From assembly GCF_016805305.1 (NCBI RefSeq), contig NZ_JAERQN010000003.1, positions 1 to 64,000 on the forward strand: a stretch of DNA of 64,000 nt, written 5' to 3'. The DNA is from Falsiroseomonas ponticola (lineage in GTDB: Bacteria > Pseudomonadota > Alphaproteobacteria > Acetobacterales > Acetobacteraceae). The position numbers and the translations under genes were made by a program. The notes beneath the pieces were generated by a model that made no database searches, was not told where the DNA came from, and saw only the letters and a program-made list of their open reading frames with translations. Position 1 is the stretch's first letter. Each line of letters opens with the position of its first letter. Shown piece after piece: positions 1 to 64,000 of the stretch.

Positions 1-316
1 GGGCCAAGCTCGGAAACGGTCTTAGGACCGAAGGGCCGACGGCCTCGAGATCGCGCCGCCGGTGCAGGGCTGCAGCCCTGCACCGGCGGTCACACTATGC
101 ATCATCGCCAAGACACAAGGGCCCGCTGGCCCTTGGCAGGGTTGGGGTACGGGGAAGGGACGGCGTCCCTTCCCCGGGCCACAGGCGCACCGTCGGCACC
201 CCGCCTACACCCCCCGCCAACCCCTTCGCCCGTATCCTGCGCTGCACAACTGGCCGTGACGGCGGTGCATGCCCATCTGGTGCGTTGCGCATGTGCCCCT
301 TTGGCCGGGGTGGTGT
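1..316. other. Non-coding stretch before pbp1A
   Basis: No gene is supported here. Bases 1 to about 55 show no recognisable protein end in any frame. In related genomes an N-acetylmuramoyl-L-alanine amidase gene often precedes pbp1A, but its C-terminus is not visible. The rest holds three perfect inverted repeats (annotated separately) and a GC-rich spacer that should contain the pbp1A promoter. I could not pick a convincing -35/-10 pair. Confidence 0.6.
56..175. repeat. Cluster of three perfect inverted repeats
   Basis: Three consecutive perfect inverted repeats lie within 120 bases. The first is a 34-base palindrome at 56-89 (15-base arms around TGCA). The second has 8-base arms at 116-123 and 128-135 (CAAGGGCC / GGCCCTTG, loop CGCT). 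The third has 11-base arms at 151-161 and 165-175 (GGGGAAGGGAC / GTCCCTTCCCC, loop GGC). None is followed by a clear T-run, so a classical rho-independent terminator is not obvious. They may form a structured intergenic repeat element or the end of the upstream transcript. I found no second copy by eye in the window. Confidence 0.6.
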
Positions 317-2917
317 ATGGAGCGCCGCATGGATACCCCTGATCTTCGCGCCGAAGGCCCCATGGTGGGCGGAAGGCCTGCTGCTGCTCCGGAACCCGAG
401 GCTCCGCCGCCGGCCAAGCCGCCGCGGCGCAAGCGCCGGTGGTTCGTCGGCACGGTCGGTTTCCTCGTGAAGACGGCGATCGTGCTGGTGGTGGCGGTTG
501 GGCTGGCGGGGGCGGGGGCGGCCTGGTCGCTCTATCGCAACGCGGTGGCGGAGCTGCCGGACTACCGGTGGCTGGCGGATTACCAGCCGCCGCAGATGTC
601 GCGCATCTATGCCGCCGACAGCCGCCTGATGGCGGAGCTGGCGCAGGAGCGGCGGGTCTTCATCCCGATCGAGGCGATTCCCCAGCGGCTGCAGCAGGCC
701 TTCGTCTCGGCGGAGGACCAGCGCTTCTGGACGCATCATGGCGTCGATCCCATCGGCATCTTCCGCACGGTGCTGACGAATGTGGAGCAGATCGGCAGCG
801 GGCGGCGGATGGCGGGGGCTTCCACCATCACCCAGCAGGTCGCCAAGAACATGCTGGTGGGGGCGGAGCGGTCGCTGACGCGCAAGGTGCGGGAGGCGAT
901 CCTGGCGCTGCGCATCGAGCAGGCGATGCCGAAGTCCCGCATCCTGGAGATCTACCTGAACGAGATCTTCCTGGGCCAGCAGGCCTATGGCGTGGCGGCG
1001 GCGGCGCAGAACTACTTTAACAAGTCGCTGGACGAGCTGTCCCTGGCCGAATCCGCCTTCCTGGCCGCGCTGCCCAAGGCGCCGAACAACTACAACCCCA
1101 TCCGCTTCCCGGAGGCCGCCAAGGCCCGGCGCGACTGGGTGCTGGAACGGATGGCCGAGGATGGCGCCATCACGCGGGAGGAAGCGGCGCGCGCGCGGGC
1201 GGAGCCGCTGGTGCCGCGGCCGCAGCGCCGGCCGGACATGGTCGCGGTGGGCCAGCACTTCACGGAGGAGGTGCGGCGGGAGCTGATCACGCGCTTCGGC
1301 GTGGACCAGACGACGATGGGCGGCCTGGTGGTGCGCACCTCGCTCGACCCGAACCTGCAGGCGGAGGCCGAGAAGGCGCTGCGGAACGGGCTGCTGGATT
1401 ATGACCGTCGCCGGGGTGGCTGGCGCGGCCCGGTGGCGCGGATTTCCGCGAACCCGACGGAATGGCTGCCAGCGCTGCAGGCCGTGGCGCGGCCGCCCGG
1501 CATCCAGCCGGGCTGGCGCCTGGCGGTGGCGCTGGAGGTGCGGGACCGCGAGGCGCGGCTCGCCTGGCTGGAACGCCCGGATGCCCGCACGGCGCCGCAG
1601 CCGCGCACCGGCACCATGTATCTGGAGGACATCGCGACCTGGGCGCGACCCGTGCGTGATGGCCGGATGGGGCCGCCGCTGCGCCGCATGCAGGAAGCGC
1701 TCAGCCCCGGTGACGTGGTGATGGTGGAGACGCTGCCCGCCGTGGCCGCGCAGCCGCCCCGTGTCGCCGCGCGCCCCGAACGCCTGATGCTGCGCCAGCT
1801 GCCGGAGGTGGAGGGCGCGGTCGTGGCGCTCGACCCCAATACCGGCCGCGTGCTGGCGATGGTGGGTGGCTTCTCCTTCGAGCGGTCCTGGTTCAACCGG
1901 GCGTCGCAGGCGATGCGGCAGCCCGGCTCCTCCTTCAAGCCCTATGTCTATCTCGCGGGGCTGGAGGCGGGGATACCGCCCAACCAGCTGCTGCTGGACG
2001 CGCCGGTCGAGATCATGACGCCGCAGGGCATGTGGCGTCCGGGCAATTACGGCGGCGGCGCCGCCCAGGGCTGGGTGACGATGCGCAGCGCGCTGGAGCG
2101 CAGCCTCAACCTGGTGACCATCCGGCTCGCGCAGCAGGTCGGCATGCCGGCGGTGGCGGATGTGGCGAACCGCTTCGGCGTCATCCCCAACATGCCGCGC
2201 GTCCTGGCCATGTCGCTCGGCGCCGGGGAGACGACGGTGCTCCGCCAGGCCGCGGGCTATGCCAGCTTCGTCAATGGCGGGCGGCAGGTGATCCCGACGC
2301 TGATCGACAGCGTGCAGGACCGCCATGGCCGCCTGGTCTGGCGCACCGATGCCCGCGAATGCAGCGGCTGCAACGCGGATGCGAACAGCCAGCCCCCGCG
2401 GCTTTCCGACACGCGCCGGCAGATCGTGGACCCGGTGACGGCCTTCCAGATGACCAGCCTGCTGCAGGGCGTGGTGCAGCGCGGCACCGGCACGCGGGCC
2501 GCGGAAGGGCTGAACCGCCCCGTGGCCGGCAAGACCGGGACGACGGATGACTACAAGGATGCCTGGTTCGTGGGCTTCACGCCGGACCTGGTCGTGGCTG
2601 TCTGGGTCGGCTTCGACGAGCCGCGGACGCTGCGGCTGCAGAGCGAGACCGGCGCGGACGTGACGGGCGGGCGACTGGCGACGCCGATCTTCCGCGACGT
2701 GGTGGCCGCCGCGACGCAGGGCTCGCCGCCCATTCCCTTCCGCGCGCCGCCGGGGGTCGCGCTGGTGCGGCTGCAGCTGGATAACGGCCAGACCATCCTG
2801 GAGGCCTTCCGCCCGGGCACGGAGAACAGCGCGCGGCCGCCTTCCGACCCCCTGGCGGGGGCCGGGGCGGGAACCGCGGCGGCTGGCCTCGACAGCAATC
2901 TGGGTGGGCTCTACTGA
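317..2917 (+). CDS. mrcA: Penicillin-binding protein 1A (bifunctional glycosyltransferase/transpeptidase)
   Basis: Class A penicillin-binding protein that polymerises lipid II into glycan strands and cross-links the stem peptides on the periplasmic face of the inner membrane. A short Pro/Arg-rich cytoplasmic tail is followed by one membrane anchor (about residues 37-65). The GT51 domain shows [13 protein letters not shown] and [14 protein letters not shown] middle OB-like segment leads to the transpeptidase domain with SSFK (SxxK), SLN (SxN) and [13 protein letters not shown] (KTG box). The length, about 866 residues, is usual for alphaproteobacterial PBP1A. Candidate ATG starts are at 317 and 329, and an upstream in-frame start at 269 would add residues that do not look native. 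The stop lies 7 bases before the prfB start, a pairing common in alphaproteobacteria, so the two genes are probably co-transcribed. Confidence 0.95.
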
Positions 2918-2924
2918 GCGGCTC

Positions 2925-4055
2925 ATGCGCGCAGACGCCGAAAAGCTGAAGACCGAGATCGCGGACAGCCTAGCGCTGCTCCGCGCCCATCTGGACTGGG
3001 ACGCCGCCGTCAGGCGGCTCGAGGAGCTGAACGCCCGCTCGGAGGACCCGGACCTCTGGAACAAGGCCGAGGAGGCGCAGGCGGTGATGCGGGAGCGCAA
3101 CCGCCTCGCCGCCCAGATCGAGGGCGTGCAGAAGCTGGAGCGTGACGTCGCGGATGCGGTCGAGCTGATCGAGATGGCGGAGGCCGAGGGCGATGCCGCC
3201 ATGGCCGATGCCGCGGTGGCCGACATGCGGGGCTATGCCGAGGAGGCGAAGCGCCGCGAGATCGAGAGCCTGCTGTCCGGCGAGGCCGATCCCAACGACG
3301 CCTATCTGGAAGTGAATGCCGGCGCCGGCGGCACGGAGGCGCAGGACTGGGCCGAGATGCTGCTGCGCATGTACACGCGCTGGGCGGAGCGTCGCGGCTA
3401 CAAGGTGACGATGACGGAGCAGTCGGAAGGCGAGCAGGCGGGCATCAAATCCGCCACCATCCAGGTCTCCGGCACCAATGCCTTCGGCTGGCTGAAGACG
3501 GAGACGGGCGTGCACCGCCTGGTGCGCATCAGCCCCTTCGACGCCGCGGCACGGCGCCAGACCAGCTTCGCCAGCGTCTATGTCTATCCGGTGATCGACG
3601 ACAAGATCGAGATCGAGATCAACCCGGCGGACATCAAGACCGACACCTTCCGCGCCTCCGGCGCCGGCGGCCAGCACGTGAACAAGACGGAATCGGGCGT
3701 GCGCTTCACGCATATCCCGACCGGCATCGTCGCGGCCTCCACCCAGGACCGCAGCCAGCACCGCAACCGCGTCATCGCCATGGATATGCTGAAGGCGCGG
3801 CTCTACGAACTGGAACTGCGCAAGCGGGAGGCGATCACGGCGGGGATCGAGGCCGGCAAGACCGATATCGGCTGGGGCCACCAGATCCGGAGCTACGTCC
3901 TGCAGCCCTACCAGATGGTGAAGGATCTGCGGACGGGCGTGGAGAAGGGCAACCCCGACGCGGTGCTGGACGGGGAGATCGACGAATTCATGGCGGCCGC
4001 GCTGGCACAGCGCGTCGGCGCCACGCGATCGGACGCCAGCGCCAAGGCGGATTGA
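2925..4055 (+). CDS. prfB: Peptide chain release factor 2
   Basis: RF2 recognises UGA and UAA stop codons and triggers peptidyl-tRNA hydrolysis. The 376-residue protein carries the SPF codon-recognition tripeptide (RISPFD) and the catalytic GGQ ([13 protein letters not shown]). The ATG at 2925 follows the pbp1A stop by 7 bases. Where E. coli prfB has its programmed +1 frameshift (CTT TGA C), this gene reads straight through as CTG GAC at 2991-2996. There is no internal UGA, and therefore no frameshift autoregulation. The downstream aldolase start overlaps the stop (TGATG), so translation is probably coupled. Confidence 0.97.
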
Positions 4056-4696
4056 TGAGCGCCGCCGCGCTGGTCGAGGCCGCGCGGGCGCTGGATGCGG
4101 CGGGGTTCATGCCGCAGAAGTCGGGGAACCTGTCGCAGCGCGACGGGGATGGGTTCCTGATCACGCCCTCCGGCCAGCCCTATGCCGCGATGGTCGCGGA
4201 TGACCTGGTGCGCTGCGGGCGGGATGGCGCGGTGCGGGGCAACGGGCGCCCGTCCTCCGAATGGCGGCTGCATGCGGCGATCTACCGGGCGCGGCCGGAT
4301 GCGATGGCGGTGGTCCATACGCACAGCCCAATGGCGACCGCCCTGTCCTGCGCGCGGCACCCGATTCCGCCCATCCACTACATGGTGACCCTGGCCGGGG
4401 AGGGCGGGCGGCGCGGCATTCCCTGCGCGGCCCACGCCACCTTCGGAACGGAGGCGCTGGCGCGATCGGCCGTGGCGGCGCTGGGCGAGGGGCTGCGGGC
4501 GACGCTGCTGGCCAATCATGGCGTCGTGGCGCTGGGGGCCACGCTGGCCGGCGCGGTGGCGCTGGTGCGGGAGGTGGAGAACCTGGCCGCCCAGTATCTC
4601 GCGCTGCGGGCGGCTCGCATCGACCCGGTGCTGCTCTCCGAGGCCGAGCTGGCGGAGGCGGCGGCGATGCTCGGCGATTACGGGCGGCCGGTGTGA
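4055..4696 (+). CDS. Class II aldolase/adducin family protein
   Basis: Zinc-dependent aldolase of the L-fuculose-1-phosphate aldolase / L-ribulose-5-phosphate 4-epimerase fold, 213 residues. Visible signatures are the N-terminal KSGNLSQRDGDGFLITPSG phosphate-loop region, VVHTHSPMATALSC with two metal-binding histidines, and LLANHGVVALG with the third. The substrate is probably a small sugar phosphate, but it cannot be assigned; in this family, members of this size act on aldol or epimerase substrates and others are uncharacterised. The ATG at 4055 shares a base with the prfB stop codon. The stop overlaps the next gene's GTG start (GTGA), so the gene sits in the middle of a coupled run. Confidence 0.88.
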   Translation: MSAAALVEAARALDAAGFMPQKSGNLSQRDGDGFLITPSGQPYAAMVADDLVRCGRDGAVRGNGRPSSEWRLHAAIYRARPDAMAVVHTHSPMATALSCARHPIPPIHYMVTLAGEGGRRGIPCAAHATFGTEALARSAVAALGEGLRATLLANHGVVALGATLAGAVALVREVENLAAQYLALRAARIDPVLLSEAELAEAAAMLGDYGRPV

Positions 4697-5409
4697 CCCT
4701 GGCCTGGCAGGCGGCGCCTGCGCGGCTGGATGATCGCGTGCGGCTCTACGCCATCGGCGATGTGCATGGCATGGCCGGGCGGCTGGCGGCGCTGCATGGG
4801 CAGGTGGCCGAGGACCTGGCGGCGCGGCCGGTGGCGCGGGCGGTGGTGGTGCATCTCGGTGACTATGTGGACAAGGCGGGCGACCCGGCGGCGGTGCTGG
4901 AGCTGGTCGCGGGCTTCCGGCTGCCCGGCGCCGTGGTGGTCAATCTGCTGGGCAACCACGAGGCGATGATGCGGGACGCGCTGGCGGGCGATCGCGCGGC
5001 GGTGGATGACTGGCTCTGGTGTGGCGGGCGGGTGACGCTGGCGAGCTATGGCCTGGCGCCGGAGGCCGGGCCCGAAGCCTGGGCAGTCGCGATCCCCGAA
5101 GGCCACCAGGCCCTGCTGCGGGACGGGCTGGCGCTGAGCCATCGGGAGGGGCCGTATTTCCTCGCCCATGCCGGCATCCGCCCCGGCGTGGCGCTGGAGG
5201 CGCAATCGGCGGAGGACCTGCTGACCATCCGCGGCCCCTTCCTGCACCACGAGGGGCCGCATCCCGCCGTGATCGTCCATGGCCATACCGCGCGGCTGGC
5301 GCCCGAGATCCGTGCCAACCGCATCAACCTCGACACCGCCGCCCATGCCGGGGGCCTGTTGACCTGCGGCGTGCTCGAACAGGATCGGATCGCCTTCCTC
5401 ACGGCGTAG
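4693..5409 (+). CDS. Metallophosphoesterase (PPP-type serine/threonine phosphatase-like)
   Basis: Calcineurin-like phosphoesterase of 238 residues, related to bacterial PPP phosphatases and Ap4A hydrolases. Metal-binding motifs appear in order: GDVHG (about residues 22-26), GDYVDKA, GNHEAMM, a C-terminal LAHAG and VHGHT. It may dephosphorylate phosphoproteins or cleave dinucleoside polyphosphates; sequence alone does not decide. The GTG start at 4693 overlaps the aldolase stop as GTGA. It is preferred because it immediately precedes the conserved domain and there is no closer ATG. The 3' end overlaps the convergent MFS gene by 11 bases. Confidence 0.88.
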   Translation: MTLAWQAAPARLDDRVRLYAIGDVHGMAGRLAALHGQVAEDLAARPVARAVVVHLGDYVDKAGDPAAVLELVAGFRLPGAVVVNLLGNHEAMMRDALAGDRAAVDDWLWCGGRVTLASYGLAPEAGPEAWAVAIPEGHQALLRDGLALSHREGPYFLAHAGIRPGVALEAQSAEDLLTIRGPFLHHEGPHPAVIVHGHTARLAPEIRANRINLDTAAHAGGLLTCGVLEQDRIAFLTA

Positions 5410-6598
5410 CGGGCTGGCCCGCCGCGCTGCGCAGCACGGTCCCGCCCGCCAGCCACAGCGCCAGCGCCGCGAGCGCGATGCCGGCCAGGACCAGGAAGGC
5501 GGCGCCGTAGCCCGCCTGCTGCGCGACCACGCCGCCGATGGTGGAGCTGAGGGAGGCGCCGATGCCCTGCAGGGTCATCACCGCCGCCAGCCCCGCCGTG
5601 GCGTGCCCGCTGCCATCCAGGATGCGCGCGACGATCCCCGGCACCGCGACGCCGAGCAGCCCGGCGCCGACGCCATCCAGCACCTGCACCGGGATCAGGG
5701 CGAGGGGATGATCCACGCTGCCCGCGATCAGCCCGCGGATCGGCAGGGCCACCAGCGCCAGGATGAAGACGAGGCCATAGCCCCGCCGCACCGCCAGCCA
5801 GGCCGCGAGCAGCGCCATCGGGATCATGGTCGCCTGCGCCAGGATGACGGTGGCGGCCGTGTAGGCGGCGGGATCCATGCCGGTGCCGCGCGCCACCATC
5901 GCCTGGCCGAGCAGCGGCAGCATGGCCGCATTCGCCATGTGGAACAGCGCCACCGTCCCCGCCACCAGCAGCAGCGGGCGCGACCCGAGCAAGGTGGGCA
6001 GGATGGGCTCGGCCTGCGCGCCCGCCGTCGCGCCCCGTGCCGCCGCATGGTCGATGTCGCGCGGCCTGATCAGCGCCACGGCGATGACGGCGGCGATCGC
6101 CATGCCCGCCATCAGCACAAAGACCGCGACCAGCCCGAACTGCCAGCCGAGCAGCCCCGCCAGCGCCGCGGCGGTGGCGTTGCCCGCATGGTTGAAGGCC
6201 TCGTTCCGGCCGAGCTGCCGCGCATAGCCCTGCTGCCGCACCAGGCCGAGGGTGAGGGCCGCGATGCAGGGCGCGACGGCGGCGGCGGCCACGCCCGCGA
6301 TCATCTGCGCCGCCACCGTGATGGCGAAGACCGGCGCCAGGTAGTTCACCGCGCAGGCCAGCACGATCAGCACGCAGGCGATGGCCAGCAGCGCGCGCTT
6401 GTGGCGCGTGGAATCGACCAGCAGGCCGATCGGCGTCGCCGCCGCCATGCCGGCCGCGCCGCCGAGGCTCATGGCGATGCCGATCGAGGCCGGCGACCAG
6501 CCCTGCTGCTGGAGGAAGACGCCGAGGAAGGGGCCGAGCCCGTCCCGCACATCCGCGATGAAGAAGTTCAGCGCGTTGAGCGCGGGCAGGGAGGACAT
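5399..6598 (-). CDS. MFS transporter
   Basis: Major facilitator superfamily protein of 399 residues with 12 predicted hydrophobic segments. The MFS loop motif is degenerate (the helix 2-3 loop reads LLVDSTRHKRALL). The substrate is unknown; the architecture fits drug or metabolite export. The ATG at 6598 was chosen because the first transmembrane helix (ALNALNFFIADVRDG) begins right after it, although the frame stays open upstream without a plausible N-terminus. A 21-codon leader ORF and two hairpins lie immediately upstream on the same strand and may control expression. The gene converges on the metallophosphoesterase, overlapping it by 11 bases. Confidence 0.88.
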   Translation of the reverse strand: MSSLPALNALNFFIADVRDGLGPFLGVFLQQQGWSPASIGIAMSLGGAAGMAAATPIGLLVDSTRHKRALLAIACVLIVLACAVNYLAPVFAITVAAQMIAGVAAAAVAPCIAALTLGLVRQQGYARQLGRNEAFNHAGNATAAALAGLLGWQFGLVAVFVLMAGMAIAAVIAVALIRPRDIDHAAARGATAGAQAEPILPTLLGSRPLLLVAGTVALFHMANAAMLPLLGQAMVARGTGMDPAAYTAATVILAQATMIPMALLAAWLAVRRGYGLVFILALVALPIRGLIAGSVDHPLALIPVQVLDGVGAGLLGVAVPGIVARILDGSGHATAGLAAVMTLQGIGASLSSTIGGVVAQQAGYGAAFLVLAGIALAALALWLAGGTVLRSAAGQPATP

Positions 6599-6664
6599 GG
6601 GCCGGTCGTATCCGCAATGGTCCGGCCTGATCGCGCGGGGGGCTGCGCGGGTTCCCGAAACAGC

Positions 6665-6696
6665 GAAGGCCCCGGGGATCGCTCCCCGAGGCCTTC
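6665..6696 (-). terminator. Terminator/attenuator-like hairpin before the MFS gene
   Basis: A 13-base-pair stem (6665-6678 with 6683-6696, one C-A mismatch at 6672/6689) closes on four bases. On the minus strand the loop is GCGA, a stable GNRA tetraloop, so the structure is suited to minus-strand RNA. It is followed by GCTGTTTCGG, only a short U-run. It lies between the leader ORF and the MFS start. A second small hairpin at 6701-6720 (GCCGG arms, UUCG loop on the minus strand) lies between this one and the leader ORF. This arrangement resembles an attenuator, but no mutually exclusive anti-terminator was confirmed. Confidence 0.55.
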
Positions 6697-6738
6697 CATT
6701 GCTGCCGGCGAACCGGCTGCTTGCGTCTGGTGACTCGC

Positions 6739-6804
6739 CTACGCGATGGCGCCGGCGATGATCCAGGCTGCAGTCTCGGTGGACGCCTTGGGGCAATGAG
6801 ACAC
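6739..6804 (-). CDS. Putative 21-residue leader peptide with a near-perfect Shine-Dalgarno
   Basis: A short ORF starts with GTG at 6804 and stops with TAG at 6739-6741. The peptide begins VSHCPKAST, continues with ETAA and ends WIIAGAIA. The reason to believe it is translated is the preceding GAAAGGAGGTGATCC, a full-length complement of the 16S rRNA 3' end, placed 7 bases before the GTG. It lies 66 bases after the stop of the sulfotransferase-like gene and upstream of the hairpins and MFS gene. It could be a regulatory leader peptide, a small membrane-associated peptide (hydrophobic C-terminal half), or a modified peptide precursor. I do not recognise a family. Confidence 0.5.
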   Translation of the reverse strand: MSHCPKASTETAAWIIAGAIA

Positions 6805-6888
6805 TGGATCACCTCCTTTCGGTTGTTGCGGGACAGAGGAGAGGATGGGGTGCCGGGGCGGGGTCCGCAAGGAAAGTTTCGCGGCCGC

Positions 6889-7995
6889 TCAGGGCGCCAG
6901 GCCGATGGCCCTCAGGCGCAGGCGGGGCGGCTTGCCGGGGCGCGGCGGGCCGGCCTGCAGGGTGACCGTGACCTCCCCATCCTCGGCCAGGGGCGGCAGC
7001 GGCACGGTGACCACGCCGTGGGGCGGCGCCGTCGTCGGGGCCAGCAGCACCTCCTCGGCCATCGTCGCGCCGATGGCCGGGCGGCGGGTACGGGCGGGCG
7101 CCTCCACCTCCAGCAGCAGGGGGCGGGCGGGGCCGGCGCGGAGCGGCAGATGGAGTGTCGCCTGCCGGCGGGCGAACCAGGCGCCCGCCGCATCCGGGGC
7201 GGCGAAGCCCGCGCCCAGCAGGGCGATGCCGGGGCCCCAGCCTTCCAGCGACCGCATCGCGCCCGGGACCAGCGGCTCGGGCGGCGGCAGGGCGTAGTCG
7301 AAGGCTTCGGCGAATCCGGCGCCGCGGCGCGTGATGTCGGCGGCCTGGCCCGGAGTCAGCACGGTGGCGAACTTGCCGGGCAGCCCATCCCCGACATGGC
7401 CGGGATGCCAGTGGCTGCTGCCGTCATGCGAATGCGCCGTAGGGTTGGGGCCGAGCGCGCCCGATTCCAGCATGGCGTCGATGCGGGCGCGCACCGCCTC
7501 CGGCGTCAGCGCCGCGAAGACCTGGCGGCGCAGCCGCGCACCGGGCTTCAGGCCCAGGAAGCGGGCGAGGCGCGTGATCGTCTTCGGGTCCTGGCTGAAC
7601 CCATCCTCATACCGCAGCAGCAGGCAGGGCATGGCGCCGGGCAGGGCGGGCAGCGCCAGGCAGGACTCCTCCACGCGGTGGCGGCACAGCGCATAGTCGA
7701 AGCGGAAGCGCGCCATCAGGGAGGCGACGGCATCGCGGGGGTCGCGGACCGAGAGGATGGCGCGCCCACCCGTGCGCGCCGCCAGCCAGCGCAGGCCGCG
7801 GGTCGGCGCATGCGTCTTCAGCAGCAGCGGCACCCGGGCATCCACCTGCAGCGGCAGCTGGTCCGGGCTGTCGGCGAATTGCCGGTGCACCCGGCCCCAT
7901 TCGGCCTCCAGCAGGGCATAAGCGGCGTTGTAGAGCCAGGTGGAGGCGCTTCCATACTGGCCGGCGCAGAGGATGATCGGCGCCGGCCCCGCCAT
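6889..7995 (-). CDS. Sulfotransferase-domain protein with C-terminal extension
   Basis: The N-terminal part (about residues 1-230) resembles PAPS-dependent sulfotransferases. GQYGSASTWLYNA stands in the place of the 5'-phosphosulfate loop, KTHAPT follows at the beta-strand, and ILSVRDPRDAVASL matches the 3'-phosphate-binding motif. About 140 C-terminal residues form a Pro/Leu-rich, probably beta-stranded region of no recognised family. The substrate is unknown. It is the last gene of a four-gene unit with prpE, an enoyl-CoA hydratase and an acyl-CoA ligase, starting 3 bases after the ligase stop. An acyl or hydroxy-acyl acceptor is therefore possible, but that is only inference from context. 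Confidence 0.7.
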   Translation of the reverse strand: MAGPAPIILCAGQYGSASTWLYNAAYALLEAEWGRVHRQFADSPDQLPLQVDARVPLLLKTHAPTRGLRWLAARTGGRAILSVRDPRDAVASLMARFRFDYALCRHRVEESCLALPALPGAMPCLLLRYEDGFSQDPKTITRLARFLGLKPGARLRRQVFAALTPEAVRARIDAMLESGALGPNPTAHSHDGSSHWHPGHVGDGLPGKFATVLTPGQAADITRRGAGFAEAFDYALPPPEPLVPGAMRSLEGWGPGIALLGAGFAAPDAAGAWFARRQATLHLPLRAGPARPLLLEVEAPARTRRPAIGATMAEEVLLAPTTAPPHGVVTVPLPPLAEDGEVTVTLQAGPPRPGKPPRLRLRAIGLAP

Positions 7996-7998
7996 GCC

Positions 7999-9633
7999 TC
8001 AGCCGCCCTTCGCCTGGGCGCGCAGCACGTGCTTCTGGATCTTGCCCGTGCTGGTCTTGGGGAGCTCCGCGAAGACCACGTGGCGCGGCACCTTGTAGCC
8101 CGCCAGGACGGTCTTGCAGTGGGCGATCAGGTCCTCCGCCGTGGCGGCCGAGCCGGGCTTGAGTTCGATGAAGGCGCAGGGCGTCTCGCCCCATTTCTCG
8201 TCGGGACGGGCGACCACGGCGGCGACGGCCACGGCGGGGTGCTTGTAGAGCGCGTCCTCCACCTCGATGGAGGAGATGTTCTCGCCGCCCGAGATGATGA
8301 TGTCCTTCGACCGGTCCTTCAGCTGGATGTAGCCATCGGGATAGGTGACGGCGAGGTCGCCGGTGTGGAACCAGCCGCCGGCGAAGGCCTTGGTGGTGGC
8401 GTCGGCGTCCTTGAGATAGCCCTTCATCACGACATTGCCCTGCATCATCACCTCGCCCATCGAGGTGCCATCGGCAGGCACGCGTGCCATCGTCTCCGGG
8501 TCCATGACGCAGAGGCCTTCGAGGGCGATGTAGCGCACGCCCTGGCGGGACATGAGCGCGGCCTGCTCCGCGGAGGGCTGGACGTCCCAGTCGCTGTTCC
8601 ATTCATTCACCACGGAGGGGCCGTAGCACTCCGTCAGGCCATAGACGTGGCAGACGGCGAAGCCGGCTTCCTTCATCGCGGCCAGCACGGCGGCGGGCGG
8701 TGGCGCGCCGGCGACGACGAACTGTACCTGGTGGGGCAGGGGCTTCTTCTCGGCCTCGGGCGTGCCGAGCAGCGTCGCCATGACGATGGGCGCGCCGCAC
8801 ATATGGGTGACGCCTTCGCGCGACATCAGCTCCCACATCGCGTTGCCGCGCACGGCGCGCAGGCAGACATGCGTGCCGGCCTGGGCCGTGACGGTCCAGG
8901 GGAAGCACCAGCCGTTGCAATGGAACATCGGCAGCGTCCAGAGATAGACGGGATGCTTGCCCATGCCGGCGGAGAGCACGTTGCCGACGGCCAGCAACTG
9001 CGCGCCGCGATGGTGATAGACCACGCCCTTCGGCCGGCCCGTGGTGCCGGAGGTGTAGTTGAGGCTGATCGCGTCCCATTCATCGCCCGGCATCGGCCAG
9101 GCGAAGCCCTCATCGCCACCGGCGATGAAGGCCTCATAGGGGGTGGCGCCGTCGAGGCGGTTGGCGCGGGCGGCGTCGCTGGCCTCCGGGTCATCGACCT
9201 CGATCACCAGCGGCTTCGCTTGGCACTGGGTCAGCGCCATGCGCAGCAGGGGGACGAATTCGCGGTCCACCACCACGACCTTCGCCTCCCCATGGTCGAG
9301 GCAATAGGCGATGGTCCCGGCATCGAGCCGCGTGTTCAGCGTGTTCAGCACGCCGCCTGTCATCGGCACGCCGTAATGGCATTCCAGCATCTCGGGGATA
9401 TTGGGCAGCAGGGCGGCGACCGTGTCGCCGCGGCCGATGCCGTGCTGGCGCAGCGCATCGGCGAGCTTCACGCAGCGCGCGCGAAGCTCGGCATAGCTGC
9501 GCCGCACCGCGCCGTGGACGACCGCGGTGTGGCGCGGGAAGACGGCGGCGGCGCGCTCCAGGAACAGCAGCGGCGTCAGCGGCTGATGGTTGGCGGGGCA
9601 GCGGGGCGGGGCATCGAAATCGGCAGCGGCCAT
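7999..9633 (-). CDS. Acyl-CoA synthetase (AMP-dependent ligase)
   Basis: ANL-superfamily acyl-CoA ligase of 544 residues. The P-loop-like motif is YTSGTTGRPKG, the A5 motif is YGLTECYGP, A7/A8 is WFHTGDLAVTYPDGY followed by KDRSKDIIISGGENIS, and the catalytic lysine is in PKTSTGKIQK. It activates a carboxylic acid to acyl-AMP and then acyl-CoA. Overall form resembles medium-chain and 3-methylmercaptopropionate (DmdB-like) ligases; chain-length specificity cannot be read off. It lies between the enoyl-CoA hydratase and the sulfotransferase-like gene with gaps of 14 and 3 bases, so it is part of the operon and probably of one acid-catabolic route. Confidence 0.92.
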   Translation of the reverse strand: MAAADFDAPPRCPANHQPLTPLLFLERAAAVFPRHTAVVHGAVRRSYAELRARCVKLADALRQHGIGRGDTVAALLPNIPEMLECHYGVPMTGGVLNTLNTRLDAGTIAYCLDHGEAKVVVVDREFVPLLRMALTQCQAKPLVIEVDDPEASDAARANRLDGATPYEAFIAGGDEGFAWPMPGDEWDAISLNYTSGTTGRPKGVVYHHRGAQLLAVGNVLSAGMGKHPVYLWTLPMFHCNGWCFPWTVTAQAGTHVCLRAVRGNAMWELMSREGVTHMCGAPIVMATLLGTPEAEKKPLPHQVQFVVAGAPPPAAVLAAMKEAGFAVCHVYGLTECYGPSVVNEWNSDWDVQPSAEQAALMSRQGVRYIALEGLCVMDPETMARVPADGTSMGEVMMQGNVVMKGYLKDADATTKAFAGGWFHTGDLAVTYPDGYIQLKDRSKDIIISGGENISSIEVEDALYKHPAVAVAAVVARPDEKWGETPCAFIELKPGSAATAEDLIAHCKTVLAGYKVPRHVVFAELPKTSTGKIQKHVLRAQAKGG

Positions 9634-9647
9634 GGGGTGTGTCGGTC

Positions 9648-10454
9648 CTAGCGATCGCGCCAGACGGGCTGGCGCTTGGAGAGGAAGGCGCCGATGCCTT
9701 CGGCGGCATCCTCGGCCATCAGATTCTCGGTCATCACCGCGGCAGCATGCGCATAGGCGTCCTCCAGCGGAAGCCCGCGCTGGCGGTGGAAGGCGGCCTT
9801 GCCGATGCGGACGGTGTGGGCGCTGCGGGATGCGATGCGGGCGGCAAGCGCTTCCGTGGCCGCGGCGAGGTCGGCGGCCGGTACCACGCGGTTCACCAGG
9901 CCGATGCGGCGCGCCTCCTCCGCCCCGATCATCTCGCCCGTCAGCAGCATCTCCATCGCCGGCTTGGCGGCGACGGCGCGGGAGAGGGCGACGGCGGGGG
10001 TGGAGCAGAAGAGGCCGATATCGACACCGGGCGTGCAGAAACGGGCGGCTTCGGACGCCACGGCCAGGTCGCAGGTCGCGACCAGCTGGCAGCCCGCGGC
10101 GGTGGCCACGCCCTGGACCTCCGCGATCACGGGCTGGGGCAGGGCGACGATGGCCTGCATCAGCGTCGCGCAGCGCGTCATGGCGGTGTCGAAGAAAGCG
10201 CGGCCGCCATCGGCATCGGCGCGATGGGCGGTGATCTCCCGCAGGTCATGGCCCGCGCAGAAGACGGGGCCGGCGGCGGCCAGCACCACCACGCGCACCG
10301 CCGGATCCTCCGCGATGGCCCGCAGCGCATCCAGCACCGCGCCCATCATGGCGAAGGACAGGCTGTTGCGGGTTTCCGGCCTGTTCAGCGTGAGGCGCGT
10401 GATCCCCGCCGCGCTGTCCTGCCGCAGCAGCAGGGGCGTGGTGCCGTCCGGCAT
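9648..10454 (-). CDS. Enoyl-CoA hydratase/isomerase family protein
   Basis: Crotonase-fold protein of 268 residues. The oxyanion-hole segments are FCAGHDLREI and GVATAAGCQLVATCDL. The region GVDIGLFCSTPAVALSR lacks the usual pair of catalytic glutamates, as in the ECHDC3-like subgroup, so classical hydratase activity is uncertain. The gene starts 3 bases after the prpE stop and precedes an acyl-CoA ligase by 14 bases. The context suggests a role in short or branched acyl-CoA breakdown. Confidence 0.85.
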   Translation of the reverse strand: MPDGTTPLLLRQDSAAGITRLTLNRPETRNSLSFAMMGAVLDALRAIAEDPAVRVVVLAAAGPVFCAGHDLREITAHRADADGGRAFFDTAMTRCATLMQAIVALPQPVIAEVQGVATAAGCQLVATCDLAVASEAARFCTPGVDIGLFCSTPAVALSRAVAAKPAMEMLLTGEMIGAEEARRIGLVNRVVPAADLAAATEALAARIASRSAHTVRIGKAAFHRQRGLPLEDAYAHAAAVMTENLMAEDAAEGIGAFLSKRQPVWRDR

Positions 10455-10456
10455 GG

Positions 10457-12361
10457 CTATTTCTCCGCCTGCTTCAGCACATCCGCGATCTCGTCCAGGA
10501 TCAGCGGATCATCGATGGTGGGGGGCACGGTATAGGTTTCGGCATCCGCGATCTTGCGGATGGTGGCGCGCAGGATCTTTCCGGAGCGCGTCTTGGGCAG
10601 GCGCTGCACCACGCGCGCCTCCCGGAAGGCCGCCACGGGGCCGATGCGGTCGCGCACCATGGCCACCAGCTCCTTCGCGATCTCGGGCTCGCCCTTGGTG
10701 GTGCCGGCCTTCAGCACCACCAGGCCGAGCGGCGCCTGGCCCTTGAGGGAATCCTTCACCCCGACCACGGCGCATTCCGCAACATCGGGGTGCGCGGCCA
10801 GCACCTCCTCCATCGCGCCGGTGGAGAGGCGGTGGCCCGCGACGTTGATGATGTCGTCCGTGCGGGACATGACCCAGACATAGCCATCCTCATCCACCAT
10901 CCCGGCGTCGGAGGTGTTGTAGTAGCCCGGAAACGCCTCGAGATAGGCTTCACGGAAGCGCGCATCGGCGTGCCAGAGCGTCGGCAGGTTGGAGGGCGGC
11001 AACGGCAGCTTCACGGCCAGCGTGCCGATCTGCCCGCGCGGCACCTCCTGCCCGGCCTCGTCCAGCGCGCGGAGGTCGTAGCCCGGTGCCGGCTTGCCGC
11101 CGGAGCCGGGCCGATTGGGGAAGAGGCCGAAGCCCCGGAAATTGCCGCTGATGCTCCAGCCCGTCTCGGTCTGCCACCAATGGTCGATGACGGGCTTACC
11201 CAACAGCTGCGCGGACCACTCCGCGGTCGGCGGATCGCAGCGCTCACCCGCCAGGAACAGGGCTTCCAGCGCGGAGAGATCGTAGCGCGCCAGCAGCGCG
11301 CCTTCCGGATCCTCCTTCCGGATGGCGCGGATGGCGGTGGGGGCGGTGAAGAGCACCTTCACGCGGTGCTCGGCGGCGACGCGCCAGAAGGCGCCGGCAT
11401 CGGGCGTGCCGACGGGTTTTCCTTCGTACATCACCGTCGTGCAGCCCGCGAGGAGGGGCGCATAGACGATGTAGGAATGGCCGACGACCCAGCCGACATC
11501 GCTCGCGGTCCACATCACGTCCCCGGCCTTCAGGCCGTAGAGCATCGACATGGAATTCAGCAGCGCGACGGCATGGCCGCCATTGTCGCGCACGATGCCC
11601 TTGGGCTTCCCGGTCGTGCCGGAGGTGTAGAGGATGTAGAGCGGGTCCGTCGCCGCGACATCGGTGCAGGGCGCGGGCTCCGCCGCGGCCTCGGCCTCCA
11701 GCAGATCCGCGTCGCGGCCCGGCGTGAGGTCGCAGGGGTGCTCGGGGCGCTGCAGGATCAGGCAGTGGTCGGGCTTGTGCGGGGACAGCGCGATCGCCGC
11801 ATCGAGCAGCGGCTTGTATTTCACGAGCCGCCCGGGCTCCAGCCCGCAGGAGGCGGAGATGATCGCCTTGGGCTGCGCATCCGCGATGCGGGCGGAAAGC
11901 TCCGCCGCCGCGAAGCCGCCGAAGACGACGGAATGGATGGCGCCGAGCCGCGCGCAGGCCAGCATGGCGATGGCGGCTTCCGGCACCATGGGCATGTAGA
12001 TGATGACGCGGTCGCCGGCCGAGACGCCGCGCGCCGCTAGCGCGCCCGCGACCTTCGCCACGCGGCCAAGCAGCTCGGCATAGGTGAAGCGGGCGGCGCG
12101 CCCGGTGATGGGGCTGTCCCAAATCAGCGCCGCCTGGTCGCCCCGGCCGGCGGCCACGTGGCGGTCCAGCGCGTTGAAGCAGGTGTTCAGCCGGGCATCG
12201 GGGAACCAGCGGCCATAGACGCCGGCCGAGGCGTCGAAGATGCGGGTCGGCGGCACGGCCCAGTCGATGCCCTCCGCCGCGCAGCGCCAGAAGCCCTCCG
12301 GGTCGCGCCGCCAGGCGCCATAGGCCTCGTCGTAGCGGCTGGTGCCGGTGCTGCCATCCAT
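10457..12361 (-). CDS. prpE: Propionyl-CoA synthetase
   Basis: Acetyl-/propionyl-CoA synthetase family enzyme of 634 residues that makes propionyl-CoA from propionate, ATP and CoA in the cytoplasm. Motifs are YTSGTTGKPKGIVRDNGGH, DVGWVVGHSY, the WWQTETGWSISGNFRG A5 region typical of PrpE, SRTDDIINVAGHRLSTGAME, and the acetylatable lysine in PKTRSGKILRATIRKIAD. It is the first gene of the four-gene minus-strand unit. The terminator of the upstream MHS transporter lies 124 bases before its start, so it needs its own promoter in 12362-12484. I see no clear hexamers there. Confidence 0.93.
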   Translation of the reverse strand: MDGSTGTSRYDEAYGAWRRDPEGFWRCAAEGIDWAVPPTRIFDASAGVYGRWFPDARLNTCFNALDRHVAAGRGDQAALIWDSPITGRAARFTYAELLGRVAKVAGALAARGVSAGDRVIIYMPMVPEAAIAMLACARLGAIHSVVFGGFAAAELSARIADAQPKAIISASCGLEPGRLVKYKPLLDAAIALSPHKPDHCLILQRPEHPCDLTPGRDADLLEAEAAAEPAPCTDVAATDPLYILYTSGTTGKPKGIVRDNGGHAVALLNSMSMLYGLKAGDVMWTASDVGWVVGHSYIVYAPLLAGCTTVMYEGKPVGTPDAGAFWRVAAEHRVKVLFTAPTAIRAIRKEDPEGALLARYDLSALEALFLAGERCDPPTAEWSAQLLGKPVIDHWWQTETGWSISGNFRGFGLFPNRPGSGGKPAPGYDLRALDEAGQEVPRGQIGTLAVKLPLPPSNLPTLWHADARFREAYLEAFPGYYNTSDAGMVDEDGYVWVMSRTDDIINVAGHRLSTGAMEEVLAAHPDVAECAVVGVKDSLKGQAPLGLVVLKAGTTKGEPEIAKELVAMVRDRIGPVAAFREARVVQRLPKTRSGKILRATIRKIADAETYTVPPTIDDPLILDEIADVLKQAEK

Positions 12362-12484
12362 GGTGCCGTTCCCTCATGCCTGCCGGGTGCGTCCCGGTCC
12401 TGCTTGGTGCGCAGAGTGCCGCCGCCCCGCCCTGCCGCGCAACCATGCCAGCCCGGGCTGGCGGGGCCATTGACGCAGCGCAAG

Positions 12485-12514
12485 AAAAAAGCGCCGGGGG
12501 TTGCCCCCCGGCGC
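12485..12514 (-). terminator. Rho-independent terminator of the MHS transporter
   Basis: A perfect 10-base-pair stem (12491-12500 with 12505-12514, arms GCGCCGGGGG and CCCCCGGCGC) has a four-base loop. On the minus strand it is directly followed by six Us (A-run at 12485-12490). It lies 29 bases past the transporter stop codon and separates that gene from prpE. This is the clearest intrinsic terminator in the window. Confidence 0.92.
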
Positions 12515-12542
12515 CCGGCAAGCCCCGAGCCTTCGGCCCGGA

Positions 12543-14252
12543 TCAGCGGCCTGCGCGGTAATCCGCGGCGCTGGCGGAACCGTCGGCGTTGGTCGCGAAG
12601 ATGTCGCGATCCTTCGTCTCCGGCACCATGAAGAAGCCGATCACCACGGTCGCGAGCGCGATCACCACGGGGTACCAGAGGCCGAAATACACGTCGCCGG
12701 TCTGCGCGATCATCGCGAAGGCCGTCGCCGGCATCAGGCCACCGAACCAGCCATTGCCGATGTGGTAGGGCAGGGACATGGAGGTGTAGCGGATGCGCGT
12801 CGGGAAGAGCTCCACCAGCGCCGCCGCGATCGGGCCATAGACCATGGTCACGTAGATCACGAGCAGCGTCAGGATGAAGATCAGCACCGCCGGCTGTTCG
12901 CGGAAGACGTCGAAGGGACCGGACATCTTCACGACCGTCGGGTTGGACGCCGCCGGATAGCCCGCCGCCGTCACCGCAGTGCCGAGGGCGGCCGCGAAGT
13001 TCGGCTGGTCGGACGACACCGTCTGGTTGCCGACGACCACGCGCACGCCCGTCTGGCCCGGCTTGTTCTCCACGGAGTAGTTCACGGACAGCCGCGCGAG
13101 CGCCGCCTTGGCGATGTCGCAGGGCTGGGTGAAGCGCGCCGTGCCCGTCGGGTTGAACTGGAAGGAGCAGGTGGACTTGTCCACCTCCACCACCGTGGTG
13201 ATGGTGCGGTGGGCCTGAGTCAGCGCCGGGTTGGCCTCCGCGCTCATCAGCGAGAAGAGCGGGAAGTAGGTGACCGCGGCGATCAGGCAGCCGCCGAGGA
13301 TGATCGGCTTGCGGCCGATCTTGTCGGACAGCCAGCCGAACAGGACGAAGCCGCCCGAGCCCAGGATCAGCGACCAGGCGATCAGCATGTTGGTGGTGAA
13401 GCCGTCCACCTTCAGCACGGAGCCGAGGAAGAACAGCGCGTAGAACTGGCCCGTGTACCAGACCACCGCCTGGCCCATGACCAGGCCGAGCAGGGCGAAG
13501 AGCGCGATGCGCGCGTTCTTCCACTGGCCGAAGGCCTCGCCGATCGGCGCCTTGGAACCCGTGCCTTCCTCCTTCATCTTCTTGAAGGCGGGGCTTTCCT
13601 GCATCTGCATCCGGATCCAGACGGAGATGCCGAGCAGGACGATCGAGATCAGGAAGGGTACGCGCCAGCCCCAATCCGCGAAGGCGGCTTCGCCGGTGAT
13701 GGAGCGGGTGGTGAGGATGACGATCAGCGAAAGGAACAGGCCCGCCGTCGCGGTGATCTGGATGAAGCTGGTGTAGAAGCCGCGGCGCCCGTTCGGCGCG
13801 TGCTCCGCCACATAGGTTGCCGCACCACCATATTCGCCGCCCAGCGCCAGGCCCTGCAGCATGCGCAGCACGATCAGCACGATGGGCGCGATGATGCCGA
13901 TCTGGTCGGAGGTGGGCAGGATGCCGACGATGAAGGTCGAGGCACCCATGATCACGATGGTGACGAGGAAGGTGTATTTCCGGCCGACGAGGTCACCGAG
14001 CCGGCCGAACACCAGCGCGCCGAAGGGGCGCACCAGGAAGCCGGCGGCGAAGGCGAGCAGCGCGAAGATGTTGCGCGTGCTCTCGTCGTACATGGAGAAG
14101 AACTTGGCGCCGATGACGGCGGCGAGCGAGCCGTAGAGGTAGAAGTCGTACCATTCGAAGACGGTGCCGAGCGAGGAGGCCAGGATGACCTTCCGCTCCT
14201 CCGGCGACATTGGTCGCGCGGCCCCGCCGGCCGCGGCGTGCGATGCAGACAT
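12543..14252 (-). CDS. MFS transporter, metabolite:H+ symporter (MHS) family
   Basis: Transporter of 569 residues in the ShiA/ProP/KgtP-like MHS family. The N-terminal signature is SSLGTVFEWYDFYLYG, followed by RPFGALVFGRLGDLVGRKYTF with the MFS loop motif. It probably imports a carboxylate or similar metabolite with protons. An insertion of roughly 110 residues (about 12900-13245) interrupts the C-terminal half between membrane helices. It contains two cysteines and NPTGTARF, and it should form an extramembrane domain. The start at 14252 is preferred over 14267 because AAGGGATGGGGG provides a binding site for it. The gene is followed by a strong terminator and is monocistronic. Confidence 0.88.
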   Translation of the reverse strand: MSASHAAAGGAARPMSPEERKVILASSLGTVFEWYDFYLYGSLAAVIGAKFFSMYDESTRNIFALLAFAAGFLVRPFGALVFGRLGDLVGRKYTFLVTIVIMGASTFIVGILPTSDQIGIIAPIVLIVLRMLQGLALGGEYGGAATYVAEHAPNGRRGFYTSFIQITATAGLFLSLIVILTTRSITGEAAFADWGWRVPFLISIVLLGISVWIRMQMQESPAFKKMKEEGTGSKAPIGEAFGQWKNARIALFALLGLVMGQAVVWYTGQFYALFFLGSVLKVDGFTTNMLIAWSLILGSGGFVLFGWLSDKIGRKPIILGGCLIAAVTYFPLFSLMSAEANPALTQAHRTITTVVEVDKSTCSFQFNPTGTARFTQPCDIAKAALARLSVNYSVENKPGQTGVRVVVGNQTVSSDQPNFAAALGTAVTAAGYPAASNPTVVKMSGPFDVFREQPAVLIFILTLLVIYVTMVYGPIAAALVELFPTRIRYTSMSLPYHIGNGWFGGLMPATAFAMIAQTGDVYFGLWYPVVIALATVVIGFFMVPETKDRDIFATNADGSASAADYRAGR

Positions 14253-14456
14253 CCCCCATCCCTTCATACGCGGGCACGCCCGCCCGCAGGTCGTTGTTGC
14301 GGTGCCAGGCGCTATGCGCGTGGCGCGCGCAGGGATTGTCCCCCGCGCATGCCCATTCTCTTACGGAACGGACATGCGCTTACAACGCGCGTTCCCGTTA
14401 ATTCGTGTCCAGAAAACGGCTGGGACCCTTAGTCAATGTAACATATTAAAAATGGG
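14253..14456. promoter_or_regulatory. AT-richer intergenic region upstream of the MHS transporter
   Basis: This gap is noticeably AT-richer than its surroundings between 14390 and 14456. On the minus strand it includes TTGACT (14431-14436), a plausible -35 element, with only a weak TCTGGA 17 bases downstream. It should hold the transporter promoter and the end of the unknown gene beyond 14457. I see no operator or riboswitch that I can name. Confidence 0.3.
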
Positions 14457-15083
14457 TCACTTGCTCTGCCGCAATGACGCGGCGGCCAGCGCGCGGGCCA
14501 GCGGCGCCGGTTCGAAGAGCCGCTCCAGCTCCTGCTGGGTGGAGACGATGTGGAAGCGCAGCGCGCCGCGGATGGCCGGCGTCTCCCCCACGCGCTGGTC
14601 CGGATGGACCGGCAGGGTGGCCAGCAGCGGGGCCTCGGCCGTCAGCGGCAGGCGGTCCGCCCCGCCGGGCGGCGTTTCCTGGCGCGCCGCCAGCAGGCGG
14701 CCGAGCCCGTCCCGGGCGGCGGCCAGCGTCTCCCGCTCCGTCGCCGGGGCCTCGGCCCGGTCGAGGATGGCGGCGCCAATCGCGGCCAGCGCCGCGGCCA
14801 GCGGGGCTTCCTGCCCCGGCGCATGGGGGCGGAGCCAGGCTTCCGCCAGCGCCGTCACGTCCCCCACCGAGGCCGCGAAGGTCTGCCAGCGGCAATGGTC
14901 GAGGGCGGCGCGGAAATCGGGGTCGGCGAAGGTCTGCCGTTCATGCCGCCCGGCCTTCACCCGGCAATAGTCGATCACCGTCTTCTGGGCGACGAAGGCC
15001 GCCTGGCGATCCAGGAAGCGGTCGAGCGCCTCCGGCCGGGTCTCCCGGGCGGGACGCAGCCGGTCCCGAAGCCACGCCAGCAT
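14457..15083 (-). CDS. Conserved hypothetical protein divergent from the symporter cassette
   Basis: A 208-residue, probably soluble, helical protein rich in Ala, Leu and Arg, without signal peptide or membrane segment. A more conserved-looking block lies at its N-terminal third (VIDYCRVKAGRHERQTFADP, then ALDHCRWQTFAASVGDV) and includes two cysteines. I do not recognise a family. The ATG at 15083 is chosen over an upstream start at 15119 because GGGAGGAGG stands 7 bases before it. It is divergent from the DUF4212/symporter pair and shares a 147-base promoter region with it. A regulatory or accessory role for the symporter is possible but unproven. Confidence 0.7.
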   Translation of the reverse strand: MLAWLRDRLRPARETRPEALDRFLDRQAAFVAQKTVIDYCRVKAGRHERQTFADPDFRAALDHCRWQTFAASVGDVTALAEAWLRPHAPGQEAPLAAALAAIGAAILDRAEAPATERETLAAARDGLGRLLAARQETPPGGADRLPLTAEAPLLATLPVHPDQRVGETPAIRGALRFHIVSTQQELERLFEPAPLARALAAASLRQSK

Positions 15084-15152
15084 CAATCGCCTCCTCCCTG
15101 CGCCGCAACGATGTTGCATGACATGCCGGACACGTGATAGCCGCGTCAGTTA

Positions 15153-15160
15153 ATTATAAT
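15153..15160. promoter_or_regulatory. Bidirectional -10 like element
   Basis: The sequence ATTATAAT reads TATAAT on both strands (plus 15155-15160, minus 15153-15158). It is the only such AT-rich island between the divergent unknown gene and the DUF4212 gene. No good -35 hexamer stands at 17 bases on either side. Downstream on the plus strand, CCGCC-ACTTTG-GGCGG (15165-15180) can form a small hairpin in the leader. Confidence 0.4.
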
Positions 15161-15230
15161 TCACCGCCACTTTGGGCGGCGAAGGGGCCTGGCCGCCGGA
15201 GTGGCTGGCGGCGCAAAGGGGAGAGAGCGG

Positions 15231-15536
15231 ATGCCGTTGGTGGAGGATGTCAAGGATCCACAGGGGGCCAGGGTGGCCGCCACGGATCAGGTGAACGGGG
15301 CAGCCTACTGGAAGAAGACATCGGGGCTGATGTGGACCGTGCTGGCCATCTGGTTCGTGGCCGGATTCGGGGTTCATTTCTTCGCCACGGCCCTGAACCC
15401 GATCCATATCATGGGCTTCCCGCTGGGCTTCTACTTCGCCGCCCAGGGCAGCCTGATCATCTTCGTCGTCGGCCTTTTCTGGTTCGCCAAGCGCCAGAAC
15501 GAGATCGACGAGGAATTCGGCGTGCAGGAGGACTGA
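15231..15536 (+). CDS. DUF4212 family protein, small subunit of sodium:solute symporter
   Basis: A 101-residue membrane protein with two hydrophobic segments (LMWTVLAIWFVAGFGVHFF, and a second ending IIFVVGLFWFAKRQ) and an acidic C-terminus. This matches DUF4212, whose genes nearly always precede a large SSS-family symporter. It is thought to be its small partner. The ATG at 15231 has GGGGAGAGAG upstream. The stop lies 4 bases before the symporter start, so the two are co-translated. Confidence 0.9.
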   Translation: MPLVEDVKDPQGARVAATDQVNGAAYWKKTSGLMWTVLAIWFVAGFGVHFFATALNPIHIMGFPLGFYFAAQGSLIIFVVGLFWFAKRQNEIDEEFGVQED

Positions 15537-15540
15537 TCCC

Positions 15541-17583
15541 ATGTCCGCCAGCACCGGGGGCAAGGACCCCTTCATCGCCAGCCTCGGCAAGATCTATGCC
15601 GGCTATACCGGCGGCTTCGCCGTCTTCGTCATCCTGCTCGCGATCCTCGAGCAGATGGGCGTGCCGGACAAGATCATCGGCTACCTCTTCGTCGTCCTGA
15701 CCATCGGCGTCTATGCCTATATCGGCATCATCAGCCGCACCGCCGCCGTCGCGGAATACTACGTGGCCGGCCGGCGCGTCCCCGCGCTCTACAACGGCAT
15801 GGCGACGGGGTCGGACTGGATGTCCGCCGCCAGCTTCATCGGCATGGCGGGCAGCCTCTATGCGCTGGGCTATGGCGGCCTCGCCTTCATCCTGGGCTGG
15901 ACCGGCGGCTACATGCTGGTGGCCATCCTGCTGGCGCCCTACCTGCGCAAGTTCGGCCAGTACACGGTGCCGGACTTCCTCGGCGCGCGCTTCGGCGGCA
16001 ACCTCGCCCGCTCGCTCGGCGTCATCGTGCTGCTCACCTCCTCCTTCGTCTACGTCGTGGCGCAGATCGTGGGTGTCGGCATCATCACCCAGCGCTTCCT
16101 GGAGGTGTCGTTCCTCACGGCCGTCTTCCTTGGCCTGGCGGGCATCCTGGTCTGCTCCATGCTGGGCGGCATGCGCGCCGTCACCTGGACCCAGGTGGCG
16201 CAGTACATCATCCTGATCATCGCCTACCTGATCCCGGCCATCCTGATGTCCGTGAAGGTCACCGGCGTGCCGCTGCCGCAGGTGATGTACGGCTTCGCGC
16301 TGGAGCGGATCGAGGGTCTCGAGCAGGGCTTCCGTGCCGCGGGGATGACGCCGCCGCCCGGGGTGACGGGGTGGCACACCGCGCCCTTCATCGGCGCCAA
16401 CGGCGCCTTCTCCTGGTCCGCCTTCTTCAACTTCTTCGCGCTGGTCTTCTGCCTCATGGTCGGCACCGCCGCGCTGCCGCACATCCTGATGCGCTACTTC
16501 ACCACGCCGTCCGTGCGGGAAGCGCGCCAGTCCGTCGCCTGGTCGCTGTTCTTCATCTTCCTGCTCTACTTCACGGCGCCGGCCTATGCGGCCTTCGGCA
16601 AGCTCGAGATCTACCAGACCGTCATCGGCCAACCCATCGCGGCCCTGCCGGAGTGGATCAAGAACTGGCAGATCGTGTCGCCCTACGGGGTGCCGTGGGT
16701 GAACATCGTGGACGTCAACCGCGACGGCATCGTGCAGTGGGGCGAATTCCGCATCCACCCCGACGTGGTCGTGCTGGCGACGCCGGAAATCGCGGGCCTT
16801 CCCTACGTGATCGCCGGCCTGGTGGCGGCGGGCGGCCTGGCGGCCGCGCTCTCCACCGCCGATGGCCTGCTGCTGGCGCTGGCCAACGCGCTGTCGCATG
16901 ACGTCTACTACAAGATGATCGACCGCAACGCGCCGACCGCGAAGCGGCTCGTCATCTCCCGTGTCCTGCTCATCCTGGTGGCCATCCTGGCGGCCTGGAC
17001 GGCGGGCAATGCGGGTGCCGACATCCTGTTCCTGGTCGCCTGGGCCTTCTCCATCGCCGCCGCGGGGCTCTTCGCCGCGCTGGTGATGGGCGTCTGGTAC
17101 AAGAAGACGACGAATGCCGCGGCCTGCTGGGGCATGGCGGTCGGCTACGTCTTCACCTTCGGCTACCTGATCTGGACGGAGTTCTACGGCCTGTCCTTCG
17201 TGGAACTCTTCGGGACGAAGGAGGCGATCCTGGCCGCCGCCCGGCAGACCGCGGCGCTGCCCGCGGCCGATCCGGCGCTGAAGGCCTATGCCGCCCAGCT
17301 GGTGGCGAATGCCGGCCAGATCACGGATGGCGCGCTGTCCTGGTTCGGCCAGCTGATCCTGACGACCGACAGCGTGGTGCTGCGCGGCCGGACGGTGGCG
17401 CGGCTCTGGACGCTGAACAACATCTCGGGCGGCATCGTCGGCGTGCCGCTCTCCTTCCTCACCATCTGGCTGGTGTCCAAGTTCACCACGGCGCCGAGCC
17501 AGGCGATGCAGGACTTCATCGACGACATCCGCATCCCGAAGGGCGGCGTCCGCCTGGTGGACCGGCGCGAGGCCGTCGAGTAA
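15541..17583 (+). CDS. actP: Sodium:solute symporter, ActP-like (VC_2705 subfamily)
   Basis: Large sodium:solute symporter family protein of 680 residues with about 13 hydrophobic helices. It probably takes up acetate or another short carboxylate with Na+. Family hallmarks include AEYYVAGRRVPALYNGMATGSDWMSAASF near the N-terminus and AAALSTADGLLLALANAL in the core (quoted in part: AEYYVAGRRV). A loop at about residues 390-403 reads DVNRDGIVQWGEF, a textbook EF-hand loop. That is discussed separately. The gene is followed by a GC-rich terminator-like hairpin and two small membrane-protein genes. The symbol is given by similarity; the substrate is not proven. Confidence 0.88.
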   Translation: MSASTGGKDPFIASLGKIYAGYTGGFAVFVILLAILEQMGVPDKIIGYLFVVLTIGVYAYIGIISRTAAVAEYYVAGRRVPALYNGMATGSDWMSAASFIGMAGSLYALGYGGLAFILGWTGGYMLVAILLAPYLRKFGQYTVPDFLGARFGGNLARSLGVIVLLTSSFVYVVAQIVGVGIITQRFLEVSFLTAVFLGLAGILVCSMLGGMRAVTWTQVAQYIILIIAYLIPAILMSVKVTGVPLPQVMYGFALERIEGLEQGFRAAGMTPPPGVTGWHTAPFIGANGAFSWSAFFNFFALVFCLMVGTAALPHILMRYFTTPSVREARQSVAWSLFFIFLLYFTAPAYAAFGKLEIYQTVIGQPIAALPEWIKNWQIVSPYGVPWVNIVDVNRDGIVQWGEFRIHPDVVVLATPEIAGLPYVIAGLVAAGGLAAALSTADGLLLALANALSHDVYYKMIDRNAPTAKRLVISRVLLILVAILAAWTAGNAGADILFLVAWAFSIAAAGLFAALVMGVWYKKTTNAAACWGMAVGYVFTFGYLIWTEFYGLSFVELFGTKEAILAAARQTAALPAADPALKAYAAQLVANAGQITDGALSWFGQLILTTDSVVLRGRTVARLWTLNNISGGIVGVPLSFLTIWLVSKFTTAPSQAMQDFIDDIRIPKGGVRLVDRREAVE

Positions 17584-17613
17584 CGACTCCGTCCCGGCCA
17601 GGGACGGAAACCG

Positions 17614-17639
17614 GGGCGGCCGCGGCGACGCGGCCGCCC
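17614..17639 (+). terminator. Terminator-like hairpin after the symporter
   Basis: A perfect 10-base-pair GC stem (17614-17623 with 17630-17639, arms GGGCGGCCGC and GCGGCCGCCC) has a six-base loop. It is followed by TTCCTGCTTC. A smaller hairpin (CCGTCCC / GGGACGG, 17589-17607) precedes it. The U-run is weak, so read-through into the two small downstream genes is possible. Confidence 0.55.
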
Positions 17640-17685
17640 TTCCTGCTTCAACGCCTGCGCTTCACCACCTGGATCAACGCCGCCG

Positions 17686-18003
17686 ATGCAGCCCTTCGTC
17701 GCCGACCACCTCGGCTTCTGGATCCCCATGTATGTCCTGGCGCTGACGGCCTGGGCCTGCCTCGGGCGGTTCCTCATGCAGGTCATGGTGCCGGAGGACA
17801 GCCCCAACTACATCTGGCGCGGCTTCCGGCTGCTGACCGATTGGGCCGTCTGGCTCGCCCGTCGCGCGGTGCCGTCCTATGTGGAGGCGCGGTTCCTGCC
17901 GCTGGTGGCGGCCTGCTGGCTGTTCGGCATCCGCCTGGTGGGGGGCGTGCTGATGATCTCCGCCGGGCTCGGCCCGCGCATCACGCCGCCCGGGGCGGGG
18001 TGA
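17686..18003 (+). CDS. Small membrane protein, unknown function
   Basis: A 105-residue protein with two or three hydrophobic segments, the first at about residues 11-32 (WIPMYVLALTAWACLGRFL) and the last at about 70-95. Between them lies a conserved-looking SPNYIWRGFRLLTDW stretch. It has no recognised domain. It follows the symporter by about 100 bases and precedes another small membrane protein gene by 5 bases, so the two are probably co-expressed. A role linked to the symporter is only a positional guess. Confidence 0.7.
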   Translation: MQPFVADHLGFWIPMYVLALTAWACLGRFLMQVMVPEDSPNYIWRGFRLLTDWAVWLARRAVPSYVEARFLPLVAACWLFGIRLVGGVLMISAGLGPRITPPGAG

Positions 18004-18008
18004 GGGCC

Positions 18009-18299
18009 ATGACGCCGCAGAACCTCTTCGTCGTCGTCGTCGGCCTCTGCCTGATGAATGGCCTGGTCAGCCCGGCCCTGCCGGTGATGATGGCGCTTCA
18101 CCCGGTCTGGCTGCCGGAGATGCTGCCGCCCACCAATGAGATCGTGTTCTACGGGGCGAGCCTGATGGTCTCCACCGGCACGCTGCTGCTGGCCGGGCTG
18201 CCGGCCGCGATCCTGGAACGGCTCGGCACCCCGCTCACCCCGGCCATGATGGCCTGGGCGGGGGGTGCCGGGTTGCTCTTGCTGCTGGGCCTCGCCTGA
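18009..18299 (+). CDS. Small membrane protein, unknown function
   Basis: A 96-residue, strongly hydrophobic protein with three probable membrane helices (LFVVVVGLCLMNGLVSP at the N-terminus, then a central segment and a C-terminal one ending in LLLLLGLA). The middle sequence PTNEIVFYGASLMVSTGTLL carries the only polar residues. No family is recognised. The ATG at 18009 is preceded by GAGGG and lies 5 bases after the previous stop. The stop is 2 bases from the convergent secreted-protein gene. Confidence 0.7.
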   Translation: MTPQNLFVVVVGLCLMNGLVSPALPVMMALHPVWLPEMLPPTNEIVFYGASLMVSTGTLLLAGLPAAILERLGTPLTPAMMAWAGGAGLLLLLGLA

Positions 18300-18301
18300 C
18301 C

Positions 18302-18931
18302 TCAGCGCCAGACGAAGTCGTTGACGCTGCAGGTCTCGACGCGCCGGCGTTCGAAGGACCGGCCATCGGCATAGACCACGCGCATGTCCACCGTGCAGAC
18401 GCGCCCGGCGGGCAGGCTGACCTGCAGGCGCTGGCCGGGCTGCAGCACGTTCTGTCCCAGCCGGTCGCCGCCCCAGTTGCTGTCGGTGGAGAGCGAGACA
18501 TAGACCTCCCGGATCGTCAGGCCCGTGCCGTTGACGAAGTAGAAGCTGGGGTTGCCGGCGATGGAGGCGCCCGCCCCGCCGCCGCCGATGCTGGCCCCGG
18601 CGCCGGCGCCCGACCGCCCGAAGACGATCTGGCTGAGGCTGCAGGCATTCACCTGCATGCGGCTTTCCTCGCCCCCGCCCTGGTAGGTCACGCGCAGGTC
18701 GAGGATGCAGTCGCCGAAATTCGGCGTGACCCAGACGCGCTGGCCCGGCGGCAGCACGGAGGTGCCGAGGATGTCCGGCCCCCAGTCGGAGACGCGGGAC
18801 GAGGAGACATAGGCGCGCTCGATCACCCGGCCGGTGTCGTTGACCAGCCAGAAGCGGTTCTGCGCCTGCGCCGCGCCCGCGCCGAGGAGACCGGCGAGCA
18901 AGGCGAGGCAGGCGATCAGGTGGCGACGCAT
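18302..18931 (-). CDS. Secreted protein with two tandem homologous domains
   Basis: A 209-residue protein with a Sec signal peptide (hydrophobic core ACLALLAGLLGAGAAQA, cleavage likely after AQA, about residue 23). The mature part is two copies of one roughly 80-residue unit. Copy 1 starts FWLVNDTGRVIERAYVS and copy 2 FYFVNGTGLTIREVYVS. Each continues with a W-G-D-L-G block, LPPGQR/LQPGQR, one cysteine before a VDMRV-like strand, and a closing ...CS(L/V)...F. The copies are joined by a Gly/Ala-rich linker. The paired cysteines suggest a disulfide in each domain. The function is unknown; a beta-rich periplasmic or surface binding protein is plausible. The ATG at 18931 has GGGAGG 7 bases upstream. 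Confidence 0.75.
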   Translation of the reverse strand: MRRHLIACLALLAGLLGAGAAQAQNRFWLVNDTGRVIERAYVSSSRVSDWGPDILGTSVLPPGQRVWVTPNFGDCILDLRVTYQGGGEESRMQVNACSLSQIVFGRSGAGAGASIGGGGAGASIAGNPSFYFVNGTGLTIREVYVSLSTDSNWGGDRLGQNVLQPGQRLQVSLPAGRVCTVDMRVVYADGRSFERRRVETCSVNDFVWR

Positions 18932-19058
18932 GAAGGGACCTCCCGGAATGCTGGACGTATCGAAAGGGATCGGCATGGTTCTGGCAACAGCGTTGAGAGG
19001 CGGGCCCCGACTCGCCGGCCGGGGCTTCTCCTGGCGGAACGCCGCCCTGCGCGCCGCG

Positions 19059-19103
19059 TCATCGACCGGGCTCGCGACGGGTTGATGCACTTGAAAGTTG
19101 CAT
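19059..19103 (-). CDS. Possible 14-residue upstream ORF
   Basis: Immediately after GGAGGAGCAA on the minus strand, an ATG opens a 14-codon ORF (MQLSSASTRREPGR, TGA stop) 128 bases upstream of the secreted-protein start. The ribosome binding site is good, but such sites occur by chance in DNA this rich in G. Two weak hairpins (GGCGG/CCGCC and GCCCCG/CGGGGC) lie between it and the gene. It is listed only as a candidate leader peptide. Confidence 0.2.
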   Translation of the reverse strand: MQLSSASTRREPGR

Positions 19104-19172
19104 TTGCTCCTCCGCAGGGCCATGTTCGCAGGGTTGCCTTCGCGCTCGGGTTGGGTGCGCACGGGGTCACGC

Positions 19173-19520
19173 ATGTCGCTCGATGCCACGCCTTCACCGG
19201 CTGCCCAGTCGGAAGCCGCCCGTCGCCTCTCCGCCGCCATCGACGAGATGCGCGCGGAGGTGACGGCGACGCGCGCCGTGCTGCAGGCCGTGATGGCCGA
19301 GGAGGGCGCCGCGGCCGGCCCGATGGCGGAGATCGCGGAATCGGCCAGCCGCCTCGTGGGCTTTGCCAGCGGGGATGGGGCGGCGGCGGCGCCGGATGAT
19401 CCCGAGGCGCCCGTGCCGCCGCACCCCATGCGCCGCATCACCGATTGGGCCGAGGGCGTGCTGCACGCCCTGCCGCCGGGCAGCCACATCGTCACCCGCC
19501 GGCGTTCCGAACAGTATTGA
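19173..19520 (+). CDS. Hypothetical protein with N-terminal coiled-coil tendency
   Basis: A 115-residue soluble protein. Residues about 15-50 (ARRLSAAIDEMRAEVTATRA) look like an amphipathic helix or coiled coil. An acidic Pro/Ala-rich linker and a short C-terminal block (MRRITDWAEGVLHALPPGSH) follow. I recognise no domain. The ATG at 19173 is favoured over an upstream in-frame start at 19098 because native-looking sequence begins here, although its ribosome binding site is weak. It is co-directional with the TPR lipoprotein gene 139 bases downstream. Confidence 0.55.
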   Translation: MSLDATPSPAAQSEAARRLSAAIDEMRAEVTATRAVLQAVMAEEGAAAGPMAEIAESASRLVGFASGDGAAAAPDDPEAPVPPHPMRRITDWAEGVLHALPPGSHIVTRRRSEQY

Positions 19521-19659
19521 GCCCGCCTGCCGCGCCTGCCCGCCCTCGCATCGGGCGATACGCCGTGCACCGTGGCAAATCGGCATCGCTCTTCCGCCAC
19601 ATGTTGCAACATCGCCACGCCGCGGTGGCGCCGGCGGGTCTTTCCCGGCTAGGGTCCGG

Positions 19660-21381
19660 ATGATGATCAGGCTCGTGCCCCCCCGCCGTGCCGTCCTCCT
19701 CGCGGCGGCCCTTCTCTCGGCCTGCGCGGCGGCGGGCACGCCCGTTCCCGCCACCGCGCCGGCCCAGGCCCAGCCCGCCGAACCCGCGGGCGTCTTCGGC
19801 ACCTACCTGGCCGGCCGCTTCGCACAATCCGAGACCGATACGCGCACCGCGGCCGACAGCCTGCTGGATGCGCTGAGGCGGGAGCCGGACCAGGCGGAAC
19901 TCGTCAACCGCGCCTTCGCCGCGGCCCTGCTGGACGGGCGGCCGGATGCGCTGCGCCTGGCCCGGCGGTTGCCGGACAACCAGGCGGCCGCGCTGCTGCT
20001 GGTGGGCTCCGAAGCCGTGGCCGGCCGCTGGGACCGGGCGGAACAGCGCGTCCGCGCCCTGCCGCGCCAGGGGCCGTCCCAGATCCTGCAGCCGCTGCTG
20101 CTGGCCTGGGTGCAGCAGGGCAAGGGCCAGACCGATGCGGCGCTGGCCACGCTGCGGCCCCTGGCCGAAAGCGGCCGGCTGCGCGGCATCCACGCGCTGC
20201 ACCTGGCGCTCGTCGCCGATGTCGCCGGCCGGCCGAGGGAGGCGGAACGCGCCATCCGCACCGCGCTGGCGGAGACGCCCGAACCCTCGCTCCGCCTGCT
20301 GCAACTCGCTGCCGGGATCCTGGCGCGGAGCGGGCGGGAGGCCGAGGCGCTGCGGCTGATGGAGGCGCTGGGCCGGGGGCTCGGCGACTTCGCCATCGCC
20401 GCCGGCACGGAGCAGGCGCGCCGCGCCGTCATCGCCCAGCGTGGCGTCGCCTCCGCCGTGGAGGGGATCGCGGAAGCGCATCTCGCCCTGGCCGCCGCGC
20501 TGCGCCAGCAGGGGGCGGGGGAGGGCGCGCTGATCCTGGCGCGGCTGTCGCTGCGGCTGCGCCCGAACTTCGCGCCCGCCCTGCTGCTGATCGCGGAAGC
20601 CTATGGGGAGGAGCGGCACCCCGACACCGCCCATGCCATCCTGGAACAGGTGCCCGCCGGCGATCCGCTGGCGCGCGTCGCCGCCCTGCGGCGCGCCTCC
20701 CTGCTGGACCGCATGGATCGCGTGCCGGAAGCCGAGGCCGCCTTCCGCGCCATCGCGGCGGAGGTGCCGAACGCGCCGCAGCCGATGGCGCGCCTGGGCG
20801 ACCTGCTGCGCGCCCGCAACCGCTTCGCCGATGCCATCGCGGCCTATGACGCGGCGCTGGAGCGGGTCGGCACGCCGGGCGCGGCGGAATGGCCGCTGCT
20901 CTATGCCCGCGGCATCGCCCATGAACGCGCCGGCGCCTGGCCGCGCGCGGAGGCCGATTTCAAGCAGGCGCTCGAACTCTCCCCCGAACAGCCCTACGTC
21001 ATGAACTACCTGGCCTATACCTGGGTGGAGCAGGGCAAGGACCTGCCGGCCGCGCGCCGCATGCTGGAACGGGCGGTGGAGCTTCGCCCGAATGACGGCA
21101 ACATCGTGGACAGCCTCGGCTGGGCGCTGTTCAAGATGGGCGACCTGCCCGGCGCGATCCGCTGGCTGGAACGCGCGGTGGAGCTGGAGCCGCGCAATAG
21201 CGTGATCAACGACCACCTCGGCGATGCCTATTGGGCCGCGGGGCGGGAGCGGGAGGCGCGGTTCCAATGGGCCCGCGCGCTCGGGCTGGAGCCGGAGCCG
21301 GCCGACCTCGTGAAGATCGAGGCGAAGCTCCGGGACGGCCTGCCGACGCCGCCGGCCTCCACGGCGCAGCGCACGGATTGA
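19660..21381 (+). CDS. Tetratricopeptide-repeat lipoprotein
   Basis: A 573-residue protein whose N-terminus is a lipoprotein signal ([11 protein letters not shown], lipobox LSAC), so it is probably anchored in a membrane facing the periplasm. The rest is helical repeats. The clearest TPRs are at the C-terminus: [20 protein letters not shown], then [19 protein letters not shown], then [19 protein letters not shown]. Such proteins scaffold envelope complexes; no partner can be named. It ends 19 bases before ispE, so co-transcription is likely. ATGATG at 19660 leaves two possible start codons. Confidence 0.82.
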
Positions 21382-21400
21382 CGCGGCCATCGCCGCCCCG

Positions 21401-22252
21401 ATGCACGGCTTCGCCCCGGCCAAGGTGAACCTGGCGCTGCGCGTCACGGGCCGCCGCGCGGATGGCTACCATCTGCTCGACAGCCTGGCGGTGTTTGCCG
21501 GCGTGGGGGACGTCGTCTCCGCCACGCCGGCGGAGGGGCTTTCCCTGGCCCTGGCCGGCCCGGGCGCGGGGGCCTTGCAGGCGGAGCCCGACAACCTGGT
21601 GCTGCGCGCCGCCCGCGCCCTGGCCGCGGAAGCCGGCATCGCGCCGGCGGCCGCGATCACGCTCGAGAAGCATCTGCCCGTCGCCTCCGGCATCGGTGGC
21701 GGTTCCGCCGATGCGGCGGCGGCGCTGCGGGTGCTGGATGCGCTGTGGGGAACCGGGCTCGGCCCCGCGCGTCTGCGGACCATCGCGGCGGGGCTGGGCG
21801 CCGACGTGCCGGTCTGCGTGGAAAGCCGGCCGATGCGCATGCGCGGGGTGGGGGAGGTGCTGGATGCCGTGCCGCCCCTACCGCCCTTCGGGCTGCTGCT
21901 GGCCAATCCGCGCCTCGCACTGGCCACGCCCGCCGTCTTCAAGGCGCGCGCGCCGGGCTTCTCGGCGGAGGCGGCCTATCCCGATCGCTGGCCGGACGCG
22001 GCGGCTTTGGCGGACTGGCTGCGGCCGCTGGGCAACGACCTGGAAGCGGCGGCGATCACGCTCTGCCCGCCCATCGCCGGTGTCCTGGCCGCGATCGCCG
22101 CGCGGCCCGGCTGCCTGCTGGCGCGGATGAGCGGCAGCGGCGCGACCTGCTTCGGCCTCTTCGCGACGCCGGTGGAAGCCGAAGCCGCCGCCGCCGCGCT
22201 GCCCGATGGCTGGTGGCGCTGGGGTGGGGCCGAGGCGCGGCACGGCGGATGA
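21401..22252 (+). CDS. ispE: 4-diphosphocytidyl-2-C-methyl-D-erythritol kinase
   Basis: GHMP kinase of the non-mevalonate (MEP) isoprenoid pathway. It phosphorylates the 2-hydroxyl of CDP-methylerythritol with ATP in the cytoplasm. The 283-residue protein shows the N-terminal [19 protein letters not shown] substrate loop, the ATP-binding [18 protein letters not shown] motif and the C-terminal [12 protein letters not shown] motif. It is the usual size. ispH of the same pathway lies at 60.9-61.9 kb in this window. It follows the TPR lipoprotein gene by 19 bases. Confidence 0.96.
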
Positions 22253-22397
22253 CCTGGCGCGGCTAGCTGCGGCCCGGGGTAGCGTGGCGCCCGCGCCTCT
22301 GCGGTGGCCTGTCGCTTCTCCCGTCTTGCAGAAGCAGGGCAGGATGTACCGGCCGGGGCTGACCGCTCCCATTCCCGCGCGCGAGGGGACGATTCGC

Positions 22398-22985
22398 ATG
22401 CGATGGCTTCTTCCGCTGGTGCTGCTCGCGGGTCCGGTGCGGGCCGATGTGCCGCCGGCGCCGCCGCTGGCCGAGCGGCTGCTTCCCGGTGAGCGGGACG
22501 GCTTCGTCGTCGATGCGACGCGCGGATGCTGGCTATGGGCCGGCGGGCTGTCGGACCTCGCGACCGATGTCGAGGCGCGATGGAGCGGCGCCTGCGCCGA
22601 GGGACCGGCCGAGGGGCCGGGCCGGGCCATGCTCCTCTGGCGCGAGGGCCGTGCCGTGCGTGGCATGATCTACGAAGGCACGATGCAGAGCGGCCGCCTG
22701 AACGGCCAAGGCGCCCTCGTCCATCTGCGCAACGGGGAAGCGACGATCCTCGAGGCCGGGGAATACGCCAACGACCTGCTCGTGCGCGGCCGGGTGGAGG
22801 TGCTTGCGCAGGCATCGACCTATGAAGGCGCGCTCCGGGACGGCGTGCCGCACGGCCCTGGCGTGCTGCGCAGCGCGGGGGGCAGCGTTTCGGGCCTCTG
22901 GGCCCAAGGCTGCCTTTCCCTTCCAGGTGGCGCCTGGGTGGCCTTCCTGCGTGCCGAGGAAGCCTGCTCGCCAGCCGAGGAGTGA
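22398..22985 (+). CDS. Exported MORN-repeat protein
   Basis: A 195-residue protein with an N-terminal signal peptide (MRWLLPLVLLAGPVRA). The middle and C-terminal parts carry MORN-like units such as YEGTMQSGRLNGQGALVHL and YEGALRDGVPHGPGVLRS, typical beta-hairpin repeats that bind lipid or protein partners. Four cysteines (including GCWLW, GACAEG, QGCLSL) may form periplasmic disulfides. The ATG at 22398 is chosen because the signal peptide begins there; the frame continues open upstream into ispE. There is no clear operon partner. Confidence 0.72.
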   Translation: MRWLLPLVLLAGPVRADVPPAPPLAERLLPGERDGFVVDATRGCWLWAGGLSDLATDVEARWSGACAEGPAEGPGRAMLLWREGRAVRGMIYEGTMQSGRLNGQGALVHLRNGEATILEAGEYANDLLVRGRVEVLAQASTYEGALRDGVPHGPGVLRSAGGSVSGLWAQGCLSLPGGAWVAFLRAEEACSPAEE

Positions 22986-22988
22986 CCG

Positions 22989-23019
22989 CGCCGCCGCGCG
23001 ACGGGCGTGACCGGCGGCG
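22989..23019. terminator. Possible bidirectional terminator between convergent genes
   Basis: An 8-base-pair stem (CGCCGCCG at 22989-22996 with CGGCGGCG at 23012-23019) sits in the 40-base gap between the convergent MORN-protein and aminotransferase genes. The loop is 15 bases and there is no T-run, so support is weak. Confidence 0.3.
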
Positions 23020-23025
23020 GAAGCC

Positions 23026-24195
23026 CTATCGCCCGAGCCAGGCTTTCAGGCGCGCCGGCGCCTGCACCATCGCCGCTTCCGGCCCGCAATAGCTGAAGCG
23101 CAGGAAGCGGCTGCCCCTCTCCCGGTCGAAATCCACGCCGGCGGAGGCCGCGATGCCCGCGCCGTCGAGCATCCGGGCGCAGAAATCCAGGCTGTCATTC
23201 GTCAGGTGCCCGACATCGCACCACAGGTAGAAGGCGCCATCGGCCTGGGCGATGCGGTCGAAGCCCGCCGCCGGCAGCCCCTCCAGCAGCGCGCTCCGGG
23301 CGCGGGCATAGCCGGCCTTGTTGGCCTCCAGCTCCTCGGTGCAGTCGAAGGCGGCCTCGGCGGCGACCTGCGCGACATGCGGCGCGCTGATGAAGAGGTT
23401 CTGCGCCAGACATTCCACCGGGCGGATCAGGTCCTCCGGCAACACCAGCCAGCCGATGCGCCAGCCCGTCATGGAGAAGTATTTGGAGAAGCTGTTCACC
23501 ACCACGGCGCTGTCGCTGAAGGCGGCGGCCGTGCTCTCCGCCACCGTGCCGTAGGATAGGCCGTGGTAGATCTCGTCGGAGACCAGCCTCACGCCGTTGG
23601 CATGGCACCAGCGGGCAATTGCCGACAATTCCTCCGGCGGCAGCATGGTGCCGGCAGGGTTGCAGGGGCTGGCGACGATCAGCCCGGCCGGCAGCGGGTC
23701 CAGCTTCTCCAGCATCGCGAGGGTGGGCTGGAAGCGGGTGGAGGCATCGCAGGGCAACAACTGCGGCACCATGCCGAGCGCGGTCAGGATATTGGCGTAG
23801 GGCGGGTAGAAGGGCGCGGCCATGGCGACGTGGTCGCCGACATCGAAGGCAGCGAGGAAGGCGAGGGGGAAGGCGCCGGAGGCACCCACCGTGACGGCGA
23901 TGCGCGCGGGCGCGACCGTGACCCCGTACCGGTCCCGGTAATGGCCGGCGATACGGGCACGCAGCGAGGCCAGGCCGAAGGCCTCCGTATAGCCCATCGG
24001 GTTGCCGGCCTGGAGCGCGCGGATCGCGGCCTCCGCCGCCCCGCGCGGCGCACCGCTGCCGGGCTGGCCGACCTCCATGCGCAGGATCCCGGGCGCCCCC
24101 GGCGGCAGCGCCGCGGCACGGGCATTCGCCGCCGCGATCACGTCCATCACCATGAAGGGGGGCGCTTCCGCGCCCCGCCCGGTCTTCAGCGCCAT
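23026..24195 (-). CDS. PLP-dependent class I/II aminotransferase
   Basis: Fold-type I aminotransferase of 389 residues, aspartate-aminotransferase-like. The substrate-binding region is at YPPYANILTALG, PCNPAGTMLPPEEL contains the Asn that contacts PLP, DEIYHGLSYG provides the Asp, and SFSKYFSMTGWRIGW contains the PLP-lysine. A C-terminal Arg (SRFLRFSYC) should bind the substrate carboxylate. The amino-acid substrate is not determinable. The ATG shares one base with the stop of the gamma-glutamyltransferase gene (TGATG), so the two are translationally coupled. Confidence 0.9.
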   Translation of the reverse strand: MALKTGRGAEAPPFMVMDVIAAANARAAALPPGAPGILRMEVGQPGSGAPRGAAEAAIRALQAGNPMGYTEAFGLASLRARIAGHYRDRYGVTVAPARIAVTVGASGAFPLAFLAAFDVGDHVAMAAPFYPPYANILTALGMVPQLLPCDASTRFQPTLAMLEKLDPLPAGLIVASPCNPAGTMLPPEELSAIARWCHANGVRLVSDEIYHGLSYGTVAESTAAAFSDSAVVVNSFSKYFSMTGWRIGWLVLPEDLIRPVECLAQNLFISAPHVAQVAAEAAFDCTEELEANKAGYARARSALLEGLPAAGFDRIAQADGAFYLWCDVGHLTNDSLDFCARMLDGAGIAASAGVDFDRERGSRFLRFSYCGPEAAMVQAPARLKAWLGR

Positions 24196-25694
24196 CAGCG
24201 GTCCACGGCGCCGATGGCGAGGCCGGCGCCGCGCGGATCGGTCTCGAAGAAGCAGCTGTTGGGGTCGCCCGGCAGGTAGCGCGGGCAGGACAGCGCATTG
24301 CCGCGGCCGGGATTGGGCACGCCGGCGAAGAGGTCCGGCGCCTGCGGCGAGGGGGCCGCCGGCGTGGGCACCGCGCCCGGGACGATGCGCGGGGCGGGCG
24401 GCAGGTTGAAGCGCAGCGCCGCCGCCATGGGCAGCGCGGCCGCGATGGGCGCCGCCTGCTGCCCGCTGCCAGCCGTCGCGGCGCGGAAGGTGCGGAGCGG
24501 CGCGTTGAAGGCGATGGCGGCGGAGAGCAGCGGCGGCTGCACCTGGCCGATTCCGGGGGCGGCGGCCAGCAGGATGCCCGTGCCCGGCGCCACGCGGCCG
24601 GTGCCGAACAGGTTGTTCATGGTGAAGGCGCAGCTCACCGCCATGCCGTCCCGGTCCACGACCACGAGGGTGGTGGAGGCCGGCAGCACGGGCCAGCCCT
24701 GGTCGGCCGGCACCTCCGCCGTCACCAGCGCCATGGGGTCGCCGCCCCGTTCCCGCCAGGCGCGGGCCACGGCCACGCCGCGCAGCGATGCGGCATCCGC
24801 CGTGGCGCCGGCCGCCAGCGCGGTGAAGGCCGCCGCCGCGGCCAGGCCGCCATCGGCGGGCGGCGGCAGGAAGGCCACGCTGTCATTGCCCGCCCGCAGG
24901 ATCATCGGCGCCGCCACGCGCGGCACGGCGGCGCGCATCTCCGCCACCGTCAGCCCGCCCCCGGCGGCGATGGAGGCATCGGCCACCCGCCGCGCCAGCG
25001 CGCCCTGGTGCAGGTCCCCAACGCCGGAGGTGCGCAGCGCGCCGAGCGTGGTGCCGAGGTCCGGCTGCACCAGCGTGGCGCCGGCCGTGAGCGGCTGGCC
25101 GCCCGGCCCGGCGAAGATCGCGGCCGCGCCGGGATCCGCCAGCAGCGGGCCGGCGACGGCGGCCAGGTCCGTGGCCAGGGCGCGGCTGACCTCCACCCCG
25201 AAGCGGGCGGCCTGCTCGGCCGGGGCGATCAATTCCTCGAAGGGCCGCGCGCCGCCGCGGGCATGCAGGGCGAAGAGGCCGCGCGCCATCAGCGGCACGG
25301 CGGCCGGGCGGTCGGCGCCCGGGGGCGTCGCTTCCCGCGCGCCGGGCAGGAAGAGGATGGCCTCGGCCTCCGCCCGGCGGGGGGCGAAGAGCAGGCAGGC
25401 GCCGCCGCCGCCGAGCGCGGCGCGGGAGGGCTGGGTGACGGTGAGCATGAGCCCGCCCGCCACCGCGGCATCGGCGGCCGAGCCGCCGGCGGAGAGCGTG
25501 TTGCGCGCCACCAGCGCCGCCCGCGGGTCATCGGAGACGGCGCCGCCGAGGAAGCCGCGGACGAAGCCCGCCTGGCCCGGCTGCAGGGCGTTGGGGTCCG
25601 GCGCGAAGGCCGAGCAGCCCGACAGCGCGAGCGCCGCCACCGCGGCCAGGGCGGGGTGGGAAGCGGCGGCCTTGCGCGCTACCTTCCCGCCCAT
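24195..25694 (-). CDS. ggt: Gamma-glutamyltransferase-like lipoprotein
   Basis: N-terminal nucleophile hydrolase of the gamma-glutamyltransferase family, about 499 residues, shorter than the usual 550-600. The N-terminus is a lipoprotein signal (LAAVAALALSGC), so the enzyme should be membrane-anchored and periplasmic. The predicted autoprocessing site is the Thr in LPASTTLVVVDRDG, followed by SCAFTMNNLFGTG. It would cleave gamma-glutamyl compounds such as glutathione. The canonical GGSS/GSxIS-type oxyanion motif near the C-terminus is not obvious, so activity or specificity may differ. The start could be 25694 or 25712. It is divergent from the M48 protease gene and coupled to the aminotransferase. 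Confidence 0.82.
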   Translation of the reverse strand: MGGKVARKAAASHPALAAVAALALSGCSAFAPDPNALQPGQAGFVRGFLGGAVSDDPRAALVARNTLSAGGSAADAAVAGGLMLTVTQPSRAALGGGGACLLFAPRRAEAEAILFLPGAREATPPGADRPAAVPLMARGLFALHARGGARPFEELIAPAEQAARFGVEVSRALATDLAAVAGPLLADPGAAAIFAGPGGQPLTAGATLVQPDLGTTLGALRTSGVGDLHQGALARRVADASIAAGGGLTVAEMRAAVPRVAAPMILRAGNDSVAFLPPPADGGLAAAAAFTALAAGATADAASLRGVAVARAWRERGGDPMALVTAEVPADQGWPVLPASTTLVVVDRDGMAVSCAFTMNNLFGTGRVAPGTGILLAAAPGIGQVQPPLLSAAIAFNAPLRTFRAATAGSGQQAAPIAAALPMAAALRFNLPPAPRIVPGAVPTPAAPSPQAPDLFAGVPNPGRGNALSCPRYLPGDPNSCFFETDPRGAGLAIGAVDR

Positions 25695-25749
25695 GCCGCG
25701 ACGCTCTTCCATCGCCAGGCCCCCGGCTTCCGCCATGGTCTTCCGCGCC

Positions 25750-27126
25750 ATGGTTGCCGCCCCGAAGCTGGTCGTCATGCTGGTCGTCCTCGCCCTTCTC
25801 GCCGTGGTGGCCTGGCCTGGATCCGCCTCGGCGCAGTCGGCGGCACCACGCTTCGTCACCATCCGGGACGCCGAGACGGAACACCTCGTCCGGCGCCTGG
25901 TCCACCCCCTGCTTCGTACCGCGGGGGTGGATCCCGGCCTGGTTCGGACCACGCTGATCCAGGACCGCGCCATAAACGCCTTCGTCAGCACCGGCAACCG
26001 GCTGTTCGTCCATACCGGCCTGATCCAGCAATCCGGGGGCGCGCTGGAACTGGTGGGCGTGCTAGCGCATGAGACGGGGCACATCGCCGGCGGGCACCTG
26101 GCCCGGCTGCCGGAGGAGATGCGCAACGCCATGCTGCGCTCGATCGGCGCCATGCTGCTGGGCGGCGCGGCGGCCGCGGCCTCCGGCCAGGCAGGGGCGC
26201 TGGCGGCGGGCATGCTGGGCGGCCAGGCCAGCGCCATGGGGGAGTTCTTCGCCTTCACCCGTGCCCAGGAACAGGCGGCGGACCAGGCGGGGGTCAACTA
26301 TCTTGACCGCCTGGGCTGGTCCGCCCGCGGGCTGGAGAGGCTGCTGGAGCGGCTGCTGGACCAGGAGCTGCTCGCCGCCAGCCGGCAGGACCCCTATTTC
26401 CGCACCCACCCCCTGTCCCGCGACCGGCTGGAATTCATCCGCGAGCACCTGGCGCGGTCCCGCTTCGCGCAGGCGCCGTTCCCGGCCGAGCTGGAAGCCG
26501 CCTTCGCCATGGTGCGCGCCAAGCTGGACGGCTTCATCGATTCGCCGCTGCTGACCATGCGCCGCTATCCCGAGAGCGACACCGGCGCCCCCGCCCGCTA
26601 TGCCCGCGCCATCGCCCAGTTCCGCTCCGGCCGCATCGCCCCGGCGGTGGCGATGGTGGAGGCGCTGATCGCGGAACAGCCTTCGAACCCCTGGCTGCAT
26701 GAACTCAAGGGCCAGATCCTGTTCGAAGGCCACCGCGTGCCCGACTCGCTGGCGCCCTACGCCACCGCCGCCAGGCTGGCGCCGGAGGAGGGGCTGATCC
26801 GGCTGAGCCATGCCCGGGTGTTGATCGAGCTCGGCCAGCCCGCCCAGCTGCGCCAGGCGCTGGCCGAACTCGAAGCGGCCATGCGGACGGAGCGCGAGAG
26901 CGCCTTCCTCTGGCGGCAGGTCGCGGTGGCGCATGGCCGGCTGGGGGAGATGCCGATGGCCGACCTGGCGCTGGCGGAGGAGGCGATGCTGCTCGGCGAT
27001 CCGCTGGCGGCGCGGACGCTGGCGGCGCGGGCGGAGGGCGCGCTGCCGCCGGGCCCGCTGCGCCTGCGGGCCTCGGACCTCCGCAACGCCGCGCAGCCGG
27101 AGAACCTGCCGCCGCGGCGCCGCTGA
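25750..27126 (+). CDS. M48 family metalloprotease with TPR domain (BepA/YfgC-like)
   Basis: Periplasmic zinc protease/chaperone of the BepA type, which supervises outer-membrane protein assembly in enterics. The 458-residue protein has a signal peptide (residues 1-28, ending ASA), the HETGH zinc motif at His107-Glu108-His111, and a third-ligand region FTRAQEQAADQAGVNYLDR. After residue 250 come TPR-like helices (NPWLHELKGQILFEGHRVPD and following). Other possible starts are 25735 and 25693; 25750 gives the best signal peptide. It is divergent from ggt with roughly 55 bases between, and the DsbA-like gene follows on the same strand. Confidence 0.88.
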   Translation: MVAAPKLVVMLVVLALLAVVAWPGSASAQSAAPRFVTIRDAETEHLVRRLVHPLLRTAGVDPGLVRTTLIQDRAINAFVSTGNRLFVHTGLIQQSGGALELVGVLAHETGHIAGGHLARLPEEMRNAMLRSIGAMLLGGAAAAASGQAGALAAGMLGGQASAMGEFFAFTRAQEQAADQAGVNYLDRLGWSARGLERLLERLLDQELLAASRQDPYFRTHPLSRDRLEFIREHLARSRFAQAPFPAELEAAFAMVRAKLDGFIDSPLLTMRRYPESDTGAPARYARAIAQFRSGRIAPAVAMVEALIAEQPSNPWLHELKGQILFEGHRVPDSLAPYATAARLAPEEGLIRLSHARVLIELGQPAQLRQALAELEAAMRTERESAFLWRQVAVAHGRLGEMPMADLALAEEAMLLGDPLAARTLAARAEGALPPGPLRLRASDLRNAAQPENLPPRRR

Positions 27127-27183
27127 GGGCCCGCCCGCGGGGCGGGCGGTGACACGCCCCGCCCGGCTGCGATAAGGACAGGC

Positions 27184-27933
27184 ATGACCCGATCGCCCCT
27201 GCGCCTCATCCTCGCCGCCGGCCTCCTCCTCCTGGCCGGGGGGGCGCCGGCGCAGGAGAATCCCGGCTTCACCGCAGCGCAGCGCGCGGAGATCCTCGGC
27301 ATTCTCCGCCAGGCGTTGCGGGAGGATCCGACCATCCTGCGCGACGCCTTGGCAGGGCTGGAGGAGGCGGACCGCCGCGACCGCAGCGAGGCGCAGCGCG
27401 CCGCCATCGCCGATAATGCCGAGGCGCTGTTCCGCGACGCCGCCGACCCCAGCAAGGGCAATCCGCGCGGCGACGTGACCATCGTGGAGTTCTTCGACGC
27501 GCGCTGCGGCTACTGCAAGCAGATGCAGCCCGCCATGGACGCGCTGCTGCGGCGCGACCCCAATATCCGCCTGGTGCTGAAGGACCTGCCGATCCTCGGC
27601 CCCAACAGCGTCCTCGCCTCCCGCGCCCTGCTCGCGGCGCAGCGGCAGGGGCGCTACGTGCCGCTCTACGACGCGCTGCTGGCGCTGCGGGGGGAACCCA
27701 CGGAAGCGGTGCTGCGCCAGCAGGCGGAGCGCGCCGGGCTCGACTGGGCGCGGCTGCGCCGGGACATGGAGGATCCGGCCATCGGCGCGCGGATCGAGCG
27801 CAACCTCGCCCTCGCCAGCCGGCTTGGCATCGAGGGCACGCCCGCGCTGGTGATCGGCACCACGCTGGTCCCCGGGGCGATCGAGCTGCCGGCGCTGGAA
27901 CGGCTGGTGGCCGAGGCGCGGGCGGCACGCTGA
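27184..27933 (+). CDS. DsbA family thiol:disulfide protein
   Basis: Periplasmic thioredoxin-fold protein of 249 residues with a signal peptide (cleavage after APA, about residue 23). An N-terminal helical dimerisation region like that of ScsC/DsbG precedes the redox motif C108-G-Y-C111 within VEFFDARCGYCKQM. The cis-proline is in the GIEGTPALVIG loop near the C-terminus. It should oxidise or isomerise disulfides in envelope proteins. It has a good AAGGA site 8 bases before the ATG. It follows the M48 protease gene by 57 bases, so the two may form an envelope-quality unit. Confidence 0.9.
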   Translation: MTRSPLRLILAAGLLLLAGGAPAQENPGFTAAQRAEILGILRQALREDPTILRDALAGLEEADRRDRSEAQRAAIADNAEALFRDAADPSKGNPRGDVTIVEFFDARCGYCKQMQPAMDALLRRDPNIRLVLKDLPILGPNSVLASRALLAAQRQGRYVPLYDALLALRGEPTEAVLRQQAERAGLDWARLRRDMEDPAIGARIERNLALASRLGIEGTPALVIGTTLVPGAIELPALERLVAEARAAR

Positions 27934-27939
27934 TTATCA

Positions 27940-27955
27940 ATCTTCGGTAGAAGAT
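27940..27955 (+). terminator. Small hairpin after the DsbA-like gene
   Basis: ATCTTC-GGTA-GAAGAT forms a perfect 6-base-pair hairpin 7 bases after the stop codon. It is followed by GGACTTTCTTTAAG, a T-rich but interrupted tail. It is a plausible weak intrinsic terminator separating the gene from the ArgE-like gene. Confidence 0.45.
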
Positions 27956-28032
27956 GGACTTTCTTTAAGCGCCCGCGGGCCGGATTGCCGGCCCCGGCCC
28001 GCCGTATAGACTGCCCCCCAAGGGGGAGTGCG

Positions 28033-29193
28033 ATGGGGGCGGGACCGCGGGCGGTCGAGGTTCTGGCACGGCTGGTGGCCTTCGATACCACCAGCGCGCG
28101 CAGCAACCTGGCGCTGGTGCGCTACGTGCAGGACGAGCTCGCCGCGCAGGGCGTGGCGGCACGGCTCATCCACGACCCGGTCCAGGACAAGGCGGCGCTG
28201 CATGCCATCCTCGGCCCGGCCGTGGCGGGGGGCGTGGCGCTCTCCGCCCATAGCGACTGCGTGCCCGTGGCCGGCCAGGCCTGGACCGGCGATGCCTTCG
28301 CGCTGCGCCGCCAGCACGGGCGCCTGGTGGCGCGCGGGTCGGTGGACATGAAGGGCTTCTGGGCCTGCGCCCTGGCCAGCGTGCCGGGCCTGCTGGCCAA
28401 GGGGCTGAAGCGGCCCGTGCATCTGTGCCTCTCCTTCGACGAGGAGACGACCTTCGCCGGCGCCCCGCTGCTGGTGGGCAGCCTGGCGGAGGCCGCGCCG
28501 CCGCCCGCCTTCTGCGTGGTGGGCGAGCCCACCGGGATGACGCCGGTGGTCGCGCATAAGGGCTATGCCTCCTGGAATGTGCGGGTCACCGGCCGGACGG
28601 GGCATTCCAGCCTCACCCACCGCACCGCCAATGCGCTGGAGGCGGCGGCCGAGGCCGTGGCCTGGCTGAAGCGGGAGGCGCGCCGCATCGCCGCCGAGGG
28701 CGGCCGGGCGGCGGGCTTCGAGCCGCCCTGGAGCACCATCCACACCGGCACCTTCCACGCCGGCACCATCCTCAACATCGTCCCGGACCTGGCGGAATTC
28801 GTCTTCGAGGTGCGCAGCATCCCGGGCGAGGATGGCCGCCTGGTGCGGGGCGCGCTGGAGGCCTGGCTGGCGCGGGAGGTCCTGCCCGGCCTGCGCGCGG
28901 CGGCGCCCGATGCCGGCTTCGCCTTCGAGACGCGCTGCTACGCGCCGCCCTTCGAATTGCCGGCCGGGTCGGCGCTGCTGCCGCTGGTGCAATCCTGCGG
29001 CGCCCGCGGCCCGGCGCTGCGCGTGCCCTATGGCACCGAGGCCGGCGTCTTCCAGCGCGCCGGCATCGACAGCATCGTCTGCGGCCCTGGGCAGGTGGCG
29101 CAGGCACATCAGCCCGACGAGTGGATCGAGGAGGCGGAGATGGCGGCCTGCTGCGCCTTCATCGACCGGCTCGGCGACGCGCTGGCGGCATGA
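28033..29193 (+). CDS. argE: M20 family deacylase, acetylornithine deacetylase-like
   Basis: Dinuclear zinc amidohydrolase of 386 residues. Metal ligands are in SAHSDCVPV, GSVDMKGFWACAL and FDEETTFAG, and the terminal ligand is in GPGQVAQAHQPDEW. The dimerisation domain lies between (GYASWNVRVTGRTGHSSL). It fits ArgE (N-acetylornithine to ornithine). Relatives that act on other N-acyl amino acids exist, so the symbol is provisional. The ATG at 28033 is preceded by AGGGGGAG, part of which could pair with the CCCCCC at 28014-28019. It overlaps the next gene by 4 bases (ATGA), giving a coupled deacylase pair. Confidence 0.85.
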   Translation: MGAGPRAVEVLARLVAFDTTSARSNLALVRYVQDELAAQGVAARLIHDPVQDKAALHAILGPAVAGGVALSAHSDCVPVAGQAWTGDAFALRRQHGRLVARGSVDMKGFWACALASVPGLLAKGLKRPVHLCLSFDEETTFAGAPLLVGSLAEAAPPPAFCVVGEPTGMTPVVAHKGYASWNVRVTGRTGHSSLTHRTANALEAAAEAVAWLKREARRIAAEGGRAAGFEPPWSTIHTGTFHAGTILNIVPDLAEFVFEVRSIPGEDGRLVRGALEAWLAREVLPGLRAAAPDAGFAFETRCYAPPFELPAGSALLPLVQSCGARGPALRVPYGTEAGVFQRAGIDSIVCGPGQVAQAHQPDEWIEEAEMAACCAFIDRLGDALAA

Positions 29194-30173
29194 GCATGGC
29201 GAGCGGCGACCTCACCCAGGGCCTGCCCCTGTTCGAGCTGCCGAGCCTGGCGGTCCGCCTGCCGGTGCCGGACATCGCGCCCTGGCGCGAGGGGAATGCG
29301 GGCATCCCGGGTGTCTGGAGCCAGGCGGCGGAGGAGGCCGGGCCGCACCTCGTCGTCAGCACGCTGGTGCATGGCAACGAGATCTCCGGCGCGCTGCTCG
29401 CCAGCCGCTGGCTGCGGGAGGGGGTACGGCCGCGGCGCGGGCGGCTGACCTTCGTCTTCGCCAACCTGGCGGCCTTCGACCTGTTCGATGCCGCCGACCC
29501 CACGGCGAGCCGCTTCGTGGATGAGGACATGAACCGCCTCTGGTCGCCGAGCGCGCTGGCCGGCGGGCGGCGATCGGCGGAGCTGGAGCGCGTGCGCGCG
29601 CTACTGCCCGTGGTGCGGCAGGCAGATGTGCTGCTGGACCTGCATTCCATGCTCTGGCCGTCCGATCCGCTGTTCCTGGCGGGCACGGGGCTGGAGGCGC
29701 GCTCGCTCGGCCGGCTGGTCGGCACGCCGCCGCTGGTGGTGGGGGATGATGGCCACGCGGCGGGGCTGCGCATGATCGACCATCCCCGCTTCGCGCAGGA
29801 AGGCGCCCGCGGCCTGCTGCTCGAAGCCGGGCCGCATTGGCAGCCGGAAACCCTGGCGCAGATGGAGGTCGCGGCCGCGCGCCTGCTGCGGCTGCTCGGC
29901 ATGGCGGAGGAGGGTGCGCCGATCGCCCCCGATGCCTGGCCCGCCCCCGGCCGCGTGGCGCGGGTGACGCGCACCGTGACCGCCGCGACCGGCAGCTTCG
30001 CCTTCCTGCGGGACTATCGCGGCGGCGAGGTGATCGCCCGCCGCAACACGCTGATCGCGCTGGATGGGGAGGCCGAGATCCGCACGCCCCATGACGACTG
30101 CCTGCTGGTGATGCCGAGCCCGCGCGTGATGCGGGGGCATACGGCGGTGCGGCTGGCGCGGTTCGAGGGATAG
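29190..30173 (+). CDS. Succinylglutamate desuccinylase/aspartoacylase family hydrolase
   Basis: Zinc carboxypeptidase-fold deacylase of 327 residues related to AstE and AspA. Visible metal and catalytic motifs are STLVHGNEISGALL (His and Glu ligands), the conserved Asn/Arg region DEDMNRLWS, LLDLHSM (His ligand) and the general-base glutamate in GLLLEAGPHW. It removes an acyl group from an N-acyl amino acid; the exact substrate is open. The C-terminal beta domain begins near RVARVTRTVTAATGSFAFL. It starts inside the ArgE-like gene's stop (ATGA), so the two deacylases probably act on related compounds. Confidence 0.85.
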   Translation: MSMASGDLTQGLPLFELPSLAVRLPVPDIAPWREGNAGIPGVWSQAAEEAGPHLVVSTLVHGNEISGALLASRWLREGVRPRRGRLTFVFANLAAFDLFDAADPTASRFVDEDMNRLWSPSALAGGRRSAELERVRALLPVVRQADVLLDLHSMLWPSDPLFLAGTGLEARSLGRLVGTPPLVVGDDGHAAGLRMIDHPRFAQEGARGLLLEAGPHWQPETLAQMEVAAARLLRLLGMAEEGAPIAPDAWPAPGRVARVTRTVTAATGSFAFLRDYRGGEVIARRNTLIALDGEAEIRTPHDDCLLVMPSPRVMRGHTAVRLARFEG

Positions 30174-30225
30174 CGGAACCGGCCAGCCCGACCGGCGCGG
30201 TGATGGGGCCGGCGACGCGCCTGCA

Positions 30226-31119
30226 TCACCCCGCGAAGCAGCTGCGCAGGAAGGCGTTGAAGTCAGCCGTCCACTGGGTGCGGTTGGCGGGTGCGAAGCT
30301 GGCATGGCCTTCCACGCCCGGCACGCCCGGATATTCGCGCAGCTCGCAGGGGCGGCCGGCGGCCGAGGCGGCCTCGCTGATCGCCCGGCTCACGGCCACG
30401 GGGACGAGGCTGTCCGTCAGCATGTGCTGCACCAGCATCGGCCCCTGGCCCGCCGCCGCGGCCGCCCGCAGCGCCGCCAGGCCGACATCCGCGCGCCGGT
30501 ACCACGCGCCGGTCGCCATCAGGGCCGTGCCCGCATAGGCACGCAGGGCCGATGCCAGCAGCGACACCACGCCCCCATGCGAAGACCCGGCAACCACGAT
30601 GCGGTCTGCCCTGATATCCGGTTGCCGGGATGCCCATTCCGTCGCCGCCACCGTGTCACGCGCCCTGGCTGCGAGCAGATCCATGACGCGCAGGGGGTCG
30701 AGCATGGCGTCGATCGGCCTGGGTCCTTCGGACGCGCCGTAGCCGCGGCCCTCCGGGATCACCAGCGCGATGCCGAGGGCCTCTGCCCAGGCCCGCCAGG
30801 GCGCGCCATCGCCCTGAACCTGCGGGACGGCCGTGTAGTCCTGCAGGGAAAGATCAGCGGCCAGTTCGACCTGCGACCCGTGGTTCCACACCACCGCCGG
30901 CATCGGGCCCTGACCGCCACCGGGCAGGACGAGCCAGACGCGCAGGCGAAGGCCATCGTTCACGACGCGATGCTCGGTGATCCTCGTGCCCATGCCGGGG
31001 CCGGGGGTCTGCGCCGCCACGGGCGGGCCTGACCACGGGAGCTTCGCGGCCGGCAGGATGGAACCCGCCGCGCCCAGCATGAGGGACCGGCGCGATGGCG
31101 GCACTGGCATCCCGGACAT
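30226..31119 (-). CDS. Exported alpha/beta hydrolase
   Basis: Alpha/beta hydrolase of about 297 residues, close to dienelactone-hydrolase and prolyl-oligopeptidase-like esterases. The nucleophile elbow is GSSHGG, the acidic residue is likely in LTDSLVPVAVS and the histidine in GVEGHASFAP. The N-terminus contains SRRSLMLGAAGSILPAA, which looks like a twin-arginine signal, suggesting export in folded form. The substrate is unknown. Possible starts are 31128 (GTG), 31119 and 31110 (ATG); 31119 is a compromise. It stands alone, convergent with the AstE-like gene and upstream of a Bug receptor gene on the same strand. Confidence 0.78.
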   Translation of the reverse strand: MSGMPVPPSRRSLMLGAAGSILPAAKLPWSGPPVAAQTPGPGMGTRITEHRVVNDGLRLRVWLVLPGGGQGPMPAVVWNHGSQVELAADLSLQDYTAVPQVQGDGAPWRAWAEALGIALVIPEGRGYGASEGPRPIDAMLDPLRVMDLLAARARDTVAATEWASRQPDIRADRIVVAGSSHGGVVSLLASALRAYAGTALMATGAWYRRADVGLAALRAAAAAGQGPMLVQHMLTDSLVPVAVSRAISEAASAAGRPCELREYPGVPGVEGHASFAPANRTQWTADFNAFLRSCFAG

Positions 31120-31220
31120 CCACGCCACTCCACGGCCAAGGCTGCTGCCCCGCCACTGCGCGGCAGCGCCGGCGTGGTGTCAAGCCAGGGCCAGCCGGGT
31201 GATGCCGAACGCCCTCCCCA

Positions 31221-32192
31221 TCAGTTGGCCATCCCGTCCGCCGCCTCGATCAGCGGCTTCCAGCGCGCGATCTCGGCCCGCCAGAAGGTCTGTGCGCCCT
31301 CCGGCGTCGTACGCTCCCCGCCCGCCGGCCCGCTGCCGAGGTCGCCCATGCGGCGGATCACCGTCTCGTCCCGCAGGGCGATATGCAGCGCGCGGTTCAG
31401 GCGGTCGATCACCGGGCGCGGCGTGCCGGCCGCGACGAAGAGCATGTTCCAGCCGGACATGCGCATGGCGGGCAGCCCGGCCTCCGCCGTGGTGGGCACG
31501 CCCGGCAGGGCGCCGGCACGCTCCGGCGTGCTGATCGCGAAGGCGCGGATGGAGCCCGCACGGATCTGCTCCGCATTGTTGGTCGTCTGGTCGCAGCCCA
31601 GGTCGAGCGTGCCGCCGACGAGGTCGTTCATCACCAGCGCATTGCCGCGATAGGGCACCAGCGTGACGGGCGTGCCGATGGAGGCCATCAGCAGCAGGCT
31701 GCAGAGGTGGCTGGTGGAGCCCACGCCGGCATTGCCGAGGTTGAGGCGCCGCCCGTCCCGCCGCACCAGCGCGACCATCTCCGCCAGGTTGGCCGCGGGG
31801 AAGTTGGGCCGGGCAATGATCGCCATCGGCACCTCGTTCACCAGGCCCACCGCCTCCAGCGCCAGGGGGTCGAAGCTGAGGCTACGGTAGAGGGTCGGGA
31901 TGGTGGCCTGGGCCAGGCTGCCGAACAGGATGGTGTGGCCATCGGGGCGGGCCTGCGCGACCCGCGCCTGGCCGATCGATCCGCCGGCGCCCGAGGCATT
32001 CTCCACCACCACGGGCTGGCCGAGATCGGCGCCGAGGGAGGGCGCGATCAGCCGCGCCACCACATCGGCCGGCCCGCCCGGCGCGAAGCCCACCACCATG
32101 GAGATCGGCCGCGTGGGATAGGCGGGCTGTGCCGCGGCGGTGCCGGCGGCCAGCAGCAGGCCGAGCAGCCCGAGCCCTGCGGTCCTGAACAT
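31221..32192 (-). CDS. Tripartite tricarboxylate transporter (Bug) solute-binding protein
   Basis: Periplasmic receptor of the TctC/Bug family, 323 residues with a signal peptide (LLGLLLAAGTAAA). Family features are YPTRPISMVVGFAPGGPAD, then VVVENASGAGGSIGQ, then LVPYRGNALVMNDLVGG. These proteins bind carboxylates or aromatic acids. No TctA/TctB membrane subunits are nearby, which is usual for the expanded orphan Bug sets of Acetobacteraceae and Burkholderiales. The ATG at 32192 has GGGAGG 8 bases upstream. Monocistronic by appearance. Confidence 0.9.
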   Translation of the reverse strand: MFRTAGLGLLGLLLAAGTAAAQPAYPTRPISMVVGFAPGGPADVVARLIAPSLGADLGQPVVVENASGAGGSIGQARVAQARPDGHTILFGSLAQATIPTLYRSLSFDPLALEAVGLVNEVPMAIIARPNFPAANLAEMVALVRRDGRRLNLGNAGVGSTSHLCSLLLMASIGTPVTLVPYRGNALVMNDLVGGTLDLGCDQTTNNAEQIRAGSIRAFAISTPERAGALPGVPTTAEAGLPAMRMSGWNMLFVAAGTPRPVIDRLNRALHIALRDETVIRRMGDLGSGPAGGERTTPEGAQTFWRAEIARWKPLIEAADGMAN

Positions 32193-32293
32193 CGTGGTTC
32201 CTCCCGTTTCGTTGCCGTCAGGCATCGCCGCATCGTGGGACGGCCGCAAGGGAGAAAATCGCCCGCATGGCGGGAACGGTCGCGTGAGGGGCG

Positions 32294-33559
32294 CTACCCC
32301 CGCCGCGCGCCGCGCAGCGCCAGCCAGCAGGCGCTGCCGGTCGCCGCCATGGTCAGCGCCGTGCCGATGCCGGCGCCGTATTCGACCAGCCCCACCACGA
32401 AGGTCATCAGCGCGCCGAAGCCCATCTGCAGCGCGCCGACCAGCGAGGAGGCGGTGCCGGCCAGCTGCGGCCGGGCGCTCAGCGCGCCGGCGATGGCGTT
32501 GGGCTGCGTCATGCCGTTGCCGACGCCGACCAGCACCATGGGCACGAAGAAGACCAGGATATGCGGCGGGAAGACCAGCTGCCCGACCACCGCGCCGATC
32601 GAGCCCGTCACGGTGATGGCCGTGCCGACGCTGAGCATCCGCAGGATGCCGAGGCGCTTGGACAGCACCCCCGCCAGCCAGTTGCCGCTGGCGAAGAAGA
32701 CGGAGATGGCGGCGAAGCCGATGGCGAACTGCACCGGCGTGTAGCCCATGCCCTGCACCACGACATAGGGCGCGCCGCCGAGGAAGGCGAAGAAGACGCC
32801 CGTCGCGCAGGCCGTCAGCGCCGCATAGGCGCGGAAGACGGGAATGGACCAGAGGCTGCGATAGGCCGCGAGGATGGCGAAGAGCCCGGGCAGGGGCTGC
32901 GGCGCGGGCAGCGTCTCCGGCAGGCGCTTCCAGGCGACCAGCGCCAGCGGCAGGCCGAAGGCCAGGCAGGCCCACATGCTGGCCCGCCAGCCCACCGTCT
33001 GGTCCAGGAAGCTGCCCAGCAGCGGCGCCAGCATGGGCGCGATGGTCATGCCCATGGTGACGTAGCCGAGCACGGAGGCGGCTTCGTCCCGCGCCCAGAC
33101 GTCGCGGATCACGGCGCGGGCCAGCACCACGCCGGCGCAGGCCCCCATGGCCTGGAAGGCGCGGGCGATGACCAGCCAGCCGATCCCCCCCGCCATCGCC
33201 GCGCCGAGCGAGGCGACGGCATAGAGGGCGAGCCCGCCCATCAGCAGCGGCCGCCGCCCGAAGCGGTCCGACAGCGGGCCGTAGATCAGCTGCCCGACGC
33301 CGACCGAGAGGAGGTAGAGCGTGACGGTCAGCTGCACCGCGGCGGTGGAGGCACCGAAATCCCCCCCCATGGAGGGCAGCGAGGGCACCAGCACCTGCAT
33401 GGTGAAGGGCCCGATGGCGATCATCGCGACCAGCAGCCAGATCGGCGGGCGGGGCTTCGGCTTCGGCGTCACGCCCGGCGTGGCGAGGGGCGGCGGTGAG
33501 GGGGCGTGCTGGTCCACGCCCCCAAGACTAGGCGGCCCCGCCGTGCTGCACAGGGCCAT
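32294..33559 (-). CDS. Bcr/CflA-type MFS multidrug exporter
   Basis: Drug:H+ antiporter of the 12-helix Bcr/CflA subfamily, up to 421 residues. Features are the first-helix motif AIGPFTMQVLVPSLPSMG, the loop motif GPLSDRFGRRPLLMGG and the antiporter motif region RAFQAMGACAGVVLARAVIRD. It probably extrudes amphipathic drugs or metabolites. The N-terminal 38 residues are Pro-rich and may be shorter in reality: a GTG at 33517 has GGGGG upstream, while the ATG at 33559 has AAGGA directly adjacent and too close. Next downstream is a convergent-free gap to the Bug gene; upstream lies the HAD/pyrD pair. Confidence 0.85.
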   Translation of the reverse strand: MALCSTAGPPSLGGVDQHAPSPPPLATPGVTPKPKPRPPIWLLVAMIAIGPFTMQVLVPSLPSMGGDFGASTAAVQLTVTLYLLSVGVGQLIYGPLSDRFGRRPLLMGGLALYAVASLGAAMAGGIGWLVIARAFQAMGACAGVVLARAVIRDVWARDEAASVLGYVTMGMTIAPMLAPLLGSFLDQTVGWRASMWACLAFGLPLALVAWKRLPETLPAPQPLPGLFAILAAYRSLWSIPVFRAYAALTACATGVFFAFLGGAPYVVVQGMGYTPVQFAIGFAAISVFFASGNWLAGVLSKRLGILRMLSVGTAITVTGSIGAVVGQLVFPPHILVFFVPMVLVGVGNGMTQPNAIAGALSARPQLAGTASSLVGALQMGFGALMTFVVGLVEYGAGIGTALTMAATGSACWLALRGARRG

Positions 33560-33610
33560 TCCTTGCAGGTCGCCCCCGCGCGGGGCGGGAGGCGCGCGAT
33601 CGTGAGCGGC

Positions 33611-34474
33611 CTACCAGCGCAGCCCGGTCAGCGCGGCCACCGGCGTCACGCCCTCCGCCGCCGCCACGGCGGCCAGGCGGGCGGCGTCCGGCGCTTCCCC
33701 ATGCGCATGGGCGGCAAGGCCGGTCAGCGCCCAGACCGCATCGATCCCCGCCGCCTGCGCGCCGGCGAGGTCGGTGTGGGGGCTGTCGCCGATCGCGACC
33801 ACGCGGGCGCGGTCGGTGATGCCGAGCGCCTCCATCACCGGGTCATAGACGGCGGGGTCGGGCTTGCCGATCTCGATCGCCCGGGGCCCGCCCAGCGTGA
33901 CGTAGAGGTCCGCCAGCGCGCCGGCGCAGATGATGTGCCGGTCCCCCACCATCACGTGGCGGTCCGGGTTGACGCAGACCATGGGCAGCCCGCGCGCGGC
34001 GCAGGGGGCCAGCTGCGCGGCATAGGGTTGCGCATCCTCCGCGCCGCGGTCGGGGTCCGGGCCGGTGTTCAGCACGAAATCGGCCTCGGCCAGGTCCGTC
34101 ACCAGCGTGATGCCGGTCTCCCGCACCACGGAGAGGTCGCGTTCCGGCCCGATATGGATGGCGCGGGTGCCGAGCGCGGCGAAGGCGGGCGTGTCGCGCC
34201 GCGCCAGATGCCGCCAGGCGATCTCGCCGGAGGTGACGATGGCCGTCCAGCTGGCGGAATCGAGGCCCATGCCGGTCAGCAGCTCATGCACCACGAAGGA
34301 CCGGCGCGGCGCGTTGGAGAGGAAGACGATCCGCTTGCCCGCCGCGGTCAGCCGCGCCAGCGCATCCGCGACGCCGGGATAGGGGCGGCGGCCATCATGC
34401 ACCACGCCCCAGATATCGAGCACGAAGCCGTCATAGCGCGGCGCCAGCGTCCGCACGCCATCGAGGATGTTCAT
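33611..34474 (-). CDS. HAD-superfamily hydrolase, TIGR01459-like (NagD family)
   Basis: Class IIA HAD phosphatase of 287 residues. Motif I is FVLDIWGVVHDG, where the second Asp of DxD is replaced by Trp as in this alphaproteobacterial family. Motif II is FLSNAPRRS, motif III is around GKPDPAVYD, and motif IV is AIGDSPHTDLAGAQAAG. It may dephosphorylate a small phosphomonoester; the substrate is unknown. The ATG overlaps the pyrD stop by 4 bases (ATGA), so it is translated from the pyrD mRNA. Confidence 0.87.
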   Translation of the reverse strand: MNILDGVRTLAPRYDGFVLDIWGVVHDGRRPYPGVADALARLTAAGKRIVFLSNAPRRSFVVHELLTGMGLDSASWTAIVTSGEIAWRHLARRDTPAFAALGTRAIHIGPERDLSVVRETGITLVTDLAEADFVLNTGPDPDRGAEDAQPYAAQLAPCAARGLPMVCVNPDRHVMVGDRHIICAGALADLYVTLGGPRAIEIGKPDPAVYDPVMEALGITDRARVVAIGDSPHTDLAGAQAAGIDAVWALTGLAAHAHGEAPDAARLAAVAAAEGVTPVAALTGLRW

Positions 34475-35535
34475 CGCGCATCCACTCCCACCGCCTCGGC
34501 CACGCTGCCGAAGCCTTCCCGCCGCAAAGCCGCGGCCAGTTCGCGCTTGATGCGCGGGATCAGCGCCGGCCCGTCATAGGCGAAGGCGGCGTAGAGCTGC
34601 ACCAGGCTGGCGCCGGCCTTGATCTTCTCCAGCGCATCGGCGCCGGAGCCGACGCCGCCGCAGCCGATCAGCGTCAGGCGCCCCTGCGTCACCCGCGCCA
34701 CGCGCCGCAGCAGGGCGGTGGAGGGTTCGCGCAGCGGCGGGCCCGACAGGCCGCCCGCCTGCGATTTCAGGGCGGAGCGCAGCGGCGCCGGGCGCGCGAT
34801 GGTGGTGTTGGAGATGATGAGGCCCTGGATGCCGTGCAGCAACGCCGAATCGACGATGGGCTCCACCGCGCCCGGGGAGAGGTCCGGCGCGATCTTGACC
34901 AGGATCGGCGGGCGATGGCCGGCCAGCGCGTCCCGCGCCGCCGCCATGGCCGCCAGGATGTCCCGCAGCTGCTGTTCCCCCTGCAGGTCGCGCAGCCCCG
35001 GCGTGTTGGGGGAGGAGACGTTGAGCGTGACATAGGCCGCGTGGGGGGCGACGGCGGTGTAGAGGGCGGGGTAGTCCCGGAGCGGCGCCGCGCCTTCCTT
35101 GTTGATGGCGATGTTGCAGCCCAGCACCGCCGGCAGCGGCTTCGGCAGATGCGCCAGCCGCGCCAGGAAGGAGTCCAGCCCGGCATTGTTCATGCCCATC
35201 CGGTTGATCACGGCCCGGTCCTCCGCCAGGCGGAACAGCCGGGGCTTCGGATTGCCGAATTGCGGCTTGGGCGTGACCGACCCCGCCTCCACGAAGCCGA
35301 AGCCGAGGCGCATCAGCGGCGCCACGGCGACCGCCGACTTGTCGAAGCCGGCGGCCAGGCCGATCGGGTTGCGGAAGCGAAGGCCGAGGGCCTCCGTCGC
35401 CAGGACCGGATCGTCCTGCGACCGGTCGGCGCCGGCCAGGCCGAAGCGCAGCGCGCGCAGCGCCAGGTCATGCGCGCGTTCGGGATCGATGCCGCGCATC
35501 AGCGGCATCAGCGTGGAAGCAATGCGGGGGGTCAT
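34471..35535 (-). CDS. pyrD: Dihydroorotate dehydrogenase (quinone), class 2
   Basis: Membrane-associated FMN flavoprotein that oxidises dihydroorotate to orotate with quinone as acceptor in pyrimidine synthesis. The 354-residue protein has the N-terminal helical extension of class 2 (PERAHDLALRALRFGL), FMN-binding NPIGLAAGFDKS, the substrate motif INRMGMNNAGLD, the catalytic-serine region VTLNVSSPNTPGLRDLQ, and GCGGVGSGADALEKI near the C-terminus. The ATG at 35535 starts the native N-terminus. It is followed by the overlapping HAD gene and is divergent from the DMT transporter. Confidence 0.95.
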   Translation of the reverse strand: MTPRIASTLMPLMRGIDPERAHDLALRALRFGLAGADRSQDDPVLATEALGLRFRNPIGLAAGFDKSAVAVAPLMRLGFGFVEAGSVTPKPQFGNPKPRLFRLAEDRAVINRMGMNNAGLDSFLARLAHLPKPLPAVLGCNIAINKEGAAPLRDYPALYTAVAPHAAYVTLNVSSPNTPGLRDLQGEQQLRDILAAMAAARDALAGHRPPILVKIAPDLSPGAVEPIVDSALLHGIQGLIISNTTIARPAPLRSALKSQAGGLSGPPLREPSTALLRRVARVTQGRLTLIGCGGVGSGADALEKIKAGASLVQLYAAFAYDGPALIPRIKRELAAALRREGFGSVAEAVGVDAR

Positions 35536-35580
35536 CGCCGCGGCTTTTGCCCCGTCGCGCGCGGCTTGGGAAGCGGCAAG

Positions 35581-35605
35581 CCGGCGCGGGGCAGTCCCGC
35601 GCCGG
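35581..35605. repeat. Perfect inverted repeat in the pyrD/DMT divergent gap
   Basis: CCGGCGCGGG (35581-35590) pairs perfectly with CCCGCGCCGG (35596-35605) around GCAGT. It lies between the divergent pyrD and DMT-transporter starts. It could be an operator-like dyad or a leader hairpin for either gene. No regulator is encoded next to it. Confidence 0.4.
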
Positions 35606-35667
35606 GCGTGATGGACAGCGCCGCGCCGCCCGGCCAGAAGGGCGCCTGGCATTCCGGGGGGAGATTC

Positions 35668-36522
35668 GTGCGCGGTCCCGCGCTGATGTTCGGCGCGATC
35701 CTGCTGTTCGGGGTGCTCGACGCCAACAGCAAGCTGCTCTCCGGCCACCATCCGCTCGCCCAGGTGCTGACGGTGCGCTTCGTCGTGCTGCTGGCGCTGG
35801 TGCTGCTGCTGCGGCGGCTGGCGCCGGGGGTGCTGGGCAGCCTGGCCACGCGGAATCCGCGGCTGAACCTGGCGCGGGCGGTCGCGATGCTGGGCAGCGC
35901 CTGCTTCTTCTTCCTGGCCTTCCGCGACCTGCCGCTGGTGGAGGGCTACCTCGTCTTCTTCACCGCGCCGCTGATCGTGCTGCTGGCCTCCGCGGTCCTG
36001 CTGCGGGAGAGGGTGTCGGCGCTCGCCTGGGCCTGGTGCGCGGTGGGGTTCGGCGGCGTGGCGCTGGCGCTGGCGCCGGGCTTCGCGGATGGCATCGGCC
36101 GCGGGCCCCTGATGGGCTACGTCTACGCCCTGCTCGGCACCGGCTGCTACGCGGCGGTCTTCCTGCTGAACCGGCAGCTGCGGAACGAGCCCGGGATCGG
36201 CCGCGTGCTGTTCTGGCCGGCCCTGCTGGGCTTCCTGGTGATGACGCCCTTCGGCATCGCGGAATGGCAGGCGCCGACGGCGCTGGCCTGGGCGCAGATG
36301 GTGGGCGCGGGGGTGGCCGTGGCGGCGGCGACGGTCATGGTGGCGGAGGCCTTCCGCCACGCCCCGGCCGCGCGCCTGGCCCCCATCAGCTACACCGGCA
36401 TGATCTGGTCGGTGGCCTTCGATGCGCTGTTCTGGGGCCATGCGCCGGCCCTGGTCACGCTGGCCGGCGCGGGGCTGGTGGTGCTGGCCTGCGTGATGAG
36501 CGAGCGGGCGGCGCGGCGATAG
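35668..36522 (+). CDS. DMT superfamily transporter (EamA)
   Basis: A 284-residue, ten-helix membrane protein with two EamA repeats, the first from GPALMFGAILLFGVLDANSK and the second from LMGYVYALLGTGCYAAVFLL. Such proteins export amino acids, nucleosides or other metabolites; the substrate is not predictable. The GTG at 35668 is the start of choice because GGGGGGAG stands 5 bases before it and the first helix follows. It is divergent from pyrD and convergent with the 89-residue hypothetical gene. Confidence 0.87.
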   Translation: MRGPALMFGAILLFGVLDANSKLLSGHHPLAQVLTVRFVVLLALVLLLRRLAPGVLGSLATRNPRLNLARAVAMLGSACFFFLAFRDLPLVEGYLVFFTAPLIVLLASAVLLRERVSALAWAWCAVGFGGVALALAPGFADGIGRGPLMGYVYALLGTGCYAAVFLLNRQLRNEPGIGRVLFWPALLGFLVMTPFGIAEWQAPTALAWAQMVGAGVAVAAATVMVAEAFRHAPAARLAPISYTGMIWSVAFDALFWGHAPALVTLAGAGLVVLACVMSERAARR

Positions 36523-36542
36523 GCGCGGCGTGCGGCCGCGCC
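36522..36542. terminator. Hairpin between convergent genes
   Basis: GGCGCGGC (36522-36529) and GCCGCGCC (36535-36542) form a perfect 8-base-pair stem that begins at the DMT gene's stop codon. It lies in the 32-base gap before the convergent hypothetical gene. It is probably a bidirectional terminator, though no U-run is present. Confidence 0.4.
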
Positions 36543-36554
36543 CGGCCTGCCGGC

Positions 36555-36824
36555 TCAGACGGGCTTCTTCAGCGCCCGCATATTGGCCGCGACCCGGCGC
36601 TGGGCCGGGCGCAGCGCGGCGGCGGCGACCACATCGGGCCGCGCGCCGTCCAGCAGGGCCTGGCCGGCGGCGATGGCGCCGTCGGCGAAGGCCTTCTGCT
36701 TTTCCGCCACCATGGCGGTCAGGGTAGAGGCCGCCGTCGCGGGGTCCGTCGCCAGCTGCAGGCTGCGCAGGGTGAAGACCCACCCCGCCTGCCAGGCGAA
36801 CAGCGCATAGGCGGCCGGCGGCAT
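36555..36824 (-). CDS. Small hypothetical protein coupled to peroxiredoxin
   Basis: An 89-residue, alanine-rich, helical protein (MPPAAYALFAWQAGWVFTLR at the N-terminus, basic C-terminus RRVAANMRALKKPV). The pattern is mildly reminiscent of phasin-like helical proteins, but the similarity is too weak to name a family. Its ATG overlaps the peroxiredoxin stop by 3 bases, so it is translated from the same mRNA and may be functionally linked to that enzyme. Confidence 0.65.
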   Translation of the reverse strand: MPPAAYALFAWQAGWVFTLRSLQLATDPATAASTLTAMVAEKQKAFADGAIAAGQALLDGARPDVVAAAALRPAQRRVAANMRALKKPV

Positions 36825-37306
36825 CAGAGGACCGCCAGGATGGCTTCCGCCTTGGAAACCTCGAAGGCGCCGGCGGCTTCGACGCCGATATGCGTCACCT
36901 TCCCGTCCTTCGCGACCAGCGCGAAGCGCTGGCTGCGCACGCCGAGGCCGCGCGCCGTCAGGTCGAGCTCCAGCCCCAGCGCCTTGGTGAAGACGGCGGA
37001 GCCATCGGCCAGCATCACCACCTGGTCGGTGATCCCCTGGTCCTTGCCCCAGGCGCCCATGACGAAGGCGTCGTTCACGGACATGCAGGCGATGGTATCG
37101 ACGCCCTTGGCCTTCAGCGCCTCCGCCTGCGTCACGAAGCCCGGCAGGTGCTTGGCGGAGCAGGTGGGCGTGAAGGCGCCGGGGACGCCGAACAGCACCA
37201 CCGTCTTGCCCTTGAAGAGCTCCTCCGTGGAGACCTCCTTCGGCCCTTCCGCCGTCGCCTGCATCAGCTTCACGGCCGGAATGCTGTCGCCAACCTGGAT
37301 CGTCAT
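36824..37306 (-). CDS. Peroxiredoxin, Prx5 family
   Basis: Thiol peroxidase of 160 residues that reduces hydrogen peroxide and organic hydroperoxides. The peroxidatic cysteine is Cys49 in VPGAFTPTCSAKHLPGF. A second conserved Prx5 feature is DAFVMGAWGK, and the last strand ends in GAFEVSKAEAILAVL. Cys73, in TIACMSV, is the only other cysteine and lies outside the usual resolving position, so recycling is probably by glutathione or another thiol. The ATG at 37306 is preceded by a GGGAGATTCCGC stretch. It is divergent from algH/yqgE. Confidence 0.93.
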   Translation of the reverse strand: MTIQVGDSIPAVKLMQATAEGPKEVSTEELFKGKTVVLFGVPGAFTPTCSAKHLPGFVTQAEALKAKGVDTIACMSVNDAFVMGAWGKDQGITDQVVMLADGSAVFTKALGLELDLTARGLGVRSQRFALVAKDGKVTHIGVEAAGAFEVSKAEAILAVL

Positions 37307-37497
37307 GCGGAATCTCCCTCTGTGGTTCCTGACATACGGCGGATCGGGGGGGCGCGTCCATGCGCGGCGGGCATGCGCGAAGGCCATGGAACCCCGGCGT
37401 GGAGGCCCGCCGCCCTGGCGCACCCCGCTTCCGTGATGCGGGCGCCCACAGGCCCTGCTTGCGGCCCGGCGGGGGTGTCGCCATCTTGTTGCGGGCC

Positions 37498-38109
37498 ATG
37501 GCACGCCGCGCCCCCACAGCCCCCACCCCCCGGCCGACCCCGTTCCTGACCGGGGATGGCTACCTTGCGGGCCAGCTCCTGGTCGCCATGCCGACCATGG
37601 AGGATCCCCGCTTCGCCCGCACGGTCATCTGCCTCTGCGCGCATTCGGCGGAAGGCGCGATGGGGATCGTGCTGAACAAGCCGCTGGAAGGGCTTTCCTT
37701 CGACGACCTGCTCGGCCAGCTGGGGCTGGACCCCGTGCCGCCGCAGCGCCGCATCCGCCTCGTCTCCGGCGGCCCGGTGGAGGGCGGGCGCGGCTTCGTG
37801 CTGCACACCGCGGATTGGGAGACGGAAGGGAGCCTGCGCGTCAGCGACGCGGTGGCGCTGACCGCGAGCGTCGATATCCTCAAGGCCATCGCCGGCGGCG
37901 GCGGGCCGAAGGAGGGGTTCCTGGCACTCGGCTATGCCGGCTGGGGTCCGGGCCAGCTGGAGGCCGAGATCCAGCAGAATGCCTGGCTGAACGTGCCGGC
38001 CGACGAGTCGCTGCTGTTCGGCCAGAATGCCGGGGACCTCTGGCGCCAGGCGCTGGGCAAGCTGCATGTGGACCCCGCGGCGCTGTCGGGCTTTGCCGGG
38101 CACGCCTAG
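37498..38109 (+). CDS. YqgE/AlgH family protein
   Basis: A 203-residue protein of the YqgE/AlgH (DUF179) family. Family motifs are [20 protein letters not shown], then [13 protein letters not shown], then [14 protein letters not shown] and [18 protein letters not shown]. The molecular function is unresolved; in Pseudomonas AlgH affects alginate expression. The ATG at 37498 starts a Pro/Arg-rich N-terminal tail of about 15 residues before the conserved domain. It is divergent from the peroxiredoxin gene and followed by mutL after a 183-base gap. Confidence 0.93.
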
Positions 38110-38292
38110 TTTTTCGCCCTCACACGGCGGGCGGCCGCATCCGCGCCCTTGCCTTCGCGCCCTGCATGGCTGCGCCTGGCTGCGCTGATGGTCTGGGCGC
38201 GGCGCGCCGTCGCGCGCCCGGCCCGCTGAAGCGCGCGGGCCGCCTTTCGGGTTGCGCTTGCCCCTGATGCCAGCCCGGCGCATCTCTGCGCC
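38110..38292. other. Gap between algH and mutL
   Basis: This GC-rich spacer contains several GGCGCGCC-like inverted stretches around 38195-38245 but no clear terminator or promoter hexamers. On the minus strand an Ala/Arg-rich reading frame crosses it (38106-38294). I do not accept that as a gene, because its start lies inside the mutL start region and it has no ribosome binding site that I trust. Confidence 0.4.
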
Positions 38293-40125
38293 ATGGCCAC
38301 CGCCCCCCGGATTCGCCTGCTGCCGGAGACCACCGCCAACCGCATCGCGGCGGGCGAGGTGGTGGAGCGGCCGGCCGCGGCGGTGAAGGAGCTGGTCGAG
38401 AACGCGCTGGATGCCGGCGCCACCCGCATCGCCGTGACGCTGGAGGAAGGCGGCATCGGCCGCATCCTGGTGGAGGATGACGGCGGCGGCATGGGGGCGG
38501 ATGACCTCGACCTCGCGGTCGAACGCCACGCCACCTCCAAGCTGCCGGAGGAAGCGGCGCTGTTCCGCATCGCCACGCTGGGCTTCCGGGGGGAGGCCCT
38601 GCCCTCCATCGGCGCCGTCGCGCGGCTGACGCTGACCTCCCGTAACGGCAGCGGGGCGGCGCATGCCATCACGGTGGAGGGCGGGCGGAAATCGCCGGTC
38701 GCCCCCGCCGCCGGCCCGCCGGGCACCCGCGTCGAGGTCCGGGACCTGTTCTACGCCACGCCCGCCCGGCGGGCCTTCCTGAAATCCCCGCGCAGCGAGG
38801 CCGATGCCGCGGTGGCGGCGGTGGAACGCCTGGCCATGGCCTGGCCGCGCGTGGGCTTCCGCGTCACAGTGGATGGCCGCCAGGCCCTCAACCTGCCGCC
38901 CGCCGACCGCGCCGGGCGCATCGCGGCGCTGCTGGGCGCGGATTTCGCCGCCGCCGCGGTGGCGGTGGAGGCGGAGCGGGACGGCATCGCGCTGTCCGGC
39001 CTGGCCGGCCTGCCGACCCACCACCGCGCGACCGGAGAGGCGCAGCACCTCATCGTCAACAACCGCCCGGTGCGCGACCCGCAGCTGAAGACCGCGCTGC
39101 GCGTCGCCTACCGGGACCTGGTGCCCGCCCGGCGCTTCCCGGCGGCGGCGCTGTTCCTGGAGGTGCCGCCGGAAGCGGTGGACGTGAACGTTCACCCGAT
39201 GAAGACCGAACTCCGCTTCCGGGATGCCGATGGCGTCCGCGGGCTGATGATCTCGGCGTTGCGCCGGGCGCTGGCCGTCGGGGCGCAGGGCGCGGCGCCG
39301 GATGGCATGGCGACGGAGCCGGTGGCGGTGCCCTCCTTCGACCCGATGCCGGTCCATGCCCCGGGGAGCGGCTTCGCCCCCCCCGGCTTCGCGCAGCCCG
39401 GCTTCGCGGAGGCGCCGGTGCCGGTCTTCCCCGGCTGGCGCCCGCCCCCGGGCCCGGTGGCCCGGCCCGCGCGCCCGCCCTCCCTCCCGCTGGCCTTCGC
39501 GCCCGCGCCGCCGCCGGCACCCCTGCCGGACTTTCCCGAGGACGGGCCGCTCGGCCGGCCCATCGCCCAGATCCTGGATACCTACGTGCTGGCGGAGGCG
39601 CCGGACGGGTCGCTGGTGCTGGTGGACCAGCACGCCGCGCATGAACGGCTGACGCATGAGGCGCTGCGCGCCCAGCTGGTGGAAGGCGGCGTGCGCGCCC
39701 AGCCGCTGCTGCTGCCCGCCGTGGTCGAGCTGCCGTCGCGCGACGTGACGCGGCTGCTGGACAAGGCGGGCGAACTCGGGCGGCTCGGGCTGGAGGTGGA
39801 GGGCTTCGGCCCCGGCGCCATCCTGGTGCGCGCCCTGCCCGCGCTGCTCGGCAATCCCGAACCCTCGGCCCTGCTGCGTGACATCGCGGCGGAGCTGGCG
39901 GAGATGGATGAGGCGCTGGCGCTGGAAGCCCGCCTCGATGCCGCCGTGGCGCGGCTGGCCTGCCACGGCTCCATCCGCGCCGGGCGGCGGCTGAAGGGGG
40001 CGGAGATGGCGGCGCTGCTCCGCCAGATGGAGGCGACGCCGCGGGCCGCCACCTGCAGCCATGGCCGCCCCACCGTGCTGCGGCTGGGGAAGGCGGAGCT
40101 GGAGAAGCTGTTCGGCCGGCGGTGA
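38293..40125 (+). CDS. mutL: DNA mismatch repair protein MutL
   Basis: GHKL ATPase that links MutS mismatch recognition to strand excision, 610 residues. N-terminal ATPase motifs are NRIAAGEVVERPAAAVKELV, then ENALDAGATRI, then DDGGGMG, ATSKL and GFRGEALPSI. The C-terminal dimerisation domain contains LVDQHAAHERLTHEAL and QILDTYVLAEAPDGSLVLVD. It ends with ACHGSIRAGRRL and ATCSHGRPTV. The DQHAAHER motif and the C-terminal CPHGRP-like motif are those of endonuclease-competent MutL, so it probably nicks DNA itself. A Pro-rich linker joins the two halves. Confidence 0.97.
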   Translation: MATAPRIRLLPETTANRIAAGEVVERPAAAVKELVENALDAGATRIAVTLEEGGIGRILVEDDGGGMGADDLDLAVERHATSKLPEEAALFRIATLGFRGEALPSIGAVARLTLTSRNGSGAAHAITVEGGRKSPVAPAAGPPGTRVEVRDLFYATPARRAFLKSPRSEADAAVAAVERLAMAWPRVGFRVTVDGRQALNLPPADRAGRIAALLGADFAAAAVAVEAERDGIALSGLAGLPTHHRATGEAQHLIVNNRPVRDPQLKTALRVAYRDLVPARRFPAAALFLEVPPEAVDVNVHPMKTELRFRDADGVRGLMISALRRALAVGAQGAAPDGMATEPVAVPSFDPMPVHAPGSGFAPPGFAQPGFAEAPVPVFPGWRPPPGPVARPARPPSLPLAFAPAPPPAPLPDFPEDGPLGRPIAQILDTYVLAEAPDGSLVLVDQHAAHERLTHEALRAQLVEGGVRAQPLLLPAVVELPSRDVTRLLDKAGELGRLGLEVEGFGPGAILVRALPALLGNPEPSALLRDIAAELAEMDEALALEARLDAAVARLACHGSIRAGRRLKGAEMAALLRQMEATPRAATCSHGRPTVLRLGKAELEKLFGRR

Positions 40126-40207
40126 AACGATCGCCGTGCGCCGGGAACATCTGGCCGTGCCGCGTGCTTCATGGGCACACTCGCGGAAACGTCCGGACCA
40201 CTGGCCC

Positions 40208-40621
40208 ATGCGCCTGATGCAGCTGATCTACGCCTCCCGCCCCTTCGGCTTCAGCGGCGACGCGCTGGACGACATCCTTATGATCGCACGGCGCCGCAAC
40301 CGGGCGGATGGCATCACCGGCGCGCTGATCTGCCGCAACGACCTGTTCATGCAGATGCTGGAGGGCCCGCGATCCCGCGTCACGGCCACCTTCGGCCGCA
40401 TCCTGCGCGACGACCGCCATATCGACGTGACGCTGCTGTGGTGCGGCGATGCGCCGTTCCGCAGCTTCCCGGATTGGGACATGCTGGAGGACCCGGCCCG
40501 GTCCTGGATGTGGAACCGGGAGGAGGTGCGCGCCGGCGCGCCTGGCGCGGCCTCGGCCGAGGAAGCGCGGCGGGTCTTCGCCCGCATCGCCAGCGAACCG
40601 CGGGAAGGGCCGGCCGGTTGA
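40208..40621 (+). CDS. BLUF-domain blue-light photoreceptor
   Basis: A 137-residue, stand-alone BLUF (sensor of blue light using FAD) protein. The photochemical residues are all present: Tyr8 in QLIYAS, Asn31 in RRRNRADGITGAL, Gln49 in LFMQMLEG, and Trp90/Met92 in FRSFPDWDM. These match AppA Tyr21, Asn45, Gln63, Trp104 and Met106. There is no fused output domain, so it should signal through protein contact. The ATG at 40208 lies 82 bases after mutL. The MBL-fold gene begins 31 bases downstream, so both may be in the mutL transcript. Downstream partners cannot be named. Confidence 0.92.
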   Translation: MRLMQLIYASRPFGFSGDALDDILMIARRRNRADGITGALICRNDLFMQMLEGPRSRVTATFGRILRDDRHIDVTLLWCGDAPFRSFPDWDMLEDPARSWMWNREEVRAGAPGAASAEEARRVFARIASEPREGPAG

Positions 40622-40652
40622 CGCGGCGGCCGCATCCCGGCACCCCTGACCC

Positions 40653-41312
40653 ATGCCCAAGCTGCAAGCCGCCCAGATCCCCGTCACCCCCTTCCAGCAG
40701 AACTGCGCCCTGATCTGGGACGCGGAGAGCAACACGGGCACGGTCATCGACCCCGGCGGCGACGTGCCCCGCATCCTGGCCGCGATCGACCGCGCGGGCT
40801 GCGCCATCGACCGCATCCTCATCACCCATGGCCACCTGGACCATGCCGGCGGCGCCGCTGGCCTGAAGGCGGCGCTGGAGGCGAAGCAGGGCGGCGCCGT
40901 GCCGGTGGAGGGCCCGCACCGCGACGATGCCCCCCTGCTGGCCAATATCCCCGCCCAGGCCGCGCAATACGGCGTGCCGGACCTGCAATCCGTGACGCCG
41001 GATCGCTGGCTGGAGGAAGGGGAGACCGTCTCCATCGCCGGGCAGCCCTTCGATGTCTGGCACTGCCCCGGGCATGCGCCGGGGCATGTGGTCTTCACCT
41101 CCGTCGCACTCGGCTTCGCGCTGGTGGGGGATGTGCTGTTCCGCGGCTCCATCGGCCGCACCGACTTCGCCTATGGCGACCATGAGGCGCTGATCCGCTC
41201 CATCGTCACCAAGCTGCTGCCGCTCGGCGACGGGATGCGCTTCCTCTGCGGCCATGGGCCGGGATCGAGCTTCGGCGAGGAGCGCCGGACCAACCCCTTC
41301 CTGCCGCGCTGA
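40653..41312 (+). CDS. MBL-fold metallohydrolase (glyoxalase II-like, YcbL type)
   Basis: Beta-lactamase-fold hydrolase of 219 residues. Zinc ligands are in THGHLDHAGG, in CPGHAPGHVVF, in VGDVLFRGSIGRTDF and in the C-terminal FLCGHGPGSSFGEER. The N-terminus (PVTPFQQNCALIWD) is typical of the YcbL/GloB-like single-domain hydrolases. The C-terminal helical domain of true glyoxalase II is lacking. It probably hydrolyses a thioester such as S-lactoylglutathione. It lies 31 bases downstream of the BLUF gene on the same strand. Confidence 0.92.
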   Translation: MPKLQAAQIPVTPFQQNCALIWDAESNTGTVIDPGGDVPRILAAIDRAGCAIDRILITHGHLDHAGGAAGLKAALEAKQGGAVPVEGPHRDDAPLLANIPAQAAQYGVPDLQSVTPDRWLEEGETVSIAGQPFDVWHCPGHAPGHVVFTSVALGFALVGDVLFRGSIGRTDFAYGDHEALIRSIVTKLLPLGDGMRFLCGHGPGSSFGEERRTNPFLPR

Positions 41313-41366
41313 GATGTCATCGGGCGGCGCTTGCCGGGGCGTGGCGCGCGGGTGTCCCATGCCGGC

Positions 41367-42308
41367 ATGCGCCCGATCCTCCGCCTGGCCCTGATGGCCC
41401 TGTCACTCGCCGGTCCTGCCGCCGCGCAGGAAGGTGGCGTCCCGGAACGCCTCGCGGCGCTGGGCCGCGGTGCCGCCTGGCAGCCGGCGGGCGTGATCCC
41501 GCTGGCCTTCAACACCCACCATCCCCAGGGCATGGCGCGGGTGGGCGACCGCTTCTTCCTCTCCTCGGTCGAGATCATCGCCCGCACCGAACGCTACCCC
41601 GAGCCGCGGGAGGGGCTGGACCGCAGCGCGGGCGAAGGCCGCGGCCACCTGTTCGAGATCGATGCCGAGGGCAGGCTGCTGCGCGGCATCACGCTCGGCG
41701 AGGGCAGCATCTACCACCCCGGCGGCATCGATTTCGACGGCACGCATCTCTGGGTGCCGGTCGCGGAGTACCGGCCTAACAGCCGGTCCATCATCTACCG
41801 CGTCGATCCCGCGACGATGCGGGCGGAGGCGATGTTCCGCTTCGGCGACCATGTGGGCGGGCTGGTGCGGGACGTGGCGTCCAACACGCTGCACGGCGTC
41901 TCCTGGGGGTCCCGCCGCTTCTACGCCTGGCCGCTGGATGGCGCCGGCCGGCCGACCAACCTGGCGACGGCGCCGGAGGCGCTGCGGCGGCCGAACCCGT
42001 CCCACTACATCGACTACCAGGATTGCCATTCGGTCGGGCCGGGGCTGGCGCTCTGCGGCGGGCTGAATGCCTATCGCCCGCGCGGATCGCAGGGCCCGGT
42101 CTTCGCGCTGGGGGGCGTGGAGCTGGTGGATCTGGCGCGCGGCGCGCCGGTGTTCCAGCTGCCGGTGGAGCATTGGACCGAGAGCGGCCTGCCGATGACG
42201 CAGAACCCCTTCGCGGTCGCGGCCCGAGGGACGAACGGCCTGCGCTTCTGGTTCGCGCCGGAGGATGAGCGGACGCGGATCTACATCTTCGACGTGACGC
42301 CGCGGTAG
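41367..42308 (+). CDS. Secreted DUF6454-like beta-propeller protein
   Basis: An exported protein of 313 residues with a signal peptide (MALSLAGPAAA, cleavage near residue 18). The early motif FNTHHPQGMARVGDRFFLSS and the later IYHPGGIDFDGTHLWVPVAEY suggest a beta-propeller-like fold with repeated bladed strands. Family naming as DUF6454 is from memory of the THHPQGM motif and is moderately certain. The function is unknown. It ends 28 bases from the convergent last gene of the catabolic operon and is not part of it. Confidence 0.68.
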   Translation: MRPILRLALMALSLAGPAAAQEGGVPERLAALGRGAAWQPAGVIPLAFNTHHPQGMARVGDRFFLSSVEIIARTERYPEPREGLDRSAGEGRGHLFEIDAEGRLLRGITLGEGSIYHPGGIDFDGTHLWVPVAEYRPNSRSIIYRVDPATMRAEAMFRFGDHVGGLVRDVASNTLHGVSWGSRRFYAWPLDGAGRPTNLATAPEALRRPNPSHYIDYQDCHSVGPGLALCGGLNAYRPRGSQGPVFALGGVELVDLARGAPVFQLPVEHWTESGLPMTQNPFAVAARGTNGLRFWFAPEDERTRIYIFDVTPR

Positions 42309-42336
42309 CGAGGGCCGCGGCGCCCCGCCAGCCGGA

Positions 42337-42927
42337 TCACCGCTGCCCGTCCCATCGGCTGATCTCCTCCTGCCGCAGCCCGCCGACCCGCGCATGCGGC
42401 CGCCCGCCGGTGGTCATGGCCAGCGCGAAGAGGATCTCGTCCGCCCGCGGCGCATCCGGCACGACGCAGGAGATGCCGTCGAAATGGCTGCGGACATAGG
42501 CGGCGTTGCGATGGTGGATGGGCAGGTCGAGCATGGCGCCCATGGGCCCGACCTTCGTCATGGACGGCACGATCGACAGCGCCTGGCCGAGCAGGCCGCG
42601 CATCGCATAGCCACCGGCCACATGCCACAGCGCGCCGTGCTCCAGCTCCCCCGCGCTGCCCACGATGCCGCCCTTGCCATAGGCCTCCACTCGTGCGGGA
42701 TCGCCGCCGAGCCCGGCCAGCAGCTTCTCCGCCACCATCAGGCCGATCGGCTTCATCGCCTCCATCATCCACATCAGCTCGGGCTCGTAGCGCCCGGCGA
42801 AGGGGTTGCGCAGCACGACGGCGCACCAGCCCTTCAGGATCGGCGTCTCCAGCACCGGCCCGCCATCATGGCGAACCTCCTCCACGCAGAGCACGGTCTT
42901 GCGGATGACGAGGTCCTGGCTGCTCAT
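42337..42927 (-). CDS. Amino acid synthesis family protein (DUF1185)
   Basis: A 196-residue protein that I place in the AA_synth/DUF1185 family (PF06684). Motifs are RKTVLCVEEVRHDGGP near the N-terminus, VVLRNPFAGRYEPEL, then GKGGIVGSAGELEHGALWH and GPMGAMLDLPIHHRNAAYVR, with a C-terminal DEILFALAMTTGGRPHAR. Despite the name its reaction is not established. Family members recur beside nitrogen-heterocycle and amide catabolic genes. The ATG at 42927 overlaps the UPF0280 stop by 4 bases. It is the last gene of the 15-kb operon. Confidence 0.8.
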   Translation of the reverse strand: MSSQDLVIRKTVLCVEEVRHDGGPVLETPILKGWCAVVLRNPFAGRYEPELMWMMEAMKPIGLMVAEKLLAGLGGDPARVEAYGKGGIVGSAGELEHGALWHVAGGYAMRGLLGQALSIVPSMTKVGPMGAMLDLPIHHRNAAYVRSHFDGISCVVPDAPRADEILFALAMTTGGRPHARVGGLRQEEISRWDGQR

Positions 42928-43763
42928 GCGGGCGTCTCCACGGCGAAGGGCCGGCCTAGGATGCGGCTGCGGCCCGCGAGGCGCAACGCGGCGGCGATGA
43001 TCAGCCCGTCGCGCAGGAAGGAAGCCGCCGTGGCGGCGCCGGAATCGAGGGCGCGCGCGACCTCCTCCTCCGCCAGCGGGCCCACAGCGGTGGTGACGAG
43101 GCGGGCGCCGAGATCGCTGTCGGGGTCGAGGGAATCGGCAGGCGCGCGCGTGACGGCGGGGCTGTCGCAATCCACCGCATTGGCGATGAGCGTCGCCGCC
43201 GCATCCGCCGCCGCCGCATCCCGCGCCAGCACCGTGACGGCATCCGCGATGCCCATCGAGAAGGAGCGGCCGTGGCGGCCGGAGGTCGCGATCCCGCCCA
43301 CCCCATCGCCGCCACGCACGCGCAGGGCGCCATCGAAACTGGCGAGGCGCGGATCGAGGGCGAGGCCGATGGCGAGGCTCTCGCCCGCTGCCGCGAAGAC
43401 CGCGATATCGCCGCCATTGTTGACGAAGGCGCGGGTCAGCCCCGGCGCCGCCGCGCGCATGACGGCGAGGAGTTCATCCGCGACCGAACCCGCCACCGCC
43501 GCCATGGGGGTGATGAAGAGGCCGCGCGCGCCGTAGGGCGCGCAGGCCGCGTGCATGCGGCGCGCGACGGCGCCCGCCGGCACGGCACCGACGGGCTGGC
43601 GCAGAAGCGGGAGTTCGGCGACCAGCGCCGGCAGGATCGAGGGAAAGCACGCCAGCGCCGCCTGTTCCGCCGCCGCGGCACCGCTGCCCCAGGTGCGCAG
43701 GACGAGATCGATCGGCCCGTGGTTCAGGTGCAGCCGGCCATCGGCAAGCCGCGCCGCCTGCAT
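42924..43763 (-). CDS. UPF0280 family protein (ApbE superfamily)
   Basis: A 279-residue protein of the UPF0280 family, distantly related to the FMN transferase ApbE. The characteristic middle block is NNGGDIAVFAAAGESLAIGL, followed by GGIATSGRHGRSFSMGIAD with the ApbE-like T-S-G-R pattern and DSDLGARLVTTAVGPL. If it has flavin transferase activity, the neighbouring ring reductase or Mo-hydroxylase could be its target, but this is only positional inference. The ATG at 43763 lies 2 bases after the reductase stop, and its own stop overlaps the next start. Confidence 0.85.
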   Translation of the reverse strand: MQAARLADGRLHLNHGPIDLVLRTWGSGAAAAEQAALACFPSILPALVAELPLLRQPVGAVPAGAVARRMHAACAPYGARGLFITPMAAVAGSVADELLAVMRAAAPGLTRAFVNNGGDIAVFAAAGESLAIGLALDPRLASFDGALRVRGGDGVGGIATSGRHGRSFSMGIADAVTVLARDAAAADAAATLIANAVDCDSPAVTRAPADSLDPDSDLGARLVTTAVGPLAEEEVARALDSGAATAASFLRDGLIIAAALRLAGRSRILGRPFAVETPA

Positions 43764-43765
43764 GC

Positions 43766-45262
43766 TCAGCGCGCGAACGGCCAGGGATTGGCGGAATCCC
43801 AGCCCTGGATGCGCAGCCCATCGCCCAGCCCGCGCAGCAGCGTCTCCACCGGCACGACATCGCCCATATGCCCGCCGAGCCGCGCATAGAGGTCGCGCGG
43901 CAGGGTGAATTCGATGGGCGCGACCAGGGCCGGCGTCGGCACATGGCCGAAGCTGCCGCGCGGCATGCGCAGCACATCCGCCATGATGGTGATGCCGCCG
44001 CCGGGCCAGAGATAGACGGGCGCGCCGCCCATGGTGACGCGCACCTCGCCGGCGGCCACGGCGCGCGTCAGCAGCACGGGATTCTCCGTGACGCCGGCGC
44101 GCAAGGATCCGCCGGCGCCGGCCATGAAGATGACGGAGCAGAGCGAGGGCTCGCAATTCTCCCCGATGCGCTCCACCACCTGGCGCACCGCCGGCGGCAT
44201 CTCCGCCGGCCGGGGCTTCAACGCGTCGTCGAGCACGCACCAGATCGCATCCTCGCCGGTGGTGGAGGTCATCAGCAGCCGGAGCCCCGGCCAGGCGGTC
44301 TTCGGATCGATGCTCTCGATGATGGCGAGCGGGTCGGTGATGTCGGTGCCGCCCCAGCCCATGCCGGGCTGCGCCACCTGGAAGTAGCGCCCGGGGGTGG
44401 AGCGGCGGCCGCGCACGCGGATGCCGGCGGCGCGCATGCCGAGCACCTTGCCCGCCTGGTGTTCCGTCAGCACGCCGGTGATGTGGTCATCGACCACGAT
44501 CACCTCATCCACATGCCCGAGCCATTGCTGGGCGAAGATGCCGACCGCGGCGCTGCCGCATCCCACGCGCATGCGGCGCTCCGCCACGCCGTCCACGATC
44601 GGCGCCTGGCCGGCCTGGACGATGACGCTGTGGCCGCCATCGATGGTGAGTTCGACGGGCCCGGCCTCGCAGAGCGTCAGCAGCGTCTCGCAGGTGACGA
44701 CGCCTTCCTTCTTGCTGCCGCCCGTGAGGTGACGGACACCGCCGAGCGAGAGCATCTGGGAGCCATATTCGGCAGTGGTGACGTGGCCGACCTGCTCGCC
44801 CTTCACGCGCACCGCCGCGGCTTCGGGGCCGAGATGGCGGTCCGTGTCGATCTTCACCTTCACGCCGCAATAGCTGAACATCCCCTCCGTCACGACGGTG
44901 ACGGTATCGACGCCCGCATGGGTCGCGCCCACGATGAAGGGGGCGGGCTTGTAGTCGGGATAGGTGGTGCCGGACCCGACGCCGGTGATGAAGGCGCGGG
45001 CGGGATCGAGCAGCTTGCCGTCCCATTCGGCGTCCGCGAAGGCGACGACGGCGCCGCCGGCGTCGACGACATGGGCGAGCGCCAGGGCGGGGTCGGTGCG
45101 GACCAGCACGCCATCCTGGTTGGCGTAGCGCGAGCATGCGCCGCTGCGGCCCGGGCGGATGCGGCAGAGCACGGGGCAGGCATCGCAGCGGATGATGCCG
45201 CCGTCCTCCGCCGCCCCGAACTTTCGCGAGCGGGCCTCGGCGGAGATGTGGTCATCGGTCAT
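43766..45262 (-). CDS. 6-hydroxynicotinate reductase-like iron-sulfur protein
   Basis: A 498-residue protein with an N-terminal cysteine cluster (RCDACPVLCRIRPGRSGAC, about residues 25-43) likely to bind a [4Fe-4S] cluster. The long C-terminal part is enriched in Gly and carries YPDYKPAPFIVGATHAGVD, FSYCGVKVKIDTDRHLG and TTAEYGSQMLSLGGVRHLTG. This matches the family named after Eubacterium barkeri 6-hydroxynicotinate reductase, which reduces 6-hydroxynicotinate to a tetrahydro-6-oxo form with ferredoxin. The ATG at 45262 is preferred over 45277 because it gives the ATGA overlap with the preceding Mo-hydroxylase gene, as in the rest of the operon. The substrate may differ from nicotinate. Confidence 0.75.
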   Translation of the reverse strand: MTDDHISAEARSRKFGAAEDGGIIRCDACPVLCRIRPGRSGACSRYANQDGVLVRTDPALALAHVVDAGGAVVAFADAEWDGKLLDPARAFITGVGSGTTYPDYKPAPFIVGATHAGVDTVTVVTEGMFSYCGVKVKIDTDRHLGPEAAAVRVKGEQVGHVTTAEYGSQMLSLGGVRHLTGGSKKEGVVTCETLLTLCEAGPVELTIDGGHSVIVQAGQAPIVDGVAERRMRVGCGSAAVGIFAQQWLGHVDEVIVVDDHITGVLTEHQAGKVLGMRAAGIRVRGRRSTPGRYFQVAQPGMGWGGTDITDPLAIIESIDPKTAWPGLRLLMTSTTGEDAIWCVLDDALKPRPAEMPPAVRQVVERIGENCEPSLCSVIFMAGAGGSLRAGVTENPVLLTRAVAAGEVRVTMGGAPVYLWPGGGITIMADVLRMPRGSFGHVPTPALVAPIEFTLPRDLYARLGGHMGDVVPVETLLRGLGDGLRIQGWDSANPWPFAR

Positions 45263-47967
45263 CGCATCGCCTCCCACAGGCGGTGGGGAAGGACCGGCAC
45301 GCGCGTCACGCGCACCCCCGTCGCGTGGCGGATGGCGCCGAGGATGGCGGGCGAGGTCGGGACCAGGGCCGGTTCGCCGACGCCCTTGGCGCCATAGGGG
45401 CCCTCCGGTTCCGGATCCTCGACAAGATGCACGCGGATGGGCGGCACGTCGCCCGCGGTCGGGATCAGGTAGTCGTGGAGGTTCTCGGTGCGGCCGGGGA
45501 TGTACTCCTCCATCAGCGCCAGGCCGAGGCCCTGCGCGATGCCGCCATGGATCTGGCCGAGGACGAGGTCCGGGTTGATGGCGCGGCCTACATCCTGCGC
45601 GGCGACGATCTCTTCCACCTTCACCGTGCCGAGCTGCGTATCCACGCGCACCAGCGCGATCTGCGCGGCGAAGCCATAGGTGGCGTAGGGGATGCCCTGG
45701 CCATCGGCGTCCAGCGCCGTCGTCGGCGGGTCGTAGCGGCCCTCGGCGTCCAGGTCGGCGGGCAGGGCGGCGAGGTCGATGGTCCGCGCGGCGCCGGCGC
45801 CATCGGTGACGGTGAGCGTGGTGCCCGCCAGCGAAAGCCGTGCATCCTCCCCGGCATTGGCCAGGGCGAGGATCCGGGCCCGCAGCGCGCGGCCGGTTTC
45901 CATCGCGGCACGGCCACTCACGAAGGTTTGGCGGGAGGCGCTGGTCTTGCCCGCGTCATGCGTCAGCGCGGTGTCGCCCAGCACGAAGTCGATGGCGTGA
46001 ACGGGCAGGCCTACGGCATCGGCAAAGATCTGCGCGATGACGGTGGTGCTGCCCTGGCCGATATCGACCGCACCGTTGAACAGCGTGAGCCGCCCGTCGC
46101 GCGCCAGCACGGCCCGCATGCGGGACGGGTTGGACATGGAGGTATTGCCGCAGCCATACCACATGCAGGCGATACCGGCGCCGAGGCGGTGGCGCGGGTT
46201 GCCGGCGTTGTGCGCCTCGACCTTCGCCAGCATCGCGTCCCAGTCCGGCTTCAGCGCATCCAGGCAATCCGTCAGCCCCGCCGAGGCCTGCAGCACCTGG
46301 CCGGAATGGGTGACATCGCCGCGGCCCAGCGCGTTGCGCCGCCTGATCGCCCAGCGGTCCATGCCGAGCTGCAGCGCCAGGTCATCGACCAGCGCCTCCG
46401 TCGCGATCGCCGCCTGCGGCACGCCGAAGCCGCGGAAGGCGCCGGAGGGTGGTTCATTGGTGTGTACGGCCCGAGCCTGCGCGCGGACATGCGGCACGCG
46501 GTACGGCCCCGCGGCATGGACGGGCACGCGGTTCGCGACCGTCGGTCCCCAGCTCGCATAGGCGCCGGTGTTGAAGTCGCCCTCCAGCGTATAGGCGAGG
46601 AAGCTTCCTTCAGTGTCAGCGGACATCCGCGCGTGAAGTTGAGCGGGGTGACGCTTCGTCGAGGACGCCATGCTCTCCGTGCGGCTGTAGGTTACGCGGA
46701 CGGGCCGGTTCACGCGTCGCGCCGCCACGGCCAGCAGCGGCTGCACGGAGACGTCGAGCTTGCCGCCGAAGCCGCCACCGCAGGCGGAGGGGATGATGCG
46801 CACGGCGTCCTCGGCGATGCCGAGCACGCGGGCCACCTCCTCCCGGTCCATATAGGGCGCCTGGGTGCAGGCGATGATGTCCATGCCGTCCTCGCGCGGG
46901 ATGGCGTGGCCGGCCTCGGGTTCGATATAGGCGTGCTCGACGAAGCTGGTGGTGAAGGCGCCCTCGGCGGTGGCAGCGGCCGTGGCGTGCGCGGCATCGG
47001 GGTTGCCGCGCGCGAGCCGTCCCTGCACCAGGACGTTGCCGGGCGCATGGGCATGCAGCAGGGGCGCGCCCTCGGCCCGCGCGGCCTCCACGCCGATGAG
47101 GGCGGGTTGCGGCTGCCAGGTGATCGGCAGGTCGGCATCGCGCACGGCCTCCACCGCTGCACGCTCACCGACCAGCGCCAGCACGGCTTCGCCGCGATAT
47201 CTGACGAAACCGTCGGCCAGCACGGGCTGGTCCTTCAGCGCGGGCATGATGCCGAAGCCGTTGAGGCCGGGGACATCGGCCGCCGTCAGGATGGCGTGCA
47301 GGCTCAGCGCGATGCGCGCCGCCTCGATGTCGCCGAGCGTGAAGCGCGCGCTGGCATGGGGGGATCTCACCACGCGGAGCCACAGCGCCTCGGCCGGCGC
47401 GCTGTCCGCGCCGTAGCGTTCGCTGCCGAGCACCTTGGGCCAGCCATCCAGCCGTGCCAGGGAGGCGCCTACGGCCTCGCCGGCGGCGGCCTCCTGCTCC
47501 ACCGGGGCAAAGCCCTGCGCGGCCGCCAGCACGGCCTCCACGATCTTCTGGTAGCCCGTGCAGCGGCAGAGCACGCCGCCGATGGCATCCCGCACCGCCT
47601 GCGCATGGGGCGCGGCGTCGCGCAGCAGCAGGTCGGCCGCCGCCATGATCATGCCGGGGGTGCAGATGCCGCATTGCGCGGCGCCATGGGCGAGGAAGGC
47701 GGCGCGCAGGCGGGCCAGCAGCGCGCCCGTCTCGCCCGACTGCATCTCGATCGTCGTGATCGCCGCACCTTCCGCCTGCGCGGTCGGCACCAGGCAGGCG
47801 CAGGCCTGGGCGCCATCCAGCAGCACGGTGCAGGCGCCGCAATCGCCGGCCTCGCAGCCCACCTTGGTGCCCGTAAGCCCGAGGGCTTCACGCAGCGTGT
47901 CCGACAGCGGCGCGAAGGGCGCGGCATCCGTGCTGGCGGGCGCGCCGTTCAGCGTGAAGGCGATCAT
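45259..47967 (-). CDS. Molybdopterin hydroxylase with fused [2Fe-2S] domain (xanthine dehydrogenase family)
   Basis: A 902-residue single-chain fusion of the small and large subunits of a xanthine-dehydrogenase-family Mo-hydroxylase, like Desulfovibrio aldehyde oxidoreductase. The N-terminal 160 residues carry the plant-type cluster (GCEAGDCGACTVLLDG) and the second cluster (AAQCGICTPGM, GGVLCRCTGYQ). The catalytic region follows with PSACGGGFGGKLDVSVQPLL, then PPSGAFRGFGVPQ and GAKGVGEPALVP, where Glu is the catalytic base. It should hydroxylate a heterocycle or aldehyde with water. The separate FAD subunit is encoded just upstream with a 4-base overlap. The partner genes suggest a nitrogen ring as substrate. 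Confidence 0.92.
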   Translation of the reverse strand: MIAFTLNGAPASTDAAPFAPLSDTLREALGLTGTKVGCEAGDCGACTVLLDGAQACACLVPTAQAEGAAITTIEMQSGETGALLARLRAAFLAHGAAQCGICTPGMIMAAADLLLRDAAPHAQAVRDAIGGVLCRCTGYQKIVEAVLAAAQGFAPVEQEAAAGEAVGASLARLDGWPKVLGSERYGADSAPAEALWLRVVRSPHASARFTLGDIEAARIALSLHAILTAADVPGLNGFGIMPALKDQPVLADGFVRYRGEAVLALVGERAAVEAVRDADLPITWQPQPALIGVEAARAEGAPLLHAHAPGNVLVQGRLARGNPDAAHATAAATAEGAFTTSFVEHAYIEPEAGHAIPREDGMDIIACTQAPYMDREEVARVLGIAEDAVRIIPSACGGGFGGKLDVSVQPLLAVAARRVNRPVRVTYSRTESMASSTKRHPAQLHARMSADTEGSFLAYTLEGDFNTGAYASWGPTVANRVPVHAAGPYRVPHVRAQARAVHTNEPPSGAFRGFGVPQAAIATEALVDDLALQLGMDRWAIRRRNALGRGDVTHSGQVLQASAGLTDCLDALKPDWDAMLAKVEAHNAGNPRHRLGAGIACMWYGCGNTSMSNPSRMRAVLARDGRLTLFNGAVDIGQGSTTVIAQIFADAVGLPVHAIDFVLGDTALTHDAGKTSASRQTFVSGRAAMETGRALRARILALANAGEDARLSLAGTTLTVTDGAGAARTIDLAALPADLDAEGRYDPPTTALDADGQGIPYATYGFAAQIALVRVDTQLGTVKVEEIVAAQDVGRAINPDLVLGQIHGGIAQGLGLALMEEYIPGRTENLHDYLIPTAGDVPPIRVHLVEDPEPEGPYGAKGVGEPALVPTSPAILGAIRHATGVRVTRVPVLPHRLWEAMR

Positions 47968-48809
47968 TCCCCGAGATCCCAGAGCAGGTCACGCAGCAGC
48001 CGCAGCGCGGCATCGCGGCGATAGGCGCCGGTGGCGCGGATATCGTCGATGGGCGAGAGGTGATCGAGGTGCCGCGCCTCCGGCACCTTGTCCGCGTGGT
48101 AGAGGGAGCTGCCGCGCAATTCCGCCTCCAGCCCCGGCAGCCGCTGCGCGGTGGCGGAACAGGCGCCGATGGCCAGGCGCGCCATCAGGATGCGGCCATT
48201 CTCATCGATGTCGATGACGGCGGCGACCATGGCGATGGAGATGACGAGGTAGTGCCGCGCGCCGAGCTTGCGGAATCCGCTGACGGCGCGGGGCAGCTTC
48301 GGGACATGCAGCCCGACCGCGATCTCGTCCGCCGCCAGCGCGGTGGCGCGGTAGCCCGTGAGGAAGTCGGCGACGGGCAGCATGCGCGTGCCCTCACGCC
48401 CCGCGACCTCGACATGCGCGTTCAGCGCGAGAAGGTTCGGGATGCCATCGCCGGCCGGCGAGGCGGTGACGAGGTTGCCGAGGATGGTGCCGCGATTCTG
48501 CACCTGCTGGCCGCCGACCTGCCGCGCCGCCTGGCGCAGCCCGTCGAACTGCTTCGGCAGGCCAGCGCGCCAGATGTCGGACCAGGTGACGAGGCAGCCG
48601 AGGCGCCAGCCATGCGGGCCTTCCTCGATCCCGCGCAGGCCGGGGATGGCGGTGATGTCCAGCACATCCTTGTGCGTCGGGTCGCCCCAGGCGCGGCGAT
48701 TGGCGGCGGCGGGATAGATGTCCGTGGCACCGGCGAGGATCGCGACATCCTCGCCAGAGCGGATCGCCAGCGCCTCGGTCAGCGTGGCGGGGCGGTGGTA
48801 GCGGGTCAT
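47964..48809 (-). CDS. FAD-binding subunit of the molybdopterin hydroxylase
   Basis: A 281-residue CoxM/XdhB-type flavoprotein subunit. FAD contacts are in LAGATDIYPAAANR, in NRGTILGNLVTASPAGD and around FRKLGARHYLVISIA. It passes electrons from the Fe-S clusters of the fused Mo subunit to an acceptor. The order FAD subunit, then fused Fe-S/Mo subunit, is consistent with one enzyme. The start overlaps the HyuB stop and its stop overlaps the Mo-subunit start, each by 4 bases. Confidence 0.92.
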   Translation of the reverse strand: MTRYHRPATLTEALAIRSGEDVAILAGATDIYPAAANRRAWGDPTHKDVLDITAIPGLRGIEEGPHGWRLGCLVTWSDIWRAGLPKQFDGLRQAARQVGGQQVQNRGTILGNLVTASPAGDGIPNLLALNAHVEVAGREGTRMLPVADFLTGYRATALAADEIAVGLHVPKLPRAVSGFRKLGARHYLVISIAMVAAVIDIDENGRILMARLAIGACSATAQRLPGLEAELRGSSLYHADKVPEARHLDHLSPIDDIRATGAYRRDAALRLLRDLLWDLGE

Positions 48810-50533
48810 CGCGCTGCGCGCCTTGCCTGCGTGGCGGCTTCGTCCACAACGCCATCGCGCAGCACGACGCCCCAGAGCGAGTCCGCCTGCGAGGCCGTGT
48901 AGGTGCCGCGCATCACGTCGCGCGCAACCAGCGCGGGGTCGCGCATGAAGGGATCGCCATGGCCGCCGCCGCCGGGTGTCATGACCTCGACGCGATCGCC
49001 TTCGCGCAGCAGCAAACCCTGGTCCTTCGAGAGATGCGGCGGGATGGTGGTGATGCCGTCACGGTGCAGGCGCACGACGTTGGGCGCGCCGGCCTGGCCG
49101 CCGCGCACGCCGGGCGGGCCGAAGCGGCCATGGTCCATCACGAAGCTAGCCCGCGCCTCGCCGCGCAGCAATTCCACCTCGTAATGCACGCCGAAGCCGC
49201 CGCGATGCTGGCCGGCGCCGCCGCTGCCCTCATGGATCGCGAAGCGGCGGAAGAGGATGGGATAGTACTGTTCCATCACCTCGACCGGCGCGGTCTTGCT
49301 GATGCCGATGGTGGAGCAGCCATTCGTCAGGCCATCCGCATCCGCGGTGCCGCCATAACCGCCGCCAGTGATCTGGTACATCACATAGCCCGCCCTGCGT
49401 GCGGGATCGAAGCCGCCGAGCGCGAAATTGCCGGAGGTGCCGGCGGGCGCGGCCCAGATGTCGAGAACGGGCGCGAGCGCCAGGAACACCGCCTCCGCCA
49501 CGCGTTGCGAAACCTCCGCCGCGCAGCCGGAGACGGGGCGGGGATAGCGGGCATCGAGGAAGGTGCCCGCCGGCCGCGCGACGCGAATGGGCTCGAAGGT
49601 GCCGGCATTGATGGGCACATCGGGGAAGATGTGCTTCATCGCGAGATAGACGGCGGAACAGGTGGTGGCCCAGACGGAGTTCATCGGGCCCTGGCAGGGC
49701 GGTGAGCTTTCCGAGAGATCGAAGTACAGCTCGTCACCGGCGCGCGCGACGGTGAGCGCGATGCGCAGCGGTTCGTTGACCACGCCATCGGAATCGACAA
49801 AGGCTTCCGCGCGGTAGGTTCCTTCAGGGATGCGCCGGATCTCGGCGCGCATGCGCTCCGCGGCGCGGTCGCGGATGCCGGCGATGGCGTCGCGCAGCGT
49901 GGCCAGGCCGTAGCGCGCCACCATCTCCCGCAGCCGCTGTTCGCCGACCAGCAGCGCCGCGGCCTGGGCCTTGATGTCGCCGATGCGCTGTTCGGCCACG
50001 CGGATGTTGGACTGGATGATGGAGAGGATCTCCCTATCCAGCACGCCGCGCTTGAAGAGCTTCACGGGGGGCAGGCGCAGGCCCTCCTGCTCGACCTCCG
50101 TCGCATGCGCGGAGAAACCACCGGGCACCATGCCACCGATATCCGGCCAGTGGCCGGTGTTCTGCAGCCAGCAGAACAGCTCGCCCTCCACGAAGAAGGG
50201 CAGGGCGAAGCGCACATCCATGAGATGCGTGCCGCCGAGATAGGGGTCGTTGACGATGTAGATGTCGCCGGGCTCCGGTGCCGCCACCGCGCCTTCGCGG
50301 ATCAGCCGCACGAGATGCGCGGCTGAATGCGCCATGGTGCCGACGAAGACGGGCAGGCCCAATTCGCCCTGCGCGATCAGCGCGCCATCCTCCGCGGCGT
50401 AGATGCCATCCGACCGGTCATCGGCCTCCGCGATCACGGGGGAGAAGGCGCTCCGGGAGAAGGCGATATCCATCTCGTTGCAGACCTGCTGCAGGCCTGC
50501 CTGGATCACCGCGAGGGTCAGCGCATCCATCAT
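48806..50533 (-). CDS. hyuB: Hydantoinase B/5-oxoprolinase family protein
   Basis: HyuB-type subunit of 575 residues. Signatures are NEMDIAFSRSAFSPVIAEADDRSDG, then DIYIVNDPYLGGTHLMDV and FYDL-like segments, and the glycine-rich RGGFGVHYEVELLRGEA (each quoted in part). With HyuA it forms an ATP-dependent cyclic amidase or, in relatives such as acetone carboxylase, an ATP-dependent carboxylase. Start ATGs at 50533 and 50530 both exist; the first gives the ATGA overlap with hyuA. In this operon it probably opens a lactam or imide ring after hydroxylation and reduction. Confidence 0.92.
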   Translation of the reverse strand: MMDALTLAVIQAGLQQVCNEMDIAFSRSAFSPVIAEADDRSDGIYAAEDGALIAQGELGLPVFVGTMAHSAAHLVRLIREGAVAAPEPGDIYIVNDPYLGGTHLMDVRFALPFFVEGELFCWLQNTGHWPDIGGMVPGGFSAHATEVEQEGLRLPPVKLFKRGVLDREILSIIQSNIRVAEQRIGDIKAQAAALLVGEQRLREMVARYGLATLRDAIAGIRDRAAERMRAEIRRIPEGTYRAEAFVDSDGVVNEPLRIALTVARAGDELYFDLSESSPPCQGPMNSVWATTCSAVYLAMKHIFPDVPINAGTFEPIRVARPAGTFLDARYPRPVSGCAAEVSQRVAEAVFLALAPVLDIWAAPAGTSGNFALGGFDPARRAGYVMYQITGGGYGGTADADGLTNGCSTIGISKTAPVEVMEQYYPILFRRFAIHEGSGGAGQHRGGFGVHYEVELLRGEARASFVMDHGRFGPPGVRGGQAGAPNVVRLHRDGITTIPPHLSKDQGLLLREGDRVEVMTPGGGGHGDPFMRDPALVARDVMRGTYTASQADSLWGVVLRDGVVDEAATQARRAAR

Positions 50534-52566
50534 GGCGCCACCCGGAGATTGCCGATGACATCGACGATGGCGCGCGATCCGGGTTCCAGCACCGTCGTCG
50601 CATCCGCCTGCTGGATGATGGCGGGGCCGTGCAGCACCGCACCCTCCGGCAGGCGCTCACGCTGCCAGACGGTGGCCTGGTGCCAGGCGCCATCGGCGTA
50701 GAGCGCGCGCTCGCCGATCCGCGCGGCCTCCACATCCCCCTGGCGCGCATCGGGATCGAGCAGCGCGGAGAGCGGGAAGGACGGGCGCCTTCCGATCACC
50801 GTCGTCAGCAGGTTGACCAGCACGGCCCGGATCTCCGGCAGCTCCACGCGGAAGCGGGCGAAGTAGGCGGCCTCGAAGGCCTTCTGGATGTCCGTCAGTG
50901 CCATGTCGGCGCGCGGCAGCGCGACGCGGATCAGGTGCGTCTGGCCGCGGAACTGCATCTCCGCGCTGTGCAGCACCACGATCTCCTCCAGCGCAGGTGC
51001 GTCGGCCTGGATCATCGCGATGCCGCGATCACGCTGCGCGGCCAGCGTCGCGGCGATCTCGCCCTCGGGGATCTCGAACAGCCCGCGATTGATGGTGTTG
51101 ACGAAATCCTGGCGGAGATCGGCGACCAGGCAGCCCAGCGCATTGGTCAGACCGGGGCGGGCAGGCACCAGCACCTCCGGGATCCCGATCTCCCGCGCCA
51201 GCGCCACCGCATGCAACGGCCCTGCGCCACCGAAGGCGAAAAGGCAGAAATCGCGGGGATCATGCCCCTTGGAGAGCGAGACCAGGCGGATCGCGCCCGT
51301 CATGTGCACATTGCCGAGCCGGATCACCGCCTCCGCGGCCTGCTCCACGCTCATGCCGAGCGGTTCCGCAATGTCGTGCCTGAAGACATCCCTGATGCTG
51401 TCGAGCGAAACCGGGTTCGCGACAGCCAGCAGACGGGCCGGATCCAGCCGCCCGAGGATGATGTTCGCGTCCGTGATGGTGGGCCGCGTGCCGCCGCGGC
51501 CATAGCAGATCGGACCCGGCGTGCTGCCCGCGCTTTCCGGCCCCACGCGCAGCATGCCCGCGCGGTCCAGGCTCGCGATGGAGCCGCCGCCGGCGCCAAC
51601 CGTCCGCACATCGACCATCGGCAAATGGATCGGCAGCCCATAGGCGATGGAGAGTTCGGCCGAGACTTCCGGCACGCCACCTGCGATCAGTGCCACATCG
51701 GTGGAGGTCCCGCCCATGTCGTAGGTGATGGCGTTGCGCAGCCCCGTCTGCGCCAGCGTCGCGGCGGCGGCCATCACGCCGGAGGCCGGGCCGGACATCA
51801 CCGTCTTGGCGGCTTCGCGGGAGACGAGGCGGGCGGAGACGGTGCCGCCATTGCCGTTCATCACCAGCAGGTCGCGCTTGTGGCCGCGCGCTGCCAGCTG
51901 TTCCTGCAGCCGCGTGACGTAGCGGTCCAGCACTGGTTGCACCGCGGCGTTCACGGAGGCCGTGGTGCCGCGTTCGTATTCCCGGAATTCCGACAGCAGC
52001 TCATGCCCCAGCGTGACATGCCCGTTGGGCCAGATCGCGCGCGCGATCTCTCCCGCGCGGCGTTCATGCGCGGGGTTGGCATAGGCGTGCAGGAAATGGA
52101 TCACGAGGGATTCGCAGCCGGCGTCGCGCAGCGCCCGCACCTCGCGCGTCAGCGCCGCCTCGTCCAGCGGCGTCACGACGGCGCCGCGCGCATCCATGCG
52201 CTCCGGCACTTCCCGGCGAAGCTCGCGCGGCACCAGCGGCTCGAAGGTCCCTTTCAGTCCATAGGGGTTGGGCCGGGTGCGGCGGCCGAGTTCCAGCACA
52301 TCCCGGAACCCCTGGGTCGTGACCAGCCCGACCTTGGCGAGTTTCCGCTCCAGCACGGCATTCGTCGTGGCCGTCGTGCCATGGATGATGAGGTCGAGCG
52401 TGGCGGGGGTGGCGCCGGCGGCCTCGATGGCGGCCAGCACGCCATCGGCCTGGTTGGCGATGGTAGTGGGCACCTTGGCCAAGCGGATGCGGCCATCGGC
52501 CGCGCGCAGCAGCAGGTCGGTGAAGGTGCCGCCCACATCGATGCCCGCGACTATACCGTCAGCCAT
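50530..52566 (-). CDS. hyuA: Hydantoinase A/5-oxoprolinase family protein
   Basis: HyuA-type ATP-binding subunit of 678 residues with the ASKHA fold. Motifs are GIDVGGTFTDLLLR at the N-terminus, HGTTATTNAVLERK, then YDMGGTSTDVALI and FAFGGAGPLHAVALAREIG. It uses ATP to activate and hydrolyse a cyclic amide bond together with HyuB. The start lies within the livF gene (16-base overlap), so it is translated from the transporter mRNA. Length and motifs are normal; the ring substrate is unknown. Confidence 0.92.
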   Translation of the reverse strand: MADGIVAGIDVGGTFTDLLLRAADGRIRLAKVPTTIANQADGVLAAIEAAGATPATLDLIIHGTTATTNAVLERKLAKVGLVTTQGFRDVLELGRRTRPNPYGLKGTFEPLVPRELRREVPERMDARGAVVTPLDEAALTREVRALRDAGCESLVIHFLHAYANPAHERRAGEIARAIWPNGHVTLGHELLSEFREYERGTTASVNAAVQPVLDRYVTRLQEQLAARGHKRDLLVMNGNGGTVSARLVSREAAKTVMSGPASGVMAAAATLAQTGLRNAITYDMGGTSTDVALIAGGVPEVSAELSIAYGLPIHLPMVDVRTVGAGGGSIASLDRAGMLRVGPESAGSTPGPICYGRGGTRPTITDANIILGRLDPARLLAVANPVSLDSIRDVFRHDIAEPLGMSVEQAAEAVIRLGNVHMTGAIRLVSLSKGHDPRDFCLFAFGGAGPLHAVALAREIGIPEVLVPARPGLTNALGCLVADLRQDFVNTINRGLFEIPEGEIAATLAAQRDRGIAMIQADAPALEEIVVLHSAEMQFRGQTHLIRVALPRADMALTDIQKAFEAAYFARFRVELPEIRAVLVNLLTTVIGRRPSFPLSALLDPDARQGDVEAARIGERALYADGAWHQATVWQRERLPEGAVLHGPAIIQQADATTVLEPGSRAIVDVIGNLRVAP

Positions 52567-53264
52567 GTCGCCCGCACCTGCTCGTCATTCTCCAGCGCTT
52601 CCATGGTGCCGGTCCAGCGGATCTCTCCGCGCTCGATCACCAGCGCGCGGTCGGCGACGGCGGCGGCGAAGTCGAGGCTCTGTTCGGAGAGCAGCACGGC
52701 GATGCCTTCCTCCTTCATGCGCAGCACGGCTTCCGCCATCTGCTCCACGATGACGGGTGCCAGGCCCTCGGAGGGTTCGTCCAGCAGCACGGCATCGGGG
52801 TTGCCCATCAGCGTGCGGGCGATGGTCAGCATCTGCTGCTCGCCCCCCGACATGGCGCTGGCGCGGCGGCCGCGCATTTCCGCGAGGTTGGGGAAGAAGT
52901 TCCACAACCGCTCCGGCGTCCAGGGCGCGCGGCCGCCGCGGGCGGGGCGGCGCCCCACTTCCAGGTTCTCCGCCACCGTCAGGTCCGTGAAGATGCGCCG
53001 GTCCTCCGGCACATAGCCGAGGCCGAGCCGCGCGACCTGGTAGGGCGCCCAGCCCGTGATGTCCTGGCCGGCAAAGCGGATGCGGCCCGCGCGCGGTGGC
53101 AGCAGGCCCATGATGGCCTTCATCGTCGTGGACTTGCCGGCGCCGTTGCGTCCCATCAGCGCCGCGACCTCGCCGCGCGCCAGGGTGAGATCGACGCCGA
53201 ACAGCACCTCGGCGGGGCCATAGCCGGCCTTGAGGCCCGCAACCTCCAGCACCGCCTCAACCAT
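52551..53264 (-). CDS. livF: Branched-chain amino acid-type ABC transporter ATPase LivF
   Basis: ATP-binding subunit of 237 residues. Walker A is GRNGAGKST, the signature is MSGGEQQML, Walker B is AVLLDEPSEGL, and LGYVPEDRRIFTDLTVAENL is the LivF-specific Q-loop region. The C-terminal segment ends in ALENDEQVRATWLTV. It pairs with LivG to drive the fused permease. The ATG at 53264 overlaps the livG stop by 8 bases and the gene overlaps hyuA by 16 bases. The linkage to ring-opening enzymes implies that the transporter imports their substrate. Confidence 0.94.
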   Translation of the reverse strand: MVEAVLEVAGLKAGYGPAEVLFGVDLTLARGEVAALMGRNGAGKSTTMKAIMGLLPPRAGRIRFAGQDITGWAPYQVARLGLGYVPEDRRIFTDLTVAENLEVGRRPARGGRAPWTPERLWNFFPNLAEMRGRRASAMSGGEQQMLTIARTLMGNPDAVLLDEPSEGLAPVIVEQMAEAVLRMKEEGIAVLLSEQSLDFAAAVADRALVIERGEIRWTGTMEALENDEQVRATWLTV

Positions 53265-54039
53265 GCAGCGCCCGCCTGGCGCGCAGCGCCGCCTTGTGGC
53301 CGCTGGTGCCGAGATAGACGCGCTGAACCTCGGCATTCGCGCGCACCTCCTCGGGCGTGCCCTCCGCGATCACCTCGCCGCGCACCAGCACCAGGATGCG
53401 GTCGGCATGGGCGAAGACGGCATCCATGTCATGCTCCGTGAACAGCACGCCGATGCCGCTGCCGCGCGCGATGGTGGCGGTCAGCTGCATCAGCGCGGCG
53501 CGTTCGCGGGGCGCCATGCCGGCGGTCGGCTCATCCATCAGCAGCAGGCGTGGCGCGGCGGCGAGCGCGATGGCGAGTTCCACGCGCTTCACATCGCCAT
53601 AGGCGAGTTCGCCGATCGGGCGATCCGCCTCGCCTTCCATGCCGACGCGGGCCAGCAGCGCGAGAGCGTCGTCGCGATACAGCCTGGCCGCATCCGCTAC
53701 CATGTCCCGCGTCCGCCCGTGATGGGCGACCAGTGCCATCTGGACGTTGCCGGCGACGGACATCGACAGGAACGTCTGCGCCACCTGGAAGGTGCGGCCG
53801 ACGCCCATGCGGCAGACCTGGCGCGGCGGCTGGCCGGTGATGTCCTGGCCCGCCAGGACCACGCGCCCGGTATCCGGTCGCAGCTGGCCGCCCACCATGT
53901 TGAAGGTGGTGGATTTGCCGGCGCCGTTCGGGCCGATGATGGCCAGCATCTCCCCGGCCGACAGCGCGAAGCTGACGTTCCGCGCGGCGACGACGCCGCC
54001 GAAGGCCTTGTTCAGCCCCTCCACCGCCAGCAGCGTCAT
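53257..54039 (-). CDS. livG: Branched-chain amino acid-type ABC transporter ATPase LivG
   Basis: ATP-binding subunit of 260 residues. Walker A is GPNGAGKST, the LivG motif is GVGRTFQVAQTFLSMSV, and the Walker B region is RLLLMDEPTAGM. The signature region reads LAYGDVKRVELAIAL rather than LSGGQ-like, a variant seen in LivG homologues. The ATG at 54039 overlaps the permease stop by 4 bases. It works with LivF on the fused LivH-LivM membrane protein. Confidence 0.94.
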   Translation of the reverse strand: MTLLAVEGLNKAFGGVVAARNVSFALSAGEMLAIIGPNGAGKSTTFNMVGGQLRPDTGRVVLAGQDITGQPPRQVCRMGVGRTFQVAQTFLSMSVAGNVQMALVAHHGRTRDMVADAARLYRDDALALLARVGMEGEADRPIGELAYGDVKRVELAIALAAAPRLLLMDEPTAGMAPRERAALMQLTATIARGSGIGVLFTEHDMDAVFAHADRILVLVRGEVIAEGTPEEVRANAEVQRVYLGTSGHKAALRARRALHG

Positions 54040-55883
54040 GCGCGCCACCCCGCGAAGGCGCCGGCCAGGCCGCGCGGGAAGACCAGCACCAGCGCGATGA
54101 TCGAGGACCCCAGCAGGAAGCGCCAGAAATCCGTCAGCGGCATGAAGATGTCCTTGATGGTGTGGAAGGCCGCGGCGCCCGCGACGGCCCCCATCACCGT
54201 CTGGATGCCGCCCAGCAGGATCATGGCCAGGAAATCGACGGAGAGCGGAATCGCCAGCAGCGTCGGGTCGATGGAGCCCTTGGAGAAGGCGTAGAGCCCA
54301 CCGGCCAGGCCCGCCGCGCCGCCGGCGAGGGTGAAGGCCAGCCAGCGATGGGTGCGGACATCGATGCCGATGGCATCCGCGCGCTGTTCCGAGTCCCGTG
54401 CCGCCCGCAGCGTCGCGCCGAAGGGAGCATAGACCACGCGGCGCAGTGCCACGATGGCCAGGATGGCGCTGGCCGCGACGACGTAGTGATAGACATGGCG
54501 GGATGACGCCCAGGCGCTGGGCCAGACGCCGACCACGCCATTGTCCCCGCCCGTCACCTCCACCCATTGGAAGCAGACGGCATAGGCGATCTGCGCGAAG
54601 GCGAGGGTCAGCATGGCGAGGTAGATGCCGGAGAGGCGCACGACGAAGAAGCCGAACAGCGCGGCGAAGGCGGCACCCGCGATGGGGGCCGCGACCAGCG
54701 CGGGTTCCATGGGCAGCCCGCCCTTCGTCACCAGCAGCCCCGCCGCATAGGCGCCAAGCCCGAAATAGGCGGCATGGCCGAAGCTGACGATGCCGCCATT
54801 GCCGACGAGGAAGTTAAGCGAGAAGGCGGCCAGCGCGAAGACCAGCACCTCCGTCGCCACCTTCACCGCATAGGCGTCGCCGAAGACGGGCACGGCAAGC
54901 ATGGCGGTGATGGCGACGCCCGCGATGATGCGTTCCGGCAGGCCGAAGGCGCGCACCGACAGGATGCCCTCGGGCAGGGCGGCGCGGCCGGCGGCGGCCT
55001 CGGGCCGGCCGAGCAGCCCCCAGGGCTTCACCACCAGCACCGCCGCCATCAGCAGGAAGACCAGCACCAGCGTGATCTTGGGGAATACCAGCACGCCAAA
55101 CGCCTGCAACTGCCCGATCAGCACGGCGGCGAGGAAGGCGCCGGGCACGCTGCCCATGCCGCCGATCACCGTCACCACGAAGGCCTCCGTGATGATGGAC
55201 AGGTCCATCTGGGAGGAGGCGGAGAGGCGCGGAATCTGCAGCGCGCCGCCAAGCCCCGCCAGCGCGGCGCCGAGGAACAGCGTGCCGGTGAAGAGCATCG
55301 CCTGGTTGACGCCGAGCGCCCCCACCATCTCCCGGTCCCGCGTCGCGGCACGGATCAGGATGCCGAAGCGCGTGCGGTGCATCAGCAGCCAGAGCAGGCC
55401 GAGCACGGCCGGGCCGATGACGATCAGGAACAGCTCATAGGCCGGGAATCGCTGGCCCAGGATCTCCACGCCATGGCGCAGGCCGGGCGCGCGGGGGCCG
55501 GGGATATCGACCGGCCCCCAGATCTTGAGCACCGCATCCTGCACCATCAGCACAACGCCGAAGGTGGCCAGCAGCTGGAACAGCTCCGGCACCTTGTAGA
55601 GGCGGCGCAGCAGCAGAAGCTCCATCAATACGCCCAGCACGCCGACGGCGATGGCGGAGATCAGGACGCCCGCGAAGAACAGCGCGGGGGATCGGTCGAT
55701 CTCCAGCAGCCAGGGTACCACCGTGACGGCGATATAGGCGCCCAGCATGTAGAAGCTGCCATGCGCGAAGTTGACGATGCGCGTGACGCCGAAGACGAGG
55801 GTCAGCCCCGAGGCGATGATGAACAGCGCGGAGGCGCTGGCCAGTCCCGAGAGGGACTGGACCACGATGAACCCGATATCCAT
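54036..55883 (-). CDS. Fused LivH-LivM type ABC permease
   Basis: A 615-residue permease that joins the two membrane subunits usually encoded separately. The N-terminal half is LivH-like: ASGLTLVFGVTRIVNFAHGS near the start and ALGVNQAMLFTGTLFLGAALAG. The C-terminal half is LivM-like: LNFLVGNGGIVSFGHAAYFG, then RLSGIYLAMLTLAFAQ and AIGIDVRTHRWLAFTLAGGA, each shown in part. The join is at about residues 285-315 (WGLLGRPEAAAGRAALPEG). About 16 hydrophobic helices are visible. It imports the ligand of the upstream binding protein. Its ATG at 55883 lies 120 bases from the binding-protein stop, across a hairpin. Confidence 0.93.
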   Translation of the reverse strand: MDIGFIVVQSLSGLASASALFIIASGLTLVFGVTRIVNFAHGSFYMLGAYIAVTVVPWLLEIDRSPALFFAGVLISAIAVGVLGVLMELLLLRRLYKVPELFQLLATFGVVLMVQDAVLKIWGPVDIPGPRAPGLRHGVEILGQRFPAYELFLIVIGPAVLGLLWLLMHRTRFGILIRAATRDREMVGALGVNQAMLFTGTLFLGAALAGLGGALQIPRLSASSQMDLSIITEAFVVTVIGGMGSVPGAFLAAVLIGQLQAFGVLVFPKITLVLVFLLMAAVLVVKPWGLLGRPEAAAGRAALPEGILSVRAFGLPERIIAGVAITAMLAVPVFGDAYAVKVATEVLVFALAAFSLNFLVGNGGIVSFGHAAYFGLGAYAAGLLVTKGGLPMEPALVAAPIAGAAFAALFGFFVVRLSGIYLAMLTLAFAQIAYAVCFQWVEVTGGDNGVVGVWPSAWASSRHVYHYVVAASAILAIVALRRVVYAPFGATLRAARDSEQRADAIGIDVRTHRWLAFTLAGGAAGLAGGLYAFSKGSIDPTLLAIPLSVDFLAMILLGGIQTVMGAVAGAAAFHTIKDIFMPLTDFWRFLLGSSIIALVLVFPRGLAGAFAGWRA

Positions 55884-55895
55884 CTACCGCACCTG

Positions 55896-55947
55896 AAAAA
55901 CCAAGGCGGCCGGCGGCTGCTGGCCGAGCCGCCGAATGGCGGCCGCC
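55896..55947 (-). terminator. Intra-operon terminator-like hairpin between receptor and permease genes
   Basis: On the minus strand an outer 7-base-pair stem (GGCGGCC 55947-55941 with GGCCGCC 55911-55905) encloses a 6-base-pair inner stem (GGCGGC / GCCGCC, 55928-55933 with 55912-55917) and a 10-base loop. It is followed by TTGGTTTTT, a U-run. It lies downstream of the binding-protein stop and 12 bases upstream of the permease start. It probably ends a fraction of transcripts so that the receptor is made in excess. A second dyad (CAAGCGC...GCGCTTG, 55963-55993) stands between the receptor stop and this hairpin. Confidence 0.65.
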
Positions 55948-56003
55948 GGAAGTCCGGCGAGCCAAGCGCGCGGATGCGCGCGCCCGGCGCTTGAGGGCAT
56001 CAA

Positions 56004-57230
56004 CTAAACTCTCCGGGCGGCGCGGACCTCGGCCTCGGGGAACATGAAGTCCGCGCCGTCGGCGTAGCGGATGTTGCGCATGGCGCCCTGGCGGCCGCGC
56101 AGCACCGTCTCTCCCACCCAGGTGCCCATGGTGCCCTGCTGGTCGATGGCGCGCATGGTGACGTTGCCCACCACCGTGTCGGTGCGGAGATCCTTGAAGG
56201 CCTCGACGAGCACTTCGCTGTCGATGGAATTCGCCTTGTTCAGCAGGTTCGCCACCACCTGCGCGGTGACGTAACCCAGCAGCGACCCCTTGCGCGGCGT
56301 GTCGTTGAACCGGGCGCGATAGGCATCGATGAAGGCCTTGTGCGTGCCGTCGGTGATCTGTTCCCAGGGATAGCCGGTGACGATCCATCCCTCCGGCGTC
56401 TCGTCGCCCAGCGGGATCATGTATTCGGGCTCGCCGGTCAGCAGGGACAGCACGAAGCGGCGTTCGAACAGGCCGCGGGTGTTGCCTTCGCGGACGAAGG
56501 CCGTCAGGTCCGGTCCGAACAGCACGTTGAAGATGCCATCGGGCCGCGCCTGCGCCAGCGCGCCGACGGTGGCGCCGGCATCGACCCGGCCGAGGGCGGG
56601 ATACTGCTCCGCCACGATCTCGGCGCCCGGGATGCTGGCCGTGATCAGGCGCTTGAAGTTGGCGGCGGCGGATTGCCCGTATTCGTAGTTCGGCGCCACG
56701 ATCGCCCAGCGCCGCGTGGTGCGGCCGCGCGCCGCTTCCGTCAGCATGCGCGTCTGCATGAAGGTGCTGGGCCGCAGCCGCCAAGTGTAGCGGTTGCCCT
56801 GCGCCATGGTCAGCGCATCGGTCAGCGGCTCCGTCGCCAGGAACAGCTTCTTCCGCTGGTTCGCCAGGTCCGCGACGGCGAGCCCGACATTGGAGAGGAA
56901 GGTGCCGGCCAGGAAGGCGCAGCCTTCCCGCGTCAGCAGGTCCTCGGCCACGCGCACCGCGTCACCGGGCGTCGATCCATCGTCGCGGAAGACGAATTCG
57001 AGCGGCCGGCCGCCCATCACGCCGCCGGCGCGGTTGATGCCGTCCACCGCCAGCTGGATGGCGTTGCGGTAGGGGACGGAGAAGGCGGCCATGCGGGAAT
57101 AGGAGTTCAGCTCCCCCACCTTCACCGGCGCGCCCTGCGCGGCGCTGCCGCGGGCCCCGATCAGCGCCGCCGTCGCGATGCCAGAGCCTGCCGCCAGCGC
57201 CGTGCGCCGGGTGAAGGAAGTGCCAGCCAT
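56004..57230 (-). CDS. Liv-type ABC transporter substrate-binding protein
   Basis: Periplasmic receptor of 408 residues in the type I (LivJ/Leu-binding) family. The N-terminus SFTRRTALAAGSGIATAALI contains a twin-arginine motif, so export may be Tat-dependent. The mature protein begins near GAPVKVGELNSYSRMAAF. Typical segments are NRAGGVMGGRPLEFVFRDDG and WAIVAPNYEYGQSAAANFK. The ligand is unknown, but the downstream ring-degrading enzymes suggest a heterocycle or cyclic amide rather than an amino acid. It is the first gene of the 11-gene unit; its promoter should lie in 57231-57308, where nothing is obvious. Confidence 0.92.
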   Translation of the reverse strand: MAGTSFTRRTALAAGSGIATAALIGARGSAAQGAPVKVGELNSYSRMAAFSVPYRNAIQLAVDGINRAGGVMGGRPLEFVFRDDGSTPGDAVRVAEDLLTREGCAFLAGTFLSNVGLAVADLANQRKKLFLATEPLTDALTMAQGNRYTWRLRPSTFMQTRMLTEAARGRTTRRWAIVAPNYEYGQSAAANFKRLITASIPGAEIVAEQYPALGRVDAGATVGALAQARPDGIFNVLFGPDLTAFVREGNTRGLFERRFVLSLLTGEPEYMIPLGDETPEGWIVTGYPWEQITDGTHKAFIDAYRARFNDTPRKGSLLGYVTAQVVANLLNKANSIDSEVLVEAFKDLRTDTVVGNVTMRAIDQQGTMGTWVGETVLRGRQGAMRNIRYADGADFMFPEAEVRAARRV

Positions 57231-57308
57231 GCCAAGCCCCCATCGATGCCTTTGCGCGGGAGCATCGCGCGCCGGCGGGGCGGTCGTCCAGACGCTTCCG
57301 CCAACCGG

Positions 57309-58265
57309 CTACAGGGGGCCCCGCGCCAGGACCAGCATCGTATCCTCCCGCCGCTCCAGGATCGCGGGCGGCGCCACCTGGTGCACCTGGCCATCCAGGC
57401 CGAGTTCGCGCAGCGGGAAGCGCGCGGCGATGTCGGCCAGCGTCGCCTCCGCCGCGCGGCAGCGCAGCGCGTTGAATTCCATCAGCACGATGATGTCGGA
57501 ATTGGCATCCAGCACGCGGGTGAGCCCGGCCCAGGCCTGTTCCTCCGCCCCCTCCACGTCGATCTTGATGAAGTCCACCCGGCCGGTCACGAGATCGTCG
57601 ATCCGCATGCCGGGGACGGCGATCTCGACCGTGTCGCCATCATCCGGCACCGCGCCGCCCGCCTTCACCAGCCGGCCATTCTTGGGATCCGAGGTCAGGA
57701 AGCGGAAGGCCAGCGCCTGGCCGCTGGCATCGCCCGCGGCCACGCGTTCGACCCGCGACTGGTGCCAGAAGCCGTTCAAGGCGAGGTTGCGTTCCGCCAG
57801 CTGCGCGAGCCGTGGATTGGGCTCCACGGCGATGAGGCGGCCCTCGGCGCCGACCAGCTCCGCCATCAGGATGGAGAAGTAGCCGAGGTTGGCGCCGACA
57901 TCGAGGACGACCATGCCCGGCTTCACCGTGCGGAGCATGAATTCCGTCGTCCACATCTCCCAGTAGCCATCCAGCATGAGATGCGGCGCCAGTGCCACGT
58001 CCCGGCCATCCACCATCATCTTGTAGCGGCCCAGCACGCGGCAGAGCACCGTCGAGGGATCGACCTGCACGGCCTGGCAGCGGATGCGGGACGCGTTCTC
58101 CAGGACTGTGCGCGACAGGTTCTGCAGCTGCTCCATCGTCAGCAACGACCCGTCCGCCGGTGGCGCGACGGCCACGGAATGCGGGGCGGGCGGCGGTGGC
58201 GGCGGGGGCGGCGCGCCGGCCAGCTTGCCCAGCGCCCGGCGCCAGGGGGGCGGCGGCTCCGTCAT
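57309..58265 (-). CDS. FkbM family methyltransferase
   Basis: SAM-dependent O-methyltransferase of about 318 residues. The glycine-rich SAM motif is VVLDVGANLGYFSILMAEL, the acidic residue is in IAVEPNPRL, and the FkbM-specific DFIKIDVEGAEEQAW motif is near the middle. An N-terminal Pro-rich stretch (nine consecutive Pro) precedes the domain. FkbM enzymes methylate sugars or polyketides; the substrate is unknown. The start is uncertain: 58265 gives a native-looking MTEPPPPWRRALG, while 58319 and 58397 would add residues. It is divergent from the AapJ-like gene and downstream of nothing in operon distance. Confidence 0.85.
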   Translation of the reverse strand: MTEPPPPWRRALGKLAGAPPPPPPPPAPHSVAVAPPADGSLLTMEQLQNLSRTVLENASRIRCQAVQVDPSTVLCRVLGRYKMMVDGRDVALAPHLMLDGYWEMWTTEFMLRTVKPGMVVLDVGANLGYFSILMAELVGAEGRLIAVEPNPRLAQLAERNLALNGFWHQSRVERVAAGDASGQALAFRFLTSDPKNGRLVKAGGAVPDDGDTVEIAVPGMRIDDLVTGRVDFIKIDVEGAEEQAWAGLTRVLDANSDIIVLMEFNALRCRAAEATLADIAARFPLRELGLDGQVHQVAPPAILERREDTMLVLARGPL

Positions 58266-58432
58266 CCCGCGCGGCGCGGCGGGGCTTCCGCCTCTGTCCG
58301 GGTCATGATGCTCCGCCATCCATCCGGCATCGCGTGTACCCGGTCGTGCTGGCGCGGACAACGGGCGGGGGTGGCGGGCGCTGCCCCCGCGCGGCATGGT
58401 GCGCCACCAGACCGATCGGGGGAGATGAGGCC

Positions 58433-59449
58433 ATGTTGCGCAACTGGCTGCTGGGCGCCTGCCTGGCGCTGACGGGGATGGGCGCCGCCGTGGCGGGGCC
58501 GAGCTTCGATGCGGTGAAGGCCCGCGGCAGCGTGATCTGCGGCGTGAACCAGGGCGTGGCGGGCTTCTCCGCCCCCGACAGCCGGGGCGAGTATCGCGGG
58601 CTCGACGCCGATTTCTGCCGCGCGCTGGCGGCGGCGGTGTTCGGCGATCCCACCAGGGTGCGCTTCGTCGCCACCTCCTCCCAGAACCGCTTCACCATGC
58701 TGCAATCCGGGGAGATCGACGTGCTGGCGCGCAATGCGACCCAGACCCTGGTGCGCGACACGGCGCTCGGCCTCAACATGGCGGGCGTGAATTTCTATGA
58801 CGGCCAGGGCTTCCTGGTGCGGCGGTCGTCCGGCGTCACCTCCGCGCGGCAGCTGGATGGCGCCACAGTCTGCATCCAGCCCGGGACGACGAGCGAGCTG
58901 AACATCGCCGACTATTTCCGCGCCAACGGCATGCGCTTCACGCCCGTGCTGATCGAGCGGCCGGACGAGTTCGTCGCCGCCTATGCCGCCGGGCGCTGCG
59001 ACGCGATGACGCAGGATGCGAGCCAGCTCGCCTCCTACCGCGCCACCGCGCTGCAGAACCCGCAGGAGCATGTGCTGCTGCCGGAGCGCATCAGCAAGGA
59101 ACCGCTCGGCCCCATGGTCCGCCATGGCGACGACCAGTGGTTCGACGTCGTGAAATGGGTGCTGGCCGGGCTGATCGAGGCCGAGGAGCAGGGCATCACC
59201 CAGGCGAATGTCGAGGCGCGGCTGCGCGACCCGAACCCGACGGTGCAGCGCATGCTGGGCGTGACGGCGGGCTTCGGCCGGGCGCTGGGGCTGGAGGAGC
59301 GCTGGCTGTTCAACGCCATCAGGGCGGTGGGCAATTACGGGGAGAGCTTTGAGCGGCACCTGGGCAGCGGCAGCCCGATCGGCCTGCCGCGCGGGCTGAA
59401 CGACCTCTGGACCCGCGGCGGGCTGATGTACGCCCTGCCGCTGCGCTGA
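58433..59449 (+). CDS. Amino-acid ABC transporter substrate-binding protein (AapJ-like)
   Basis: Periplasmic receptor of the general L-amino-acid (AapJ/BztA) type, 338 residues with a signal peptide (LLGACLALTGMGAAVA, cleavage near residue 21). Typical segments are VKARGSVICGVNQGVAGFS, GEYRGLDADFCRALAAA and RNATQTLVRDTALGLNMAG. No AapQMP permease or ATPase genes follow, so it is an orphan receptor that must share a permease elsewhere. The ATG at 58433 has GGGGGAG 10 bases upstream. The next gene, rnhA, is convergent. Confidence 0.92.
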   Translation: MLRNWLLGACLALTGMGAAVAGPSFDAVKARGSVICGVNQGVAGFSAPDSRGEYRGLDADFCRALAAAVFGDPTRVRFVATSSQNRFTMLQSGEIDVLARNATQTLVRDTALGLNMAGVNFYDGQGFLVRRSSGVTSARQLDGATVCIQPGTTSELNIADYFRANGMRFTPVLIERPDEFVAAYAAGRCDAMTQDASQLASYRATALQNPQEHVLLPERISKEPLGPMVRHGDDQWFDVVKWVLAGLIEAEEQGITQANVEARLRDPNPTVQRMLGVTAGFGRALGLEERWLFNAIRAVGNYGESFERHLGSGSPIGLPRGLNDLWTRGGLMYALPLR

Positions 59450-59468
59450 GGGCAGGGGTGGAGGCGGG

Positions 59469-59924
59469 CTACCCCGCCTCCACCCGCGCCCGGGTCGCCA
59501 GCACGTCGGCGCGCTCGTTCATCGGGTCGCCGGCATGGCCGCGCACCCATTTCCACTCGATGTCATGCGGCTTGGCGGCGGCCAGCAGGCGCTGCCAGAG
59601 CGGGTAGTTCGCCACCGGCTCCTTCGCCGCGTTCTTCCAGTTGTTCCTGATCCAGCCCTTGATCCAGCGCTCCATGCCGTTGCGGACATATTCGCTGTCG
59701 GTGTGAAGCACGACGCGGCAGGGGCGCTTCAGCGCCTCCAGCGCCGCGCAGGCGGCGGTCAGCTCCATCCGGTTGTTGGTGGTGGCGGGGTCGGCGCCGG
59801 TCAGCTCCTTCTCCACCTCCCCGAATTTCAGGATGGCGGCCCAGCCGCCCGGGCCGGGGTTGGGCTTGCAGCCGCCATCGGTCCAGATCTCGACCAGGGG
59901 GCGGTCGTCAGAGTCCGAGGGCAC
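59469..59924 (-). CDS. rnhA: Ribonuclease HI
   Basis: Endonuclease that cuts the RNA strand of RNA:DNA hybrids, 151 residues. Catalytic acids are Asp16 ([15 protein letters not shown]), Glu54 ([13 protein letters not shown]), Asp76 (LHTDSEYV) and Asp140 (NERADVLA), with the flexible-loop His at about 130 (VRGHAGD). It is an ordinary-length, E. coli-like RnhA. The start overlaps the thrB stop by 17 bases; the ispH-thrB-rnhA order is common in alphaproteobacteria. Confidence 0.96.
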
Positions 59925-60888
59925 CGGCGGTCTCGGCCTGGGCGAAGAAACGGAGCTTGCGCAGGTATTCCAAGGGGTCCTTCCGGGTCACCAGCGCATC
60001 GGCGGGCGTATGCGTCCAGTCATAGAGGCGGGTCAGCAGGAAGCGGATGGCGGCGCCCCGGCACAGCACCGGCAGCGCGGCGCGTTCCGCGACGGATAGC
60101 GGGCGCACCCGCTCATACGCCGTCAGCAGGGACCGGGCCTTGGTCACGTTGAACATGCCGTCGGGCTCGAAGCACCAGGCGTTGAGGCAGACGGCCACGT
60201 CATAGGCCAGCAGGTCCGTGCAGGCGAAGTAGAAGTCGATCAGGCCGGAGACGAGGGGCCGGCCGGCGGCGTCATCCAGGAAGAAGACATTGTCCGGGAA
60301 CAGGTCCGCATGGATCTGCCCGACCGGCAGCGCGCCCGGTGCCGGCCAGGCGGCCAGGATGCCGGCCAGGTGCCGGTCGAGCTCCGCCACCAGGCCCGGC
60401 GCGACCTCATCCCCCCGGTCCCGGCAGCCCTCCAGCAGCGGGGCCCAGCCCCCGGGGCCCAGCGCGTTCGGCCGGACCTGCGGGAAATCCCCGCTGGCAT
60501 CGTGCAGCCGGGCCAGCGCCTGGCCGAGCGGCGCCAGGTGGTCCGGCCGCACGCGGCGCGGCCAGACGCCTTCCAGGAAGGTGCAGATGGCGGCGGGGCG
60601 CCCCGCCAGCTCCCGCAGCGCCGCGCCGTCCCGCCCGCGCACCGGCACCGGGCAGGCCAGGCCGCGCGCCGCCAGGTGGTCCATCAGGCCGAGGAAATAG
60701 GGCAGCTCCGTCGGATCGACGCGCTTCTCGTACAGTGTCAGGACGTAGTCGCCGCGATCCGTGCGCAGCGCGTAGTTGGAATTTTCCACGCCCTCCGCGA
60801 TGCCGCGGAAGGCGACCAGGCCGCCGATGTCATAATCCGCCAGGAAGGCGCGCAGCGCCTCGTCCGAGACCTCGGTATAGACAGCCAT
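59908..60888 (-). CDS. thrB: Homoserine kinase (ThrB2, aminoglycoside-phosphotransferase fold)
   Basis: Enzyme of 326 residues that phosphorylates homoserine in threonine synthesis. It belongs to the APH-like family (ThrB2), not the GHMP family of E. coli ThrB. Motifs are the N-terminal [19 protein letters not shown], the nucleotide-binding GVENSNYAL region, the catalytic [11 protein letters not shown] and metal-binding [16 protein letters not shown]. It lies 9 bases downstream of the ispH stop and overlaps rnhA, so the three form one transcript. Confidence 0.94.
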
Positions 60889-60897
60889 GGAGGGGGG

Positions 60898-61860
60898 CTA
60901 TTCCGCCGCGAGCCCGGCGGGCAGGCGGAAGACCACCTTCTCCTCCGCCACCACCACCTCCTCCACCGCCAGGGTGAAGCGCGTGGCGAGCTTGGCCAGC
61001 ACCTCCTCCACCAGCACTTCCGGCGCGCTGGCGCCGGCCGTCAGGCCGATGGTCGTGCAGCCATCGGCGATGGCGGGATCGAGGGCCGAGCCGCGCTGCA
61101 CGAGCACGGAGCGCGTCGCGCCGGCGCGCTTCGCCACCTCCGCCAGCCGCACGGAATTGCTGCTGTTCGGCGCGCCCACCACGATCACCAGCTCCGCCCC
61201 CTTGGCCGCGATCGCCTTCACGGCGGCCTGGCGGTTGGTGGTGGCGTAGCAGATGTCCTCCTTCGCCGGGCCGGCGATGTCCGGGAAGCGGCGCTGCAGG
61301 ATGGCCACGATGCCGGCCGTGTCATCGACGGAGAGCGTGGTCTGGGTGGTGTAGGCCAGCGGCAGGCCGGCGGGCGGTTCCACCGTCTCGGCATGGGCGG
61401 CATCCTCCACCAGCGTCACGGCGCCGGGGGGGAGTTGTCCCATGGTGCCGATCACCTCCGGGTGGCCGGCATGGCCGATCAGCAGGATGTGGCGGCCACG
61501 GCCGAAATGGCGCTCGGCCTCCCGGTGCACCTTGCTCACCAGGGGGCAGGTGGCATCCAGGGCGAAGAGGTTCCGCTTCGCCGCCGCTTCCGGCACCGCC
61601 TTCGGCACGCCATGGGCGGAGAAGACGACGGGGCGGCCGTCATCCGGGATCTCGTCCAGCTCCTCGACGAAGACGGCGCCCTGGCGTTCCAGACTTTCGA
61701 CCACGAAGCGGTTGTGGACGATCTCATGCCGCACATAGACGGGTGCGCCGTGGCGGCGCAGCGCCTCCTCCACGATCTTGATGGCGCGGTCCACGCCGGC
61801 GCAGAAGCCGCGCGGGCCGGCCAGCAGCACATTCAGCCGGGGTTTGGTCTCGTCGGGCAT
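60898..61860 (-). CDS. ispH: 4-hydroxy-3-methylbut-2-enyl diphosphate reductase
   Basis: Final enzyme of the MEP isoprenoid pathway; reduces HMBPP to IPP and DMAPP using a [4Fe-4S] cluster. The 320-residue protein has the three cluster cysteines: Cys20 ([12 protein letters not shown]), Cys105 ([11 protein letters not shown]) and Cys204 ([11 protein letters not shown]). It also has the conserved [10 protein letters not shown] and TTLSVDDT segments. The ATG at 61860 starts a short N-terminal tail. It heads the ispH-thrB-rnhA unit and is divergent from the small lipoprotein gene. The pathway's ispE is elsewhere in this window. Confidence 0.97.
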
Positions 61861-62027
61861 CAGGGCTTCGGCGGCTCGGCTTCTGGCGGTGGGGGGCTGG
61901 CGACACGGCGGCCAGGGATGGCCATACGGGGATAGTCTGGCGACGCCCGCGATGCGATAGACGCAGCGGGTGGCGCGGCGCCACCTTACCGGCCGCGGGG
62001 ACGGGTTCAAAGGGGGAGTGCTCCGGC

Positions 62028-62624
62028 ATGTCGAAGCCAGGGTTCCGGTCCATGGTGGCCCATAGGGGGGCGGTATGTGCGGCGGTGCTGGCGCTGCCTG
62101 TCGCGCTGGCGGGTTGCGGCGGCGGCAGCGGCGCCACCGCCGGCAATGTGCTGACCGCCGGACAGGCACCCTGCCCGCGCATCACCATCCTGGCCGATGG
62201 CTCGGACCTGACCCAGTACGTGCCCGGCGCGCCGCGGGACCTGACGACGATGGTGCTGGATGCCCGCATCGCGGGCTTCGACGCGGTCTGCGACTATGCG
62301 TCGCGCGACCGACGGGCGCTCGATGTCCGCGTCACGCCCCGCTTCCAGGTGGAACGCGGCCCGGCCGCGCGGGGCGGCACCCTCGACATCCCCTGGTTCA
62401 TCGCGCTGTCGGATGCCGGCGACACCGATGTGATCGAGCGCCAGGCCTACACGGCGCGGGCGACGCTGACGTCGAACCAGACCCGGGTGAACACCACCGG
62501 CCAGGCGGCGCGGCTGCGCCTGCCGATCGGCGATGGCGTGTCGGCCGGCAACTACGTGGTGCGGATCAGCTTCCAGCTGACGCCCGACCAGCTGGCGCAG
62601 AATCGCAGCCGCGGCCCGCGCTGA
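62028..62624 (+). CDS. Small lipoprotein of unknown function
   Basis: A 198-residue protein with a lipoprotein signal ([11 protein letters not shown], lipobox LAGC) followed by a Gly/Ser-rich spacer. The mature part is beta-rich, with [20 protein letters not shown], a [17 protein letters not shown] block, and a C-terminal [19 protein letters not shown]. Besides the lipidated Cys there are two further cysteines, which may form a disulfide. I do not recognise a domain. AGGGGGAG stands 11 bases before the ATG. It is divergent from ispH and convergent with the GST gene. Confidence 0.72.
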
Positions 62625-62648
62625 GGCCGGCCGCGGCGGCGGCTTGCC

Positions 62649-63257
62649 TCACCCCTCCCGCTGCTTCCGCGCAGCGAGGGCGGCGGGGCGGCTGACGCAG
62701 GCATCGAGCCAGGCCTTGGCCTTCGGGAAGGGCCCGAAATCGAAGCCGTTGGACCAGGCGCCGTAGAGCACGGCGGCCAGGTTGCAGTCCGCGATGGTGT
62801 AGCTGGCGCCCAGCAGCCAGGGGCCGCCCTTCGCCAGGTGCCCTTCCAGCACCGCGAGTCGCGCGGCCACCCCTTCCGCCCCGGCCTTGGCGGCGGCGGG
62901 GTCGCGCTGGTCGGCGGGCTTCAGGTAGGTGTTGTAGGCCCATTGCCCGGCGGAGGGCTCGACCTCGGTCGCCGCCCAGAAGCTCCATTGCAGGACGCGG
63001 GAGGCATCGTCCCCCGCCGGCATCAGCGGCGCGCCGGCCTTGGCGGCGATGTGCAGGTTGATCGCCAGGCTTTCGAAGAGGACGAGGTCGCCATCCGTCA
63101 GGGCGGGGATCTTGCCGTTCGGGTTCACCGCGGCGATCGCGTCCTTCAGCCCCGGGCCGAAGCCGACCGGGATGACTTCATAGGGCAGGCCCGCTTCCTC
63201 GGCCGCCCAGATGCAACGGAAGGCGCGGCTGCGCGCGATCCCATGGATCTTCAGCAT
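62649..63257 (-). CDS. Glutathione S-transferase family protein
   Basis: A 202-residue GST with an N-terminal thioredoxin-like domain (MLKIHGIARSRAFRCIWAAE, NPNGKIPALTDGDLVLFESLA, quoted in part) and a C-terminal helical domain (LGASYTIADCNLAAVLYG). The cis-Pro and the Glu-Ser glutathione-binding pair are present. The catalytic residue is probably Ser10 in ARSRAFRC. The substrate is unknown. The ATG at 63257 has an AAAGGA site 8 bases upstream, which lies inside a perfect hairpin (see separate entry). It is downstream of the cupin gene on the same strand. Confidence 0.87.
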   Translation of the reverse strand: MLKIHGIARSRAFRCIWAAEEAGLPYEVIPVGFGPGLKDAIAAVNPNGKIPALTDGDLVLFESLAINLHIAAKAGAPLMPAGDDASRVLQWSFWAATEVEPSAGQWAYNTYLKPADQRDPAAAKAGAEGVAARLAVLEGHLAKGGPWLLGASYTIADCNLAAVLYGAWSNGFDFGPFPKAKAWLDACVSRPAALAARKQREG

Positions 63258-63265
63258 GATCGTGT

Positions 63266-63291
63266 CCTTTCCCCCGTGGGTTGGGGAAAGG
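63266..63291 (-). promoter_or_regulatory. Hairpin sequestering the GST ribosome binding site
   Basis: On the minus strand CCTTTCCCC (63291-63283) pairs perfectly with GGGGAAAGG (63274-63266) across an eight-base loop. The 3' arm contains the AAAGG of the GST Shine-Dalgarno sequence, and the start codon follows 8 bases later. The folded form would hide the binding site. This is compatible with translational control such as an RNA thermometer, or with a fortuitous terminator-like structure after the cupin gene; no U-run supports the latter. Confidence 0.5.
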
Positions 63292-63328
63292 TTTGCTCCG
63301 CTTCGCGCCGGGCGGCAACCGGGGGCGG

Positions 63329-63823
63329 CTACGCCTCGTCCGGTCCGCGTCGCCTCAGGCCGGGATAGGGGGTGCCGTCGCGACGCGTGTACATGGCGGG
63401 CTGCGCATGCGCGGGCGACAGCATGTCGATGTCCGGATAGACGGCGCCATCGCCCTCGATCCGCGTGCCGACCTCCAGCACCAGGACGTCCTGCGCGGTA
63501 TGGTTGCGAAGGTGGTGGCCATCGGGGTCGCCAGCCCTGAAGCCCGCGGCCTCCCCGGCCTTCAGCACCTCCTCCCCCGAATCGGTCACCAGCGTGACCT
63601 CCCCGGCCAGGACGAAGACGAATTCGTCGGAGAGGGTCTGCCAGTGCCGCTGGCTGGACCAGGCGCCAGGGGGCAGGCGGAGCAGGTTGACGCCGAACTG
63701 CGTCAGCCCCGCCGCATCGCCCAGCTTGGTGCGCGCCCGGGCGAGGCAGGGGGTGTGGAAGGGTGGCGGGTAGAAGGTGCCCACCACCGGGGGAAGGGTG
63801 GTCGGGTCGATGCGCCTGGCCAT
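63329..63823 (-). CDS. Cupin-domain protein
   Basis: A 164-residue single-domain cupin. Motif 1 is around WQTLSDEFVFVLAGEVTLVTDSGEEVL, motif 2 around DGHHLRNHTAQDVLVLEVG, which gives His and Glu positions for a metal site. The C-terminal tail (AMYTRRDGTPYPGLRRRG) resembles cupins annotated as transcriptional-regulator-like or sugar-binding small cupins. The function is unknown. It is followed after 71 bases by the GST gene on the same strand, so the two may be co-transcribed. Confidence 0.85.
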   Translation of the reverse strand: MARRIDPTTLPPVVGTFYPPPFHTPCLARARTKLGDAAGLTQFGVNLLRLPPGAWSSQRHWQTLSDEFVFVLAGEVTLVTDSGEEVLKAGEAAGFRAGDPDGHHLRNHTAQDVLVLEVGTRIEGDGAVYPDIDMLSPAHAQPAMYTRRDGTPYPGLRRRGPDEA

Positions 63824-63879
63824 GCCGTTGGTCCTCCTCGGGTCCGGGAGGCATCACAGCATGGCCAGGCGCTGTCGCG

Positions 63880-64000
63880 TCAGTGGTGGTGGCCGCCCGC
63901 TCCCGGGCCGCGGGCGCCGGCGGATTCGACGGCGAGTTCCACTTGCACCTCGCCGGCCCTCTCGAAGACCAGCGTGACGGGGATGCGCTCCCCCTGCCGC
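63880..64000 (-). CDS. Copper chaperone PCu(A)C family protein, 3' end only
   Basis: The window cuts this gene, so only the last 40 codons before the TGA at 63880-63882 are seen. The fragment reads RQGERIPVTLVFERAGEVQV, continues ELAVES and ends in GAGGHHH. The GERIPVTLVFE-AGEV pattern followed by a His-rich tail is typical of the C-terminal strand and tail of PCuAC periplasmic copper chaperones, which deliver Cu(I) to cytochrome oxidase. The metal-binding Met/His motif lies outside the window, so the assignment is probable rather than proven. Confidence 0.7.
   Translation of the reverse strand, partial: RQGERIPVTLVFERAGEVQVELAVESAGARGPGAGGHHH

Follow-up and report, generated by a model that had tools for sequence, protein, structure and literature searches.

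A predicted reductive nicotinate operon in Falsiroseomonas ponticola with HyuAB as the probable ring-opening enzyme

The window, a 64,000-nucleotide stretch of Falsiroseomonas ponticola DNA, carries 11 genes on one strand (57230-42337, minus), which raise two questions: which compound does this unit break down, and which enzyme opens its ring? The original prediction read the genes as a gap-free operon for import, hydroxylation, reduction and opening of an N-heterocycle, with the substrate unknown and HyuAB substituting for a missing enamidase. On the evidence of gene content and sequence comparison, we consider it likely that the operon directs reductive catabolism of nicotinate, or of a very close N-heterocyclic acid, in which HyuAB would open the delta-lactam 1,4,5,6-tetrahydro-6-oxonicotinate (THON) with ATP.

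Organisation of the operon

56004-57230, minus: Liv/Urt-type substrate-binding protein, 408 aa (Pfam PF13458, E 2.7e-58)
55884-56003, minus: 120-nt gap with three G+C-rich hairpins (RNA fold)
54036-55883, minus: fused LivH-LivM permease, 615 aa (PF02653, two stretches)
53257-54039, minus: LivG-type ATPase, likely start ATG 54039 (PF00005, PF12399)
52551-53264, minus: LivF-type ATPase, likely start ATG 53264, longest ORF from 53336 (PF00005)
50530-52566, minus: HyuA, ATP-binding subunit of a predicted ATP-dependent lactamase, 678 aa (PF01968/PF05378/PF19278)
48806-50533, minus: HyuB, metal-binding subunit, 575 aa (PF02538, E 8.6e-157)
47964-48809, minus: FAD subunit, xanthine-dehydrogenase-family hydroxylase, 281 aa (PF00941, PF03450)
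45259-47967, minus: fused [2Fe-2S]/molybdopterin subunit, 902 aa (PF00111, PF01799, PF01315, PF02738, PF20256)
43766-45262, minus: 6-hydroxynicotinate reductase (Hnr) orthologue, 498 aa (plasmid matches, conserved columns)
42924-43763, minus: UPF0280 protein, ApbE (FMN transferase) fold, 279 aa (NF003322, 330 bits, cut-off 290)
42337-42927, minus: DUF1185/AA_synth protein, 196 aa (PF06684, E 4e-65)

With preferred starts, the junctions from substrate-binding protein and permease onward measure +120, -4, -8, -16, -4, -4, -4, -4, +2 and -4 bases; after the single 120-base gap all nine lie between -16 and +2, in agreement with the original description. For LivG, LivF, Hnr, UPF0280 and DUF1185 the longest ORF starts too far upstream, the likely starts being 54039, 53264, 45262, 43763 and 42927, respectively. 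The gap folds at -70.2 kcal/mol (z -2.90; 1 of 200 shuffles equally low), and its hairpins, 3' of the receptor gene, possibly serve as an mRNA stabiliser or attenuator. A promoter scan of the operon gave no matches, with 0.9 expected by chance, a result that carries no information either way.

The search for this gene order in other genomes, proposed with the original prediction, showed that UPF0280 is the next gene detected downstream of hnr, on the same strand, in 95 of 106 hnr loci, while the Mo subunit is the next detected upstream in 84 of the 106. The gene between Hnr and DUF1185, previously left unnamed, is that of the UPF0280 (ApbE-like) protein. Upstream, at 57309-58397, lies an FkbM methyltransferase, a candidate twelfth gene that was left out. 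None of the 106 loci contains a match to it, but the comparison is weak: only a minority of the loci (33 receptor matches) continue beyond the receptor gene, and L012-L014, the nearest relatives, stop short of that.

The permease is UrtB-like in its N-terminal half and UrtC-like in its C-terminal half, and an equivalent transporter (at least 50% identity) accompanies either ring opener, in 31 of 63 Hyu loci and 12 of 42 enamidase loci. The Mo-hydroxylase had been described as having three parts; the hydroxylase is present, but as two polypeptides, a FAD subunit and a fused [2Fe-2S]/molybdopterin subunit, the latter a predicted nicotinate hydroxylase.

Hnr and the two ring openers

Pfam, NCBIfam and PDB sequence searches did not recover the identity of Hnr. 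Conserved alignment columns, among them eight conserved Cys, and plasmid matches point to it: the 25 listed plasmid matches are 62-78% identical, and 16 of these are annotated as 6-hydroxynicotinate reductase, by annotation and not by assay. For the AF2 model (pLDDT 86), Foldseek gave no PDB match at E<=0.001 and the best VIA-align match reached Z 5.0 over 65 residues; with no clear PDB fold, the model reveals neither the fold nor a cofactor site.

Hnr and UPF0280, often joined by DUF1185, form a conserved core, which in many relatives is accompanied by enamidase; together with the Hnr orthologue, this makes the reductive nicotinate route the most likely one here. The available text of PMC3511419 presents an hnr cluster conserved across Azorhizobium and Bradyrhizobiaceae as the nicotinate cluster, and orthologous cores occur with enamidase or in one stretch with nicA/nicB, annotated as nicotinate dehydrogenase; annotated nicA/nicB, hnr and hyuA/hyuB fall within a single 19-kb stretch on a Neorhizobium plasmid. 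An aerobic reductive nicotinate route is therefore already known, the view of an uncharacterised pathway with unknown substrate is not supported, and what is new is the enzyme that opens the ring.

The absence of enamidase was borne out by the whole genome, which holds only partial matches (best E 1.7e-8; none at E<=1e-60), while a representative enamidase of a sister cluster finds PDB 2vun as its best match (E 2e-101). Across a class sample of 385 genomes, Hnr was detected at E<=1e-30 in 68. Of these, 38 carry the HyuB orthologue, 29 the enamidase orthologue, none both and one neither (a genome 68% complete), an exclusion with Fisher p 2e-18 when kinship is ignored, at presence cut-offs fixed after the score gaps were seen. 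A second set of 50 further hnr genomes (L033-L082 of 71 contig loci, L012-L032 being left out of the genome-wide search) gave 15 with HyuB, 35 with enamidase and none with both, so that the two orthologues co-occur in 0 of 118 hnr genomes, counting sets that may share species. Mutual exclusion across genomes thus backs HyuAB as the enamidase substitute. Among the 317 class genomes without Hnr, enamidase occurs in one and HyuB at 64% identity in four.

On the Hnr tree the ring opener changes at least 12 times (gains or losses), six of the changes being forced by well-supported (starred) branches. Six independent pairs go in opposite directions (200 pairings, median p 0.031, range 0.031-0.063). 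The tree omits L037, which lacks a full-length Hnr piece, as well as G028 and G231, whose Hnr is split or partial but which still count among the 68; L031 and L140 (G064) carry no state on it. These results suggest that ring opening, usually the work of enamidase, probably falls to HyuAB here and that the exchange recurs among relatives.

Some observations weigh against this explanation. Among the 38 HyuB genomes of the class sample, no more than 20 have the gene within 30 kb of hnr; 7 have it farther away on the same contig and 11 on other contigs. The 64% HyuB without Hnr belongs to one family (f114, four genomes), and in G114 it adjoins a different Mo-hydroxylase; five more genomes without Hnr carry a HyuB at 56-59%. 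Four Hyu genomes (G104, G289, G416, G434) have an enamidase paralogue at 38-42%, and the E. barkeri enamidase scores only modestly above these paralogues.

Both subunits carry sequence features of ATP-dependent lactamases and hydantoinases. HyuA, which matches PDB 7hk5 at 438 bits and caprolactamase 6yra_A at 409 bits, contains DVGGTFTD, DMGGTSTD and GSTPGP, corresponding to the phosphate-site motifs DxGGTxTD, DxGGT and GxxPGP named for subunit A in the available text of PMC8453981. HyuB residues D39, H103, D106 and H128 align with the metal ligands of caprolactamase (6yra_B) and are identical in all 27 aligned cluster HyuB sequences, the window's included. A role as carboxylase was ranked low on bit scores, lactamases and hydantoinases scoring 438/409 (A) and 261/233 (B) against 308/267 and 124/82 for acetone and acetophenone carboxylases.

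Proposed pathway and its alternatives

Gene content supports the original grouping of import, Mo-hydroxylation, ring reduction and ring opening in one unit. In the proposed pathway, the Liv-type ABC importer would take up a nicotinate-type acid, the FAD and [2Fe-2S]/Mo hydroxylase would convert it to the 6-hydroxy compound, and Hnr would reduce this to THON. HyuA would then activate the lactam with ATP, directly or via carboxyphosphate, as proposed for CapAB/OplAB, and HyuB would hydrolyse the activated lactam at its bound metal, giving an enamine that would proceed to 2-formylglutarate and ammonia. By activating and hydrolysing the lactam, HyuAB would do the job of the enamidase absent from this genome. 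Genes for later steps, from 2-formylglutarate onward, were not recognised among the 11.

The enamidase reaction requires no ATP, and spending ATP on the same lactam therefore needs explaining. One rather improbable alternative is that in HyuAB lineages the enzyme opens a further-reduced lactam, 6-oxopiperidine-3-carboxylate, for which ATP would be needed because enamidase could not open it. This would account for the ATP cost, and the substrates of OplAB and CapAB are saturated lactams; however, the 11 genes include no additional reductase, and Hnr from enamidase genomes shares 61-75% identity with that of the window, with both kinds intermixed on the tree.

Equally improbable is an N-heterocyclic acid other than nicotinate, processed by the same hydroxylase and Hnr logic. 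Sequence does not reveal the specificity of the Mo-hydroxylase, for which no NCBIfam equivalog scores above cut-off, and the Mo subunit is undetected in 16 of the 106 loci, some of them short contigs, so that hydroxylation is possibly encoded elsewhere or the substrate different there. Against this, enamidase-bearing clusters also hold orthologues of the transporter, the xanthine-dehydrogenase-family subunits and Hnr, and the Neorhizobium stretch and the published nicotinate assignment both favour nicotinate.

That HyuAB is a chance neighbour with an unrelated role, such as 5-oxoproline or hydantoin salvage, is very improbable despite the size of the family (16 HyuB homologues in this genome), since this group of HyuB orthologues follows hnr from genome to genome and does not occur together with the enamidase orthologue, also where HyuB is not a neighbour of hnr.

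If HyuAB opens THON, an ATP-dependent lactamase would take the place of a metal amidohydrolase where the ring is opened in vitamin catabolism, and one clade among the many HyuAB proteins filed as 'hydantoinase/oxoprolinase' would gain a likely substrate.

Accessory proteins and known systems

The AF2 model of UPF0280 (pLDDT 95.1) adopts an ApbE fold over nearly its whole length, matching ApbE/Ftp structures at Z 14.4-16.4 over 202-217 residues, with the next unrelated group, urate oxidases, at only Z 7.5. It differs from the ApbE flavin transferases in its Pfam ApbE score of 19.5 bits, short of the 25.6-bit cut-off, and in lacking an invariant His among 67 sequences, where only H12 is near-invariant. 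The canonical flavinylation target motif, D-x-x-[ST]-G-A-[ST] in the available text of PMC12052999, occurs in 0 of 142 Hnr sequences, and a looser SGTT in 48 of the 142. UPF0280 may nonetheless mature Hnr by supplying a covalent flavin, and Hnr offers it a testable partner. DUF1185 (219 bits against PF06684, cut-off 27) gains a context as an accessory protein, perhaps an enamine/imine deaminase; published DUF1185 structures resemble Bacillus chorismate mutase. A broader reading, in which 38 of the 68 sampled alphaproteobacterial hnr genomes use a distinct ATP-driven vitamin B3 route with HyuAB in place of enamidase, UPF0280 is a new type of flavin transferase maturing Hnr and DUF1185 is an enamine/imine deaminase, is doubtful as a whole; if true, one operon would give functions to two uncharacterised families, while a third family would gain a new substrate.

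A literature search, with most subscription journals outside its scope, found no printed link between HyuAB and the 6-hydroxynicotinate pathway; among the matches listed, no paper combined enamidase with hydantoinase, and none mentioned UPF0280.

5-Methylpiperidin-2-one is a six-membered lactam substituted at the position where THON bears its carboxylate. OplAB opens this compound and delta-valerolactam, according to the available text of PMC11033972. The window's HyuAB resembles OplAB and CapAB (caprolactamase, PDB 6yra) in its two subunits, A with ATP-site motifs and B with an Asp-His-Asp-His metal site, but its NCBIfam caprolactamase scores of 298 and 494 bits fall short of the cut-offs of 1000 and, unlike both, it is located in an hnr cluster. 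Eubacterium barkeri and Azorhizobium caulinodans degrade nicotinate reductively through nicotinate dehydrogenase, Hnr and enamidase. With their pathway the operon shares the Mo-hydroxylase, Hnr and the order of chemistry, and with its proteobacterial version a putative dedicated importer, as far as the available texts of PMC3511419 and PMC9304392 describe them; it differs in that the Fe-S/Mo subunit is fused and HyuAB replaces enamidase.

Organization of the operon and identity of gene 9

The eleven-gene unit with short junctions described in the original prediction stands: the genes, all on the minus strand, span 57230 to 42337 of the window in the following order.

1, substrate-binding protein (receptor)
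55884-56003, 120-base gap
2, fused LivHM permease
3, LivG
4, LivF
5, HyuA
6, HyuB
7, FAD subunit
8, fused [2Fe-2S]/Mo subunit
9, Hnr (6-hydroxynicotinate reductase orthologue)
10, UPF0280
11, DUF1185

The nine junctions downstream of the gap measure −4, −8, −16, −4, −4, −4, −4, +2, and −4. The gap, the sole real one within the operon, folds into three strong G+C-rich hairpins (z −2.9), which perhaps keep receptor mRNA in excess over that of the membrane and enzyme genes. Outside the operon, a BLUF blue-light sensor gene (40061-40621) overlaps the end of mutL (38293-40125).

The gene 9 product gave no family match in Pfam or NCBIfam. By this protein the genome of the window is nearest to Falsiroseomonas algicola (97% identity), on which the naming of the host is based. 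All 26 plasmid matches lie at 60-80% identity; 16 of the 25 listed are annotated as 6-hydroxynicotinate reductase, the remainder being hypothetical or without annotation. Eight cysteines are conserved in Hnr, among them C26-x2-C29-x3-C33-x9-C43. A homologue in strain SG-6C is given as 42% identical to its E. barkeri counterpart (PMC3511419), and we infer that the two proteins alongside it in that account are UPF0280 and DUF1185.

Distribution of the two candidate ring openers

A frequent neighbor in other hnr loci (cluster c0, 20 loci) matched the E. barkeri enamidase (PDB 2vun, E 2.1e-101, one representative searched). An enamidase of this type was absent from the genome of the window (6.73 Mb, 29 contigs), extending to the whole genome the earlier claim that none is present.

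Hnr was detected in 68 of 385 class-sample genomes (E≤1e-30). Among these, 38 carry a HyuB orthologue (E≤1e-200, identity ≥65%), and 29 an enamidase orthologue (53-62% identity to the query). No genome has the two together, and a single one, which is 68% complete, lacks both. A second set of 50 hnr genomes, reached via contig loci, divided into 15 with HyuB, 35 with enamidase (≥52%), and none with both. Enamidase paralogues at 38-42% identity occur in two Hyu genomes of the class sample (G104, G289) and two of the second set (G416, G434), as well as in seven (as extra copies) and eight enamidase genomes, respectively; tallies at E≤1e-60 (31/68; 37/50) count these weaker paralogues too. The 317 class genomes without Hnr yielded enamidase in one, HyuB at 64% in four (one family), and HyuB at 56-59% in five. 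Since a first look found up to 22 other HyuB-family candidates within enamidase genomes, the exclusion applies to this particular group of orthologues rather than to the superfamily as a whole.

The host genome itself holds sixteen HyuB-family matches. Genome G082 (L164:8004-9173) has an enamidase orthologue and no Hnr match. In G114 (family f114; L163:9061-15124), also with no Hnr match, HyuAB (57-63% identity) adjoins a different Mo-hydroxylase (28%), possibly another heterocycle route.

As to whether kinship by itself explains the split, an Hnr tree of 142 rows (quick method, LG+G4) requires a minimum of 12 changes of state, six of them forced by starred branches. Almost every one of 200 pairings gave six independent pairs that went in opposite directions (p: median 0.031, range 0.031-0.063). 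The 34 family codes comprise 17 with Hyu alone, 14 with enamidase alone, two mixed (f34, f104), and f64, whose members are one Hyu genome and the one lacking both genes. In 20 of the 38 HyuB genomes and 20 of the 29 enamidase genomes, the gene sits no more than 30 kb from hnr; the more distant copies are linked at genome level only or are on other contigs.

The hnr core and its accessory proteins

The same gene order was sought, as originally suggested, in 106 hnr loci (71 genome contigs, 6 plasmids, and 29 other-genome loci). UPF0280 is present in 102; hnr lies near a contig end in three of the others (L058, L072, L114) but not in L080. In 84 loci, the first gene detected upstream of hnr encodes the Mo subunit. 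DUF1185 was detected in 68, many loci being short; it appears dispensable in several Neoroseomonas clusters (L017, L022-L024), because none was seen near hnr despite long flanks. A second DUF1185 gene in the host genome (L002:1501-2022) is 41% identical to the operon copy.

Transporter and hydroxylase are the variable parts. Rhodobacterales-type loci have a different Liv importer (substrate-binding protein 25-28% identical to that of the window), and two plasmids encode Mo proteins that are large and carry cytochrome c domains at the C terminus, annotated nicB on one of the two. Neorhizobium plasmid pNCHU2750a (L091:1-19428) carries, in one stretch, annotated nicA/nicB, a Liv importer, and hnr, then UPF0280, two DUF1185-type genes, hyuA, and hyuB. 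In six HyuAB cluster variants (L023, L025, L029, L033, L047, L088), hnr follows hyuB and the locus has no Mo-hydroxylase match.

The UPF0280 model (pLDDT 95.1) resembles the ApbE/Ftp/FmnB flavin transferases (Z 14.4-16.4 over 202-217 residues; next fold only 7.5). Alhapel et al. are said to have described, in 2006, a flavin covalently bound to E. barkeri Hnr, a statement that a search of open papers did not turn up. We therefore propose that UPF0280 may attach covalent flavin to Hnr. The canonical target motif, D-x-x-[ST]-G-A-[ST] (PMC12052999), occurs in 0 of 142 Hnr sequences, and no invariant His was found in UPF0280; both absences count against this proposal, and if UPF0280 is a transferase, it works differently. 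The chorismate mutase fold resembles RidA, and by this analogy DUF1185 could be a deaminase. DUF1185 structures are described as similar to Bacillus chorismate mutase, with a loose tie only to amino-acid metabolism (PMC2954203).

HyuAB as candidate opener of the reduced ring

The predicted Hnr product, 1,4,5,6-tetrahydro-6-oxonicotinate (THON), is a delta-lactam with its substituent at the same ring position as in 5-methylpiperidin-2-one. HyuB aligns across nearly its full length with caprolactamase CapB (6yra_B), its D39, H103, D106, and H128, identical in 27 of 27 HyuB sequences, pairing with Asp41, His99, Asp102, and His124. CapB mutated at the metal site is inactive (PMC8453981, where the third mutant appears as D101A and the ligand as Asp102), and OplAB is reported to hydrolyze delta-valerolactam and 5-methylpiperidin-2-one (PMC11033972). 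The conserved ligands, these substrates, and the THON route lead us to propose that HyuAB would open THON in an ATP-dependent manner. Its proposed role as enamidase substitute, as in the original prediction, is well supported by the missing host enamidase and by the lack of any hnr genome in the two sets with both orthologues. Spending ATP where enamidase needs none might, at a guess, allow tighter substrate capture.

The unknown heterocycle of the earlier reading is best narrowed to nicotinate. Judged from sequence, the operon would be a new variant of an already known pathway; of the three inferences drawn from the genomes, one is strong and the other two are weaker. HyuB of the window has its metal ligands in common with CapB. 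In E. barkeri, a bifunctional enamidase opens THON, a route common to Azorhizobium (PMC9304392); in contrast, the genome of the window lacks enamidase and carries HyuAB, the probable opener in its place.
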